Of a DNA stretch of 45,741 bases, positions 1-45,741 are shown piece by piece. The notes under the pieces were generated by a model. The model searched no databases. It was not told the origin of the DNA and saw nothing but the letters and a program-made list of their open reading frames with translations. Location: the NCBI GenBank assembly GCA_013298505.1, contig JAAFHY010000007.1, forward strand, positions 1 through 45,741, given 5' to 3'. Numbering within the stretch: the stretch's first letter is position 1; the number at the start of each line of letters is the position of its first letter. The stretch is from Cytophagales bacterium. Its GTDB lineage: Bacteria > Bacteroidota > Bacteroidia > Cytophagales > Cyclobacteriaceae. A program made the translations under genes and the position numbers.

Positions 1-3000
1 CGAATTTCAACGGAATATGCTAAGTATGACGCTGACTTGGAAGGGGTAAAATTATTGTCAAAGTCTACTTGGGATCCTAAATTTTATATGAATATACATG
101 TGGTAACAGATATCTACAACGAGTTTGACCCAGAGCATAAAGGAAGAACATGGTGGACGCGAAGTAAGGCAGGTGGTTTTGGTGCTGGTGTTGGACCCGG
201 TGGAGCGAGTTCAACCGGAGTGGGGGGTGGTGCGATCGTATCTGGTATGGGAACCACTTTGGTGGCGCATGAAATCGGTCATTGCCTCAACCTTGCACAT
301 ACTTTCGGACTCAAGGGTCAAGGTTGTATTAATAATAACTGCTTAATAGATGGAGATGGAATCTGTGACACCCCTCCTGATAATAAACAGTCGACTGCAG
401 ATTGCAGTAGGCCAGATAATAGTTGTGATTCAGATGGGTTAAGTTATTTTGATCCCGTAACCGGAACAATTAGAAGCCACCCACGCAGCGATATCCCCAC
501 TTCGCCTTTCAGGCTCAACGACAAAGTGGATATGATTTCTAATTTTATGGATTACACTAAAGAAGAATGTACATCTGATTTCTCGCCAGGTCAAAAAGAA
601 AGGATGTTATTCGTGTTATCTGGCGGTGGAATACTTGGTAATTATAGAAGTCCATTAGTTACTCAGGCGCCTGCGAGTAACAATGCATGTACCAAGCCAT
701 GCGGAAGCATATACGTGACAGTTACGCAAAGTAAACGCTATCCCCTGCCTGGCGAAGTAATCACCTTTACGAGCACCGCTACCGGTGGTGCAGTTAGTTC
801 GTATGATTGGTATGTAGAAGATTTATCAGCGAAGGAGACAAGCCAGATAGCTTGGGTAAAAGGATCGGCTCCTGTTGGGTTGCTACCTACTGAGCATAAC
901 GCAACGCTGAATTATACCTTTCCAGCAAATGGTAAATATAGAGTGATATGCCACGCTTTAGATGCCACTGGATGTTATGCTTCTTATTCTATTATCGTAT
1001 TTGTAAGCTGCGGTGTGGATGCCCGCTTTTGGCCTAACAAGCGCTTTATTGCTGCCAAGGCCGCTACGCCAACCGAAATTGCCAGCGGGATTAACAAAGG
1101 CGGCTTTCAAGATACAATCACATTTTTTAACCGATCTAAAGGAGCTGACACATACACTTGGACGATAAAACATAAAATGACCGCGACTTCCCCATCTACT
1201 ACCATTCCCACTTTTACTAAAGTTTTAGCGGGAGCTCCACCCACAACTGACCACACTATTTATGACCCAGCTATTGACTTGAAATACATATTCCGGCAGC
1301 CTGGTTTTTACACAATTCAGTTGGAAGCAAAGTCAGGTGCATGCGTTGATACAACAAATGTTTTTAAGTTATTGGTAGAAGATGCGACTGCTGACGGAAG
1401 AGTTATTTTTCCTAATGTTAGCTGCGTAGACGATGACTTTCTTAACGTCAGTTTTTCAGTGATAAACGATGGATATGACACTATCCCAATCGGTACTCCT
1501 GTCTCGTTTTATGAAAAGGATCCAAGGCTTGCAGGTTCTAGGTTGCTTCACACCTATAATCTGGATAAGATTGTTTATGGAAATGATGATTGGGTGGATT
1601 TCGGTAATATTAAATTCAACGCGGGTACCAAGGTGCAAGACTTGTGGATCGTATTTAACGATGTAGGTGCTACTGCTTTTCCTATTGTAAATCCACCACC
1701 TCTAAATGGTGAATTGTCTAGTTTTAGCAACGAATCTTTTGTTCCTAACCCTTCGTATCCGCCATTGCCCAGTCCATCACCGCTACGAATTTACGAGTTG
1801 AGTTACTTAAATAATTTTACGAGGATCAGGAACTTTCAGTTTACATTAAATCCTCTAATAGATGAAACAGCGTGTGCTTTTTCCAACCTTAATTTAACGG
1901 GTTCAACCAAAAACGATGGAACGGATGATGGATCGGGGACCACCTGGGCATGGACACCTATACCTTCCACTACTGCTACGTGTACTAATTGTACAACAGC
2001 AACCCCAACATTTACTTTAGGCGACCTAGATAATCGACTGAAAGTTAAAGTCACTAGTCAATACGGCTGTCGCGACTCCACCGAGGTAAAGGTCAGGGTA
2101 ACCAATCCAGCATTGCCAACAGTTGTTAATCCAAACCCAATATGCCAAGGAGGTACGTCCCCAGACTTAACGATTGCTGTCACAGGCACAAGTTTGAAAT
2201 GGTACATCGCTGCCACGGGTGGCACAGGGAGCACTACAACACCAACTGCCGACACACGAAATATTGGATCGTTCGATATTTGGGTAACGCAATTTTTAAC
2301 CGGATGTGAAAGTCAGCGAGCAAAGGTAACTTATAAGGTCGAGCCGTCACTTACAACACCGCCATTGATTATCAATCCATCTGATATTTGTGTGGGCGGA
2401 ACTCCACCCGTACTAACAAACGCAGTGACATCGCTAGCAGGTGCTTCACTCCGATGGTACGCGACAGAGGTGGGAGGAACTTCAAGCGGTACAACACCAT
2501 CGACAAGTTCTGCTGTTTCAGGGACGTTTGATAATTGGGTTTCACAAGTTGTGGGCAGAGGCTGCGAAGGCCCACGAGCCAAGGTAACCTACAAAGTAAA
2601 TCAGATTACACCTCCGCCCACTGTGGTAAACCCATTGGATATTTGTTCCGGAGGAAGTTTAAACCTTACCCAGTCAGTACAAACTGGTGGGCCAAACCTA
2701 CGATGGTACGATGTTGCCGTGGGTGGATCAGGAACATCTTCCATCACACCTATCACGAATGTTGCAAATACCTATAGCTATTGGGTAAGCCAAATCATAA
2801 ATAATTGCGAAAGTGATAGAGTTCAGCTTACTTATATTGTAAAGCCACTTCCTTCAGAGCCTGCCATAAGTCAGATAGATCCTGTTTGTACAGATGCAAT
2901 ACCTCCTAAGCTAGTCACTTTTGTCAATGGAAATTCAATAAAGTGGTACATAGCCGCAACAGGTGGGATTGGCGTTAGTAGTGCGCCAGCAGCAAGTACA

Positions 3001-3603
3001 AGAAGAGCTGGTACTTTTGATTATTGGGTTTCACAAACAGCAAATGGCTGCGAAGGGCCGCGCGCCAGACTATCTTACTCTGTCGAATCTATTGATTTAT
3101 CCGTTGATGGCCCTTTCACTATTGATGAAGGCCAGTCTCAGGAATTAAATGCATCTATCGTTCCTACTCCTAATAATCGTAGCTATAGCATTTTATGGAG
3201 CGATGCTGACAATCAAAATATTGGAACAACCAACAATGTAACAGTGAGCCCAATTTACACAACGAACTATTATATAAAGGCAACATTAGCCATAGGGTGT
3301 TCTGCCGAATCAGAAACACGGGTGAATGTTATCAACAAACTTTACCCTGCGGAAATATTTTCCCCGAATGGAGATGGAGCAAACGAAACGTGGCAAATAA
3401 GAAACATCGAAGAGTTTCCAGAGGCACTGGTAACGGTGTACAGCCGTTGGGGAAGCCCCGTATTGAAAACCAAGAATTACACCAACACGTGGAACGGAAC
3501 TTTTGAGGGAAATGCGCTACCCATTGCCACTTATTATTTTGTGATTGATATGAGCCCCTATGGCAAAAGTCAGGTAACAGGTAGTGTGACAATTGTAAAG
3601 TAA
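1..3603 (+). CDS. Secreted M43-type metalloprotease with Ig-like repeats and T9SS sorting domain (5' partial)
   Basis: The reading frame is open back to base 1, so the N-terminus and signal peptide lie outside the window; the first in-window start-like codon is a TTG at 37. The zinc motif HEIGHCLNLAH (268-300) fits the HExxHxxGxxH pattern of pappalysin-like M43 proteases except for N at the usual Gly position. The later FMDYT segment (about 544-558) fits the Met-turn. Two PKD-like domains follow, then a CARDB-like region around 1390-1740, then four tandem cysteine-containing Ig-like repeats (2113-3084). The last 85 residues (3346-3603) contain FSPNGDGANETW and VYSRWG, typical of the gliding-associated CHU_C C-terminal domain (TIGR04131), a type B type IX secretion signal. 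I infer a cell-surface or released protease. Natural substrate is unknown. Confidence 0.88.
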   Translation, partial: RISTEYAKYDADLEGVKLLSKSTWDPKFYMNIHVVTDIYNEFDPEHKGRTWWTRSKAGGFGAGVGPGGASSTGVGGGAIVSGMGTTLVAHEIGHCLNLAHTFGLKGQGCINNNCLIDGDGICDTPPDNKQSTADCSRPDNSCDSDGLSYFDPVTGTIRSHPRSDIPTSPFRLNDKVDMISNFMDYTKEECTSDFSPGQKERMLFVLSGGGILGNYRSPLVTQAPASNNACTKPCGSIYVTVTQSKRYPLPGEVITFTSTATGGAVSSYDWYVEDLSAKETSQIAWVKGSAPVGLLPTEHNATLNYTFPANGKYRVICHALDATGCYASYSIIVFVSCGVDARFWPNKRFIAAKAATPTEIASGINKGGFQDTITFFNRSKGADTYTWTIKHKMTATSPSTTIPTFTKVLAGAPPTTDHTIYDPAIDLKYIFRQPGFYTIQLEAKSGACVDTTNVFKLLVEDATADGRVIFPNVSCVDDDFLNVSFSVINDGYDTIPIGTPVSFYEKDPRLAGSRLLHTYNLDKIVYGNDDWVDFGNIKFNAGTKVQDLWIVFNDVGATAFPIVNPPPLNGELSSFSNESFVPNPSYPPLPSPSPLRIYELSYLNNFTRIRNFQFTLNPLIDETACAFSNLNLTGSTKNDGTDDGSGTTWAWTPIPSTTATCTNCTTATPTFTLGDLDNRLKVKVTSQYGCRDSTEVKVRVTNPALPTVVNPNPICQGGTSPDLTIAVTGTSLKWYIAATGGTGSTTTPTADTRNIGSFDIWVTQFLTGCESQRAKVTYKVEPSLTTPPLIINPSDICVGGTPPVLTNAVTSLAGASLRWYATEVGGTSSGTTPSTSSAVSGTFDNWVSQVVGRGCEGPRAKVTYKVNQITPPPTVVNPLDICSGGSLNLTQSVQTGGPNLRWYDVAVGGSGTSSITPITNVANTYSYWVSQIINNCESDRVQLTYIVKPLPSEPAISQIDPVCTDAIPPKLVTFVNGNSIKWYIAATGGIGVSSAPAASTRRAGTFDYWVSQTANGCEGPRARLSYSVESIDLSVDGPFTIDEGQSQELNASIVPTPNNRSYSILWSDADNQNIGTTNNVTVSPIYTTNYYIKATLAIGCSAESETRVNVINKLYPAEIFSPNGDGANETWQIRNIEEFPEALVTVYSRWGSPVLKTKNYTNTWNGTFEGNALPIATYYFVIDMSPYGKSQVTGSVTIVK
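2113..3084 (+). repeat. Four tandem Ig-like repeats within the protease gene
   Basis: Four units of about 80 residues begin near 2113, 2341, 2605 and 2845. Each has a first Cys in a PxxIC/PVC context, a central WY (KWYIAATGG, RWYATEVGG, RWYDVAVGG, KWYIAATGG), a WVSQ or WVTQ strand and a second Cys followed by E or EGP. The units have clearly diverged in DNA. Repeats like these are common spacer modules between the catalytic domain and the sorting domain of Bacteroidota T9SS substrates. Confidence 0.85.
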
Positions 3604-3654
3604 AGGTTTGTAGATGTTGTTGAATTCGCACGCACCATCTTTCATCATGAGATT

Positions 3655-3671
3655 TACAAATTGAATTTGTA
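3655..3671. promoter_or_regulatory. 17-bp perfect palindrome upstream of mmuM-like gene
   Basis: The sequence TACAAATT-G-AATTTGTA has perfect 8-bp arms around one central base. It lies in the 141-bp gap between the protease gene and the methyltransferase gene, about 75 bp upstream of the latter's start. Its shape suits an operator for a dimeric regulator, but it is AT-rich and could be chance. No regulator gene is adjacent. Confidence 0.3.
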
Positions 3672-3744
3672 TTTCAACTTCATGTAACGTACCCGATAAA
3701 TTCGCATTGGCATAAAGTTTAGTTTTCATACATTCGCCAAGTCG

Positions 3745-4659
3745 ATGACTATCACCTATCCTCTCCTTTTAGATGGCGGTCTCTCCAATGAATTGGAAAG
3801 ACAAGGTTGCGACCTCAATCAAAAATTGTGGAGCGCGAAATTGCTGGAGTCCAATCCCGAAGCGATTATTCTTGCTCATCTCGCTTATCTTGAATCTGGC
3901 GCGCAATGCATCATTACGTCCAGCTACCAGGCCACCCTGCCCGGGTTTATGGCGATTGGCTATGACAAGTCTGCGGCCAGCGCATTGATTCTTAAATCAG
4001 TTCAATTGGCAGAGGAAGCGAGAAATCGTTTCCTGTTATTGAACCCACATGCATCAAAGCCTTTGATTGCTGCCAGCATTGGTCCCTACGGTGCCTACTT
4101 GGCCGATGGTTCGGAATATCGTGGTGACTACGTTATCTCTGACCAAGAGTTAAAAGACTTTCATCAACCAAGAATCAATTTACTTGACAGCTCGAATGCA
4201 GACATTCTTTCTTGCGAAACGATTCCCAGTTTTCGCGAAGCTAAGGTATTATCAGAAATATTGGAGACCACAAAAAAGCCTGCGTGGGTTTCATTTTCTT
4301 GCAAGGATGACAAACACATCAGTGATGGAACAGCCATTGATAAATGTGCTTCGCTGTTTGCTCATCACCCAACGGTGTTTGCCGTTGGGGTAAACTGCAC
4401 TTCTCCAGAGTTTATTTCAGATTTAATTCAATCCATCAAAACGAAATCAGGAAATAAAAAGATAGTTGTCTATCCTAATTCGGGAGCGACTTACCATGCT
4501 GAGAGCAAAACGTGGTCGAGCCTTTCAAATCTTTCTTCCTGCGAAGTCATGGCAAAGGAATGGATAAATTTGGGCGCTGATATTGTTGGAGGCTGTTGTG
4601 GCATTGGCCCGCAACAAATTAAAGCAATGAGTAAAACTATTTCCAAAACAGATTCTTAA
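3745..4659 (+). CDS. mmuM: Homocysteine S-methyltransferase
   Basis: A 304-residue cytoplasmic enzyme of the MmuM/YagD type, which moves a methyl group from S-methylmethionine (or S-adenosylmethionine) to homocysteine, giving methionine. The start region LLDGGLSNELERQG and ITSSYQATLPGF match the family. The zinc ligands are visible as Cys218 in GVNCTS and Cys284-Cys285 in GGCCGIGP, matching the three-cysteine set of the family. Length is typical. It is followed after 58 bp by an amino acid permease gene on the same strand, which recalls the E. coli mmuP-mmuM pairing and suggests uptake and use of a methylated amino acid. The fold and reaction type are clear; the methyl donor is inferred. Confidence 0.88.
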   Translation: MTITYPLLLDGGLSNELERQGCDLNQKLWSAKLLESNPEAIILAHLAYLESGAQCIITSSYQATLPGFMAIGYDKSAASALILKSVQLAEEARNRFLLLNPHASKPLIAASIGPYGAYLADGSEYRGDYVISDQELKDFHQPRINLLDSSNADILSCETIPSFREAKVLSEILETTKKPAWVSFSCKDDKHISDGTAIDKCASLFAHHPTVFAVGVNCTSPEFISDLIQSIKTKSGNKKIVVYPNSGATYHAESKTWSSLSNLSSCEVMAKEWINLGADIVGGCCGIGPQQIKAMSKTISKTDS

Positions 4660-4717
4660 ACATCTGTACACAGCAGAACTCACTCAACTCATTGAACTTT
4701 AACTTAGCGAGGCGCAC

Positions 4718-6388
4718 ATGTCAAACTCACTGTTTCGAAAAAGACCATTAGAAGCGACTCGAGAGAACAATGTTGTTGAAAATCATAGCCATCATGGTGA
4801 AGGCAGCCTTAAAAGAGTTCTAAAGGTTCGTGACCTTGTTGCACTTGGCATAGCAGCTGTAATTGGCGGGGGCATATTCTCAACCATTGGGCAAGCCGCG
4901 TACGATGGCGGGCCGGGTGTTACCATTCTATTCATCATGGTTGCCATCACGTGTGGGTTCACAGCTTTGTGCTATGCAGAGTTTGCCTCGCGCGTGCCGG
5001 TGGCAGGCAGTGCGTATACATACGCCTACATAACGTTTGGTGAGATAACTGCCTGGGTAATCGGTTGGTCGTTGATATTGGAATATTCTATCGGCAACGT
5101 GGTCGTTGCAATCTCGTGGAGCAGCTACTTTGTAAACCTACTCGATGGCGTTGGGCTGCATTTGCCAGCTTGGCTTTTGACTGACCCCACAACGGCAAAG
5201 TCGAGTTTTGAGTCTGCTCTGTCGTTGGGAAAAAATACGGAAAGCCTTGCGTGGAGTACAGCTCCCGCCATAGCGGGATTCAAATTTATTTGCAATCTGC
5301 CTGCCGCGACAATTGTTATTCTCATCACCATTCTTGCTTACATCGGAATCAGAGAAAGCAGACGTGGTGTAAACATCATGGTGGTATTGAAGCTGGCTGT
5401 GATTGCCTTGGTGGTTGGGATTGGTGTATTTTATATAGATACCGATAACTGGTCGCCATTTATGCCCAATGATTTCAAAGGTGTATTGAAAGGCGTCTCC
5501 GCAGTATTTTTTGCCTACATCGGTTTTGATGCCATCTCTACCACCGCTGAAGAGTGTGGCAATCCCCAGCGCGACTTGCCCCGAGGCATGATGTATACCT
5601 TGGTTATTTGCACCGGCATTTTTGTGATGGTAGTACTGGTCATCACCGGAATGATAAATTATTCTGAATTGAACAATGTGTCCGACCCGCTGGCGTATGT
5701 ATTTGAGAAAATTAATTTGAGTCGAGTTGGTTTTTTTGTTTCTGTCGGTACGGTCATAGCGGCCACCAGCGTATTGATTGTTTATCTTATCGGCCAACCA
5801 CGCATTTGGATGAGCATGGGTCGCGATGGTTTACTCCCAAAACGATTTGCAAAAATTCACCCTCGGTTTCAGACGCCCGGCTTTGCAACGATTGTTACAG
5901 GTTTCATCGTTGCCATTCCATCTATGTTTGTTGAAATCGGACTGATGACTGACCTTGCGAGCATCGGAACGTTGTTTGCCTTTACGTTGGTTTGTGGCGG
6001 TGTGTTGCTGCTACCTGCAAGAGAAAAAACCGAAGAGAAAAGATTCAAACTTCCCTATATCAATTCCCGATGGATTGTTCCCGTTCTATTCTCACTATTC
6101 GTTTATGGCTTTTGGCATCGACTAACTGCATCCCTCACGAATGAGGCCAATGAATTAGAAGTTTCATTTATACTATTCACCACCTCAGCATTGGTAGTCA
6201 CAATATCTTCATTTCTCAAAAAATTATCCCTCATCCCCATCTTAGGCATGTTATGTTGTGCATACCTCATGACTGAAATTCCAACCCGAAGCTGGATAGT
6301 CTTTTTTGGGTGGATGGCATTCGGGCTCATTCTCTATTTTAGCTATGGATATTGGAAAAGTAAACTGAGTAAAAGTCAAGTTATTTAA
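4718..6388 (+). CDS. APC-family amino acid permease (longer paralog)
   Basis: A 556-residue inner membrane transporter with about 12-14 hydrophobic segments. The N-terminal tail of about 40 residues is polar and His-containing. The first transmembrane segment carries the APC signature ALGIAAVIGGGIFSTIG, followed by CYAEFASRVPVAGSAYTYAY and GWSLILEYSIG. FFAYIGFDAISTTAEE marks TM6 and the following loop. These are typical of the cationic amino acid transporter branch. The C-terminus extends past the usual 12 segments. It shares these motifs closely with the permease at 22458-23903, so the two are paralogs. Its substrate cannot be read from sequence; the neighbouring homocysteine methyltransferase hints at methionine-related compounds. 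The Asp-box protein gene starts 18 bp downstream. Confidence 0.9.
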   Translation: MSNSLFRKRPLEATRENNVVENHSHHGEGSLKRVLKVRDLVALGIAAVIGGGIFSTIGQAAYDGGPGVTILFIMVAITCGFTALCYAEFASRVPVAGSAYTYAYITFGEITAWVIGWSLILEYSIGNVVVAISWSSYFVNLLDGVGLHLPAWLLTDPTTAKSSFESALSLGKNTESLAWSTAPAIAGFKFICNLPAATIVILITILAYIGIRESRRGVNIMVVLKLAVIALVVGIGVFYIDTDNWSPFMPNDFKGVLKGVSAVFFAYIGFDAISTTAEECGNPQRDLPRGMMYTLVICTGIFVMVVLVITGMINYSELNNVSDPLAYVFEKINLSRVGFFVSVGTVIAATSVLIVYLIGQPRIWMSMGRDGLLPKRFAKIHPRFQTPGFATIVTGFIVAIPSMFVEIGLMTDLASIGTLFAFTLVCGGVLLLPAREKTEEKRFKLPYINSRWIVPVLFSLFVYGFWHRLTASLTNEANELEVSFILFTTSALVVTISSFLKKLSLIPILGMLCCAYLMTEIPTRSWIVFFGWMAFGLILYFSYGYWKSKLSKSQVI

Positions 6389-6406
6389 ATTTACAATTCA
6401 TTCAAT

Positions 6407-9025
6407 ATGAAATATACAAACCAAGGAATTAAGATTATTACTCTTTCACTTTTCTCCTTCGCTGCATCTGCCCAGCAACCTTCCTCACCACTTGAAGCTT
6501 CCTATCAGACCTATCGAAAGATGAAGGAGGAGACTTCATTTAAACTGGATTGGATTTCGCTGGGACCTACCGTAAACTCAGCGCGAGCAGACGTTGTGCA
6601 AATTGATGCTTCGCATCCAGGCACCATGTATGTCGGCTTTGGGTCGGGAGGTTTATGGAAAACAATCAACAATGGCGTGAGTTGGAATTCAATTTTCGAA
6701 GAGCAAGCTTCTATAGGTATTGGCGATGTTGAACTCGCTCCCTCCAATCCCAACATTATTTATCTGGCAACAGGTGAGAATCTGAAGAAGCCAAGAAATT
6801 TTACGTTGCCCGGCACGGGCATGTACCGGTCTGATGATGCGGGCAAAACATGGCGACATATTGGGCTGGAAGATTCGTGGTCCATTGCAGAGATCGCCAT
6901 ACACCCTACCAATCCAGATATTGTTTTAGTGGCTGTTTTGGGGCATCTCTGGTCGAAGAATAAAAACCGCGGACTATACCTAACGGATAATGGGGGCAAA
7001 ACATGGCAGCATGTTTTGTATCGAGATGAATCAACTGGTGCCAATGACATTGTGATCTCCCCTACGGATCCGCAAATTATGTATGCATCTATGTGGGAAG
7101 TCTATCCTGGCATAAGCGGAAAAAATAGTGGCGTATACAAAAGCAGCGATGGCGGAAAAACATGGACTCCCTGTACAAATGGTTTGCCTTCCGGTGCAAA
7201 GATTGGTCGCATCGGCCTTGCGGTTTCATCCACTAATCTATCAAAAGCGTATGCTCTCATTGATAATCTTAACAACTCTAGAAATGAAGCCGCTGAGCTT
7301 TATAAGACAGTTGACGGTGGGCAGAGCTGGCGCAAGACGCATGAAAAACCTTTCAAAATTTTTCCAGGTATTGGATGGTATTTCACGGATGTGTATGTAA
7401 ATCCGAAAGATGACGAGGAAGTGTTTTGCCTGGGCGTTCGTCTGGCTCACAGTCTAGATGGTGGGAAGACGTTTTCATTTATTGGCGGTCAAGTCACACA
7501 CATGACACCAAGCTTGGCTCAGGGTCTGCACCTCGATCAGACTGAGTTATGGATTAACCCAACTAATCCAAATCATTTGGCACTCGGCAATGATGGAGGT
7601 TTTTATGTCAGCTATGACAAAGGATTATCGTGGATTCATTACAACAACATCCCGACAGGAGAATTTTACGACATCACCATCGATCAGGCAAACTACCTGA
7701 TTTACGGAGGCACGCAGGACGATGCCACCGTGTATGGCCCACCAAAAGAATTGAATACACGCTTCCCCGATCCATGGAAATATATTTGGATAGATCCGTG
7801 GGATGGTGGTGATGGTTGCGTGACGCAAATCGATCCTGACGATAAATCAATACTCTACTACAGCCGGCAGCATGGCGATGCCGTGCGGTTAGACAAATCT
7901 AAAGACGAGGCAGTCGAAATTATGCCAACACTTCCCAAAGAGATAAAAGATACGCTCGTCTTCAACTACATGACGCCCTATTTCTTGTCAGCTTATAACA
8001 GCAAGACATTATACCACGGTGGCAATTACGTTCTCAAAAGTTTGGATCGTGGAGATAACTGGAAAGCGATTAGCCCTAATCTCACCTTGTCTTCCATAAA
8101 AGAGAAAAAATCATTTGCTACCGGTACTATTGTAGAATCGTCCACGCAAAAAGGTTTGCTATATGCTGGAACAGATCATGGTGCTTTCTGGGTATCAAAA
8201 AATGATGGTGCTAATTGGGAAGAGCATTCAACGGGCATTGCCAACAACTACATTCGAAGCATTGCTCCATCCCGATTTAAAGCATCACGAGTTTATATGG
8301 CCATGACCGGAATAAATTATGATGACCTGCATCTCTATCTGTACGCTTCGGAAGATCATGGAAAAACCTGGAAAAGTATTTCAGCAGGACTGCCCGATGA
8401 GCCGGTCAATGTGATCAAAGAAGATCCTACCAACGAAAATATTTTGTATGCCGGAACAATGCGGGGTGTATATGTTTCCATAAACCGAGGAATTAGTTGG
8501 TCTTACTTAGGAATAAATATGCCCGCAGCCGCAGTGGCGGATATAGAAATTCACGAAAGCACCATGGATTTAGTTGTGGCCACTCATGGAAGAGGAATTT
8601 ATAAAACCAGCCTTAGACCGATTCAAAAGCTAGTCAATCAAAAATTGCCAACAGACCAAGATCATGTTTTTGAAATAGGCGAAATCAAAAGGCCATGGTT
8701 TAATTCTGCTGGAGGCGAAGCAGACTATCGAACTATTGACAAAGCCGTGTTTTCGTTTTTGCTCAAGCAATCGACAGAAGTTACTCTTTCCATTCAAGAT
8801 AAAGACAAAAAAGAAATTTGGAAGACTACTTTGAACGGCCAAACCGGACTGAATCAATATCGGTGGGATTTGGTTGTAAGCAGGGCAACGAGCGATAATC
8901 CCTACTTTGTGCATTACGAAAATTTTATTGAAGCGGGAAGTTATGTGGTTACCTTGGCAACAGAGAAAAACAAATTTGAGCGATCATTCGTTGTTGGCAC
9001 TGCGACTTCGCCTTACACTAAATAA
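6407..9025 (+). CDS. Exported Asp-box (BNR/sortilin-like) beta-propeller protein
   Basis: 872 residues with a signal peptide ending near AASAQQ. At least nine Asp-box-like motifs recur: SDDAGKTW, TDNGGKTW, SSDGGKTW, TVDGGQSW, SLDGGKTF, SYDKGLSW, SLDRGDNW, SEDHGKTW and SINRGISW. They indicate one or two beta-propellers of the VPS10/WD40-YVTN-BNR class. Such proteins are often labelled glycosyl hydrolases, but no sialidase Arg triad is evident, so I do not assign an enzyme activity. The last 120 residues form a separate domain with no type IX sorting motif. The stop overlaps the start of the next gene by one base (TAATG), so the two are probably co-translated. Likely periplasmic or outer-membrane associated. 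Confidence 0.8.
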   Translation: MKYTNQGIKIITLSLFSFAASAQQPSSPLEASYQTYRKMKEETSFKLDWISLGPTVNSARADVVQIDASHPGTMYVGFGSGGLWKTINNGVSWNSIFEEQASIGIGDVELAPSNPNIIYLATGENLKKPRNFTLPGTGMYRSDDAGKTWRHIGLEDSWSIAEIAIHPTNPDIVLVAVLGHLWSKNKNRGLYLTDNGGKTWQHVLYRDESTGANDIVISPTDPQIMYASMWEVYPGISGKNSGVYKSSDGGKTWTPCTNGLPSGAKIGRIGLAVSSTNLSKAYALIDNLNNSRNEAAELYKTVDGGQSWRKTHEKPFKIFPGIGWYFTDVYVNPKDDEEVFCLGVRLAHSLDGGKTFSFIGGQVTHMTPSLAQGLHLDQTELWINPTNPNHLALGNDGGFYVSYDKGLSWIHYNNIPTGEFYDITIDQANYLIYGGTQDDATVYGPPKELNTRFPDPWKYIWIDPWDGGDGCVTQIDPDDKSILYYSRQHGDAVRLDKSKDEAVEIMPTLPKEIKDTLVFNYMTPYFLSAYNSKTLYHGGNYVLKSLDRGDNWKAISPNLTLSSIKEKKSFATGTIVESSTQKGLLYAGTDHGAFWVSKNDGANWEEHSTGIANNYIRSIAPSRFKASRVYMAMTGINYDDLHLYLYASEDHGKTWKSISAGLPDEPVNVIKEDPTNENILYAGTMRGVYVSINRGISWSYLGINMPAAAVADIEIHESTMDLVVATHGRGIYKTSLRPIQKLVNQKLPTDQDHVFEIGEIKRPWFNSAGGEADYRTIDKAVFSFLLKQSTEVTLSIQDKDKKEIWKTTLNGQTGLNQYRWDLVVSRATSDNPYFVHYENFIEAGSYVVTLATEKNKFERSFVVGTATSPYTK

Positions 9026-10230
9026 TGACCACTTATAAACGAGTTGGATTAGCGATCAGTGCGTTGGTATTATGCACTACTAGTTTAGCTCAAAATCAAA
9101 GCGTAGCTAGTCAGTCTGAAAAAGACCTAATTGATGTTGCGGGAAAATTTTTGAAAGCAAAATGGCTTACCAAGCACGACACGCTGACTAAAAAAACCGG
9201 ACGGGTGCATTTTTCAGGCGCTCCATCATTTGGGTATTCGCTTACCAGCGGAGCTTCAGCCATTTTTGTGGGCGACTTTGCTTTTTTTACTAGCGAAGAG
9301 AAAGAGCAGAAAATTTCGATTGTCTATTCCGATGTGTTGTATACCCAAAAGCAACAATTCGTTTTTAGGATTCAAAATAATTTGTGGACGAGGAACAACA
9401 AGTACAACATAGTTTCAGATTGGCGATACTATTGGTACCCACAAAAAACATATGGGTTGGGCGGGCAAACTCAATTAGAAAATTTTGTAGATCAAACCTA
9501 TTCATACATTCGGTTTCATCAATCGCTGCTACGATCCTTTAAACCAAACTGGTATGCAGGGGTAGGTGTTGCCATCGATTATCATTATGCCATTTCGCAA
9601 GAGACAAGCAGCCAACAAGTAAGAGATGAAATTCAGTTATACGGAATAGGCAACCAATCTACTTCAACGGGTATTTTATTTAGCCTACTTTACGATAGCC
9701 GAGTCAACTCCATCAACCCGTGGGGCGGCAGGTATTTAAGTTTTGTTTACCGCCCCAATTTTACTTTTCTGGGTAGTGATGCAAATTGGCAAACCATTCA
9801 ATTAGATGTGCGAGAATATATTCCTTTCCCTAAACGGAGTAAAAACATTCTTGCTTTGTGGAGCTACAACTGGTTTACTTTTGGCGGCAACCCACCCTAT
9901 TTAGATTTGCCCGCCACTGCGTGGGACGTAAGCAGCAACATGGGGCGCGGCTACATTCAAGGGAGATTTAGAAGTAAAAACTTGGTTTACCTCGAATCAG
10001 AATATCGTTTTAGAATTTCTAGAAGTGGTCTATTTGGCGGTGTTGTTTTCGCGAACTCACAATCGGTTACCGACTGGCCATCTAATCAATTCAGAAGTAT
10101 TGCAGTAGGTGCAGGAGCTGGCCTGCGGATAAAATTCAACAAACACTCGCGAGCCAATGTTTGCATCGACTATGCATTTGGCCAGGGCGGCTCGCAAGGG
10201 ATATTTGTAAATTTGGGCGAGGTGTTTTAG
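9025..10230 (+). CDS. Outer membrane beta-barrel protein, BamA/TamA (Omp85) surface-antigen type
   Basis: 401 residues with a signal peptide ending near LAQNQ. The body alternates short amphipathic strands with aromatic ends. SRVNSINPWGGRYLSF resembles the first barrel strands of D15/Omp85 surface antigens, and the GRGYIQGRFRSKN region sits where the Omp85 RGY/RGF motif occurs. No POTRA repeats are present, so this is a barrel-only member rather than the assembly factor BamA encoded at 17785-20529. The one-base overlap with the Asp-box protein suggests the pair works together, perhaps with the propeller on the periplasmic or outer face of the barrel; that is inference. A palindromic element starts at the base after the stop codon. 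Confidence 0.7.
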   Translation: MTTYKRVGLAISALVLCTTSLAQNQSVASQSEKDLIDVAGKFLKAKWLTKHDTLTKKTGRVHFSGAPSFGYSLTSGASAIFVGDFAFFTSEEKEQKISIVYSDVLYTQKQQFVFRIQNNLWTRNNKYNIVSDWRYYWYPQKTYGLGGQTQLENFVDQTYSYIRFHQSLLRSFKPNWYAGVGVAIDYHYAISQETSSQQVRDEIQLYGIGNQSTSTGILFSLLYDSRVNSINPWGGRYLSFVYRPNFTFLGSDANWQTIQLDVREYIPFPKRSKNILALWSYNWFTFGGNPPYLDLPATAWDVSSNMGRGYIQGRFRSKNLVYLESEYRFRISRSGLFGGVVFANSQSVTDWPSNQFRSIAVGAGAGLRIKFNKHSRANVCIDYAFGQGGSQGIFVNLGEVF

Positions 10231-10369
10231 TTAAGGGCATCTCTAAAAACCAAGATATGCGTCTTTGCGAGGGGGGAATGACCATAGCAATCTCTAGTTT
10301 ATGCTCCGAAATTAGAGATTGCTTCGCTGTCGCTCGCAAAGACGGGTAAATTTTTAAAGATACCCTTAA
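10231..10369. repeat. 139-bp nested palindromic element (MITE/REP-like)
   Basis: Three nested inverted repeats share one centre. The outer 19-bp arms (10231-10249 and 10351-10369, TTAAGGGCATCTCTAAAAA against its near-complement) match at 17 of 19 positions. A perfect 12-bp pair, CGTCTTTGCGAG/CTCGCAAAGACG, lies at 10260-10271 and 10333-10344. A perfect 11-bp pair, AGCAATCTCTA/TAGAGATTGCT, lies at 10286-10296 and 10313-10323. The inner core resembles the TTGCGAG...AGCAATCTC dispersed repeat found in many bacterial genomes. It has no coding capacity and fills the gap between two convergent genes, where its hairpin could also stop transcription from both sides. Confidence 0.8.
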
Positions 10370-10403
10370 TTTAAGTTTTCCACGGCTCTTGGCTATTCCC
10401 AAA

Positions 10404-11117
10404 TTAAGTTAGCTCTCGTAAGTATAATTGAATGGTATTCTCTAATCCAAAGTAAAGCGCATCGCATATCAAAGCGTGGCCTATGGAAACCTCGTCTAAC
10501 AACGGAAGAGATTGTTTCAAATGAGCTAGGTTTTTTAAATCTAAATCGTGGCCAGCATTAATGCCAAGACCTAGGCTGAGTGCCTTTTTTGCTGCTGCCA
10601 CGTAAGGCAAAACCGCATCGGTTTTATTTTTATGATACAAAGTGGCGTAAGGCTCGGTATACAGTTCTATGCGATCGGCCCCAACTGCTTTTGCGCCTTC
10701 AACCATGGTCTCAATTGGGTTCACAAAAACTGACACACGAACTCCGCGTTGCTTAATTTCCGAGGTTATTTTTTTTAATAAAGATTCGTTTGCAATCGTA
10801 TCCCATCCAGCATTTGAAGTGATGGCGTCTGGTTTATCAGGAACGAGAGTGGCTTGGGTAGGTTTTACTTCTTTGATTAGTTGAAGAAATCCTTCGTCTG
10901 GATAACCCTCAATATTAAACTCTGTGGTAACAACCTTTTTTAATTCAATCACATCTTGGAAACGAATGTGGCGCCCGTCCGGCCTAGGATGTACCGTAAT
11001 TCCCTGCGCACCAAACCGCTCGCAATCAATAGCGGTTTTAATTACATCGGGGTTGTTGGCTCCTCGTGCATTTCTAAGTGTGGCAATTTTGTTGATGTTT
11101 ACGGAAAGTCTTGTCAT
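10404..11117 (-). CDS. pdxJ: Pyridoxine 5'-phosphate synthase
   Basis: A 237-residue cytoplasmic TIM-barrel enzyme that condenses 1-deoxyxylulose 5-phosphate with 3-amino-2-oxopropyl phosphate in the DXP-dependent vitamin B6 pathway. The N-terminus [19 protein letters not shown] and the following [17 protein letters not shown] are hallmark PdxJ sequences. VNAGHDL and [10 protein letters not shown] near the C-terminus are the phosphate-binding part. Length is standard. The ATG at 11117 is preceded four bases upstream by CAACTTTG, which is one base off the Bacteroidota -7 box, so the mRNA may have almost no leader. It is convergent with the barrel gene across the palindromic element. Confidence 0.95.
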
Positions 11118-11158
11118 GTCGCAAAGTTGAATTATTTTGACTAAACTTGTATATCAAA

Positions 11159-11195
11159 AATTACCTAAGTGTGTAATATACATCGTTAGGTAATT
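11159..11195 (-). terminator. Hairpin downstream of the NTF2-like gene
   Basis: Perfect 10-bp arms AATTACCTAA (11159-11168) and TTAGGTAATT (11186-11195) enclose a 17-base loop. Read on the minus strand the hairpin is followed by TTTTGATAT. It lies just past the 3' end of the gene at 11242-11733 and before pdxJ, so it could separate the two transcripts. The stem is AT-rich, and on the plus strand CTTTTTT also follows it. Confidence 0.5.
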
Positions 11196-11241
11196 CTTTT
11201 TTGCCCTCCACCATCCAAGTTCTACCTAGGTGCAAAAGTCC

Positions 11242-11733
11242 CTATTTCATCGGCTTAGCAGCTAAAAAATCTTTTTCGCCAATCGTATTATTTTCTGACG
11301 AATCGGTGTCTACCACTATTTTCCAAAACCCTTTTTCTTTTTTCAAAGCAACATGAAATCGACCGTAAAAAACCTGTGAGGTGCCATTGGCAAATTGATA
11401 AGTACTTTTATAAACACCTACCTCAATAGCCTGAATGCTATTGTCTAAGCGTTCTGTAAACCGCAGTTCTAAAACCCGTTTTATTTTTTCTTCTATATCC
11501 TGTTTGTCACTCGCCTTTGTTTCTTTTAAATACTGTTCCCAATTGAGTACTTGTTTGGCATCGCGCGGAGAGCGGATCAAGTCTTTCGAGTGCAAGGCTA
11601 AAAATTCTTCTGAGCGATGCCGATTGTATGCTTCGATAAATGGCTTCCAAACTTGTTTGTCAATTTCATTTTGCACTTGGCCGTTTGCCTTTATAGCCGT
11701 CACAAAAAAGAGAGCTAAGATTAGGTATCTCAT
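11242..11733 (-). CDS. Exported NTF2-like (SnoaL/DUF4440-type) protein
   Basis: 163 residues with a signal peptide MRYLILALFFVTAIKANGQ. The pattern is that of the cystatin-like NTF2 fold: an N-terminal helix with W(K)PFIEAYNRHRSEEFLALHSKDL, then curved strands with FYGRFHVALKKEKGFWKIVVDTDSSE. Many proteins of this type are small secreted or periplasmic binding proteins without a known reaction. No catalytic residues can be assigned. It stands alone on its strand, with a hairpin after its end and a divergent gene at 11816. Confidence 0.65.
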   Translation of the reverse strand: MRYLILALFFVTAIKANGQVQNEIDKQVWKPFIEAYNRHRSEEFLALHSKDLIRSPRDAKQVLNWEQYLKETKASDKQDIEEKIKRVLELRFTERLDNSIQAIEVGVYKSTYQFANGTSQVFYGRFHVALKKEKGFWKIVVDTDSSENNTIGEKDFLAAKPMK

Positions 11734-11789
11734 AACTTAATTTTTTATGCTGAACGAAATGTATTCATTTTAGTTATCTGTTCTATCAT

Positions 11790-11797
11790 TACCTTTG
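11790..11797 (+). promoter_or_regulatory. -7 box (TACCTTTG) upstream of the GatB/YqeY-like gene
   Basis: TACCTTTG matches the Bacteroidota housekeeping -7 consensus TAnnTTTG. It sits 18 bases before the ATG at 11816. The -33 position holds only a T-run rather than a clear TTG. It overlaps an in-frame TTG that would give a longer reading frame, which argues that the true start is the ATG. It probably drives the long plus-strand gene run that follows. Confidence 0.55.
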
Positions 11798-11815
11798 CAT
11801 ACTAATTATTTTATC

Positions 11816-12268
11816 ATGAGCTTAAAACTTCAAATTGATGGCGACATAAAAAAAGCCATGTTAGCAAAAAACAAAGAAGAGCTAGACGCACTCCGCAGCA
11901 TCAAGAGTATGATTTTACTGGCCGAAACAGACAAAGGTAGCAGTGGTGAGATTGCGGCAGATGTAGAAAATAAAATACTGATGAAGGCCGCTAAGCAACG
12001 GAAAGAATCGGCAGAGATTTTTGCTAAAGAGGGTCGGCCTGAGTTAGCACAAAAAGAAAATTTTCAACTGGATATCATCAGTCGCTACTTACCGAAACAA
12101 TTGAACGAAGAAGAGATTGCTGCCGAACTGAAAAAGATCATCGAACAAACAGGTGCTAAAGGCCCGCAAGATATGGGAAAGGTAATGGGCGTTGCCACCA
12201 AACAATTGGCCGGTAAGGCAGATGGCAAAGTGATTTCTGAGTTGGTAAAAAAACTGTTGGCGTCTTGA
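11816..12268 (+). CDS. GatB/YqeY domain-containing protein
   Basis: 150 residues. The N-terminal part (MSLKLQIDGDIKKAMLAKNKEELDALRSIKSMIL) is the helical YqeY half, and the C-terminal part carries the YLPKQLNEEEI and GAKGPQDMGKVMG motifs of the GatB/Yqey tRNA-binding tail. Stand-alone proteins of this type are widespread and presumed to bind tRNA or help amidotransferases, but their role is not settled. I chose the ATG at 11816 over the upstream TTG because a -7 box covers the extension. The stop TGA overlaps the TTG start of the CvpA gene (TTGA), a coupling arrangement. Confidence 0.88.
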   Translation: MSLKLQIDGDIKKAMLAKNKEELDALRSIKSMILLAETDKGSSGEIAADVENKILMKAAKQRKESAEIFAKEGRPELAQKENFQLDIISRYLPKQLNEEEIAAELKKIIEQTGAKGPQDMGKVMGVATKQLAGKADGKVISELVKKLLAS

Positions 12269-12771
12269 GCAAAGTCGACATCATTATTCTTCTTCTTTTG
12301 TCGTTAGGTGCTTATCTTGGTTATAAACGTGGGTTTTTGATGACGTTATTTTTTTTGCTTGCATTGGTTATTGGAGTTTTTTTAGGGTTTAAGTTAATGA
12401 GGGAGGGAATGGCTCTCTTGCACGAGCACTTCAATGCCGATCAAACATTCTTACCTTATTTATCGTTCTGCATTATTTTTATTGCCGTTATTGTGCTGGT
12501 CATTTTCGTAGGCTCAAGAATAAAAAGCTCGGTCGATCAAACTTTTTTAGGAAAAGTTGATGCCTTGGCCGGGGCATTGTTAGGGGCAATCAAATATGCG
12601 TTTGGTTTAAGCGTGATAATTTGGCTAGCCGAGTCATTAAAAATTCAATTGCCCGAAAATTGGCTGGCCGGCTCGCACCTTTATCCTGTTACGGCCAAAG
12701 TTGCAGAAAAGGCGAGCGCGTTTTTGGGTCAATTCATACCTTTTTTCAAAGAAATATTCAGACAGTTCTAA
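12265..12771 (+). CDS. CvpA family inner membrane protein
   Basis: 168 residues with four hydrophobic segments. VDIIILLLLSLGAYLGYKRGFLMTL at the N-terminus is the CvpA signature, and the centre has GALLGAIKYAFGLSVIIW. CvpA proteins are linked to colicin V export and envelope homeostasis in other bacteria, with no known mechanism. It starts at TTG, overlapping the previous stop by four bases (TTGA), so it probably depends on translational coupling. The alpha/beta hydrolase starts 46 bp downstream. Confidence 0.85.
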   Translation: MSKVDIIILLLLSLGAYLGYKRGFLMTLFFLLALVIGVFLGFKLMREGMALLHEHFNADQTFLPYLSFCIIFIAVIVLVIFVGSRIKSSVDQTFLGKVDALAGALLGAIKYAFGLSVIIWLAESLKIQLPENWLAGSHLYPVTAKVAEKASAFLGQFIPFFKEIFRQF

Positions 12772-12817
12772 GGTTCGGTTTTTTTTAGTTACTTATCAGC
12801 AAATAAATTCCAATAGC

Positions 12818-13582
12818 ATGGCTTTGGTTGTAAAAGAGAAACAAGAATTTAAGTATGTAGATGAAGGCGAGGGTCAAGTTCTGATGCTTTTACATGGGCT
12901 GTTTGGCGCACTCAGTAATTGGGAGGCAGTAGTGGCTTATTATTCTAAGCACTTCAGGGTGATTATCCCCATGCTGCCCATCTATGAAATGCCCATTAAA
13001 GAGGCTGGCCTAAATGGCTTGCGCGAATTTGTTGAACGCTTTGTGGACATGATGAAGTTGGAAAAAATGATGATCATGGGCAATTCGCTAGGCGGCCATG
13101 TGGGCATCTTGTACACTCTTCAAAATCCATCCAAAGTTACCAAGTTGGTTTTAACAGGAAGCTCGGGTCTTTTTGAAAATACAATGGGCGGATCGTACCC
13201 ACGAAGAGGCAGTTACGATTACATAAGAGAGCGAGTAGCTTATACTTTTTATGATCCCAATGTAGCCTCTAAAGAATTAGTAGACGAAGTATTTGAAACC
13301 ACCAAGAGCATACCCAAGTGCATGCGCATTGTGGCCATTGCAAAATCGGCACAGCGAAATAACCTGGCGTTAGAATTAAAAAATATCACGGTACCTACAC
13401 TACTGGTTTGGGGTCTTAACGATACTATTACACCACCGATGGTTGGCCATGAATTCAATAGGCTAATCCCAAATTCTGAATTAAAGTTTATTGACAAATG
13501 TTGCCATGCGCCAATGATGGAGCATCCCGAAAAATTTAACAAGATGGCCGAAGACTTTTTAGTAAGACCCATTGTTTCATGA
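12818..13582 (+). CDS. Alpha/beta-fold hydrolase
   Basis: 254 residues. LLHGLFGALSNW gives the oxyanion-hole HG motif, MGNSLGGHVGI is the nucleophile elbow (Ser in GNSLGG), LLVWGLNDTITPP carries the likely acid, and CCHAPMMEHPEKF the catalytic His. The triad Ser-Asp-His is therefore complete. Substrate cannot be told; esterase or C-C hydrolase activity is typical of such proteins. The start is the ATG at 12818; an upstream in-frame start would run into the CvpA gene with a non-homologous-looking extension. The last four bases overlap the CBS gene (ATGA), as is usual for linked genes in this conserved nadK neighbourhood. Confidence 0.88.
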   Translation: MALVVKEKQEFKYVDEGEGQVLMLLHGLFGALSNWEAVVAYYSKHFRVIIPMLPIYEMPIKEAGLNGLREFVERFVDMMKLEKMMIMGNSLGGHVGILYTLQNPSKVTKLVLTGSSGLFENTMGGSYPRRGSYDYIRERVAYTFYDPNVASKELVDEVFETTKSIPKCMRIVAIAKSAQRNNLALELKNITVPTLLVWGLNDTITPPMVGHEFNRLIPNSELKFIDKCCHAPMMEHPEKFNKMAEDFLVRPIVS

Positions 13583-14244
13583 TAGCCGAAGAACTCGTTA
13601 ACAACATGATTCCACCGCTCAAAGTAACCGATGATGCGGACAAAGCCATTGTGTGGATGGAAGAATTTAGATGCACCCACTTACCCTTGGTAGAAGGCGG
13701 AAAGCTGCTTGGATTTATTTCCGAAGAAATCATTTTAGAGTCCAATGATATTGGGAAAAATTTATCTGCATTTCCGTTGGTGGGCAAAGACTGTTTTGTG
13801 TCGCTTCACGATCATTTTTATGATATTTTAAAGGTGGCAGGCGATAACAAAATTCAGATGGTGGCGGTGGTAAACGAGTATCAGCAATACGAAGGAGTGA
13901 TTACCGTGCAAGACATGATGATTTCGTTTGCTCAAACAGCGTCCGTGCAAATGCCAGGCAGTATACTGGTGCTTTCGATGGATCTAATTGATTATTCACT
14001 GGCTGAAATTAGCCGATACGTTGAAGAGAATAATGCGAAGGTAATAAGCAGCACCATGGTAGAAGACCCCATGGACAAGGGAAAAATAAAACTTACTCTT
14101 AAGATTAACCAAACCGACCTAAAACGAATTGTGGCCACGCTAGAAAGATTCAATTACCGAATCATCGCGCGCTACCAAGAGGCCAACCAAGAAGAAGGAG
14201 AGAAAGAAAAAATAGATATGCTCCTTCGCTATTTAGAAATCTAG
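13579..14244 (+). CDS. CBS domain-pair protein
   Basis: 221 residues with two CBS motifs in the first half: MIPPLKVTDDADKAIVWMEE with LPLVEGGKLLGFISEE, and HDHFYDILKVAGDNKIQMVAVVNEYQQYEGVITVQDM. The C-terminal half (PGSILVLSMDLIDYSLAEISRYVEENNAKV) resembles an ACT-like regulatory module. CBS pairs bind adenosyl compounds and usually regulate a partner protein. The ATG overlaps the hydrolase stop, and nadK follows after five bases, so it may sense adenylate or NAD-related state for this operon; that is inference. Confidence 0.85.
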   Translation: MIAEELVNNMIPPLKVTDDADKAIVWMEEFRCTHLPLVEGGKLLGFISEEIILESNDIGKNLSAFPLVGKDCFVSLHDHFYDILKVAGDNKIQMVAVVNEYQQYEGVITVQDMMISFAQTASVQMPGSILVLSMDLIDYSLAEISRYVEENNAKVISSTMVEDPMDKGKIKLTLKINQTDLKRIVATLERFNYRIIARYQEANQEEGEKEKIDMLLRYLEI

Positions 14245-14249
14245 CACAG

Positions 14250-15128
14250 ATGATCCGCATAGGCATACACGGAAAGGATTTTCAAAATAAATCGCTGCGT
14301 TTTTTAGAGCGAGTGCTCGATCATTTACAACGCAGCCAGGTAGAAATTTGGGTATCAGAAAAGTTTTTAAAACAGTTTAAGTCGCCCCGCATCAACGCCT
14401 ATAAGCTCAGGGCGTTTGGCCACGATGAAAACCTCCATTCGCTCGATTATTTTCTATCGCTCGGTGGCGATGGCACGTTGCTGGAATCGGTTACGTATAT
14501 TGGTAAATGGCAAATCCCGATTTTAGGGATAAACACAGGGCGACTTGGCTTTTTGGCAACTACCAGCCGCGATGACATGGAAGATTCGCTAGACGAACTG
14601 TTGAATGGCCACTACACAATTGATAGTAGATCTGTTTTAAAACTGATTTCATCGCCAAAACTTTTTGGGAAACTCAATTTTGCGTTGAACGATTTCACCA
14701 TCATGAAGAAAGATACTTCGTCAATGATCACGGTGCACGTTCATGCCGATGGCGAATTATTAAACTCATATTGGTCTGACGGAATTATCGTTTCTACCCC
14801 AACTGGATCTACCGGCTACTCGCTTAGTTGTGGCGGGCCACTTGTTCATCCTAAATCCGAAAGCTTCGTCATAACGGCCGTTAGCCCACATAATTTAGGC
14901 ACACGCCCTATCGTACTGTCAGACGACCGAGAGATTACTTTTCAAATTGAAGGAAGAAGTAAAAAGTACTTAATTTCTCTTGATTCGCGGTTCGAGACAG
15001 TTGACGAGGGGGTTAAGTTAAAGATCAGGAAGGAGAAATTTCAAGTAAAATTGATTCAGCTTAGTTCGCAAAACTACTTCAACACGCTGCGTCAAAAACT
15101 CAATTGGGGAGTAGATGCCCGCAACTGA
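14250..15128 (+). CDS. nadK: NAD kinase
   Basis: 292 residues. LSLGGDGTLLESV is the GGDGT phosphate-donor motif, GINTGRLGFLAT the second conserved block, and STPTGSTGYSLSCGGPLVHP the NAD-binding block; SPHNLGTRPIVLSD follows. The enzyme phosphorylates NAD to NADP in the cytoplasm. Length is normal. It sits five bases after the CBS gene and is followed by outer membrane protein genes and uppS, an order I recall as common in Bacteroidota. Confidence 0.96.
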   Translation: MIRIGIHGKDFQNKSLRFLERVLDHLQRSQVEIWVSEKFLKQFKSPRINAYKLRAFGHDENLHSLDYFLSLGGDGTLLESVTYIGKWQIPILGINTGRLGFLATTSRDDMEDSLDELLNGHYTIDSRSVLKLISSPKLFGKLNFALNDFTIMKKDTSSMITVHVHADGELLNSYWSDGIIVSTPTGSTGYSLSCGGPLVHPKSESFVITAVSPHNLGTRPIVLSDDREITFQIEGRSKKYLISLDSRFETVDEGVKLKIRKEKFQVKLIQLSSQNYFNTLRQKLNWGVDARN

Positions 15129-15183
15129 CGATTAAATATTTCATTTTTAAGAAAATCATATCGGCTCTTTTAGGTTATTTTAA

Positions 15184-15191
15184 TACCTTTG
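15184..15191 (+). promoter_or_regulatory. -7 box (TACCTTTG) upstream of the DUF6089-like pair
   Basis: TACCTTTG lies 23 bases before the ATG at 15215, matching TAnnTTTG. There is no clear TTG at the -33 distance. It suggests that the barrel genes and what follows have their own transcript besides any readthrough from nadK. It also covers part of a longer in-frame extension, supporting the ATG start. Confidence 0.5.
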
Positions 15192-15214
15192 TCGTTGCTC
15201 TAATTATCCTCGTT

Positions 15215-16225
15215 ATGAGAAAGTTAAGTTTTGTTGTGCTTAGTGTTGCTTTATTGGTCGGCTCAATTTCAGAAGCCTATTCTCAATTCAATGCACGGTC
15301 TATCAAAAAGACCAATAAAAGAATTGCCCACTATCGTGGAAAAAAATCCGGATTCAGCAAATCAAATGTGTATTCAGGCATAGGTGTTTCCATCAATGCA
15401 CTAAACTATTTTGGTGATCTTTCTCCTTCTACTAGCAAGCTGAGTACGGATTTATCTTTTACAAAACCAGGCTTTGGCCTTTCATTTTTTCATCGCTTTG
15501 GGCCAAGATATACTTTGATGGCTCAATACATGTACGGGACTATAAAAGGTTCAGATTCAGAATCTGCTAGCGCGTCTGATAAGGAAAGTGCGGTTTTCAG
15601 AAATACAAGAAATCTCTCATTTAGCAACTCCATTCATGAACTTTCCATCTTAGCATACATAGATCTTTTTGAAAACCAAGCTACTTACATCAGCCGCGTT
15701 AAGTGGACTCCTTATTTATATGTTGGGGGTACTTTGTTTGCTCACAATCCTACGGCCATAGCCCCGAAAACAGATTTGAAAGGAAATGCCTTAGCACAAG
15801 CGGGGCAAAGCGTAGACTTGCAACCTCTAAAAACTGAAGGACAATCCTATAGTTTGATTCAGTTTGCCGTACCATTCGGTGCGGGTGCTCGTTTTAAGAT
15901 AAACGAGGTTATGGATTTATGGGCCGACTTTGGATTTAGATATACCTTCACCGATTATTTGGATGACGTAAGTGATAAGTATGTCGACTTAAACACACTA
16001 AGTCCACTTGGCCAAGCGTTGTCATATAGAACAAATGAATTATCAGGATATCCTACTGTTGGTCAATCTACGCCTTCAGAACTTGCGGGTGTAAATGTGC
16101 AAAACGGGTATGGAAGAAAAGGCGATAAACGTGGAGGCTCAACTCAAAATGATATTTATATGGTAACGTCCATCCGCCTTACTTACATTTTGGGAGCTAC
16201 TTTTCATAAAGCTAAATTCAGATAA
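15215..16225 (+). CDS. DUF6089-like outer membrane protein (first of two)
   Basis: 336 residues from the ATG at 15215, with a signal peptide ending near EAYSQ. After a basic stretch (RSIKKTNKRIAHYRGKK) comes GIGVSINALNYFGDLSPS, the motif that opens this barrel family in Bacteroidota. Strands with alternating hydrophobic residues follow (FGAGARFKINEVMDLWADFGFRYTF), ending in a strand before the terminal KFR. A predicted outer membrane beta-barrel of unknown function. A longer frame from 15104 would overlap nadK and has no signal peptide at its start. It overlaps the next gene by one base (TAATG). Confidence 0.72.
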   Translation: MRKLSFVVLSVALLVGSISEAYSQFNARSIKKTNKRIAHYRGKKSGFSKSNVYSGIGVSINALNYFGDLSPSTSKLSTDLSFTKPGFGLSFFHRFGPRYTLMAQYMYGTIKGSDSESASASDKESAVFRNTRNLSFSNSIHELSILAYIDLFENQATYISRVKWTPYLYVGGTLFAHNPTAIAPKTDLKGNALAQAGQSVDLQPLKTEGQSYSLIQFAVPFGAGARFKINEVMDLWADFGFRYTFTDYLDDVSDKYVDLNTLSPLGQALSYRTNELSGYPTVGQSTPSELAGVNVQNGYGRKGDKRGGSTQNDIYMVTSIRLTYILGATFHKAKFR

Positions 16226-16926
16226 TGATTCGCGGTTTCTTCGCGAAGATTACCTTTCTGGCATTATTGATTCATGCTAACTTAAGCAACGCACAAATTT
16301 CTCAACGAACAGAAATTGGTGGTGGGCTTGGTGTATTCAATTACACAGGCGATTTAGTAAGAACCTATAATCTGGCAACAGCCAAACCCGCAGCCACTAT
16401 TTTTTATCGCAATAATATCAGCCGCGTAATTAGCTTTCGAACCTCACTAACAGGTGGCCAACTAGCCGCGAGTGACAAAGATTACCCAATAGACCCCCAG
16501 GCAGCAAAAAGAGGTGCGTCATTCGATTTGATTTTACTAGAGCTCTCGGGCTGTTTTGAATACCATTTTTTAGATTGGCGAGATGATAAGCGAAAACTGC
16601 GCTTTACCCCTTATCTATTTGGAGGAGTTGCACTCTTTGGTATTTCCGGGACGCCTAATAGAACCACTCAATACAGCAATGTGCAGCTTAGCATTCCATT
16701 TGGGGGAGGGATGAAATATGTATTAAATCCCCGTTATTACATCTCGTTTGAACTTGGCATCCGAAAAACTTTTTTTGACTACCTAGATAATGTATCGAGC
16801 GGGGATTTAACCATTAAAAATTTTCAGTACGGAAATCCCAACGATAATGACAATTACTTCTTTACAGGGCTAACGTTGACCTATACATTTTACGATATTC
16901 CGTGCGCCTCAAACCCCTATCGGTAA
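16225..16926 (+). CDS. DUF6089-like outer membrane protein (second of two)
   Basis: 233 residues, signal peptide ending near SNAQI. EIGGGLGVFNYTGDLVRTYN aligns with the opening motif of its upstream neighbour (GIGVSINALNYFGDL), and FGGGMKYVLNPRYYISFELGIRKTFFDYLDNVS aligns with the later strands, so the two are paralogs. It is shorter by about 100 residues. Start and previous stop share one base (TAATG). Location next to uppS and bamA suggests a link with envelope assembly, but no function is known. Confidence 0.72.
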   Translation: MIRGFFAKITFLALLIHANLSNAQISQRTEIGGGLGVFNYTGDLVRTYNLATAKPAATIFYRNNISRVISFRTSLTGGQLAASDKDYPIDPQAAKRGASFDLILLELSGCFEYHFLDWRDDKRKLRFTPYLFGGVALFGISGTPNRTTQYSNVQLSIPFGGGMKYVLNPRYYISFELGIRKTFFDYLDNVSSGDLTIKNFQYGNPNDNDNYFFTGLTLTYTFYDIPCASNPYR

Positions 16927-17018
16927 TTCCTTGAAGGGTAGAACTATTTTAGAAGGAGAAACATCACAACATTGCGATTTTGAGTGTATTGAGAGGTGGC
17001 TAATGTTTGAAAAAAGGC

Positions 17019-17026
17019 TACTTTTG
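17019..17026 (+). promoter_or_regulatory. -7 box (TACTTTTG) directly before uppS
   Basis: TACTTTTG is a full match to TAnnTTTG. Only seven bases separate it from the GTG at 17034, so a transcript from it would be leaderless or nearly so. No TTG is found 19-21 bases upstream (the nearest, at 16989-16991, is 27 bases away), which lowers confidence. Confidence 0.5.
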
Positions 17027-17033
17027 CACCCTT

Positions 17034-17777
17034 GTGGCATCGCTAAAGCTAAATATAGACCCTCATAATTTACCTAAACATATAGCCGTTATAATGGATG
17101 GTAATGGAAGGTGGGCAAAAGGAAAAGGCGCTGCCAGAATTTTTGGGCACAAAAATGCCATCGAAGCAGTGAGGCAAGTGATTGAGGCGAGCGGAGAATT
17201 AGGGATAAAGCATTTAACGCTCTATGCATTTAGTACCGAAAATTGGGGAAGGCCAAAAGAAGAAGTGGATGCACTGATGGAATTATTGGTCAATACCCTG
17301 CAAAAGGAGATTGGATCTTTGCATAAAAATAATGTGAAGCTTTCAACAATTGGAAATACTTCGCAACTGCCATTGGACTGTCAGAATAATTTAGCGCAGG
17401 CAATTGACGGCACAAAAGGTAACACAGGTTTAAACTTATTAATTGCCCTTAACTACAGCGGCCGATGGGAAATAATAAAGGCCGCAAAAGAATTGGCAGA
17501 AAAAGTAAAAGCAGGAGTTATTGAAACTCATACAATTGATGAGCACATGTTTTCTCAACTAATTGAGACCAAAAATATTCCTGATCCCGAGCTGCTGATT
17601 CGCACCAGTGGAGAAATGAGAATCAGCAATTTTTTACTTTGGCAAATTGCTTATACCGAACTGTATGTTACCCCAAAGCTGTGGCCCGATTTCCGCAAGG
17701 AAGATTTGTACGAGGCCATCTGCGAATATCAAAAACGAGAAAGAAGATTTGGAAAAGTGCTGACCCCTATTGCTTAA
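17034..17777 (+). CDS. uppS: Isoprenyl (undecaprenyl) diphosphate synthase
   Basis: 247 residues from GTG 17034. HIAVIMDGNGRWAKGKG is the substrate-binding block of cis-prenyltransferases; ALNYSGRWEI and PDPELLIRTSGEMRISNFLLWQIAYTELY complete the family pattern. The enzyme makes the C55 carrier lipid used for peptidoglycan and surface glycans. Start choice: family members begin about a dozen residues before HxAIIMDGNG, which fits GTG 17034; the in-frame TTG at 17007 would place a -7 box inside the gene. It is followed after seven bases by bamA. Confidence 0.93.
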   Translation: MASLKLNIDPHNLPKHIAVIMDGNGRWAKGKGAARIFGHKNAIEAVRQVIEASGELGIKHLTLYAFSTENWGRPKEEVDALMELLVNTLQKEIGSLHKNNVKLSTIGNTSQLPLDCQNNLAQAIDGTKGNTGLNLLIALNYSGRWEIIKAAKELAEKVKAGVIETHTIDEHMFSQLIETKNIPDPELLIRTSGEMRISNFLLWQIAYTELYVTPKLWPDFRKEDLYEAICEYQKRERRFGKVLTPIA

Positions 17778-17784
17778 CCCCTCC

Positions 17785-20529
17785 ATGAACCGGATTCTAC
17801 TACTTTTATTTTTGCCGATAGTGTTGTTGTTTACCAACTATTCTGCCAGTGCACAATTCAGAAAAAGCCGCGCTACACAAACACAACCTGAGCAAGCACC
17901 CGGTGAATTAAATTATCGAAGCCCAGCCGAATACACCATTGCGGGTATAGACGTTGTTGGCCTCAACGTGTTGGATAAAAATGCCATGGTTTCGCTTACG
18001 GGGCTGCGTGTAGGCGATAAAATTAAAATACCGGGAGATGGAATTTCTGGAGCGATACGAAAACTCTGGAAACATGGGCTGGTGGGAGATGCCACCATAT
18101 CGGTAGATCGTATTGAAGGCACAAACGTTTTTTTATCCGTTCGCTTGGCAGAAAGGCCACGCCTTACCGATTTTTATTTTGTGGGCATTAGCAACGGTAA
18201 GCAAAGTAGTTTAAAAGACGATCTCACGTTGATAAGAGGTAAAATAGTAAATGATGCAACCATTCGAAATGCAGAGCTAGCCGTGAAGAAACATTTTGTA
18301 AAAAAGGGCTACCTCAATACCGTTGTGAAAATTGCACAAGAGCGCGACACCTTGAACAGAGGTGGGGTGCGACTTAGAATCAATGTTAACTTAAAATCGA
18401 AAGTTAAAATTCATGAAATTGCCTTTGATGGCAACAACGATATTTCTTCTTCAATACTTAAAAAGAAAATGAAGAAGACCAAAGAACACGCCCGTGTATC
18501 ATTGCACCGAGAAATAATTGGAACACTTATCAAAACCAATAAGGAAGAAGTTAAAGATTTCTTTGTGAACGACTCTGTGCAGCCCACCAGTTGGAGGCAA
18601 GTGAAAGAATTTATTAATCGAAACGTAAAACTGAACTTTTTTACGGGCTCGAAATTCATCCGCAGCGAATACGAAGAAGACAAAAAGAAACTGCTTTCAT
18701 TTTATAACACGCAGGGTTATCGAGATGCTGAAATCGTTTCAGATACCATTGTAAACTACAACAGTTCTAAGATTGATATTCTATTCAAAATCAATGAAGG
18801 TAGAAAGTACTATTTCAGAAATATAATCTGGACTGGTAACTATTTATACACCGCTGCTACGCTCAACAAAATATTGGACATTAAGAAAGGCGATGTGTAC
18901 AATCAAGAAATGATTGATAAGAAAACAAGCTTCAACCCAAAAGGTGCTGATGTCAGTGGCTTGTATATGGACGATGGCTACCTATTCTTCCGGGTTACGC
19001 CCGTAGAGGTGGCCGTGGTTGGCGATTCAATTGATGTAGAGATGCGAATTTTTGAAGGGGAGCAAGCAACTATTGATGAAGTTACCATCTCGGGTAACGA
19101 CCGCACAAGCGATCACGTAGTGCGTAGAGAGCTTACTACTATTCCAGGTCAAAAATTTAGACGTGCCGATATTATTCGCACCCAGCAACAGCTATCGCAA
19201 ATGGGATTTTTTAATCCTCAAAAGATAGAACAAGATATTCGACCAAACCCTGCCAATGGAACGGTTAACATTGGCTGGAAACTTGAAGAGCAATCGAACG
19301 ACCAAGTGCAACTATCAGGAGGTTGGGGAGGCTTTCAAGGATTTGTGGGAACGGTTGGGCTAACTTTCAACAACTTTTCGCTGCGCAATGTACCTCATAT
19401 TAAAAAGTGGCGCCCGCTGCCTGTTGGCGATGGGCAAAAGCTATCGCTTCAGGCGCAAGCCAACGGAAAATCTTTTCAAAGTTATGGCATCTCGTTTACT
19501 GAGCCATGGCTGGGTGGAAGCAGACCCAATTCATTGTCTGTTAGTTTAAACTATTCTGTATCGCGTTTGCCAACTCGTGGCTTTAATGGGGGCGTAAACT
19601 TTAATGACGATGCCGCTTTATTTAACACAGGTATTACAATTGGCTTCGGACGAAGATTAGAATGGCCCGACAACTATTTTTCATTAACTCACTCGCTATC
19701 GTATTTGGTGTATGATTATAGCAATTACTTTGGGTCAACCTCAACCTCTAACCTGCCGGCAGTAGGTACCACCCGAAATATTTCGGTCAACACAACACTG
19801 GCAAGAAATAGTATCGACAACCCCATGTTCCCAACCGCGGGTAGCTCTATATCATTGAGCTTAAGCTTAACGCCACCGTATTCGTTCTTTAGAAGTGACG
19901 ACTATTACAAAGATGTTAACCAACGCTATAGCTTGGTAGAACTTCACAAATGGATGTTTGATGCAAAGTTCTATGTTAAAGTAATAGGAAGCCCCAAACC
20001 CACTGGAAGAAGTTTGGTGTTGGAAACAAAAGCCCACATGGGTTTTATCGGAACGTATAACGATAAGATTGGGCCTGGGCCGTTCGAACGATTCTTAGTT
20101 GGCGGAGCAGGACTTACCGGTGGCTTTAACACGTTTGTGTTAGGCCAAGATATCATTGGATTGCGTGGCTACCAAGATAACCAAGTTACTCCGCCCCTTT
20201 ATGCCCGAAGAGGCTTAGAAGCACCGAACGGAATTGAAGGAGGAATTGTGTATAATAAATTTGGTATGGAACTTAGGTACCCGGTAGTAACCAGTCAATC
20301 GGCAACCGTATATACCTTCGCCTTTACCGAAGCGGGAAACAACTGGAACAATTACCAAGAATTTAATCCGTTTAACTTGTATAAATCAGCTGGCTTTGGT
20401 GCAAGGATATTTATGCCTGCCTTTGGATTGATTGGTTTAAACTGGGCGTATGGCTTCGATCGGTTACCCTTTGCTACTGAAAAAAGCGGTGCTCAGTTTC
20501 ATTTTACAATTGGACAACAAATCAGATAA
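17785..20529 (+). CDS. bamA: Outer membrane protein assembly factor BamA
   Basis: 914 residues from ATG 17785, with a signal peptide ending near SASAQ. The periplasmic half contains POTRA repeats, seen as GIDVVGLNVLDKNAMVSLTGLRVGD, IHEIAFDGNNDISSSILKKKM, YFRNIIWTGNYLYTAATLNKIL and IDEVTISGNDRTSDHVVRREL. The C-terminal half is the Omp85 barrel, with IGLRGYQDNQ as the conserved RGY motif and a barrel-type end. It inserts beta-barrels into the outer membrane. Family proteins in this phylum are often longer than the E. coli protein, and the extra length here lies in the POTRA-linker part. Two Skp genes follow at once, the partners of BamA in outer membrane protein transport. Confidence 0.95.
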   Translation: MNRILLLLFLPIVLLFTNYSASAQFRKSRATQTQPEQAPGELNYRSPAEYTIAGIDVVGLNVLDKNAMVSLTGLRVGDKIKIPGDGISGAIRKLWKHGLVGDATISVDRIEGTNVFLSVRLAERPRLTDFYFVGISNGKQSSLKDDLTLIRGKIVNDATIRNAELAVKKHFVKKGYLNTVVKIAQERDTLNRGGVRLRINVNLKSKVKIHEIAFDGNNDISSSILKKKMKKTKEHARVSLHREIIGTLIKTNKEEVKDFFVNDSVQPTSWRQVKEFINRNVKLNFFTGSKFIRSEYEEDKKKLLSFYNTQGYRDAEIVSDTIVNYNSSKIDILFKINEGRKYYFRNIIWTGNYLYTAATLNKILDIKKGDVYNQEMIDKKTSFNPKGADVSGLYMDDGYLFFRVTPVEVAVVGDSIDVEMRIFEGEQATIDEVTISGNDRTSDHVVRRELTTIPGQKFRRADIIRTQQQLSQMGFFNPQKIEQDIRPNPANGTVNIGWKLEEQSNDQVQLSGGWGGFQGFVGTVGLTFNNFSLRNVPHIKKWRPLPVGDGQKLSLQAQANGKSFQSYGISFTEPWLGGSRPNSLSVSLNYSVSRLPTRGFNGGVNFNDDAALFNTGITIGFGRRLEWPDNYFSLTHSLSYLVYDYSNYFGSTSTSNLPAVGTTRNISVNTTLARNSIDNPMFPTAGSSISLSLSLTPPYSFFRSDDYYKDVNQRYSLVELHKWMFDAKFYVKVIGSPKPTGRSLVLETKAHMGFIGTYNDKIGPGPFERFLVGGAGLTGGFNTFVLGQDIIGLRGYQDNQVTPPLYARRGLEAPNGIEGGIVYNKFGMELRYPVVTSQSATVYTFAFTEAGNNWNNYQEFNPFNLYKSAGFGARIFMPAFGLIGLNWAYGFDRLPFATEKSGAQFHFTIGQQIR

Positions 20530-20530
20530 G

Positions 20531-21064
20531 ATGCGTTTTTTGGGTGCCTTAGTTTGCTTTTTTGTTTTCGGCCTGACTTTTGCAAATGCTCAAAAGTTCG
20601 GTTATTTTGATTCAGGCTTTGTGTTGAGCAAAATGCCCGAATATGGAAAGGCGCAAGGAGAAATAGACCAACTTTCGGCAGCGTGGCAAAAAGAAATTGA
20701 AGAAATGCAAGGCAAAGTAGATGCCCAGTATAGAACGTTTCAGGCAGAGCAGGTTCTACTTACCGAAGAAATGAAGCAAGAGCGCCTAAGCGAGATTAAA
20801 AAAAGTGAAACCGAGCTAAAAGAATACCAAAAGAAGGTTTTTGGATTTGGGGGCTTATTTTTTTTGAAAAAACAAGAATTGATTAAACCTTTGCAGGATA
20901 AATTGTTTGATGCCGTAGGCAAAGTAGCAAAGGCGAACAGGTTGGCCATTGTATTTGATAAATCGGCTGAGTTGGTGATGATTTATACAGACCCTCGGCA
21001 CGACTACACTGACTTTGTATTAGAAGAACTAGGATTAGGAGACCCAAATGATAAAATAAAATAA
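20531..21064 (+). CDS. OmpH/Skp family periplasmic chaperone (first copy)
   Basis: 177 residues, signal peptide MRFLGALVCFFVFGLTFANAQ. FGYFDSGFVLSKMPEYGKAQGEIDQL is the Skp start, followed by a long charged coiled coil (about residues 40-115) and the closing block AKANRLAIVFDKSAELVMIYTDPRHDYTDFVLEELGL. Skp trimers hold unfolded outer membrane proteins in the periplasm. The ATG follows the bamA stop by one base. It is diverged from the second copy next to it. Confidence 0.9.
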   Translation: MRFLGALVCFFVFGLTFANAQKFGYFDSGFVLSKMPEYGKAQGEIDQLSAAWQKEIEEMQGKVDAQYRTFQAEQVLLTEEMKQERLSEIKKSETELKEYQKKVFGFGGLFFLKKQELIKPLQDKLFDAVGKVAKANRLAIVFDKSAELVMIYTDPRHDYTDFVLEELGLGDPNDKIK

Positions 21065-21083
21065 CCAGTAACTAAATTTAAAA

Positions 21084-21644
21084 ATGAGAACACTTTTTTT
21101 AATTCTTTTTTGCGGAACACTTTTATCCGCACAAGCACAAACTCAAAAAATAGGATATGCCGATTGGGAATATATTTTCAGTCAGTTACCAGAGTTTAAA
21201 CAAATCGACAACGAGCTAAAAACGCACAGCGAACAATTGCAAAACCAAATGCGCGCCAAGCAGCAAGACTTTGAAGCTAAGTACAAAGCTTACCAAGGTA
21301 TGCCAGCAACTACACCCGATGCAATACGTGCAGATAAAGAACGCGAACTTCAAGGCTTGCAAGAAGGCTTCCAAAAATTTCAACAAGATGCGCAAGCTTC
21401 ACTGCAAAAAAAGCAGGGCGACTTAATGGATCCGGTTTATAAAAAGGTGGGTAAAAACATTGAAGAGGTAGCAAAAGAAAACGGCTACACGTTCATCATT
21501 AATCCGCAAGTAGTAGGCGGTGGCGATGTGTTGCTTTACCACGATGAGACTTACAATATCTCTAATCTCGTTTTGAAAAAAATGGGTGTTACTCCAGTGG
21601 TTGCTCCGCCTCCATCTACCGTGCCTCCTGTAAAGAAAAACTAA
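21084..21644 (+). CDS. OmpH/Skp family periplasmic chaperone (second copy)
   Basis: 186 residues, signal peptide ending near SAQAQ. IGYADWEYIFSQLPEFKQIDNEL opens the Skp domain; a Gln-rich coiled coil and AKENGYTFIINPQVVGGGDVLLYHDETYNISNLVLKKMG close it. The C-terminus has a short proline-rich tail (PVVAPPPSTVPPVKKN), which the first copy lacks. A strong bidirectional hairpin 18 bases after the stop marks the end of this long plus-strand run. Confidence 0.9.
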   Translation: MRTLFLILFCGTLLSAQAQTQKIGYADWEYIFSQLPEFKQIDNELKTHSEQLQNQMRAKQQDFEAKYKAYQGMPATTPDAIRADKERELQGLQEGFQKFQQDAQASLQKKQGDLMDPVYKKVGKNIEEVAKENGYTFIINPQVVGGGDVLLYHDETYNISNLVLKKMGVTPVVAPPPSTVPPVKKN

Positions 21645-21661
21645 AATCTATTTTAGATCGT

Positions 21662-21697
21662 AAAAAAATCCCTGGCAGTACTGCTGGGGATTTTTTT
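21662..21697. terminator. Bidirectional intrinsic terminator
   Basis: A-tract, stem TCCCTGGCAG / CTGCTGGGGA and a T-tract (TTTTTTTATTT) form a hairpin that works on both strands. It lies between the convergent second skp gene and the lipoprotein gene, and touches the latter's stop codon. Confidence 0.88.
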
Positions 21698-22178
21698 ATT
21701 TGATCGACCGAACAACTTGCTTTTTTGACATCCTTATGCCAAGTGCTTTGCTAAAAAGAACTGAGCCATCGGCTTGTTGCAGCATCAATGGTTTGGTGTA
21801 CAAAATCGAATCGCCTGTTGTTTTTTGAATATTATCGCTTAGTGCAGTAGCATCTCCACCGCCAACGTACGCCTCAATCACTCGTTTTTCAATAGCGCGA
21901 AGGGTAGAGTCATTCGTTTTCAGTTCAATAATTTCTACCGAATAGGCAGCTTCTAATGAATCGATAACAGATTTGGTTAGCAACGATTTATCATTCTGTT
22001 CAATCACTTGTGCAAGCGATCGTCCATACACAAATGCAGCTTCGGTAATTTCAGCTTCGGTAATTTTTTTAAGTTGGCTATCGGCTCGTTCTTCTTTTAT
22101 TTTTCTCTTTTGCTCATCGGTTAGCTTGCCATTGCAGCCAAATGCCATCAACGCGCTTATCAGTACTACGTATTTCAT
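21696..22178 (-). CDS. Putative lipoprotein of unknown function
   Basis: 160 residues. MKYVVLISALMAFGC is a short lipoprotein signal with a lipobox ending AFG-C. The mature protein opens with a charged stretch (KLTDEQKRKIKEERADSQLKKITEAEITEAAFVYGRSLAQVI), then a helical region, and closes with DSILYTKPLMLQ and SKALGIRMSKKQVVRSIK. The AFVYGR...YTKP layout faintly recalls DUF3365/Tll0287-like heme-associated sensor domains, but there is no CxxCH and I would not call a function. Membrane-anchored in the periplasm or at the outer membrane. Confidence 0.7.
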   Translation of the reverse strand: MKYVVLISALMAFGCNGKLTDEQKRKIKEERADSQLKKITEAEITEAAFVYGRSLAQVIEQNDKSLLTKSVIDSLEAAYSVEIIELKTNDSTLRAIEKRVIEAYVGGGDATALSDNIQKTTGDSILYTKPLMLQQADGSVLFSKALGIRMSKKQVVRSIK

Positions 22179-22257
22179 CCGCTCAAATTATTTAAATTTC
22201 AATCAGCTAAGATAGGCCATTTAGCGTAAGGTGCACACTCCAATTTTGAGCGTAAGG

Positions 22258-22361
22258 TCCCTCACCTAAACAAATGATCAATTAGCACAACTCAACAATT
22301 GCTCTTCCCGCGAGAGAGTGAAATCATGAACTAAGCGACCGCAGTCCTTAAATAGTGTGAG
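22258..22361. repeat. Degenerate copy of the CCCTCACCCC repeat
   Basis: This stretch aligns with the repeat at 32223-32331: TCCCTCACC at the left end, TTAGCACA in the middle, CTCTTCCCGCGAGAG at the hairpin position, ATCA after it, and ATAGTGTGAG in place of the right arm. The hairpin arms carry several mismatches, so it looks like an old, decayed copy in the same orientation. It lies in the 279-bp gap between the divergent lipoprotein gene and the permease gene, where I see no gene. Confidence 0.55.
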
Positions 22362-22457
22362 ATAATGCGACAATCTGAAATGCGTGCTAGAAGTTTCCAT
22401 TAAAAATTCATTATTATTTCTATTTTTAGGGGTTGTATTAACCTAACTAAATCTTTC

Positions 22458-23903
22458 ATGAGTTTATTTATAAAGAAGCCCCTTGAGCAACTAATGGCAC
22501 AAGAGGGTGATTCGAGCAAGGGATTGAAGCGAACCTTGGGAGTTGGCAATTTGATCGCACTGGGCATTGGAGCAATTATTGGGGCAGGTCTATTTGTGCG
22601 CACTGCAGATGCCGCTGCCTCTGCAGCGGGCCCTGCCGTTATGGTTTCTTTTATTGTGGCCGCTGTAGGCTGTGCCTTTGCCGGTTTGTGTTACGCTGAA
22701 TTTGCTTCGATGATTCCCATTGCTGGTAGCGCCTATGCCTATGCGTATGCTACCATGGGCGAATTCATGGCGTGGATCATCGGCTGGGCGTTGGTGTTGG
22801 AGTATGCACTTGCATCAGCAACAGTCTCGATAGCTTGGAGCGAATACCTGAATAATTTACTGGGCGGTGTTATCCCCTATGAGCTATGCCACTCACCATT
22901 CGAGGCCGCCCTTGATGGAACAACAGGTATTATCAATCTTCCTGCATTGTTTATTTTGGTAATCCTCACATTGGTACTTATTAAAGGAACGCAAGAGTCA
23001 GCTTCGTTAAATGCGATAATCGTATTTGTAAAAGTGGCCATTGTACTTATTTTCATCGTGATTGGTTGGGGCTTTATAAACGAAGCCAACTATACACCTT
23101 TTATGATTCCTGAAACTACACCTGGCCATGAGGCATGGAATACGAATGGTTTTGGAGGTATTCTGGGTGGCGCAGCGATTGTATTCTTTGCTTTTATAGG
23201 ATTCGATGCCGTATCTACAGCCGCACAAGAAGCCAAGAACCCCAAGCGTGATATGCCAATTGGCATTTTGGGATCGTTGGTGATTTGTACCATACTATAT
23301 GTTTTATTCTCGCACGTGCTGACAGGCGTGGCTAACTGGCAAGATTTTAAAACTGCAGGCAAAGAAGCTTCGGTAGCGTATGCGATAAAAACCTATATGC
23401 CAGGATATGAGTGGTTAGGTACTTTGGTAACCGTAGCAATTTTGGCTGGATTTTCTTCTGTAATTTTAGTCATGTTGATGGGGCAATCGCGTGTGTTTTA
23501 CTCCATGTCTAAAGATGGTTTAGTGCCAAAAGTATTTTCTGAATTGCACCCTAAGTTCCGCACGCCATTCAAATCAAATGCACTTCTATTTATTTTTGTG
23601 GGATTGTTTGCTGGATTTGTGCCAGGCAGTGTAGCGGGAGATTTGACCAGTTTTGGTACGCTCTTCGCCTTTGTGTTGGTTTGTGTGGGCATTTGGGTCT
23701 TGCGTGTAAAAAACCCCGAAGCAGTAAGGCCTTTTAAAACACCGCTTGTTCCCTTGGTTCCTATTTTAGGAATGGTGGTTTGTTCAGCGATGATATTTTC
23801 GTTGGGACAAGACACATTGCTTTCGGCTGCTGTGTGGATGGCAATCGGTTTGGTGATCTACTTTACTTACAGTAAGAAAAATAGTATTCTCAGGAAAGGA
23901 TAA
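22458..23903 (+). CDS. APC-family amino acid permease (shorter paralog)
   Basis: 481 residues with about 12 transmembrane segments. IALGIGAIIGAGLFVRTADAA is the APC helix-1 motif, CYAEFASMIPIAGSAYAYAYATMGEF and GWALVLEYALASATVSIAWSEYL follow, and FFAFIGFDAVSTAAQEAKNPKRDMP is the TM6-loop signature of the cationic amino acid transporter branch. It is clearly related to the permease at 4718-6388 but lacks that protein's long N-terminal tail and extra C-terminal segments. Substrate is not readable. It is a single-gene unit: a strong hairpin follows its stop. Confidence 0.92.
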   Translation: MSLFIKKPLEQLMAQEGDSSKGLKRTLGVGNLIALGIGAIIGAGLFVRTADAAASAAGPAVMVSFIVAAVGCAFAGLCYAEFASMIPIAGSAYAYAYATMGEFMAWIIGWALVLEYALASATVSIAWSEYLNNLLGGVIPYELCHSPFEAALDGTTGIINLPALFILVILTLVLIKGTQESASLNAIIVFVKVAIVLIFIVIGWGFINEANYTPFMIPETTPGHEAWNTNGFGGILGGAAIVFFAFIGFDAVSTAAQEAKNPKRDMPIGILGSLVICTILYVLFSHVLTGVANWQDFKTAGKEASVAYAIKTYMPGYEWLGTLVTVAILAGFSSVILVMLMGQSRVFYSMSKDGLVPKVFSELHPKFRTPFKSNALLFIFVGLFAGFVPGSVAGDLTSFGTLFAFVLVCVGIWVLRVKNPEAVRPFKTPLVPLVPILGMVVCSAMIFSLGQDTLLSAAVWMAIGLVIYFTYSKKNSILRKG

Positions 23904-23924
23904 CGGAACACCTGTACAAGAATC

Positions 23925-23965
23925 AAAAAAAGCCTTGCATTGATCCATCAATGCAAGGCTTTTTT
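23925..23965. terminator. Bidirectional intrinsic terminator
   Basis: A perfect stem of about 20 bp, AAAAAGCCTTGCATTGAT with its complement around a two-base CC loop, is flanked by an A-tract and a T-tract. It separates the convergent permease gene and the pantothenate-to-yugP operon and can serve both. Confidence 0.92.
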
Positions 23966-23987
23966 ATTTAGTAAAGAAAAGTTTACC

Positions 23988-24692
23988 TTAATCCCTATCC
24001 ATGCCTAAGTACATCATCACATAATAAACAAGCGTAGTCACTGCGCCAATAGCGGCAACCACATAGGTCATCGCAGCCCATTTCAAAGCGTCTTGCGACA
24101 TATCGTATTCTGATGGCGTTACAATATTTCTTGTCTTCACCCACGCCAATGCTCTTTTGCTAGCATCAAATTCTACGGGCAACGTAACGAGTGCAAAAAG
24201 CGCAAACACAGCATAACAAACAATGATAATCAAGATGGCGGTTTTCCAAGGTAAAATACTGGATGCGAAGAAAGCACCAAACATCATAGCCATAGTCATG
24301 AAGTTAAGAACGCTTGCTGTTACGTTTTGCACGGGCACCATTGCCGATCTAAACTGAAGCATACTATATGCAGTTGCGTGCTGCACCGCATGGCCACACT
24401 CATGGGCTGATACCGCGGTGGCAGCAGCATTACGGCCATGATATACTTCTTGGCTAAGGTTAACTGTTTTATCTGCCGGATTATAATGATCGGTCAGTTG
24501 ACCTTCAACACAAATTACTTTCACATCGCCAATGCCATGATCGGCCAACATGAGCCTCGCAATTTCAGCGCCTGTTAAATCTTTTGTTAAATGTGTTTGC
24601 GAATACTGTTTGAACTTGCTCTTTAAGCGAGAACTTACCATCCAGCCAATGAGCATAAAAAAACCACCAATAATTAATGCACCGAATCCCAT
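23988..24692 (-). CDS. YugP-type zinc metallopeptidase
   Basis: 234 residues of the neutral zinc metallopeptidase family Zn_peptidase_2. A first membrane segment (GFGALIIGGFFMLIGWMVSS) is followed by the soluble zinc site SAHECGHAVQHATAYSML (HExxH as HECGH), then two or three more membrane segments. Inner membrane protease of unknown substrate. Length is typical. Last gene of the five-gene minus-strand operon, 11 bases after the rfaE2-like gene, and ends at a bidirectional terminator. Confidence 0.9.
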   Translation of the reverse strand: MGFGALIIGGFFMLIGWMVSSRLKSKFKQYSQTHLTKDLTGAEIARLMLADHGIGDVKVICVEGQLTDHYNPADKTVNLSQEVYHGRNAAATAVSAHECGHAVQHATAYSMLQFRSAMVPVQNVTASVLNFMTMAMMFGAFFASSILPWKTAILIIIVCYAVFALFALVTLPVEFDASKRALAWVKTRNIVTPSEYDMSQDALKWAAMTYVVAAIGAVTTLVYYVMMYLGMDRD

Positions 24693-24703
24693 AGTTTTAA
24701 AAT

Positions 24704-25186
24704 TTATGTTCGTTTAATTTTTTCAACAATTTTAGTGGTAGAGTAGCCAGGAACAAATTCAATGGTTTCTACCCTTCCGCCAGCATTTTTAACAACATCT
24801 GCGCCAACGATGTTTTCTGCCAAATAGTCACTTCCCTTAACGAGAATATTGGGCGCGAGTTCAGCAATCAAATTTAATGGGGTGTCGTCATTAAAAAAAA
24901 CAACGAGGTCTACAAATTGGAGAGCCGCAAGTACTCTTGCCCGTGAATGCTGATCTTGCAGTGGTCGCTCAGGCCCTTTAAATCGGCTTACCGAATCATC
25001 AGTATTTAAGCCAACAACTAATCGATTGCCCAGATTTCTAGCCTTTTCTAAATAATCTACATGGCCAAGATGAAGTAAATCAAAACAGCCGTTGGTAAAT
25101 ACCACTTGCAAGTTTTCACGTTGCCACGCCTGAACAAGCGCTTTTGCTTCGGTAACAGATTTTATTTTTCCTGCGGTTTTTTCCAT
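24704..25186 (-). CDS. rfaE2: D-glycero-beta-D-manno-heptose 1-phosphate adenylyltransferase (RfaE domain II)
   Basis: 160 residues, a stand-alone cytidylyltransferase-like domain. VFTNGCFDLLHLGHVDYLEKAR holds the HxGH nucleotide-binding motif, KGPERPLQDQHSRARVLAAL and PNILVKGSDY are family blocks, and GYSTTKIVEKI carries the closing STTKI motif. The enzyme makes ADP-heptose precursor for the LPS core in the cytoplasm. The kinase half (domain I) is not in this window. The start overlaps the flippase gene by 25 bases. Confidence 0.92.
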   Translation of the reverse strand: MEKTAGKIKSVTEAKALVQAWQRENLQVVFTNGCFDLLHLGHVDYLEKARNLGNRLVVGLNTDDSVSRFKGPERPLQDQHSRARVLAALQFVDLVVFFNDDTPLNLIAELAPNILVKGSDYLAENIVGADVVKNAGGRVETIEFVPGYSTTKIVEKIKRT

Positions 25187-26163
25187 TTGATGATGAGGTA
25201 GCTAGCCATTAAAGATACTAATCCGAGTAGAATCATCAACGCAGTTTGCCATCCGTGAAAAATAAATACAAATGCAACGGCATCTGACTTTGGTAATTGG
25301 TACAACATCACTAGCCCAAGCGGCACCAGCGTATGGTACGATCCTGCGCCCCCAGGCAGCGGGGCCGCCATCGCAATAGACCCGATTGCAAAAAGAGTAA
25401 GCACCGCGCTAAAGCCTAGATTTTCAGTTTCTGGAAAAGCTTTGATTACAAAGTAGCTCATCAAAAAATATAAAAGCCAAATGCCAATCGAATAAAAAAT
25501 AAACAGTGCTTTGTTCTTCAATTTAAAGATGGCAAGCAATCCTTCTTTAAAACCATTAATAATCTTTAGAATCTTTTCATTTTTTCGCAGCAGGTAAATG
25601 GCCACAAGAAAAAGGATTCCAGCGAGCGCTACCAAAATCATCCATAAAGGAATAGCAAAACCACCTGTTGAAAAAAGATTTAACGAATCGATAAATTTTT
25701 TCAGTTTGTCCCATTCAGCTAAAAACGATAAGGCAATCAATATCAGCAGGCAAATAACATCTACAATTCGCTCTACCACCACCGTTCCGAATGAAGTTTC
25801 GACTGGGGTTTTTTCTAGTTTATAAAGATTGTAACACCGCGATACCTCTCCGCCACGTGGCACAGCAAGGTTTACCAAGTAGCCTATCATTAACGACAGA
25901 AAACTATTTACAAGCCCTACTTTATTGCCGGTTGGGGCTAAGAGCATTCGCCATCGCTCTGCCCTAAGCAAATGACTGAATACAGCAACAAGCGCCATTA
26001 GTCCTAAGTAACCTTTGTTGGCATTGTGCCAAGCTTTTAAAAGAAAATCAAGTTTGTTTTCGTCTTCACCGAGGGTTAATCCCCGTAAGGAAAGCCACAG
26101 TAATAAAACGGTGAGCAAAATCATGCCCACATATTGTAAAATAGATTTTACGGTAGAATTCAA
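25162..26163 (-). CDS. Flippase-like (LPG synthase TM / UPF0104) membrane protein
   Basis: 333 residues with about eight transmembrane segments. LRAERWRMLLAPTG and GYLVNLAVPRGGEVSRCYNLYKLEKTPVETSFGTVVVERIVDV match the lysylphosphatidylglycerol synthase TM-region family, and APLPGGAGSYHTLVPLG matches the second conserved block. Such proteins are membrane lipid or glycan flippase-like, without an established substrate. The frame opens with TTG at 26163, six bases after panD; the ATG at 26124 is a possible alternative that would still keep the first membrane helix. The downstream rfaE2 gene suggests a glycolipid role, by inference. Confidence 0.85.
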   Translation of the reverse strand: MNSTVKSILQYVGMILLTVLLLWLSLRGLTLGEDENKLDFLLKAWHNANKGYLGLMALVAVFSHLLRAERWRMLLAPTGNKVGLVNSFLSLMIGYLVNLAVPRGGEVSRCYNLYKLEKTPVETSFGTVVVERIVDVICLLILIALSFLAEWDKLKKFIDSLNLFSTGGFAIPLWMILVALAGILFLVAIYLLRKNEKILKIINGFKEGLLAIFKLKNKALFIFYSIGIWLLYFLMSYFVIKAFPETENLGFSAVLTLFAIGSIAMAAPLPGGAGSYHTLVPLGLVMLYQLPKSDAVAFVFIFHGWQTALMILLGLVSLMASYLIIKWKKPQEK

Positions 26164-26169
26164 ATTATG

Positions 26170-26517
26170 TCAATTCAATCTATTATCGGGGTCGGGAAAA
26201 ACAAGAGAAGGTTTAAATTGTCTTGCTTCTTCCCACTCCATCGAAGCGTACGAAATAATAATAACAACATCGCCTACTTGTGCTTTGCGTGCTGCAGGCC
26301 CATTTAAACAAATTGTTCCGGTGTTGCGCTCGCCTTTAATTACATAGGTCTCTAGCCGCTCGCCATTGTTGATATTTACTACCTGTACTTTTTCGCCTTC
26401 AATAAGATTGGCAGCATCCATCAGGGCTTCGTCAATCGTGATGCTGCCCACATAATGTAGTTCTGCTTGAGTAATTTTTACTCTGTGGATTTTTGATTTT
26501 AATACATCTATTCTCAT
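26170..26517 (-). CDS. panD: Aspartate 1-decarboxylase
   Basis: 115 residues. The self-cleavage site is visible as [17 protein letters not shown], with Ser25 after Gly24, the exact position in the E. coli enzyme, which becomes the pyruvoyl group. [30 protein letters not shown] completes the active-site half. It makes beta-alanine for pantothenate. It overlaps panC by four bases (ATGA), so substrate supply and use are coupled. Confidence 0.97.
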
Positions 26518-27353
26518 TCCATTAATAAATTATCAATCAGTCTTACTTCACCAACATATCCGGCTATTAGCAAAATAGTTTTGCTTGAAACGTTTTGTGA
26601 AGGAATTAAGTTTTCGGTATCGGCCAATTCAATGTATTCTAATTTTACATTTGGCAAGGCTTCGCACTTTTCTTTCACTTTCACTTTCACAGCAGCAGTC
26701 GATTCGCCTTTTAGCAGCAGCTCTTTGGCCATTAAAAGCGAGTGGTAAAAAACAAGGGCTTTCAATTTATCCGGCTCGCTCAATCGTTGGTTGCGCGAAG
26801 ACATGGCAAGGCCAGTTGGCTCTCTCACAATGGGGACAGACGAAAGTTCAATGTCGAACAAAAGTTCATCGGCCAATTTTGCGATTACTTTATACTGCTG
26901 AAAGTCTTTTTGCCCGAAGTAAGCCCGATTGGGCTGCACAATATTAAATAGCTTAGAAACAACTAGTGCTACACCACTAAAATGTCCCGGCCTAAATTCT
27001 CCTTCCAATATTTTATCTAACGATCCGAAATCAAAACGCAGTTCGCTTGCCTTTTTATACATTTCGAGATTAGTAGGCGCGAAGATCGCATCGCATCCTA
27101 CCGTTGATAACTGAGCTATGTCAGCGTCAAGCGTGCGTGGGTATTTTTCTAAGTCGTTTTTATTGTTGAACTGGGTTGGATTAACGTAAATACTGCAAAC
27201 GGTAACATCGTTTTCTTTACGTGAAGCCCGTATAAGTTCTAAATGGCCATGGTGCAAAGCTCCCATGGTAGGCACCAACCCAATGGTAAGTTGCTGCCTT
27301 CGCAACGTATTCAAATATGCCCTTAACGGCTTAATTTCATTAAAAATCTCCAT
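26514..27353 (-). CDS. panC: Pantothenate synthetase
   Basis: 279 residues. [17 protein letters not shown] holds the nucleotidyl-transfer HxGH motif; [28 protein letters not shown] and [16 protein letters not shown] are family blocks, with SSRN as the KMSKS-like site. It joins pantoate and beta-alanine using ATP. First gene of the operon panC-panD-flippase-rfaE2-yugP. A full -7 box (TATCTTTG) lies 23 bases upstream of its start. Confidence 0.97.
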
Positions 27354-27376
27354 TCTAGGGCTATTTTAAGGGGTGG

Positions 27377-27384
27377 CAAAGATA
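27377..27384 (-). promoter_or_regulatory. -7 box (TATCTTTG) of the panC operon
   Basis: On the minus strand this is TATCTTTG, a perfect TAnnTTTG match 23 bases before the panC ATG. No TTG is evident at -33. It stands 44 bases from the divergent -7 box at 27429-27436, so the two promoters share their upstream DNA. Confidence 0.6.
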
Positions 27385-27405
27385 GCCCTTATATATTAAG
27401 TTTAG

Positions 27406-27436
27406 TTGAATACGGGGCGAATTTTGAGTACTTTTG
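27406..27436 (+). promoter_or_regulatory. Complete promoter for the GT5-like gene
   Basis: TTG at 27406-27408 and TACTTTTG at 27429-27436 are separated by exactly 20 bases, the optimal Bacteroidota TTG-N19-21-TAnnTTTG layout. The start codon at 27474 lies 37 bases downstream. Confidence 0.75.
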
Positions 27437-27473
27437 CGCCTCGGTTCTCCTTTCTTTATAAAAAATTCATATT

Positions 27474-28277
27474 ATGTCTAAAATCCGCATTCTCTATGTA
27501 GCCAGTGAGATCAACCCGTTCCTTCAAACAACGGAGGTTTCTGATTTTGTTAGAAAATTGCCGCAGGCCATGCAAGAGAAGGGAATGGAAATACGCATTT
27601 TGGTGCCACGTTTTGGACTAATTAACGAACGGAAAAATCGGCTGCACGAAGTGGTTAGGCTTTCGGGAATTAACATTGCAGTAGGCGATGAAGAAAAGCC
27701 ATTGATTATTAAAGTTGCTTCTATACCCAACGCTAAGTTGCAAGTTTACTTTATCGACAACGAAGACTACTTCCATCGCAAATCTGTTTTTCACGATAAG
27801 GAAAATAAATTTTTTGAAGATAATGACGAGCGCGCCATTTTCTTTTGCAAAGGCGTAATTGAAACCGTGCGTAAATTAGGTTGGTCACCAGATATTGTTC
27901 ATTGCAACGATTGGATTACCAGCTTCATTCCTTTGTATCTTAAAACCACCTACAAAAAAGATCCGTTGTTTAAGAACACTAAAACGGTTTTCACTATCTA
28001 CAACAACCCGTTTACACACAAATTCAAAGGCGATTTGATGGGCAAAGTGCGGATGATTGACATTGAAGACAATATGTTGGGGCATTTGAAAACAGCCGAT
28101 TACGAGGGCTTTATTAAATTAGGGGCAGAGTTTGCCGATGTGGTGAACATAGCTGGCGACAATAAAAAATTAGAAGGCTTGGTGAAGAAATTGGAGAAAA
28201 AGAAGATAGAGACCTACGCAAAAGATGACGATCACTCCGAATCATTCTTTAACCTCTATACTGAGCTGGTTGGATAA
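27474..28277 (+). CDS. Glycogen/starch synthase N-terminal-domain-like protein (short GT5 homolog)
   Basis: 267 residues. The layout is that of the N-terminal Rossmann domain of GT5 glycogen synthases: ILYVASEINPFLQTTEVSDFVRKLPQAM, then RILVPRFGLI, VYFIDNEDYFHR, and VHCNDWITSFIPLYLK. In true glycogen synthases the first block reads like xPFAKTGGLADV, where the KTGGL Lys binds ADP-glucose; here that place reads LQTTEVSDF, so the key Lys and glycines are gone. The C-terminal GT-B nucleotide-binding domain is also absent. It is therefore unlikely to be an active glycogen synthase. The frame is intact and has a good promoter, so it is not a decaying gene. I recall short homologs next to panC in other Bacteroidota, but could not check. 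Confidence 0.78.
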   Translation: MSKIRILYVASEINPFLQTTEVSDFVRKLPQAMQEKGMEIRILVPRFGLINERKNRLHEVVRLSGINIAVGDEEKPLIIKVASIPNAKLQVYFIDNEDYFHRKSVFHDKENKFFEDNDERAIFFCKGVIETVRKLGWSPDIVHCNDWITSFIPLYLKTTYKKDPLFKNTKTVFTIYNNPFTHKFKGDLMGKVRMIDIEDNMLGHLKTADYEGFIKLGAEFADVVNIAGDNKKLEGLVKKLEKKKIETYAKDDDHSESFFNLYTELVG

Positions 28278-28293
28278 AATCAATTCACTCTTC

Positions 28294-28331
28294 AAAAGTT
28301 CAAAATTGCGATTTCGTAGTTTTGAACTTTT
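28294..28331. promoter_or_regulatory. 12-bp perfect dyad overlapping a -7 box before glmS
   Basis: AAAAGTTCAAAA (28294-28305) and TTTTGAACTTTT (28320-28331) are perfect complements around a 14-base loop. The right arm overlaps TAGTTTTG (28317-28324), a TAnnTTTG match 35 bases before glmS. The element could terminate the upstream gene (a T-rich run follows) or be an operator at the glmS promoter. No glmS ribozyme fold is apparent in this short leader. Confidence 0.45.
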
Positions 28332-28359
28332 CTTATTTTAACCTTAATCATAATTAACT

Positions 28360-30195
28360 ATGTGCGGAATTGTTGCTTACGTGGGTCACAGACAAGCAAG
28401 TGACATTATTATTAAAGGCCTAAAAAGATTAGAGTATCGAGGCTATGATAGCGCAGGCATTGCCTTGCTTAATAAAAGCTTAAATGTTTATAAGAAGAAA
28501 GGCAAGGTATCTGAACTAGAAGCCTTTATTCAAGGGCAAAATCTGTCAAGCACCATTGGCATGGGGCACACACGCTGGGCTACCCATGGCGAGCCGAATG
28601 ACGAAAATGCTCATCCACATTATTCTTCCACAAAGAAGTTGGCCATTATCCATAATGGAATTATTGAGAATTATAATTCGCTTAAGCAAGATCTATTGCG
28701 CAAGGGGCATCGTTTTTTAAGCGAGACCGATACCGAGGTGTTTATTCATTTCATAGAAGACATTCAAGAAAAGGAAAATTGTGCGCTCGATGAAGCGGTG
28801 CGGTTAGCGCTCACTAAAGTGGTTGGTGCCTATGCCATTGTTGTGATGTCACTTGATGATCCGAATTTATTGATCGCTGCACGCAAAGGAAGCCCCTTAG
28901 TAGTTGGGGTAGGGAAGGGCGAATACTTTATGGCTTCTGATGCCACGCCCATCATTGAGTATACCAATGAGGTTGTTTACCTGAACGATCAGGAGATGGC
29001 GATTGTGAACGATGGAAAATTGGTGATAAAGAATACGGCCAATCTTCCGCTGACGCCTTATGTGCAAACGGTAGATTTAGAATTGGAAGCAATTGAGAAG
29101 GGTGGGTTCGAGCATTTCATGATCAAAGAAATTTTTGAACAACCTCGCTCTATTAAAGATTGCATGCGTGGCCGACTTGACTCAGATTCGGGTAGATTGA
29201 TTTTGGGTGGCTTACGCGAATATTTGAATAAGTTAGTGAATGCCGATCGTATTTTGATTGTAGCCTGCGGAACATCGTGGCATGCTGGTTTAGTGGCCGA
29301 ATATTTCTTTGAAGAATTTTGCCGAATACCGGTGGAGGTAGAGTATGCTTCTGAATTTCGATACCGCAACCCAGTTATTCGCGAGGGAGATGTAGTGATT
29401 GCTATTTCACAATCAGGCGAGACAGCCGATACATTGGCCGCCATCGAACTGGCAAAATCAAAAGGTGCAATTATTTTTGGAGTGTGCAACGTGGTGGGCT
29501 CATCTATTCCTCGCAACACACACGCAGGTGCTTACACACACGCAGGGCCAGAAATTGGAGTGGCCAGTACCAAGGCGTTTACTGCGCAGCTTACTGTGCT
29601 GAACATGATTGCACTTATTGTCGCGCAGAAAAAAGGAACGATTACTGAGCAAAAATTCCACGAGCTATTGGTAGAGATGGAGAACATTCCTGCCAAAGTA
29701 GAGCAAGCTCTGAAATTAAATAAACAGATCGAAGCAATAGCCGATGAGTTTAAAGATGCTACTAACTTTTTGTATCTGGGTAGGGGATATAATTTTCCTG
29801 TGGCACTTGAGGGCGCATTGAAACTAAAAGAGATTTCGTACATCCATGCAGAAGGCTATCCGGCTGCCGAAATGAAGCACGGTCCTATCGCGTTGATTGA
29901 TCAAGAAATGCCAGTGGTATTTATTGCCACAAAGGATAGCTCTTACGAAAAGGTAGTTTCAAACATTCAAGAAGTAAAAGCGCGCAAAGGACGAGTGATA
30001 GCCATTGTTACTGAAGGCGATACACAGATACCAAAAATGGCCGAGTTTGTTATTGAAGTTCCGGCTACGCTAGAGTCGTTGATGCCACTTGTTTCGGTAG
30101 TGCCGTTGCAATTACTTTCGTACCACATTGCCGTGATGCGTGGTTGCAATGTAGACCAACCCAGAAATTTAGCGAAGAGTGTTACGGTGGAGTAA
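28360..30195 (+). CDS. glmS: Glutamine-fructose-6-phosphate transaminase (isomerizing)
   Basis: 611 residues. MCGIVAYVG exposes Cys2 as the glutaminase nucleophile; GHTRWATHGEPNDENAHPH is the glutamine-site block. Two SIS domains follow (ILIVACGTSWHAGL; ISQSGETADTLAAI; FLYLGRGYNFPVALEGALKLKEISYIHAE), and the end NVDQPRNLAKSVTVE is the standard C-terminal tail. It makes glucosamine 6-phosphate, the entry to peptidoglycan and LPS amino sugars. Full length. Its last 27 bases overlap the convergent dehydrogenase-like gene. Confidence 0.97.
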   Translation: MCGIVAYVGHRQASDIIIKGLKRLEYRGYDSAGIALLNKSLNVYKKKGKVSELEAFIQGQNLSSTIGMGHTRWATHGEPNDENAHPHYSSTKKLAIIHNGIIENYNSLKQDLLRKGHRFLSETDTEVFIHFIEDIQEKENCALDEAVRLALTKVVGAYAIVVMSLDDPNLLIAARKGSPLVVGVGKGEYFMASDATPIIEYTNEVVYLNDQEMAIVNDGKLVIKNTANLPLTPYVQTVDLELEAIEKGGFEHFMIKEIFEQPRSIKDCMRGRLDSDSGRLILGGLREYLNKLVNADRILIVACGTSWHAGLVAEYFFEEFCRIPVEVEYASEFRYRNPVIREGDVVIAISQSGETADTLAAIELAKSKGAIIFGVCNVVGSSIPRNTHAGAYTHAGPEIGVASTKAFTAQLTVLNMIALIVAQKKGTITEQKFHELLVEMENIPAKVEQALKLNKQIEAIADEFKDATNFLYLGRGYNFPVALEGALKLKEISYIHAEGYPAAEMKHGPIALIDQEMPVVFIATKDSSYEKVVSNIQEVKARKGRVIAIVTEGDTQIPKMAEFVIEVPATLESLMPLVSVVPLQLLSYHIAVMRGCNVDQPRNLAKSVTVE

Positions 30196-30834
30196 GAATT
30201 CACTTTGTAATAATTCACAAACCTTGTACCGCTCATCATTAGTTTCTTGATATACTGAGGCTAAGAGACCATACACATTCTCAATCCCGATTTTTTCGCA
30301 CCACTCAAATGGGCCGTAAGGATAGTTGGTGCCGAGTTTCATGGCAAGGTCTATATCTTCTCGTGTTGCTGTGCCTTCTTGCACGGTATAGTATGCCTCG
30401 TTAATGATCATACAAATGATACGTGGGGTTACCAAGCCCGCCCGATCGGCAACAATTGCAAAGTTAGTATTCAACTTTTTGCAGATATTCTCTAGCTCAT
30501 TTTTTTGATATGCATCTTCCAGGCTCACCTCAAGTACTTCCCTATTTAAAAAGGAGGGCAAACCACAAAATCCAAAAGCTAGAAATGATACATTGTGTTC
30601 ATTTTTCAAATTGGCTAAACTTGTATAGGTCGCATTTAAAAAAACAGGGGCTTGTATTTTTCCGTCATGATGAAAATGAGATGCGTCATCCGTAAGGAAA
30701 TCAAAAATCACGTTAGCCTTTTCAAGTTTTTCCTCTACTTGTGTACTGGTGGCGAATTCATATTGATGACCATCGCCAAACTTAAGTTTGCATTCTGCCA
30801 AATTCAGTTCGCTACCTACCACCAAAATATTCAT
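30169..30834 (-). CDS. 3-hydroxyacyl-CoA dehydrogenase-like protein lacking catalytic motifs
   Basis: 221 residues from ATG 30834. The C-terminal half matches the 3HCDH C-terminal domain: VADRAGLVTPRIICMIINEAYYTVQEGTATREDIDLAMKLG, then NYPYGPFEWCEKIG. The N-terminal half is where a GxGxxG NAD site should be, but it reads ILVVGSELNLAECKL, and the HFFNP block with the catalytic His is replaced by FGFCGLPSFL. The protein is also shorter than active enzymes (about 280 residues). I infer a non-catalytic or altered-function member. The frame is intact, and a complete promoter stands upstream. Tail-to-tail overlap with glmS is 27 bases. Confidence 0.75.
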   Translation of the reverse strand: MNILVVGSELNLAECKLKFGDGHQYEFATSTQVEEKLEKANVIFDFLTDDASHFHHDGKIQAPVFLNATYTSLANLKNEHNVSFLAFGFCGLPSFLNREVLEVSLEDAYQKNELENICKKLNTNFAIVADRAGLVTPRIICMIINEAYYTVQEGTATREDIDLAMKLGTNYPYGPFEWCEKIGIENVYGLLASVYQETNDERYKVCELLQSEFLLHRNTLR

Positions 30835-30868
30835 ATGCAAAACAGAAGTTTTTCTGATATTTGAAATC

Positions 30869-30899
30869 CAAAACTAGTAAAACCAACTACCATGACCAA
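30869..30899 (-). promoter_or_regulatory. Complete promoter for the dehydrogenase-like gene, overlapping the ridA start
   Basis: On the minus strand, TTG (30899-30897) and TAGTTTTG (30876-30869) are 20 bases apart, an ideal Bacteroidota promoter 34 bases before the ATG at 30834. Its -33 box lies within the first codons of the divergent ridA gene, so transcription of the two genes may interfere. Confidence 0.65.
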
Positions 30900-31272
30900 A
30901 GAAGTAATTTATTCTCCAGTTGCACCCGAGCCAATTGGGCCGTATAGTCAGGCAATCAAATCTGGAAACATGCTTTTTGTTTCGGGACAAATAGCAATTG
31001 ATCGCACAACCGGGCAACTGATTACAAGTACTGTTGAAGAAGAGACTAGCCAAGTGATGAAAAATCTTGGTTTGGTTTTAGAGGCTGCTGGAATGAATTT
31101 TTCTAACGTAGTAAAATCCACGATCTTTTTAAAAGACATGAACGACTTTCCGAAGGTTAACGAAGGGTACGGAAAATATTTTTCGGTTCAGCCTCCAGCT
31201 CGTGAAACCGTGGAGGTGAGCCGTTTGCCTAAAGATGTTAATGTTGAGATTTCGTGTATTGCGGTGAAGTAG
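30892..31272 (+). CDS. ridA: RidA family enamine/imine deaminase
   Basis: 126 residues. APEPIGPYSQAIKSGNMLFVSGQIAID is the family start, and PPARETVEVSRLPKDVNVEISCIAV contains the conserved Arg that binds the substrate carboxylate. RidA hydrolyses reactive enamines and imines formed by PLP enzymes, in the cytoplasm. Full length. It is convergent with the LOG gene, with seven bases between the two stops. Confidence 0.95.
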   Translation: MTKEVIYSPVAPEPIGPYSQAIKSGNMLFVSGQIAIDRTTGQLITSTVEEETSQVMKNLGLVLEAAGMNFSNVVKSTIFLKDMNDFPKVNEGYGKYFSVQPPARETVEVSRLPKDVNVEISCIAVK

Positions 31273-31279
31273 AAGCAGA

Positions 31280-32038
31280 TTAAAAGTTAGGCGACAATAA
31301 ATACTTTGCATAAAAATCGTCAATTGCTTTTACGGCATCTTCTGGTGTATCTACCAAGCTAAACAGGTCTAAATCTTCGGGGCTTATCATTTTTTCGGTA
31401 ACCAATACTTTTTTAATCCAGTCGATCATGCCCGCCCAAAACTTTTTGCCTACCAGCACAATAGGGAAGCGGCCAATTTTTTTGGTTTGAATTAACGTAA
31501 GCGCTTCGCTTAGTTCGTCAATCGTGCCAAACCCACCGGGCATGACAATAAAGCCTTGCGAATATTTTACGAAAATTACTTTGCGGACAAAAAAGTAATC
31601 GAACGTGATTAGTTTATCTGGGTCTATATAAATGTTTCCTTTTTGTTCGTGAGGCAAATAAATGTTTAAGCCTACCGATTTCCCGCCTGCCTTCTTGGCA
31701 CCTTTGTTTCCCGCCTCCATAATACCGGGACCTCCTCCAGTTATTACTCCATAGCCTTGGTGAACGAGACGCTCAGCAATTTCTTCGGCTTGCTTATAGT
31801 AGGGGTTGGTGGGCTTGATGCGTGCCGAACCAAAAATAGTAACGCATGGGCCGATCTTCGCCATTTTTTCGAAGCCCTCAACAAACTCGCTCATCACTTT
31901 AAAAATCACCCACGAGTCAGAGCTTTTTATCTCAGCCCAATCTTTGTCTTTAAATGCTTTGCGTATACGGTGTTCTTCTTCTAATGGTAGAGCAGCTACT
32001 GCGGTGGTCTTTTTTTTGGTAGTCGATTTTGCTTTCAT
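31280..32038 (-). CDS. LOG-family (TIGR00730) nucleotide 5'-monophosphate phosphoribohydrolase-like protein
   Basis: 252 residues. ITGGGPGIMEAGNKGAKKAGGKSVGLNIYLP is the Rossmann nucleotide-binding block and VMPGGFGTIDELSEALTLIQTKK holds the PGGxGTxxE motif of LOG proteins. VTIFGSARIKPTNPYY is the family opening, after a charged N-terminal extension of about 60 residues (KSTTKKKTTAVAALP). Family members cleave cytokinin-type or purine nucleoside monophosphates to base and ribose phosphate. Its upstream 100 bp are related to those of the YHS gene at 41417, described separately. Confidence 0.9.
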   Translation of the reverse strand: MKAKSTTKKKTTAVAALPLEEEHRIRKAFKDKDWAEIKSSDSWVIFKVMSEFVEGFEKMAKIGPCVTIFGSARIKPTNPYYKQAEEIAERLVHQGYGVITGGGPGIMEAGNKGAKKAGGKSVGLNIYLPHEQKGNIYIDPDKLITFDYFFVRKVIFVKYSQGFIVMPGGFGTIDELSEALTLIQTKKIGRFPIVLVGKKFWAGMIDWIKKVLVTEKMISPEDLDLFSLVDTPEDAVKAIDDFYAKYLLSPNF

Positions 32039-32140
32039 GTGTTAATATCTATTTCTTAGTGGTCACATGGAATGGCTTTGATTATCATGTCGTTGTGTGC
32101 AGTGTATCTTAATGACCATTTCATAGATTATGCCTTATCA
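32039..32140 (-). repeat. Shared upstream element, copy A (before the LOG gene)
   Basis: Read on the minus strand, this stretch runs into the LOG start codon and aligns with 41291-41416. Shared blocks in order are TATGAAATGG, CATTAA, GACATGATAATC (GAGATGTTAATC in copy B), GCCATTC, and a 13-base identity CATGTGACCACTA (32069-32057), then an A/T-rich run with TATTAA up to the ATG. Excluding an extra hairpin in copy B, roughly three quarters of positions match by hand. It contains a 22-codon frame (32124-32056) that begins MKW and ends CDH. This copy lacks the hairpin. Confidence 0.7.
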
Positions 32141-32222
32141 AGTAACAAGGTATAAAAATTTTTAGCATCATTAGTGCAAAGGCTGAGGAGCATACGGCAG
32201 TGATACAAACAGTTTGAATGTT

Positions 32223-32331
32223 CCCTCACCCCTCAAAAGTTATCTGTTAGCACATTCATTCTTTGCCCCTCTCCCCGCGGGAGAGGGGATCAAAAAGTTA
32301 CGTTGGCTTGCTAGCTTATTGGGGTGAGGGG
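32223..32331. repeat. CCCTCACCCC-type palindromic repeat
   Basis: Outer arms CCCTCACCCC (32223-32232) and GGGGTGAGGG (32321-32330) are perfect complements. Inside is a very stable hairpin, CCCCTCTCCC (32266-32275), loop CGC, GGGAGAGGGG (32279-32288). The CCCCTCTCCC...GGGAGAGGGG / GGGGTGAGGG pattern is a dispersed repeat known from many bacterial genomes. A decayed relative is at 22258-22361. It has no coding potential and sits behind the minus-strand epimerase gene. Confidence 0.8.
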
Positions 32332-32397
32332 TTCGAGCTTACAATCGGAACACGCCTCGACAAATTACAATCCATACCCATATTTAAAACAATAAGG

Positions 32398-33306
32398 CTA
32401 ACCTCTAACCAAAAGATTTGACAATGCACTTTTTAAAGTTGCATACTTAAATTGAAATCCTTCTTTTCGAATTTTTTCTGATGACACTTTACTTCCATTT
32501 AGAACCATAGTTGCCATTTCGCCCAAAACTAATTTCATTACAAAACCAGGAACTCTGAATAGCCCGAAGGCTCTTTTTAAAGCCACACCAATTGCTGTTG
32601 TTAGTTCTTCATTAGTAACCCAATCCGTTGCGGCATTGTATGGCCCTCTCATAAATTCTTTTTCAACAGCCATCACAAATAGCTCGCACAGGTCATCGAT
32701 ATGAATCCAACTTAGAAACTGTTTACCAGAGCCAAGCGGTGCGCCTAGCCCATAGCGAGCAGGTTTTACCATTTCCGCCAAAGCACCCCCCTTTTCACTA
32801 AGCACAATGCCTATGCGCAGTTTTACGAGTCTTATTCCTAGTGTTGAAATGCGATCGGTTTGCTTTTCCCACTCATGGGTTACCTCTGCTAAAAATCCTT
32901 TGCCTGCTGGGCTTTCTTCTGTGAATAGTTCGTCACCTAGTCCGAATCCATAATAGCCAATGGCTGACGCGCCTATGAAATTCTTTACGGTGTGATTTTC
33001 CTTTTTTAATGTTTCAAAAAGTAATTGGGTTGAATGCGTTCGGCTTTCTAAGATTTCTCTTTTTCGATTTTCAGTCCAACGCTTATCAGCTATGCCAGCA
33101 CCGGCCAAGTGAATGATGGTGTCAACGCCAGCTAATGAATTCGTATCAATGATTTTTTTTTCTACATCCCAAACAAAAGAAGGGATTGCCCCTGCTTTTT
33201 TACTTCTTCCTAAATGAACTACCTGATACCCTTTTTGAAGAAGTAATTCGGTAAGTCGTTTACCCACTAAGCCCGAAGCACCCGTTATTAAAATTTTATG
33301 GTTCAT
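32398..33306 (-). CDS. TIGR01777 family NAD(P)-dependent epimerase-like protein
   Basis: 302 residues of the extended SDR type (YfcH/SDR39U1). ILITGASGLVGKRLTELLLQKGYQV is the GxxGxxG nucleotide site; VDTIIHLAGAGIADKRWTENRKREILESR is the diagnostic TIGR01777 block; FIGASAIGYYG and PLGSGKQFLSWIHIDDL follow. The C-terminal 50 residues match DUF1731 (RVPGFVMKLVLGEMATMVLNGSKVSSEKI). Reaction is not established for the family. Single gene; divergent from the coiled-coil protein with 36 bp between the starts. Confidence 0.93.
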   Translation of the reverse strand: MNHKILITGASGLVGKRLTELLLQKGYQVVHLGRSKKAGAIPSFVWDVEKKIIDTNSLAGVDTIIHLAGAGIADKRWTENRKREILESRTHSTQLLFETLKKENHTVKNFIGASAIGYYGFGLGDELFTEESPAGKGFLAEVTHEWEKQTDRISTLGIRLVKLRIGIVLSEKGGALAEMVKPARYGLGAPLGSGKQFLSWIHIDDLCELFVMAVEKEFMRGPYNAATDWVTNEELTTAIGVALKRAFGLFRVPGFVMKLVLGEMATMVLNGSKVSSEKIRKEGFQFKYATLKSALSNLLVRG

Positions 33307-33312
33307 TATTTG

Positions 33313-33320
33313 TAGTTTTG
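33313..33320 (+). promoter_or_regulatory. -7 box (TAGTTTTG) of the coiled-coil protein gene
   Basis: Full TAnnTTTG match, 22 bases before the ATG at 33343. No TTG is found at the -33 distance, which falls inside the start of the divergent epimerase gene. Confidence 0.5.
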
Positions 33321-33342
33321 AAACAAAGAAACAACCGTAGCA

Positions 33343-33930
33343 ATGATTAAGTTTAGTTATACCATCGCATTTCTGCTAATCGCTCAACTAACAATTGGCC
33401 AAACCGTAAAAGTTAAAAATCAGCAACAGCGTTTAAAAGGCGAAAATATAGATGGCTTTGCCGTTGACGTAGAAGGTAAGAAAAGTGATGTGCAAGCCTC
33501 GCTAACCCGCTACCTGAAAGAAGTAGGAAAAGTGAAATTCCTTTCTTCTGATCCGCTGGTTATTACCGATGCTACTTTTGGTGGCAATGTATATGCCAAG
33601 CGACCTATCTATGCCAACGAGTTTGGTGTTCGCTACAATAGGGAAAGAGCACAGGCGCAAATAGATCTTACGCAACAAGCGCTTGATGCAGTTGACAAGC
33701 AATCGGTACGGTTTATTAATCAGGGAAAGGATTTGACTACGAAGCTTGCCAACAACGAACTAGAAAAAATACGATTGGAGAAAGCACTTGAGGCCAATAA
33801 ATTAGAAAACCTAGCTTTGAAAATAAGAATAGAGAATAATAAAAAGGCACAAGATTCTATTGCTACCGCAGCCGTGCAAATTAAGAAGGTAAAGGAAGTA
33901 CAGTTGGAGAAGTTGAGGAAGATTAATTGA
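33343..33930 (+). CDS. Exported coiled-coil protein of unknown function
   Basis: 195 residues with a signal peptide ending near TIGQT. The first half (about 20-100) looks globular: QQRLKGENIDGFAVDVEGKKSDVQASLTRYLKEVGKVKF...YAKRPIYANEFGVRYN. The second half is a long charged coiled coil of about 85 residues (RERAQAQIDLTQQALDAVD onward), rich in Lys, Glu and Leu and without proline. I do not recognise the family. A periplasmic or outer membrane location is likely. It ends six bases before the stop of the convergent lipoprotein gene. Confidence 0.7.
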   Translation: MIKFSYTIAFLLIAQLTIGQTVKVKNQQQRLKGENIDGFAVDVEGKKSDVQASLTRYLKEVGKVKFLSSDPLVITDATFGGNVYAKRPIYANEFGVRYNRERAQAQIDLTQQALDAVDKQSVRFINQGKDLTTKLANNELEKIRLEKALEANKLENLALKIRIENNKKAQDSIATAAVQIKKVKEVQLEKLRKIN

Positions 33931-33936
33931 AGTCGC

Positions 33937-34479
33937 TTAATAAACCACCTCTTGTTTTAACTTCCACTCATACGAGATGCTATCATAATAGGTGCCTTCG
34001 TTGGGCCACTGAATGTAAGCAGGCATTGAGATGAAGTTCCTTAATTTCCCTCTTACTAGTTCATCAAATAGAAAAGCTGATTTTACTAACTCGGATTCTG
34101 TCATCACAGGAGTTACAAACTCTTCTTTAAAATCTTCAAGCTTAAAGTTTGATTTAAGTTTGAAATGACCCGCTACACCTCTTATTTCGCTAGCAATAGA
34201 TGAAGGGCGACTTAGATAGAAATAATGTGTGCTATCTGGCGCTACATAATATTTCAATATTTTGAATTTTCGTGTTTGAGAAGAATAGAATGCGCGGTGT
34301 TTATCTTTAAATCGATCTTTCATTTCTGCATAGGGTGGTGCCATAAAAATATAAGTGATGATACTAGTTAGGATCTGATCTTGATCTTTTAAACTGTAGT
34401 AAGTAGATGGATCGTATTTGTCTTTTACTGTGCAACTAGCTAGTAAAGCGAGTGTAACTAACAGAAACTTGTTTCTCAT
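33937..34479 (-). CDS. Putative lipoprotein of unknown function
   Basis: 180 residues. MRNKFLLVTLALLASC is a lipoprotein signal with lipobox LLAS-C. The mature part opens with KDKYDPSTYYSLKDQDQILTSIITYIFMAPP and has FYSSQTRKFKILKYYVAPDSTHYFYLSRPS and GHFKLKSNFKLEDFKEEFVTPVMTE. No known domain is recognised. Probably a periplasmic-side lipoprotein. A hairpin upstream separates it from the beta-helix lipoprotein gene transcribed towards it. Confidence 0.7.
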   Translation of the reverse strand: MRNKFLLVTLALLASCTVKDKYDPSTYYSLKDQDQILTSIITYIFMAPPYAEMKDRFKDKHRAFYSSQTRKFKILKYYVAPDSTHYFYLSRPSSIASEIRGVAGHFKLKSNFKLEDFKEEFVTPVMTESELVKSAFLFDELVRGKLRNFISMPAYIQWPNEGTYYDSISYEWKLKQEVVY

Positions 34480-34490
34480 AAAGCAAAAAT

Positions 34491-34520
34491 AAAAAAAGGC
34501 CGGATATAAATCCGACCTTT
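34491..34520 (-). terminator. Terminator of the beta-helix lipoprotein gene
   Basis: Stem AAAGGTCGGAT / ATCCGGCCTTT with a short TTAT loop is followed on the minus strand by a run of T residues. It begins 22 bases past the stop of the gene at 34543-36501 and lies before the next minus-strand gene. Confidence 0.8.
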
Positions 34521-34542
34521 CCGTTGATAGAGTGTTGTTTTA

Positions 34543-36501
34543 TTACTTGGTGTAATCTGTTAATTGAGGATTCCAATTGGTCCAAGTAGCTGTCCAGTCG
34601 GTTGATCCAAAGGCTCCACGATAGGTTGGCGTAGTATCGAACCCTGTTAAGTTAGTAAAACTTGCACCAGTAGCTATAGTACCAGTAGCAGTTAAGGTTG
34701 GCGCAGTTAAAGGATCGAATATGTTAGCGTTTAACCCTATTGCATTCCATTTAGCAGCAACCGTATTGTTATCGCCAAACCATAATACTGGAGATTTGCC
34801 TGAGATTTGTTGCTCGCGGAAATTTCCAACTTGTCCAGTAGGGTTAGAAGAATCTGTATATCCGAAAACACCATTTGCAAAGGCACCAACGCCACCAGCT
34901 ACTGCTCTACCTCTTGGCGCATTAGGATGATTCGCTCCTGTAACCGTAGCAAAACCAGCTGTGATTTCATCAGCAGTAGCAGCAGTACCGAAACCATTTC
35001 CTCCCCATCCTTCAACACCTGCAAGAATGTTGTTCTTGAAAACTAAAGTTCCTGCATTTGCATTAGGTATAGCACCATCTAAAGTGTAATCTGTTCCAAG
35101 AGTACCATTTGTGCCAGGACGCTCATTATCAATAAAGACCCCATTAGGGAAACCTGTGATGATAGAGTTGTATATTTTTTGTTTTGCATTTCTGCGAATT
35201 TGCGCTCCATTTTGAAACTGAAGGTCAATCGTAGTGGCGTTAGTCGCTTTACCTCCAATAATAGTCATGTTAGAGAATTCAGCTGTTGTAGTTGGTGTAT
35301 TCTTAGAACCAGCTGCATCATTATCACACTCAAACCCATTTGATCCAGATTGATCGGCAATTGATGCTGCGCGAATAGCTAAGCCAAATTGCACCTTACC
35401 GCTATAGCCGTTATCAGTATCAAAATCATCATCAATTCCTTTTAATGAAATTAAGTGCGCAGCGTTTACAGTACCACCAAACCACTCGTATGAGTCATCG
35501 TTTGCATAAGTAACTTGAATGTAATCTAGAGTTGTTCCAGATCCAACGCTTCCTAACGTCAAGCCATTGATTTCTTGGTTAGGATTAATTGGATATCCAG
35601 CATATTCTATGCGAACATACTTTAATGTTCCTGAGTTGTCAGCCGCAATCGGAGAAGCACCACCGCCATGGAAGCCACCATAAGCACCTTCTAATTCTTC
35701 AATACCGTTCGTTCCTGTACTAGTTGAACCCTTAATATTATTAGCTGCTTGACCACAAATTACAAGACCTGCCCAGTCGCCAGGGGTGCGATTTCCCGGA
35801 GCTTGATCTGAAGTGAAAACAATAGGCTTCACGGCAGTACCAATAGCAATTATTTTGCTTCCTCTTTGTACAATCAATGCGCCACCTGGGGTTCCTTTTT
35901 TACCTAGGATAGTAGTACCAGCTTCAATAGTAAGAGTGGCAGTAGTTACAATTTCTGGCGCAATTCCTGGTCCGCCTGCTCCTGGTTTTTTGTCGCTACC
36001 TACACGAATGAATCCGTTAAGTCTATAGACTTTATCAGCAGTCCAAGTTGTATTTGTTAAAATATCCGTTGTTATTTCTACTACTTGTTTAGCCACCGCT
36101 GTAACCTTAACCAATACACTCGCTGATTTTTGTCCTTTTGAATCAGTTGCTTGAAAAGAAAAATTTACAATAGTTCCAATGGCCGCGTTCGCGGGTATAG
36201 TATAATTAAAAGTGTATTCAGGTGCAGTACCAGTAATTGCTTGATCCGGAAAAGCTGCGTCAGAAGCACCGTTAACTAAAATGGTAAGCGTCTTAGCTCC
36301 TTCGGGGGCGTTAACAGTAACTTTAGTTGTTACAGCCAAACCAGGCGTGTTTGATAATGCGGCACTTCCTACTGTAATAGTTGGTGCGGGCTTAGTGCTA
36401 TTGCTATCACTGCAAGAGCTAAGTAAGCCAAGGAAAGCAGCCACTGTTGCAATAGAAGCAACTCGAAGTGCCACACTTAGTTTTGATTTTGTTAGTTTCA
36501 T
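34543..36501 (-). CDS. Surface-type lipoprotein with a beta-helix fold
   Basis: 652 residues. The signal ends in LLSSC, giving a lipidated Cys followed by SDSNSTKP. Residues about 40-135 form a PKD/Ig-like domain (ITVGSAALSNTPGLAVTTKVTVNAP to SASVLVKV). The rest has short recurring turns typical of a right-handed parallel beta-helix: LTIEAGTTILGKKGTPGGALIVQRGSKIIA, NIKGSTSTGTNGIEELEG, YIQVTYANDDSYEWFGGTVNAAHL, MTIIGGKATNATTIDLQFQNG. No catalytic site is apparent. It lies directly downstream of a TonB-dependent receptor gene on the same strand, suggesting a partner that captures ligand at the surface, but with its own -7 box and a terminator between them. Confidence 0.75.
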   Translation of the reverse strand: MKLTKSKLSVALRVASIATVAAFLGLLSSCSDSNSTKPAPTITVGSAALSNTPGLAVTTKVTVNAPEGAKTLTILVNGASDAAFPDQAITGTAPEYTFNYTIPANAAIGTIVNFSFQATDSKGQKSASVLVKVTAVAKQVVEITTDILTNTTWTADKVYRLNGFIRVGSDKKPGAGGPGIAPEIVTTATLTIEAGTTILGKKGTPGGALIVQRGSKIIAIGTAVKPIVFTSDQAPGNRTPGDWAGLVICGQAANNIKGSTSTGTNGIEELEGAYGGFHGGGASPIAADNSGTLKYVRIEYAGYPINPNQEINGLTLGSVGSGTTLDYIQVTYANDDSYEWFGGTVNAAHLISLKGIDDDFDTDNGYSGKVQFGLAIRAASIADQSGSNGFECDNDAAGSKNTPTTTAEFSNMTIIGGKATNATTIDLQFQNGAQIRRNAKQKIYNSIITGFPNGVFIDNERPGTNGTLGTDYTLDGAIPNANAGTLVFKNNILAGVEGWGGNGFGTAATADEITAGFATVTGANHPNAPRGRAVAGGVGAFANGVFGYTDSSNPTGQVGNFREQQISGKSPVLWFGDNNTVAAKWNAIGLNANIFDPLTAPTLTATGTIATGASFTNLTGFDTTPTYRGAFGSTDWTATWTNWNPQLTDYTK

Positions 36502-36534
36502 TTGAATAAGGATTTTAGTTTTTTTTCAGTTGGG

Positions 36535-36542
36535 CAAAAGTA
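36535..36542 (-). promoter_or_regulatory. -7 box (TACTTTTG) of the beta-helix lipoprotein gene
   Basis: On the minus strand this reads TACTTTTG, a full TAnnTTTG match, 33 bases before the ATG at 36501. A TTG at -33 is not seen. Confidence 0.55.
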
Positions 36543-36607
36543 CCCTCTGTTTGTTATCTGAATGTTATCGTAAAGGGTATAAGCTGTTAAACTTGGAGTG
36601 TTAGTGC

Positions 36608-36640
36608 AAAAAAAAGCCCCGCATCTGCGAGGCTCTTTTA
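36608..36640 (-). terminator. Terminator of the TonB-dependent receptor gene
   Basis: On the minus strand AAAAGAGCCTCGCA, a two-base loop, then TGCGGGGCTTTTTTTT: a GC-rich stem followed by an uninterrupted T-run. It begins 16 bases past the receptor stop codon. Confidence 0.88.
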
Positions 36641-36655
36641 AAAGCGTTCTTACAA

Positions 36656-39424
36656 TTAAAACCGATACGAAATGCCTAGAGAGAATAATTGACCGGGTCT
36701 ATATTGTTGCACAATTGGATCTTTCACAGGATCATTATCACTGTCGAACGATCCATCATTGTTTCCATCTTGTAAGAGAGAAATAGGTTGGTTAAGTATA
36801 TCGGCTATACCGCCTTTAATCTGCAGCCTGTCTGATAACCTTTTACTAAAAGTCAGGTCAATCACATTTCTTGGCATCAAGTAAACGTCTGTATAGAGCG
36901 ATGATCCAACAAACGATATATTTCTACCAACCACATTGTAAAGAAGATTTACAGACCAACCTGTTGGCTCACTCGTATAGAACAAGCCTGCGTTGATTAC
37001 ATATGGGGCTTGTCCTTGAAGAGGTCTTTCGTTTGAAGTCCTTTGAGCGGCAAGCGCATCAGGTATTTTAACGGTGCTTGTGATTACTGTAGCATTAAAC
37101 ATTACATTTAGATTATTTAAAAATGCTGAACCAGTTAATCCATTGAGCGATTTTTTGATCTCCAGTTCTAATCCATATGCCTTTGCGGAGGTTGCATTTG
37201 CAAAAACTGCATTTTTTGTAACACCTTGAAAATCGATCACACTTTCGATTGGGTCTTGGAAATCTTTATAGAATGCACCAAATGTTATCAACTCGCCATT
37301 AGAAGGATAATATTCCCAACGCAAATCAAAATTTTGAATTCTAGCAGTTTTTAAACCAGGGGTTCCAATGGTAACAAAGTTAAAGTTGAAATCATAAAAA
37401 GTGAAGGGGGCAATCTCTCTAAATTCAGGTCTGTTTAATGTTTCTCCATATGCTGCACGCACCAACATTTTTTCATTAAAGTTATAGCTTAAATTGGCTG
37501 AAGGCAATACGCGTAAGACTTGTAAATCAGAATTAGCAGGGTTGCTTGATAAATCAAAACCATAAAGTCTTTGGGTATTATCTTCTACACGTACACCCGC
37601 ATCAAGTTTAAATTTAGAAAATGGAACAGAACCGATTATATAGTATGCAAGCAGCCGATTCGATGCAGAATAGCTATCTGATTTTTTTGTGTCTTCCCCA
37701 AGTAAAATACCATTTGCGTTATTAATATTCACATCATTAAAAACTTGACTGATTGGCAAATCAAGAATTGCTTGGCTGGTATTAATCGTTCTTACATAAC
37801 CAAGGTTCCGAGCACCGAATGTTCTGGATTTATCCTCGTAAAACACGCCAACCTTAACCTCTGGATTTTTCAATGGATTATCGCCCACATTAAATCGGTG
37901 TTTTATCGAAGCCCCAAAAGTTGTTGATGTTTCATCCAACTTTGAAAAAAACCGACCCAACCTCTCAGGAAGAACTCCAAACACAAATTGCAACTTTCCA
38001 TCATTTTTAGACACATACCTTCTGTAATCAGGCTGGTCGCGGTTTGTTTTGTTGTATCCCGCAACCCACTCGATAGAAGTTTGCTTTTTAAACAATTCGT
38101 GATTACCCATTAACTGGCCAGAATAAATACCTCTATAAATTTTATCAAAGCCTCCATTCTTTTCACCAAAACTCTGTGTAAGAACTCCTGTTCTATCAAC
38201 ATATTGATCATTGCTGCTTTGGTTTAATAGATTTTTAAAGTCGATTGAATGATTGGAATTGAATTTAAATGCCCAATTAAAAAGAACCCCTGTACGTACT
38301 TGTTGATTATACTGTTTATCTGCAAAGGCATTATTTTCTTGAATTGAACCGTTGGTATAATCGCTTCGGGTAACATCAAAAATTGAATACGAGTTGGAAT
38401 AATTAAGTGCGCTGATATTTCCTACTTCCACTTTACCTATTCTAAATCGTCTATTGAAAGTAAGTGTAAATCGCTGATCGGGGATGGCAATACTTTTTTG
38501 TGGAACCCAATCATTTCGAAGTGATCTTCCTGCAGACTCAAGGTCAGAACCTTGTGTGGTTTTTGCATCAGATGGAAAATTTGCTGGCAAGTCATAGTAG
38601 CCAGTATTAAAACCTGTGAAGTGTCCGCTGTTTTTTTGCTGTGAATAGAAATCACCCATGGTAGTACCCGCTCTAAACTGAGTGCTATAATCTAACACAA
38701 TGCTATTTTCCTCGGGAATGCTTTTTGTAAAAACTTTTACTACACCGCCTGCAAAATCTCCAGGTAAATCAGCAGCAGGGCTTTTGAAAACTAACATTTT
38801 ATCTAATTGTGAACTAGGCAAAGTGGCAAATGAAAAGGAACGAACATCAGTCTCTACACTAGGGGCATAAACGTTATGCAGCATTACTGGATTATATCTC
38901 TCAGATAAACCTCTCACTTGCACAAATTGATCTCCTCTGATTGTAATTCCAGGTACTCGTCTCAATACTTGAGCCGCATCTCTATCCAACGATTTACTAA
39001 TTTGCTCAGCGGTAATCCCCACCACCACTACCTTGGCTTCTCTCAAAGATTTAACCAAATCAAAATCAGTATCTGTTTGGCGAGCTCCTTGCACCACCAC
39101 CTCTTCTAATTCAGAAACATCTTCATGGAGTTCTATATTAATGCTAATCTTTTTGGCGGTTTCTACAATTACGTTTGGTATTGAGTGCGGCTTATAAGTA
39201 ACCGAAGATATTTGCAACGTATAGGTGCCTTCTTTAACATTATTGATGATAAAATTACCTTCAACGTCAGTTGCCGACCCTTGTGTTGTTCCTTGAATGA
39301 CCACATTTGCTCCAATAACAGCTTCACCTGTTTTAGAATCTTTAATGATACCAGCTATGGTTCCCTGTGCTTGGGCAAAGTAGTTAGAAAGAATAAGGGC
39401 GGCTAAAAAGTAAGTCTTTTGCAT
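36656..39424 (-). CDS. TonB-dependent outer membrane receptor with carboxypeptidase-regulatory-like N-terminus
   Basis: 922 residues, signal peptide ending near FAQAQ. Residues about 20-100 form the CarboxypepD_reg-like domain (GTIAGIIKDSKTGEAVIGANVVIQG). The plug follows: EQISKSLDRDAAQVLRRVPGITIRGDQFVQVRGLSERYN and LPGDFAGGVVKVFTKSIPE. A 22-strand-type barrel occupies the rest, including AAYGETLNRPEFREIAPF, and ends with SLGISYRF, an aromatic terminal residue as expected. It imports a ligand across the outer membrane with TonB energy. It is not obviously SusC-like: no SusD gene is adjacent; instead a beta-helix lipoprotein gene follows. Ligand unknown. Confidence 0.92.
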   Translation of the reverse strand: MQKTYFLAALILSNYFAQAQGTIAGIIKDSKTGEAVIGANVVIQGTTQGSATDVEGNFIINNVKEGTYTLQISSVTYKPHSIPNVIVETAKKISINIELHEDVSELEEVVVQGARQTDTDFDLVKSLREAKVVVVGITAEQISKSLDRDAAQVLRRVPGITIRGDQFVQVRGLSERYNPVMLHNVYAPSVETDVRSFSFATLPSSQLDKMLVFKSPAADLPGDFAGGVVKVFTKSIPEENSIVLDYSTQFRAGTTMGDFYSQQKNSGHFTGFNTGYYDLPANFPSDAKTTQGSDLESAGRSLRNDWVPQKSIAIPDQRFTLTFNRRFRIGKVEVGNISALNYSNSYSIFDVTRSDYTNGSIQENNAFADKQYNQQVRTGVLFNWAFKFNSNHSIDFKNLLNQSSNDQYVDRTGVLTQSFGEKNGGFDKIYRGIYSGQLMGNHELFKKQTSIEWVAGYNKTNRDQPDYRRYVSKNDGKLQFVFGVLPERLGRFFSKLDETSTTFGASIKHRFNVGDNPLKNPEVKVGVFYEDKSRTFGARNLGYVRTINTSQAILDLPISQVFNDVNINNANGILLGEDTKKSDSYSASNRLLAYYIIGSVPFSKFKLDAGVRVEDNTQRLYGFDLSSNPANSDLQVLRVLPSANLSYNFNEKMLVRAAYGETLNRPEFREIAPFTFYDFNFNFVTIGTPGLKTARIQNFDLRWEYYPSNGELITFGAFYKDFQDPIESVIDFQGVTKNAVFANATSAKAYGLELEIKKSLNGLTGSAFLNNLNVMFNATVITSTVKIPDALAAQRTSNERPLQGQAPYVINAGLFYTSEPTGWSVNLLYNVVGRNISFVGSSLYTDVYLMPRNVIDLTFSKRLSDRLQIKGGIADILNQPISLLQDGNNDGSFDSDNDPVKDPIVQQYRPGQLFSLGISYRF

Positions 39425-39715
39425 GTCAAGTTATTTGACTGCAAAGGTCGCTTGGGCATATTACCTCATCTGGTCGGCAGTGTTATGAAATTGTTAAGGG
39501 AGGGGTTTTATTGCTCCCTAAAATAGGCTGATTGTATAGCAGAATATCCTACTTGATAAGCCTATCGCAATTGAAAATGAATAAGTTAAGCTATGCGGCC
39601 ACATAACATTCCGTTGATGATCGCTTAAAGAAAGTAATCTTTGGTTAACCTCAAAAATTCAAAATTAGATCAAAACTCTTTTAAACCTTCAATATTTTGA
39701 ACCTTAAATTTTGAA
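39425..39715. other. 291-bp intergenic region between receptor start and moxR end
   Basis: The receptor side (minus) carries GACCTTTG, one base off the -7 consensus, about 20 bases before the receptor ATG. At 39496-39520 a small hairpin TAGGGAG/TTAAGGGAG-like pair occurs. Near moxR, ATTCAAAATT (39657-39666) and AATTTTGAAT (39707-39716) are perfect complements and could form a weak terminator for moxR. I see no gene. Confidence 0.4.
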
Positions 39716-40705
39716 TCATTTGCTAATCGGCACCTTCTGCAACAACACTTTCACAATGTCTGCCGTCTTTACATTGTCGGCTTCGGCTTCATAGTTCAAC
39801 AATATGCGGTGGTTCATTACATCCAATGCCACTTCTTTGATGTCTTCTGGCAACACATAGTCGCGGCCATCCATATAGGCAATGGCTTTGCTGGCTAGGT
39901 TGAGGTTGATGCTGGCACGGGGCGAGGCACCAAATTGAATATACTGCGCTTCGTGGTCGAGTTTGTATTCTTTCGGTTTGCGCGTGGCGGTTACGAGTTC
40001 GATGATGTATTTCTCTAGCGATTCTGAAATTTTCACTTTGTTCACTTCATCACGTATCGCAAAAATATCTTCTTTGGTAAGGACGGTATCAACCTCATAT
40101 CCAAACTGCATGTTGGATATTCTGCGCATAATTTCGAGTTCCTCTTCTTTGGTAGGATAATTTACAAAAACCTTCATCATAAAGCGGTCTACCTGTGCTT
40201 CGGGCAACGGATACGTGCCCTCTTGGTCAACCGGGTTTTGGGTAGATAAAACTAAAAACGGGCGATCGAGTTTAAAAGTAGTTTCACCAATGGTTACTTG
40301 TTTTTCTTGCATGGCCTCTAGCAAAGCCGATTGCACTTTTGCTGGCGAGCGGTTGATCTCATCGGCCAAAATGATGTTGGCGAAAATGGGGCCTTTCTTT
40401 ACCTCAAATTTTCCATCCTTCTGGTTATAAATCATGGTACCCACCAAGTCGGCAGGGAGCAAATCGGGTGTAAACTGAATGCGTTGGAAATCTAAGTGCA
40501 GCACTTTGGCCAATGTTGATATGGTAAGGGTTTTGGCCAAGCCCGGAACGCCTTCTAACAACACATGCCCATTGGTAAAAAGCCCTACCAAAAGGCGATT
40601 GACCATATAATTTTGGCCTACCACTACTTTAGCTACTTCGCTAAATACGGATTTGATTTTTTGTTGGTGTGCCTGATGTAGTTCGGAAGTGGACGTAAAT
40701 GCCAT
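39716..40705 (-). CDS. MoxR-family AAA+ ATPase
   Basis: 329 residues. LEGVPGLAKT is Walker A, ILADEINRSPAKVQSALLEAMQE is Walker B with the MoxR signature, FLVLSTQNPVDQEGTYPLPEAQVDRFMMKV holds sensor 1, and SPRASINLNLASKAIAYMDGRDYV the lid with sensor 2. MoxR ATPases act as chaperones that activate metalloenzymes or membrane protein complexes. They usually stand before DUF58 and von Willebrand (BatA-type) genes; here the next genes on this strand are unrelated, so the partners are elsewhere. A -33/-7 candidate upstream (TTG-N20-TAATATTG) borrows its TTG from a dispersed repeat. Confidence 0.95.
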   Translation of the reverse strand: MAFTSTSELHQAHQQKIKSVFSEVAKVVVGQNYMVNRLLVGLFTNGHVLLEGVPGLAKTLTISTLAKVLHLDFQRIQFTPDLLPADLVGTMIYNQKDGKFEVKKGPIFANIILADEINRSPAKVQSALLEAMQEKQVTIGETTFKLDRPFLVLSTQNPVDQEGTYPLPEAQVDRFMMKVFVNYPTKEEELEIMRRISNMQFGYEVDTVLTKEDIFAIRDEVNKVKISESLEKYIIELVTATRKPKEYKLDHEAQYIQFGASPRASINLNLASKAIAYMDGRDYVLPEDIKEVALDVMNHRILLNYEAEADNVKTADIVKVLLQKVPISK

Positions 40706-40759
40706 AGAATTCTGTCTTTCAAGTTAAACGGACTGCAATATTAAAGATTTGTGGTTTTG

Positions 40760-40783
40760 CCACCAAGGCACGAAGGCACGAAG
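40760..40783. repeat. CACGAAGGCACGAAG-type short repeat
   Basis: CCACCAAGGCACGAAGGCACGAAG contains a tandem GGCACGAA unit. Phrases like this are a dispersed repeat found in many bacterial genomes, often near CACATAG-type repeats as here (40820-40912). It lies about 55 bp upstream of moxR. Confidence 0.5.
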
Positions 40784-40819
40784 TTTTGCTAAAGCTATTT
40801 TATGATTTCTATTGATTTG

Positions 40820-40912
40820 AACCACATAGAAACATAGTAGTCACACGAGGGTTACATAATTAACGGAAGACAGCAACGATAAAGTTCTATGTACTTATCT
40901 GTCAATGTGGTT
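40820..40912. repeat. CACATAG-type imperfect inverted repeat touching the antitoxin-like gene
   Basis: The left arm AACCACATAGAAACATAG (40820-40837) has a relative on the opposite strand at 40912-40888 (AACCACATTGACAGAT, then a short insert, then CATAG). The right arm covers the last codons and stop of the gene at 40895-41146. The arrangement resembles the CACATAG/CTATGTGG dispersed repeats seen in Bacteroidota and other phyla. Confidence 0.55.
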
Positions 40913-41146
40913 AAAGAGGGAGAGCCATTGAGAAGTTCGTTTTCTCACTTCTGCATCTGTTAAGTACTGGCCGTTTGCTATCTGCAACTCACCTTCACGA
41001 ATGGCAGCAATCTGTTTTTTTGAAAGTAATAGTAATTCTGCTTTTGACTCATCTTTCAGTAGGCTATAAACATCTTTCAAAAAGCCTTCATCCTGCGAAT
41101 TCTTGATTTTTGAAATCAGTTTTCTCTTTACCTCGGCAGTTGACAT
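40895..41146 (-). CDS. Orphan antitoxin-like small protein
   Basis: 83 residues. The middle and end, LLLLSKKQIAAIREGELQIANGQYLTDAEVRKRTSQWLSLF, match the pattern of small Bacteroidota antitoxin-like proteins normally found before ParE/RelE-type toxins (LSxEQxxAIxEGxxQIxxGxxxTxExVxxxxxxW). The N-terminal half is a helical region (MSTAEVKRKLISKIKNSQDEGFLKDVYSLL). No toxin gene follows on the minus strand; a repeat stands there instead, and the last residues NHIDR and the stop are read from its arm. The C-terminus is thus probably remodelled. Family call is tentative. Confidence 0.6.
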   Translation of the reverse strand: MSTAEVKRKLISKIKNSQDEGFLKDVYSLLKDESKAELLLLSKKQIAAIREGELQIANGQYLTDAEVRKRTSQWLSLFNHIDR

Positions 41147-41290
41147 TTTTATACTTTTTTTAGCGGATTAAAGTGAGTAAAACCCAGGCTATCTTCATAC
41201 AGCTGTCTTTTCTGTTCCTTCCCATTACTTCTGCAATCTATGCGACAAACCCTTTGCTAACGAAAACCCATCTTTACATCTTTCGTGTAA

Positions 41291-41416
41291 GCCTTTATGA
41301 AATGGCCATTAAAAAGATTTTCACTAACCGAGATGTTAATCAGGCCATTCGATGCCTGCATGCCGAAATGCTACTGCGGCATGCAGACATGTGACCACTA
41401 AAAAAATATTAAACAA
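41291..41416 (+). repeat. Shared upstream element, copy B (before the YHS gene), with inserted hairpin
   Basis: It aligns with copy A at 32140-32039 and, like it, runs directly into a start codon, here ATG 41417. Copy B has about 37-40 extra bases with perfect 10-bp arms CTGCATGCCG (41356-41365) and CGGCATGCAG (41377-41386) around an 11-base loop. An open frame of 34 codons (41297-41401) starts MKWPLKRF and ends KCYCGMQTCDH; the hairpin encodes the Cys-rich part. Because the substitutions between copies A and B are not concentrated in third codon positions and a one-base indel shifts the frame, I read this as a regulatory or mobile DNA element rather than a proven gene. Confidence 0.65.
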
Positions 41417-41884
41417 ATGAAACAAACCCAATCATTAACTCTCGCCCTGCTGCTTACCTTTTCGGTAGGCGTTATTTTTGCCCAAACCGATGAGGCGCGC
41501 AAAAAGAATTTTAATATTAAAAAAAATATTGCCATAGAAGGCTACGATGCAGTAAGCTACTTTGACAACAAACCCCTTGAAGGGAAAAAAGAGTATTCGT
41601 TGCTCTATCGTGGAGTTACCTATTTGTTTAGCTCGCAAACTAACCTTGCAAAATTTAAGGCAGCGCCCGAAAAGTATGAGCCTGCCTATGGCGGTTGGTG
41701 CGCTTATGCCATGGGCGAAACTGGAGAGAAAGTAAAGATTGACCCAGAGACATTTAAAATTATTGACAACAAACTTTATCTTTTTTATAATTTTTGGGGC
41801 ACTAATACGCTCACTAGTTGGAACAAAACCGAAAAGCTCCTTAAAGCAAAAGGCGACCAAAATTGGAAAAAAATTATCCCGTAA
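41417..41884 (+). CDS. Exported YHS domain protein
   Basis: 155 residues, signal peptide ending near VIFAQ. IEGYDAVSYFDNKPLEGKKEY opens the YHS domain, and YLFSSQTNLAKFKAAPEKYEPAYGGWCAYAMGETG closes it, with the single Cys in GGWCAYAMG. YHS domains are associated with metal transport and oxygenase proteins; stand-alone exported forms have no settled role but may bind metal. The extra C-terminal part (YNFWGTNTLTSWNKTEKLLKAKGDQNW) is usual for this subgroup. DinB follows after 52 bp. Confidence 0.9.
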   Translation: MKQTQSLTLALLLTFSVGVIFAQTDEARKKNFNIKKNIAIEGYDAVSYFDNKPLEGKKEYSLLYRGVTYLFSSQTNLAKFKAAPEKYEPAYGGWCAYAMGETGEKVKIDPETFKIIDNKLYLFYNFWGTNTLTSWNKTEKLLKAKGDQNWKKIIP

Positions 41885-41936
41885 GGGCAAAGAAAAAATA
41901 ACTGAATAAACTCCTACCTTTACAGCATTTAATAAT

Positions 41937-42458
41937 ATGCAACTTTCATCGGCAGCCCGCACCATTTTAAATCAATTGTCTACACTGGTTACTCAGTTAA
42001 GCGATAGCGAATTTGTATTGCCATCAAAGGCGTTGAGCAATTCAACCATTGGGCAGCACCTGCGCCACACGCTCGAGTTTTTTATTTGTTTAGAACAAGG
42101 TTATTCAAAAGGGCTTGTTAACTATGACAAGCGCAACCACGATAAGTTGATTGAAACAGATCGGTTTATTGCCCTTGGAGCCATGCAACGGATATCGGAT
42201 TTTTTAGGCGCAAACGTAATAGATCAAGACCTTAAATTGGAAGTAGGCTACGAACCCGAAAACGAAGAGTCGATAATTATACAAACCAATTATTACCGAG
42301 AACTCACCTACAATATTGAGCATGCGGTGCATCACATGGCTATTATGAAAATAGGTATTAAAGAGGTGGCTCCTGCGGTTTTGTTGCCAGCTAATTTTGG
42401 GGTGGCAATATCAACCATCAGGTATCAGCAACAGCAATCTTTTGTTACGGCTGGCTAG
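41937..42458 (+). CDS. DinB family protein
   Basis: 173 residues forming a four-helix bundle. The metal-binding His residues are visible as IGQHLRH (helix 2) and IEHAVHHMAIMKIG (helix 4). DinB-like proteins include thiol transferases and damage-inducible metalloproteins; this one cannot be placed further. A near-consensus -7 box, TACCTTTA, stands at 41915-41922. The next gene starts nine bases after the stop. Confidence 0.85.
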   Translation: MQLSSAARTILNQLSTLVTQLSDSEFVLPSKALSNSTIGQHLRHTLEFFICLEQGYSKGLVNYDKRNHDKLIETDRFIALGAMQRISDFLGANVIDQDLKLEVGYEPENEESIIIQTNYYRELTYNIEHAVHHMAIMKIGIKEVAPAVLLPANFGVAISTIRYQQQQSFVTAG

Positions 42459-42467
42459 TTAAACGAT

Positions 42468-43490
42468 TTGGCAATCAAGAATTTTTTTGTAAAACTCTTC
42501 AATTGGGAATATTGGCCATTTGGCATTATTCAGTTTCCTATTTTCTTTTTGTGGATTTGGTACGCCTTCAAAGAACGATCTCTTTTTTATTTCTCTGCTT
42601 CCAATCCAGGGATTTTAACTGGCGGCATGATGGGCGAATCAAAATTTGAAGTGCTACAATTAGTGCCTGATTCGGTAAAGCCAAAAACCATTTTAATCAG
42701 CTTGCCTGCAACTCTTCAAGATGTACTCCGCTCACTGAACGAAAACAATCTTGCACTTCCGCTAATTTTTAAGCCCGATCTGGGTGAGCGCGGTTGGATG
42801 GTGCGTAAGATAAATTCTGAACAAGAAATTGAACAGTATCTTTCTGAAATTAAAATAGATTTTATTGCGCAAGAGTTAGTAAGCCTTCCTCTCGAATTTG
42901 GTGTATACTATATCCGGTTTCCGAACGAAGAAAATGGATTTGTCAATTCCATTACCATGAAGGAATTCTTGTTTATAGAAGGCGATGGAAAAAGCACTGT
43001 TGAAGAATTAATTTTTGATAAAGACAGGGCAAGGCTGCAATGGGATATGCTAGAGAAGGTTTATGAAAATCGCCTTGCAGAAATTTTGCCAATGGGAAAA
43101 CGAATCGAATTAGTATCGATCGGAAATCATTGCTTGGGAACTACGTTTTTAAATGCCAATCACTTGATTACACCTAAACTATCAAGCGCTTTTGATCGAA
43201 TTAGTAAACAGGTAAAAGGTTTTTATTTTGGCAGGTACGATTTACGCTGTGCAACGCTGCAAGACTTAGAAGATGGCAACGTAATGGTTGTAGAGCTAAA
43301 CGGCTGCGGTGCAGAGCCTGCCCACATTTATCAACCGGGCGCATCACTTTGGCGAGGTGTTAGCGATCTAATCACTCATTGGAAAAACCTGTATCGGGTA
43401 AGTAAAGAAAACCATCAGCGAGGCGTGCCTTATCTTTCGTTTCAAGAAGGCAAGGTCATTTATAAAAAATTTAAATCGGTAAAGGCATAA
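42468..43490 (+). CDS. Membrane-anchored ATP-grasp-like protein
   Basis: 340 residues, starting with TTG (no ATG in frame before residue 54). A membrane segment lies near residues 14-33 (EYWPFGIIQFPIFFLWIWYAF). The soluble part resembles ATP-grasp ligases: FKPDLGERGWMVRKI (ATP-binding Lys strand), FIAQELVSLPLEFGVYYIRFP, and FYFGRYDLRCATLQDL with VVELNGCGAEPAHIYQPG (the D-R-x(n)-E-x-N metal-site pattern). Such proteins join a carboxylate to an amine or thiol; D-Ala-D-Ala ligase-like is the usual label, but substrate is unknown. Nine bases after DinB, so probably co-transcribed. Confidence 0.75.
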   Translation: MAIKNFFVKLFNWEYWPFGIIQFPIFFLWIWYAFKERSLFYFSASNPGILTGGMMGESKFEVLQLVPDSVKPKTILISLPATLQDVLRSLNENNLALPLIFKPDLGERGWMVRKINSEQEIEQYLSEIKIDFIAQELVSLPLEFGVYYIRFPNEENGFVNSITMKEFLFIEGDGKSTVEELIFDKDRARLQWDMLEKVYENRLAEILPMGKRIELVSIGNHCLGTTFLNANHLITPKLSSAFDRISKQVKGFYFGRYDLRCATLQDLEDGNVMVVELNGCGAEPAHIYQPGASLWRGVSDLITHWKNLYRVSKENHQRGVPYLSFQEGKVIYKKFKSVKA

Positions 43491-43523
43491 GTCATACACG
43501 CTACTAATAGCTTCTGGTTTTTG

Positions 43524-43531
43524 TATTTTTG
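43524..43531 (+). promoter_or_regulatory. -7 box (TATTTTTG) before the LysE-type gene
   Basis: Full TAnnTTTG match. Only six bases lie between it and the ATG at 43538, so a transcript from it would be leaderless or nearly so. No TTG at -33. An in-frame TTG at 43529 lies inside the box and is an unlikely start. Confidence 0.4.
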
Positions 43532-43537
43532 TCTTTC

Positions 43538-44152
43538 ATGTTGGCTTATATCCAAGTCTTTCTTGTCGGGTTGTTGTTTAGTTTTCTGGGTTCGATTCCG
43601 CCTGGCACACTGAATGTTTCCGTTCTTCAACTTGGCCTTCAAAAAAAAGTGGCTACGGCACTTCGGTTTGCACTAGCGGTTTCTATTATTGAATATCCCT
43701 ACGCATGGCTGGCTGTAGAATTTGAAAGCTGGCTTACCTCTTCTCCCCTTATTATTGAAAATTTTCAGCTTATTACTGCAGTAGCGATGACGAGCCTTGG
43801 TGCATTCACACTCTGGACTTCTCACAAACCTTCTGCCTTTTCGCTAAAATTTAACGAAAGCGGTTTCAGGCGTGGTATTGTACTCAGCCTTTTAAACCCG
43901 ATGGCAATTCCATATTGGGTAGGCGCCACCGCTTATTTTAAGGCGCAAGGCTGGCTCATTCTTTCTACGAATGGCTTAGTGCATAGCTATGTACTTGGTA
44001 CCTCGGTTGGGGTCATGCTTCTCTTAATACTTTTCATTTTTGCGGCTAGTTGGTTAGCCAGGTACGTTCAGCAAAATAGATTTATTAAACTACTGCCTGG
44101 TGTAGTTATGCTGTTATTAGGATTGTATGCTTTTGCTAAGTATTTATTCTAA
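43538..44152 (+). CDS. LysE/RhtB family exporter
   Basis: 204 residues from ATG 43538, six membrane segments. FLGSIPPGTLNVSVLQLGLQKKVATALRFALAVSIIEY is the LysE-family first block (with a PPGT(L)N core) and GIVLSLLNPMAIPYWVG the second (NP in TM4). It exports amino acids or similar small metabolites from the cytoplasm; substrate unknown. It precedes purM by 57 bp. Confidence 0.88.
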   Translation: MLAYIQVFLVGLLFSFLGSIPPGTLNVSVLQLGLQKKVATALRFALAVSIIEYPYAWLAVEFESWLTSSPLIIENFQLITAVAMTSLGAFTLWTSHKPSAFSLKFNESGFRRGIVLSLLNPMAIPYWVGATAYFKAQGWLILSTNGLVHSYVLGTSVGVMLLLILFIFAASWLARYVQQNRFIKLLPGVVMLLLGLYAFAKYLF

Positions 44153-44209
44153 TGCGTCAAAAATCATTTATGATTTTGGATTGTAATTGCCACCTTTGTT
44201 GGATAAACT

Positions 44210-45382
44210 ATGACTGGATCTGACCGATATAATCAACGAGGGGTTTCTGCTTCTAAAGAAGATGTGCATGAAGCCATCAAGAATATAGACAAAGGCTTAT
44301 TTCCAAAGGCGTTTTGTAAAATCGTGCCCGATTTATTGGCGGGCGATTCTTCCTATTGCACCGTAATGCATGCCGATGGTGCCGGCACCAAATCATCGCT
44401 GGCTTACATTTACTGGAAAGAGACAGGCGACCTTAGTGTTTGGAAAGGCATTGCGCAAGACGCGATCATTATGAATGTAGATGACCTGTTGTGCGTTGGC
44501 GCTACAGGGCCTATTTTACTTTCATCTACGATTGGTAGAAATAAAAATAAAATTCCGGGCGAAGTGATAAGCACGATTATCAGCGGAACAGAAGAAGTAT
44601 TAGAAATGCTTCGATCACACGGAATGAACATCATTAGCACGGGCGGTGAAACGGCCGATTTAGGAGATTTGGTAAGAACGATTATTGTGGATAGCACGGT
44701 AACTGCTCGGATGAGGCGGAGTGAAGTAATCGACAATAGCAATATAAAAGCAGGCGATGTGATAGTGGGCCTTGCCTCGTATGGAAAAGCCAGCTACGAG
44801 CAAGAGTACAATGGAGGGATGGGCAGCAATGGATTAACCTCATCCCGCCACGATGTTTTTTGCAAAGACTATGCGGTGAAATACCCTGAGTCGTACGATT
44901 CTTCTATCCCAACGGAATTGGTTTATTCTGGAAAATACAGAGTGACCGACTCATATACCAATTCGCCTCTCAACATTGGCAAGCTAGTACTTTCACCAAC
45001 GCGCACGTATGCACCCATTGTCATTTCATTGTTGAAAGAACTTCACGGGCAAATCAACGGCATGGTGCATTGTAGCGGTGGTGCGCAAACCAAAGTATTG
45101 CATTTTATTGAAGGGCTTCACGTTATTAAAGACAACCTGTTTGAAATACCACCACTTTTTAAACTAATACAAACTGAGAGTAGCACGAAATTGAAGGAGA
45201 TGTACAAAGTGTTTAACATGGGGCATCGAATGGAAATTTATTTACCCAAAGAGTTCGCACAAGTTGTAATAGATATAGCACTTTCATTTGGAATTGATGC
45301 CAAAATTATTGGTCGAGTTGAAGCCTCAGGCAAAAAGCAAGTTACACTAAAGACTGGGGAAGGAGAACTTGTATATAACTAG
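44210..45382 (+). CDS. purM: Phosphoribosylformylglycinamidine cyclo-ligase (AIR synthase)
   Basis: 390 residues. YNQRGVSASKEDVHEAI, then VMHADGAGTKSSLAYIYWKE and DAIIMNVDDLLCVGATGPILLSSTIGRNK match the AIR synthase N-terminal domain; ISTGGETADLGDLVRTIIVDSTV is the second block, and GLASYGKASYEQEYNGGMGSNGLTSSR starts the C-terminal domain. The enzyme forms the imidazole ring in purine synthesis, using ATP, in the cytoplasm. It resembles the longer Bacteroidota type of PurM. Its stop is ten bases from the stop of the convergent DUF2721 gene. Confidence 0.93.
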   Translation: MTGSDRYNQRGVSASKEDVHEAIKNIDKGLFPKAFCKIVPDLLAGDSSYCTVMHADGAGTKSSLAYIYWKETGDLSVWKGIAQDAIIMNVDDLLCVGATGPILLSSTIGRNKNKIPGEVISTIISGTEEVLEMLRSHGMNIISTGGETADLGDLVRTIIVDSTVTARMRRSEVIDNSNIKAGDVIVGLASYGKASYEQEYNGGMGSNGLTSSRHDVFCKDYAVKYPESYDSSIPTELVYSGKYRVTDSYTNSPLNIGKLVLSPTRTYAPIVISLLKELHGQINGMVHCSGGAQTKVLHFIEGLHVIKDNLFEIPPLFKLIQTESSTKLKEMYKVFNMGHRMEIYLPKEFAQVVIDIALSFGIDAKIIGRVEASGKKQVTLKTGEGELVYN

Positions 45383-45392
45383 AGACCCCATT

Positions 45393-45741
45393 TCAAATCT
45401 TCAAATCATCACCGATATCTTTTAACTGGATGGCTAGCGCATGGGTAGAAATCATAATCTCCCGCAGTGACATCCCCAAAGAAATCATCAACGAGATAAG
45501 CGAAGCTCCAAAAATATATTTTGCAATTAGCAGTTCGCCATAAAACAACGAGAACATACACAGCACGCTAAGAAACAATGCGAAGATGCTTAGCATTTGC
45601 ATATCACGAATTAACCGAACGCGTAATTTCAAACTTTTAATTTGCTCGGCTACGTTGGTGTCGTGATTGTCTTTGTATTGCGCAGCGAGTTTTCTAATTA
45701 ATGCGGCCACTGCCAAAAACCGATTGGTATAAGCAAGCAGC
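45393..45741 (-). CDS. DUF2721 family membrane protein (5' partial)
   Basis: The frame runs off the window end on the minus strand; reading back gives LLAYTNRFLAVAALIRKLAAQY, the core motif of DUF2721 proteins (AYTNRFLALANLIRxL), so the in-frame TTG at 45716 is not the start. QIKSLKLRVRLIRDMQMLSIFALFLSVLCMFSLFYG and LISLMISLGMSLREIMIST follow, giving two or three membrane segments in view. Function is unknown for the family. Inner membrane location is expected. Confidence 0.85.
   Translation of the reverse strand, partial: LLAYTNRFLAVAALIRKLAAQYKDNHDTNVAEQIKSLKLRVRLIRDMQMLSIFALFLSVLCMFSLFYGELLIAKYIFGASLISLMISLGMSLREIMISTHALAIQLKDIGDDLKI

Follow-up and report, generated by a model that had tools for sequence, protein, structure and literature searches.

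The locus analyzed here raises a simple question: why do two genes of different families share related DNA that runs right up to their start codons? In the window, by which we mean the whole 45,741-nt stretch of Cytophagales DNA that was analyzed, one such stretch precedes a YHS-domain gene (41291-41416, plus strand) and the other a LOG-type gene (32140-32039, minus strand). The original prediction held that the two are homologous, that they keep the same orientation and place relative to the start codon, and that their genes belong to different families; all of this was confirmed, the genes matching PF04945 and PF03641, respectively. Mismatch-free matches to the blocks TATGAAATGGYCATTAA and CATGTGACCACTAA lie at 41296 and 41388 on the plus strand and at 32125 and 32069 on the minus strand, and no others were found in the window. 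Searching the genome with the YHS stretch turned up further copies. One of them, at C1:250812-250898, matches the YHS copy with E = 4.3e-15 and the LOG copy with E = 9.2e-11, and thereby ties the two stretches together far beyond chance; used as a query against its own genome, it found four other copies, YHS and LOG among them (E = 6.5e-16, 4.3e-15, 4.1e-12 and 9.2e-11). R1, a covariance model derived from 49 copies of the short form, has seven matches in this genome, which also carries one 3' fragment (L006, G000:C138:6282-6312). This fragment has GTGGTCAC in place of GTGACCAC and precedes an alpha/beta-hydrolase-like gene.

The element spans about 85-92 nt (about 120-127 nt in a long form), from one ATG to the next, and its second (right) ATG is usually the start codon of the gene. 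Its plan, from 5' to 3', is ATG-A-AAT-NNNN, a loop, N'N'N'N'-ATT-C-CAT-GTG-ACC, about 20 A-rich nucleotides, TTAACAC and ATG-AA. Two helices can be drawn within it: P1, in which ATGA-AAT-NNNN pairs with N'N'N'N'-ATT-C-CAT, and P2, in which CAT-N-TG pairs with the CA-N'-ATG that includes the start codon. Because the central CAT is common to both, the outer (lower) part of P1 and P2 are mutually exclusive. The element has no terminal inverted repeats; both tips instead pair with the middle, the left one in P1 and the right one in P2. The loop of P1 varies from 3 nt (L086/L090) to more than 60 nt across copies, and in tandem copies the intervening ATG is common to both units. In the window, the two copies and their genes are placed as follows:

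41297..41416, plus strand: long-form copy preceding the YHS gene, 120 nt counted from the left ATG up to, but not including, the start codon
41297..41307, plus strand: P1 5' arm of the YHS copy, ATGAAATGGCC
41343..41350, plus strand: P1 3' arm of the YHS copy, GGCCATTC
41351..41387, plus strand: extra hairpin of the YHS copy (long form), 37 nt, arms 41356-41365 and 41377-41386
41388..41393, plus strand: central CATGTG of the YHS copy, the 5' strand of P2, its CAT able to pair with the left ATG or the start codon
41414..41419, plus strand: P2 3' strand of the YHS copy including the start codon, CAAATG (consensus CACATG)
41417..41884, plus strand: YHS-domain gene (ORF; PF04945, E 1.1e-9), its start codon being the right ATG of the element
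32039..32124, minus strand: short-form copy preceding the LOG gene, 86 nt (R1 match, E 4.9e-15)
32114..32124, minus strand: P1 5' arm of the LOG copy, ATGAAATGGTC
32067..32076, minus strand: P1 3' arm of the LOG copy, GCCATTCCAT
32064..32069, minus strand: central CATGTG of the LOG copy, the 5' strand of P2
32036..32041, minus strand: P2 3' strand of the LOG copy, CACATG, including the LOG start codon (32038-32036)
31280..32038, minus strand: LOG-type gene (Lysine_decarbox / SLOG; ORF; PF03641, E 3.1e-32)

The YHS copy is matched by R1 over 41297-41422 (E 4.6e-5). Its 37-nt hairpin is absent from the LOG copy, and its P2 is weakened, since CAAATG replaces the consensus CACATG. From the empty site of another copy (see below), the left ATG of the YHS copy is taken to be the original start codon of the gene. 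The same ATG opens a 34-codon frame (41297-41398, ending CMPKCYCGMQTCDH), which is probably due to chance because it is absent from the four other copies that were translated. A leader peptide (uORF) was considered for the copies at start codons and rejected: the left-ATG frames are short and stop before the right ATG in 112 of 124 copies, none of the 124 reads in frame into the gene, and the peptides of five translated copies differ. Farther upstream of the LOG gene (32210-32344) lies a second dispersed repeat, GC-rich and palindromic and of the CCCTCACCCC..GGGGTGAGGG type, with relatives on contigs C162, C24, C147, C197 and C185 of the same genome and in G060.

Covariation supports both helices, as shown by the analysis of aligned copies that the original prediction had proposed. 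Among the 49 copies from the genus, 94.5% of P1 cells and 98.3% of P2 cells are paired. P1 contains 18 double-change cells compared with 3.0 in shuffles (none of 500 as high), and P2 contains three (one of 500 shuffles as high). For pairs changed on both sides, 24 of 500 shuffles were as high for P1 and 158 of 500 for P2. The 43 distinct matches from 40 phylum-search loci, an alignment that was fitted to the covariance model and includes four weak extra matches, gave 90 double-change cells in P1 and P2 together compared with 26 in shuffles (none of 500 as high); the number of changed pairs showed no excess over shuffles (307 of 500 as high), unlike the cell counts and scores, and sliding the helix partners abolished pairing. 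Finally, the variable base of P2 and its partner form a Watson-Crick pair in 209 of 219 copies, compared with a mean of 148 after shuffling (none of 5000 as high), 33 unreadable copies having been left out.

The family extends across the phylum. Of 62 genomes from the genus, 49 have R1 matches, up to 26 apiece. A search of 395 genomes drawn from the phylum and representing 170 genera, run with stricter filters and scoring at most 10 candidates per genome, gave matches in 37 genomes and 17 genera. The genome collection contains at least 115 stretches that fit an exact pattern for the 3' part. Among the 80 matches listed, all come from Bacteroidota-named records (Cyclobacteriaceae, Bacteroidales, Chitinophagales, Aquimarina, Winogradskyella and Algoriphagus being represented) except two contigs of one bin (L147 and L202), which are Alphaproteobacteria by record title. 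Named carriers include Algoriphagus alkaliphilus DSM 22703, Sediminibacterium goheungense DSM 28323, Cyclobacterium plantarum and Aquimarina algiphila. BLAST matches, fragments included, number 43 and 38 in the complete genomes G185 and G278. The exact 3' pattern had no match among viral contigs, and neither a search of phages with one copy nor a search of plasmids with two copies gave a match, searches that divergent copies might escape. No family of Rfam 15 matched over the copies (window 30000-45741 at E up to 5; six loci at E up to 1). If the reading given below is right, the family would span the phylum, reach about 30 copies in certain genomes and yet have no matching Rfam model here.

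The copies are bound to start codons. Among 249 distinct fetched copies with an intact right end (nine truncated hits and one without ATG were left out), the end coincides with the ATG of an ORF in 193, an ORF being a frame of 50 codons or more or one still open where the source sequence stops. The others are followed by a tandem copy (23), an ORF starting within 200 nt (22), no ORF within that distance (9) or the end of the contig (2). For the pattern-scan loci within this set, ATGAA was imposed on the right end and an ORF was not. Searches made in other ways gave similar pictures: 32 of 40 copies from the phylum search (39 from other genera and one from this genus) start an ORF, as do 26 of 29 copies in G185 and 28 of 32 in G278 whose right end lies within the fetched BLAST loci. 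The genome searches proposed with the original prediction therefore returned many copies in one orientation and tied to start codons, rather than copies scattered without bias or absent from relatives.

This placement does not mirror the supply of ATGAA. Outside the copies, 3649 such sites were counted in 880,082 bases (the window plus the 115 pattern loci, under a simple ORF rule), of which 190 lie at starts, 496 in intergenic DNA and 2963 in coding DNA. The youngest copies in G185, at least 93% identical to the query, are already at starts in 12 of 13 cases, and harm to coding sequences cannot explain the shortage of intergenic copies. For these two reasons, the bias probably arises in the insertion step itself, and selection against coding insertions may contribute to it. 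In addition, we followed the frame of the left ATG in 258 copies. It closes in 256 of them and reaches the end of the source in two, and in 20 of the 256 that frame is open for 40 codons or more upstream. Four open-frame copies were read, and at L137 and L295 the upstream gene's frame extends into the element. Only L387, a minus-strand copy in G388, has frames of more than 300 codons open on both sides among the 258 copies. There, five residues separate the end of an RND transporter domain from the left ATG, and the right ATG opens an outer-membrane efflux protein in the same frame, so that the locus is either a fused gene split by the element or two neighbours.

The element is also mobile. 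An exact empty site was observed at one locus, where G024 has a whole long-form element and G010 and G075 read AAACAA followed directly by ATGAAAATC (also AAACAA followed by ATGAAAATCTATATGAAG), the flanks being 94-97% identical; the more distant relative G074 also lacks the element there. A copy-number difference at a second locus adds to this single empty site: at the ATG of a gene that is presumably M28-peptidase-like, G010 has two different tandem copies and its G074 ortholog has one. In the complete genome G185, 13 copies that are 94-100% identical to the query copy stand before different genes. Nine of ten loci there (all except L405) could be parsed and have the same 90-nt boundaries, and among 72 comparisons of their 150-nt flanks only two matched, over 19 and 27 bases. 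None of 29 LOG orthologue loci inspected (130 nt upstream) carries the element, these loci being too diverged for a clean empty site, and L282 was rejected as an empty-site candidate since its relatives carry a decayed copy.

Diverse genes, patchy presence and recent bursts lead us to read this family as a mobile element that encodes no enzyme, inserts in the sense orientation at ATGA(A) start codons and supplies a new ATG, a reading to which we assign a probability of roughly 85%. Of the possibilities first offered, that of a dispersed repeat preferring start sites was the right one, and it can now be sharpened in these terms. The element would insert at the ATGA(A) of a start codon, with its left ATG being the old start of the gene, and its terminal ATG, preceded by an A-rich stretch, would take over as start codon. 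A gene hit at its start codon would survive in this way, since it receives a substitute start codon and leader from the element. No mobilizing gene or autonomous copy was found, and among the matches in G185, G278 and G376 there was neither a copy with an internal gene nor a split copy; an enzyme acting in trans may recognize the folded element, and pairing of the central CAT with ATG may mark both of its ends. The fixed direct repeat is ATGA(A), because right ends with ATGAAT or ATGAG still have ATGAAA at the left, and the bases after ATGA(A) at the left end belong to the element.

The left flank fits this arrangement. A is found at -12 in 79 of 140 copies and at -11 in 81 of 140, frequencies similar to those of control starts (88 of 176 and 95 of 176), as would be the case if the left ATG were an old start codon; leaders of Flavobacterium johnsoniae are enriched in A from -14 to -11, according to PMC6847099. 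A pyrimidine directly precedes the left ATG in 112 of 140 copies vs 108 of 176 control starts. The element itself has C at -3 and T at -6 in its consensus, and its own leader is less than ideal by F. johnsoniae preferences, A being favourable at both positions in that organism (PMC6847099).

If this reading is true, transposition uses the start codon as a landing site without necessarily destroying the gene, and the translation of many genes could change at once in hosts lacking Shine-Dalgarno sequences. It also raises the question of what distinguishes a start codon from any other ATGAA. One tentative answer, possible rather than likely, is that insertion recognizes start codons as such, e.g., via the initiating mRNA or the exposed sense strand: the CAU guide would first engage the AUG of the target and afterwards the one left behind, which would impose a switch that masks the start codon. 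In folding calculations, the mean unpaired probability of the start codon was 0.25 for element genes (n = 191) vs 0.42 for control starts (n = 138), which suggests that copies overall lower start-codon accessibility and so mask the start codon. The YHS and LOG copies do not show such masking, as their values are 0.42 and 0.43.

Which enzyme moves the element bears on a sub-case of the mobile-element reading, namely that a Y1 transposase mobilizes an IS200/IS605-type derivative in the form of single-stranded DNA, CAT being the guide that would pair with the cleavage sites. Several features recall such elements: a fixed short target with no variable target duplication (ATGA(A) at both ends and an empty site), one orientation, a hairpin, and an internal sequence complementary to both ends. 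Y1 matches also occur in 50 of 62 genus genomes, including G024, and number 13 in G185 when fragments are included. On the other hand, two genomes rich in the element gave no Y1 match that passed the cut-off (G017, 26 R1 matches) or none at all (G267, 10 R1 matches); the ends of the element were absent from all 30 tnpA loci examined, and the base before the left ATG does not track the guide base (p = 0.32). These findings weaken the proposal; since G024 and G185, the two genomes with demonstrated recent movement, do have Y1 genes, we regard it as unlikely rather than rejected. IS110 was rejected as a general mobilizer: PF02371 is present in three of nine element-bearing genomes and missing from six, including G278.

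Mobile repeats that are small and non-autonomous are familiar in themselves; what is new here is the target and the anatomy. IS200/IS605 elements and their short non-autonomous derivatives share with the present element a short fixed target, the lack of a variable target duplication, one orientation, hairpins and internal guides that pair with the cleavage sites. The element differs in having one main hairpin at its left tip and one central sequence complementary to both ends, in lying at start codons, and in that no link to a Y1 transposase was found. MITEs with terminal inverted repeats are likewise short, non-coding, present in many copies and accompanied by empty sites; in contrast, the present element has no such repeats, and its end repeat is ATGA(A) rather than a variable target duplication. 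The REP/BIME palindromes of RAYT transposases are also short hairpin repeats in many copies, but they lie between genes, whereas the element ends in a start codon in the sense orientation. The HEARO RNA of IscB elements (RF02033) is similar in being structured and RNA-like and is said to integrate at ATGA/GTGA; it differs in its length of about 300 nt and its tie to a nuclease gene, and had no Rfam match over element copies. No ATGA was found in the accessible text of PMC9755519 on HEARO. The Flavo-1 RNA motif (RF01705) resembles the element in being widespread in Bacteroidota and computationally inferred, but it too had no Rfam match over the copies, and PMC9723704 describes it as lacking a clear orientation relative to transcripts. 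No description of the element was found in the open-licence PMC literature searched, nor in the accessible parts of PMC6847099, PMC9755519, PMC2864571 and PMC9723704.

A different origin would be a host regulon, in which a translational control element (a riboswitch-like or protein-bound leader) is kept for its usefulness and spread by rare duplication. The pairing of start codons, which is more frequent in element genes than in controls, speaks for such a leader, and certain gene families (which we take to be serC, rpmH, rfbA, hisB, metF and asd) recur among the element genes. In rpmH copies from three close relatives, the stem and the 3' part are kept and the loop varies. In serC-like genes (L174, L201, L204, L223 and L234, from Aquimarina, Winogradskyella and two further records), the 3' half is kept and P1 has mostly decayed. 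These inherited copies look constrained, which would also fit a host function, and the serC-like ones are possibly domesticated; inherited rplI copies, for their part, decay. A regulon origin is nevertheless improbable: the genes behind the copies are diverse in function, the LOG orthologues inspected lack the element, close relatives have an exact empty site and near-identical copies precede different genes, the P1 loop can shrink to 3 nt, unlike that of an aptamer, and the two window copies show no lowered start-codon accessibility in folding. The suggestion of a regulatory RNA or operator of a regulon holds in part: structure is supported by covariation and the start codon pairs more often, whereas the window copies lack masking, and diverse genes, presence and absence among orthologues and near-identical copies speak against a regulon origin. 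Certain copies may have come to serve the host in gene control.

Another idea put forward at first, that of a mobile promoter persisting wherever it drives the downstream gene, would account for copies lying upstream of genes in the sense orientation. However, TAnnTTTG, the -7 box of Bacteroidota promoters, occurs within four of 157 copies and in the upstream 100 nt of 28, and the element runs up to the start codon itself, so that a promoter is unsupported and this explanation very improbable. The least credible alternative is a tiny intron-like RNA excised from the mRNA to restore the old leader: precise removal between two ATGAs would recreate the empty-site sequence, and L387 has an RND transporter on one side and an outer-membrane channel on the other, both in a single frame, so that it may sit within a fused gene, but efficient removal from RNA would allow many coding copies, and although coding sites make up most of the available ATGAA (2963 of 3649), at most the ambiguous L387 among 258 copies lies well inside a gene. 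The element is also far smaller than known self-splicing introns.

Some variation among the copies may be noted. The long-form hairpin, of the CCTGCRTGCCG..GGCATGCAGG type, is found at the same place in several genomes (L051, L057, L071, L084, L103 and L298), and in the set of loci compared for it, it occurred only within elements. Other palindromes lie at the P1/P2 junction (L098, CCCGATAGCTATCGGG; L189; L299) or in the P1 loop (L184), as if these two places gathered hairpins. In a subfamily comprising L040, L077, L096, L102, L152 and L173, tandem G.A mismatches in P1 (AATGAGCAT with ATGCGAATT) replace Watson-Crick pairs. At L143 (CAISJJ010000517.1), three tandem units precede a semialdehyde-dehydrogenase-like gene, and neighbouring units differ in their P2 letters, with CATGTG/CACATG in one and CATATG/CATATG in another.
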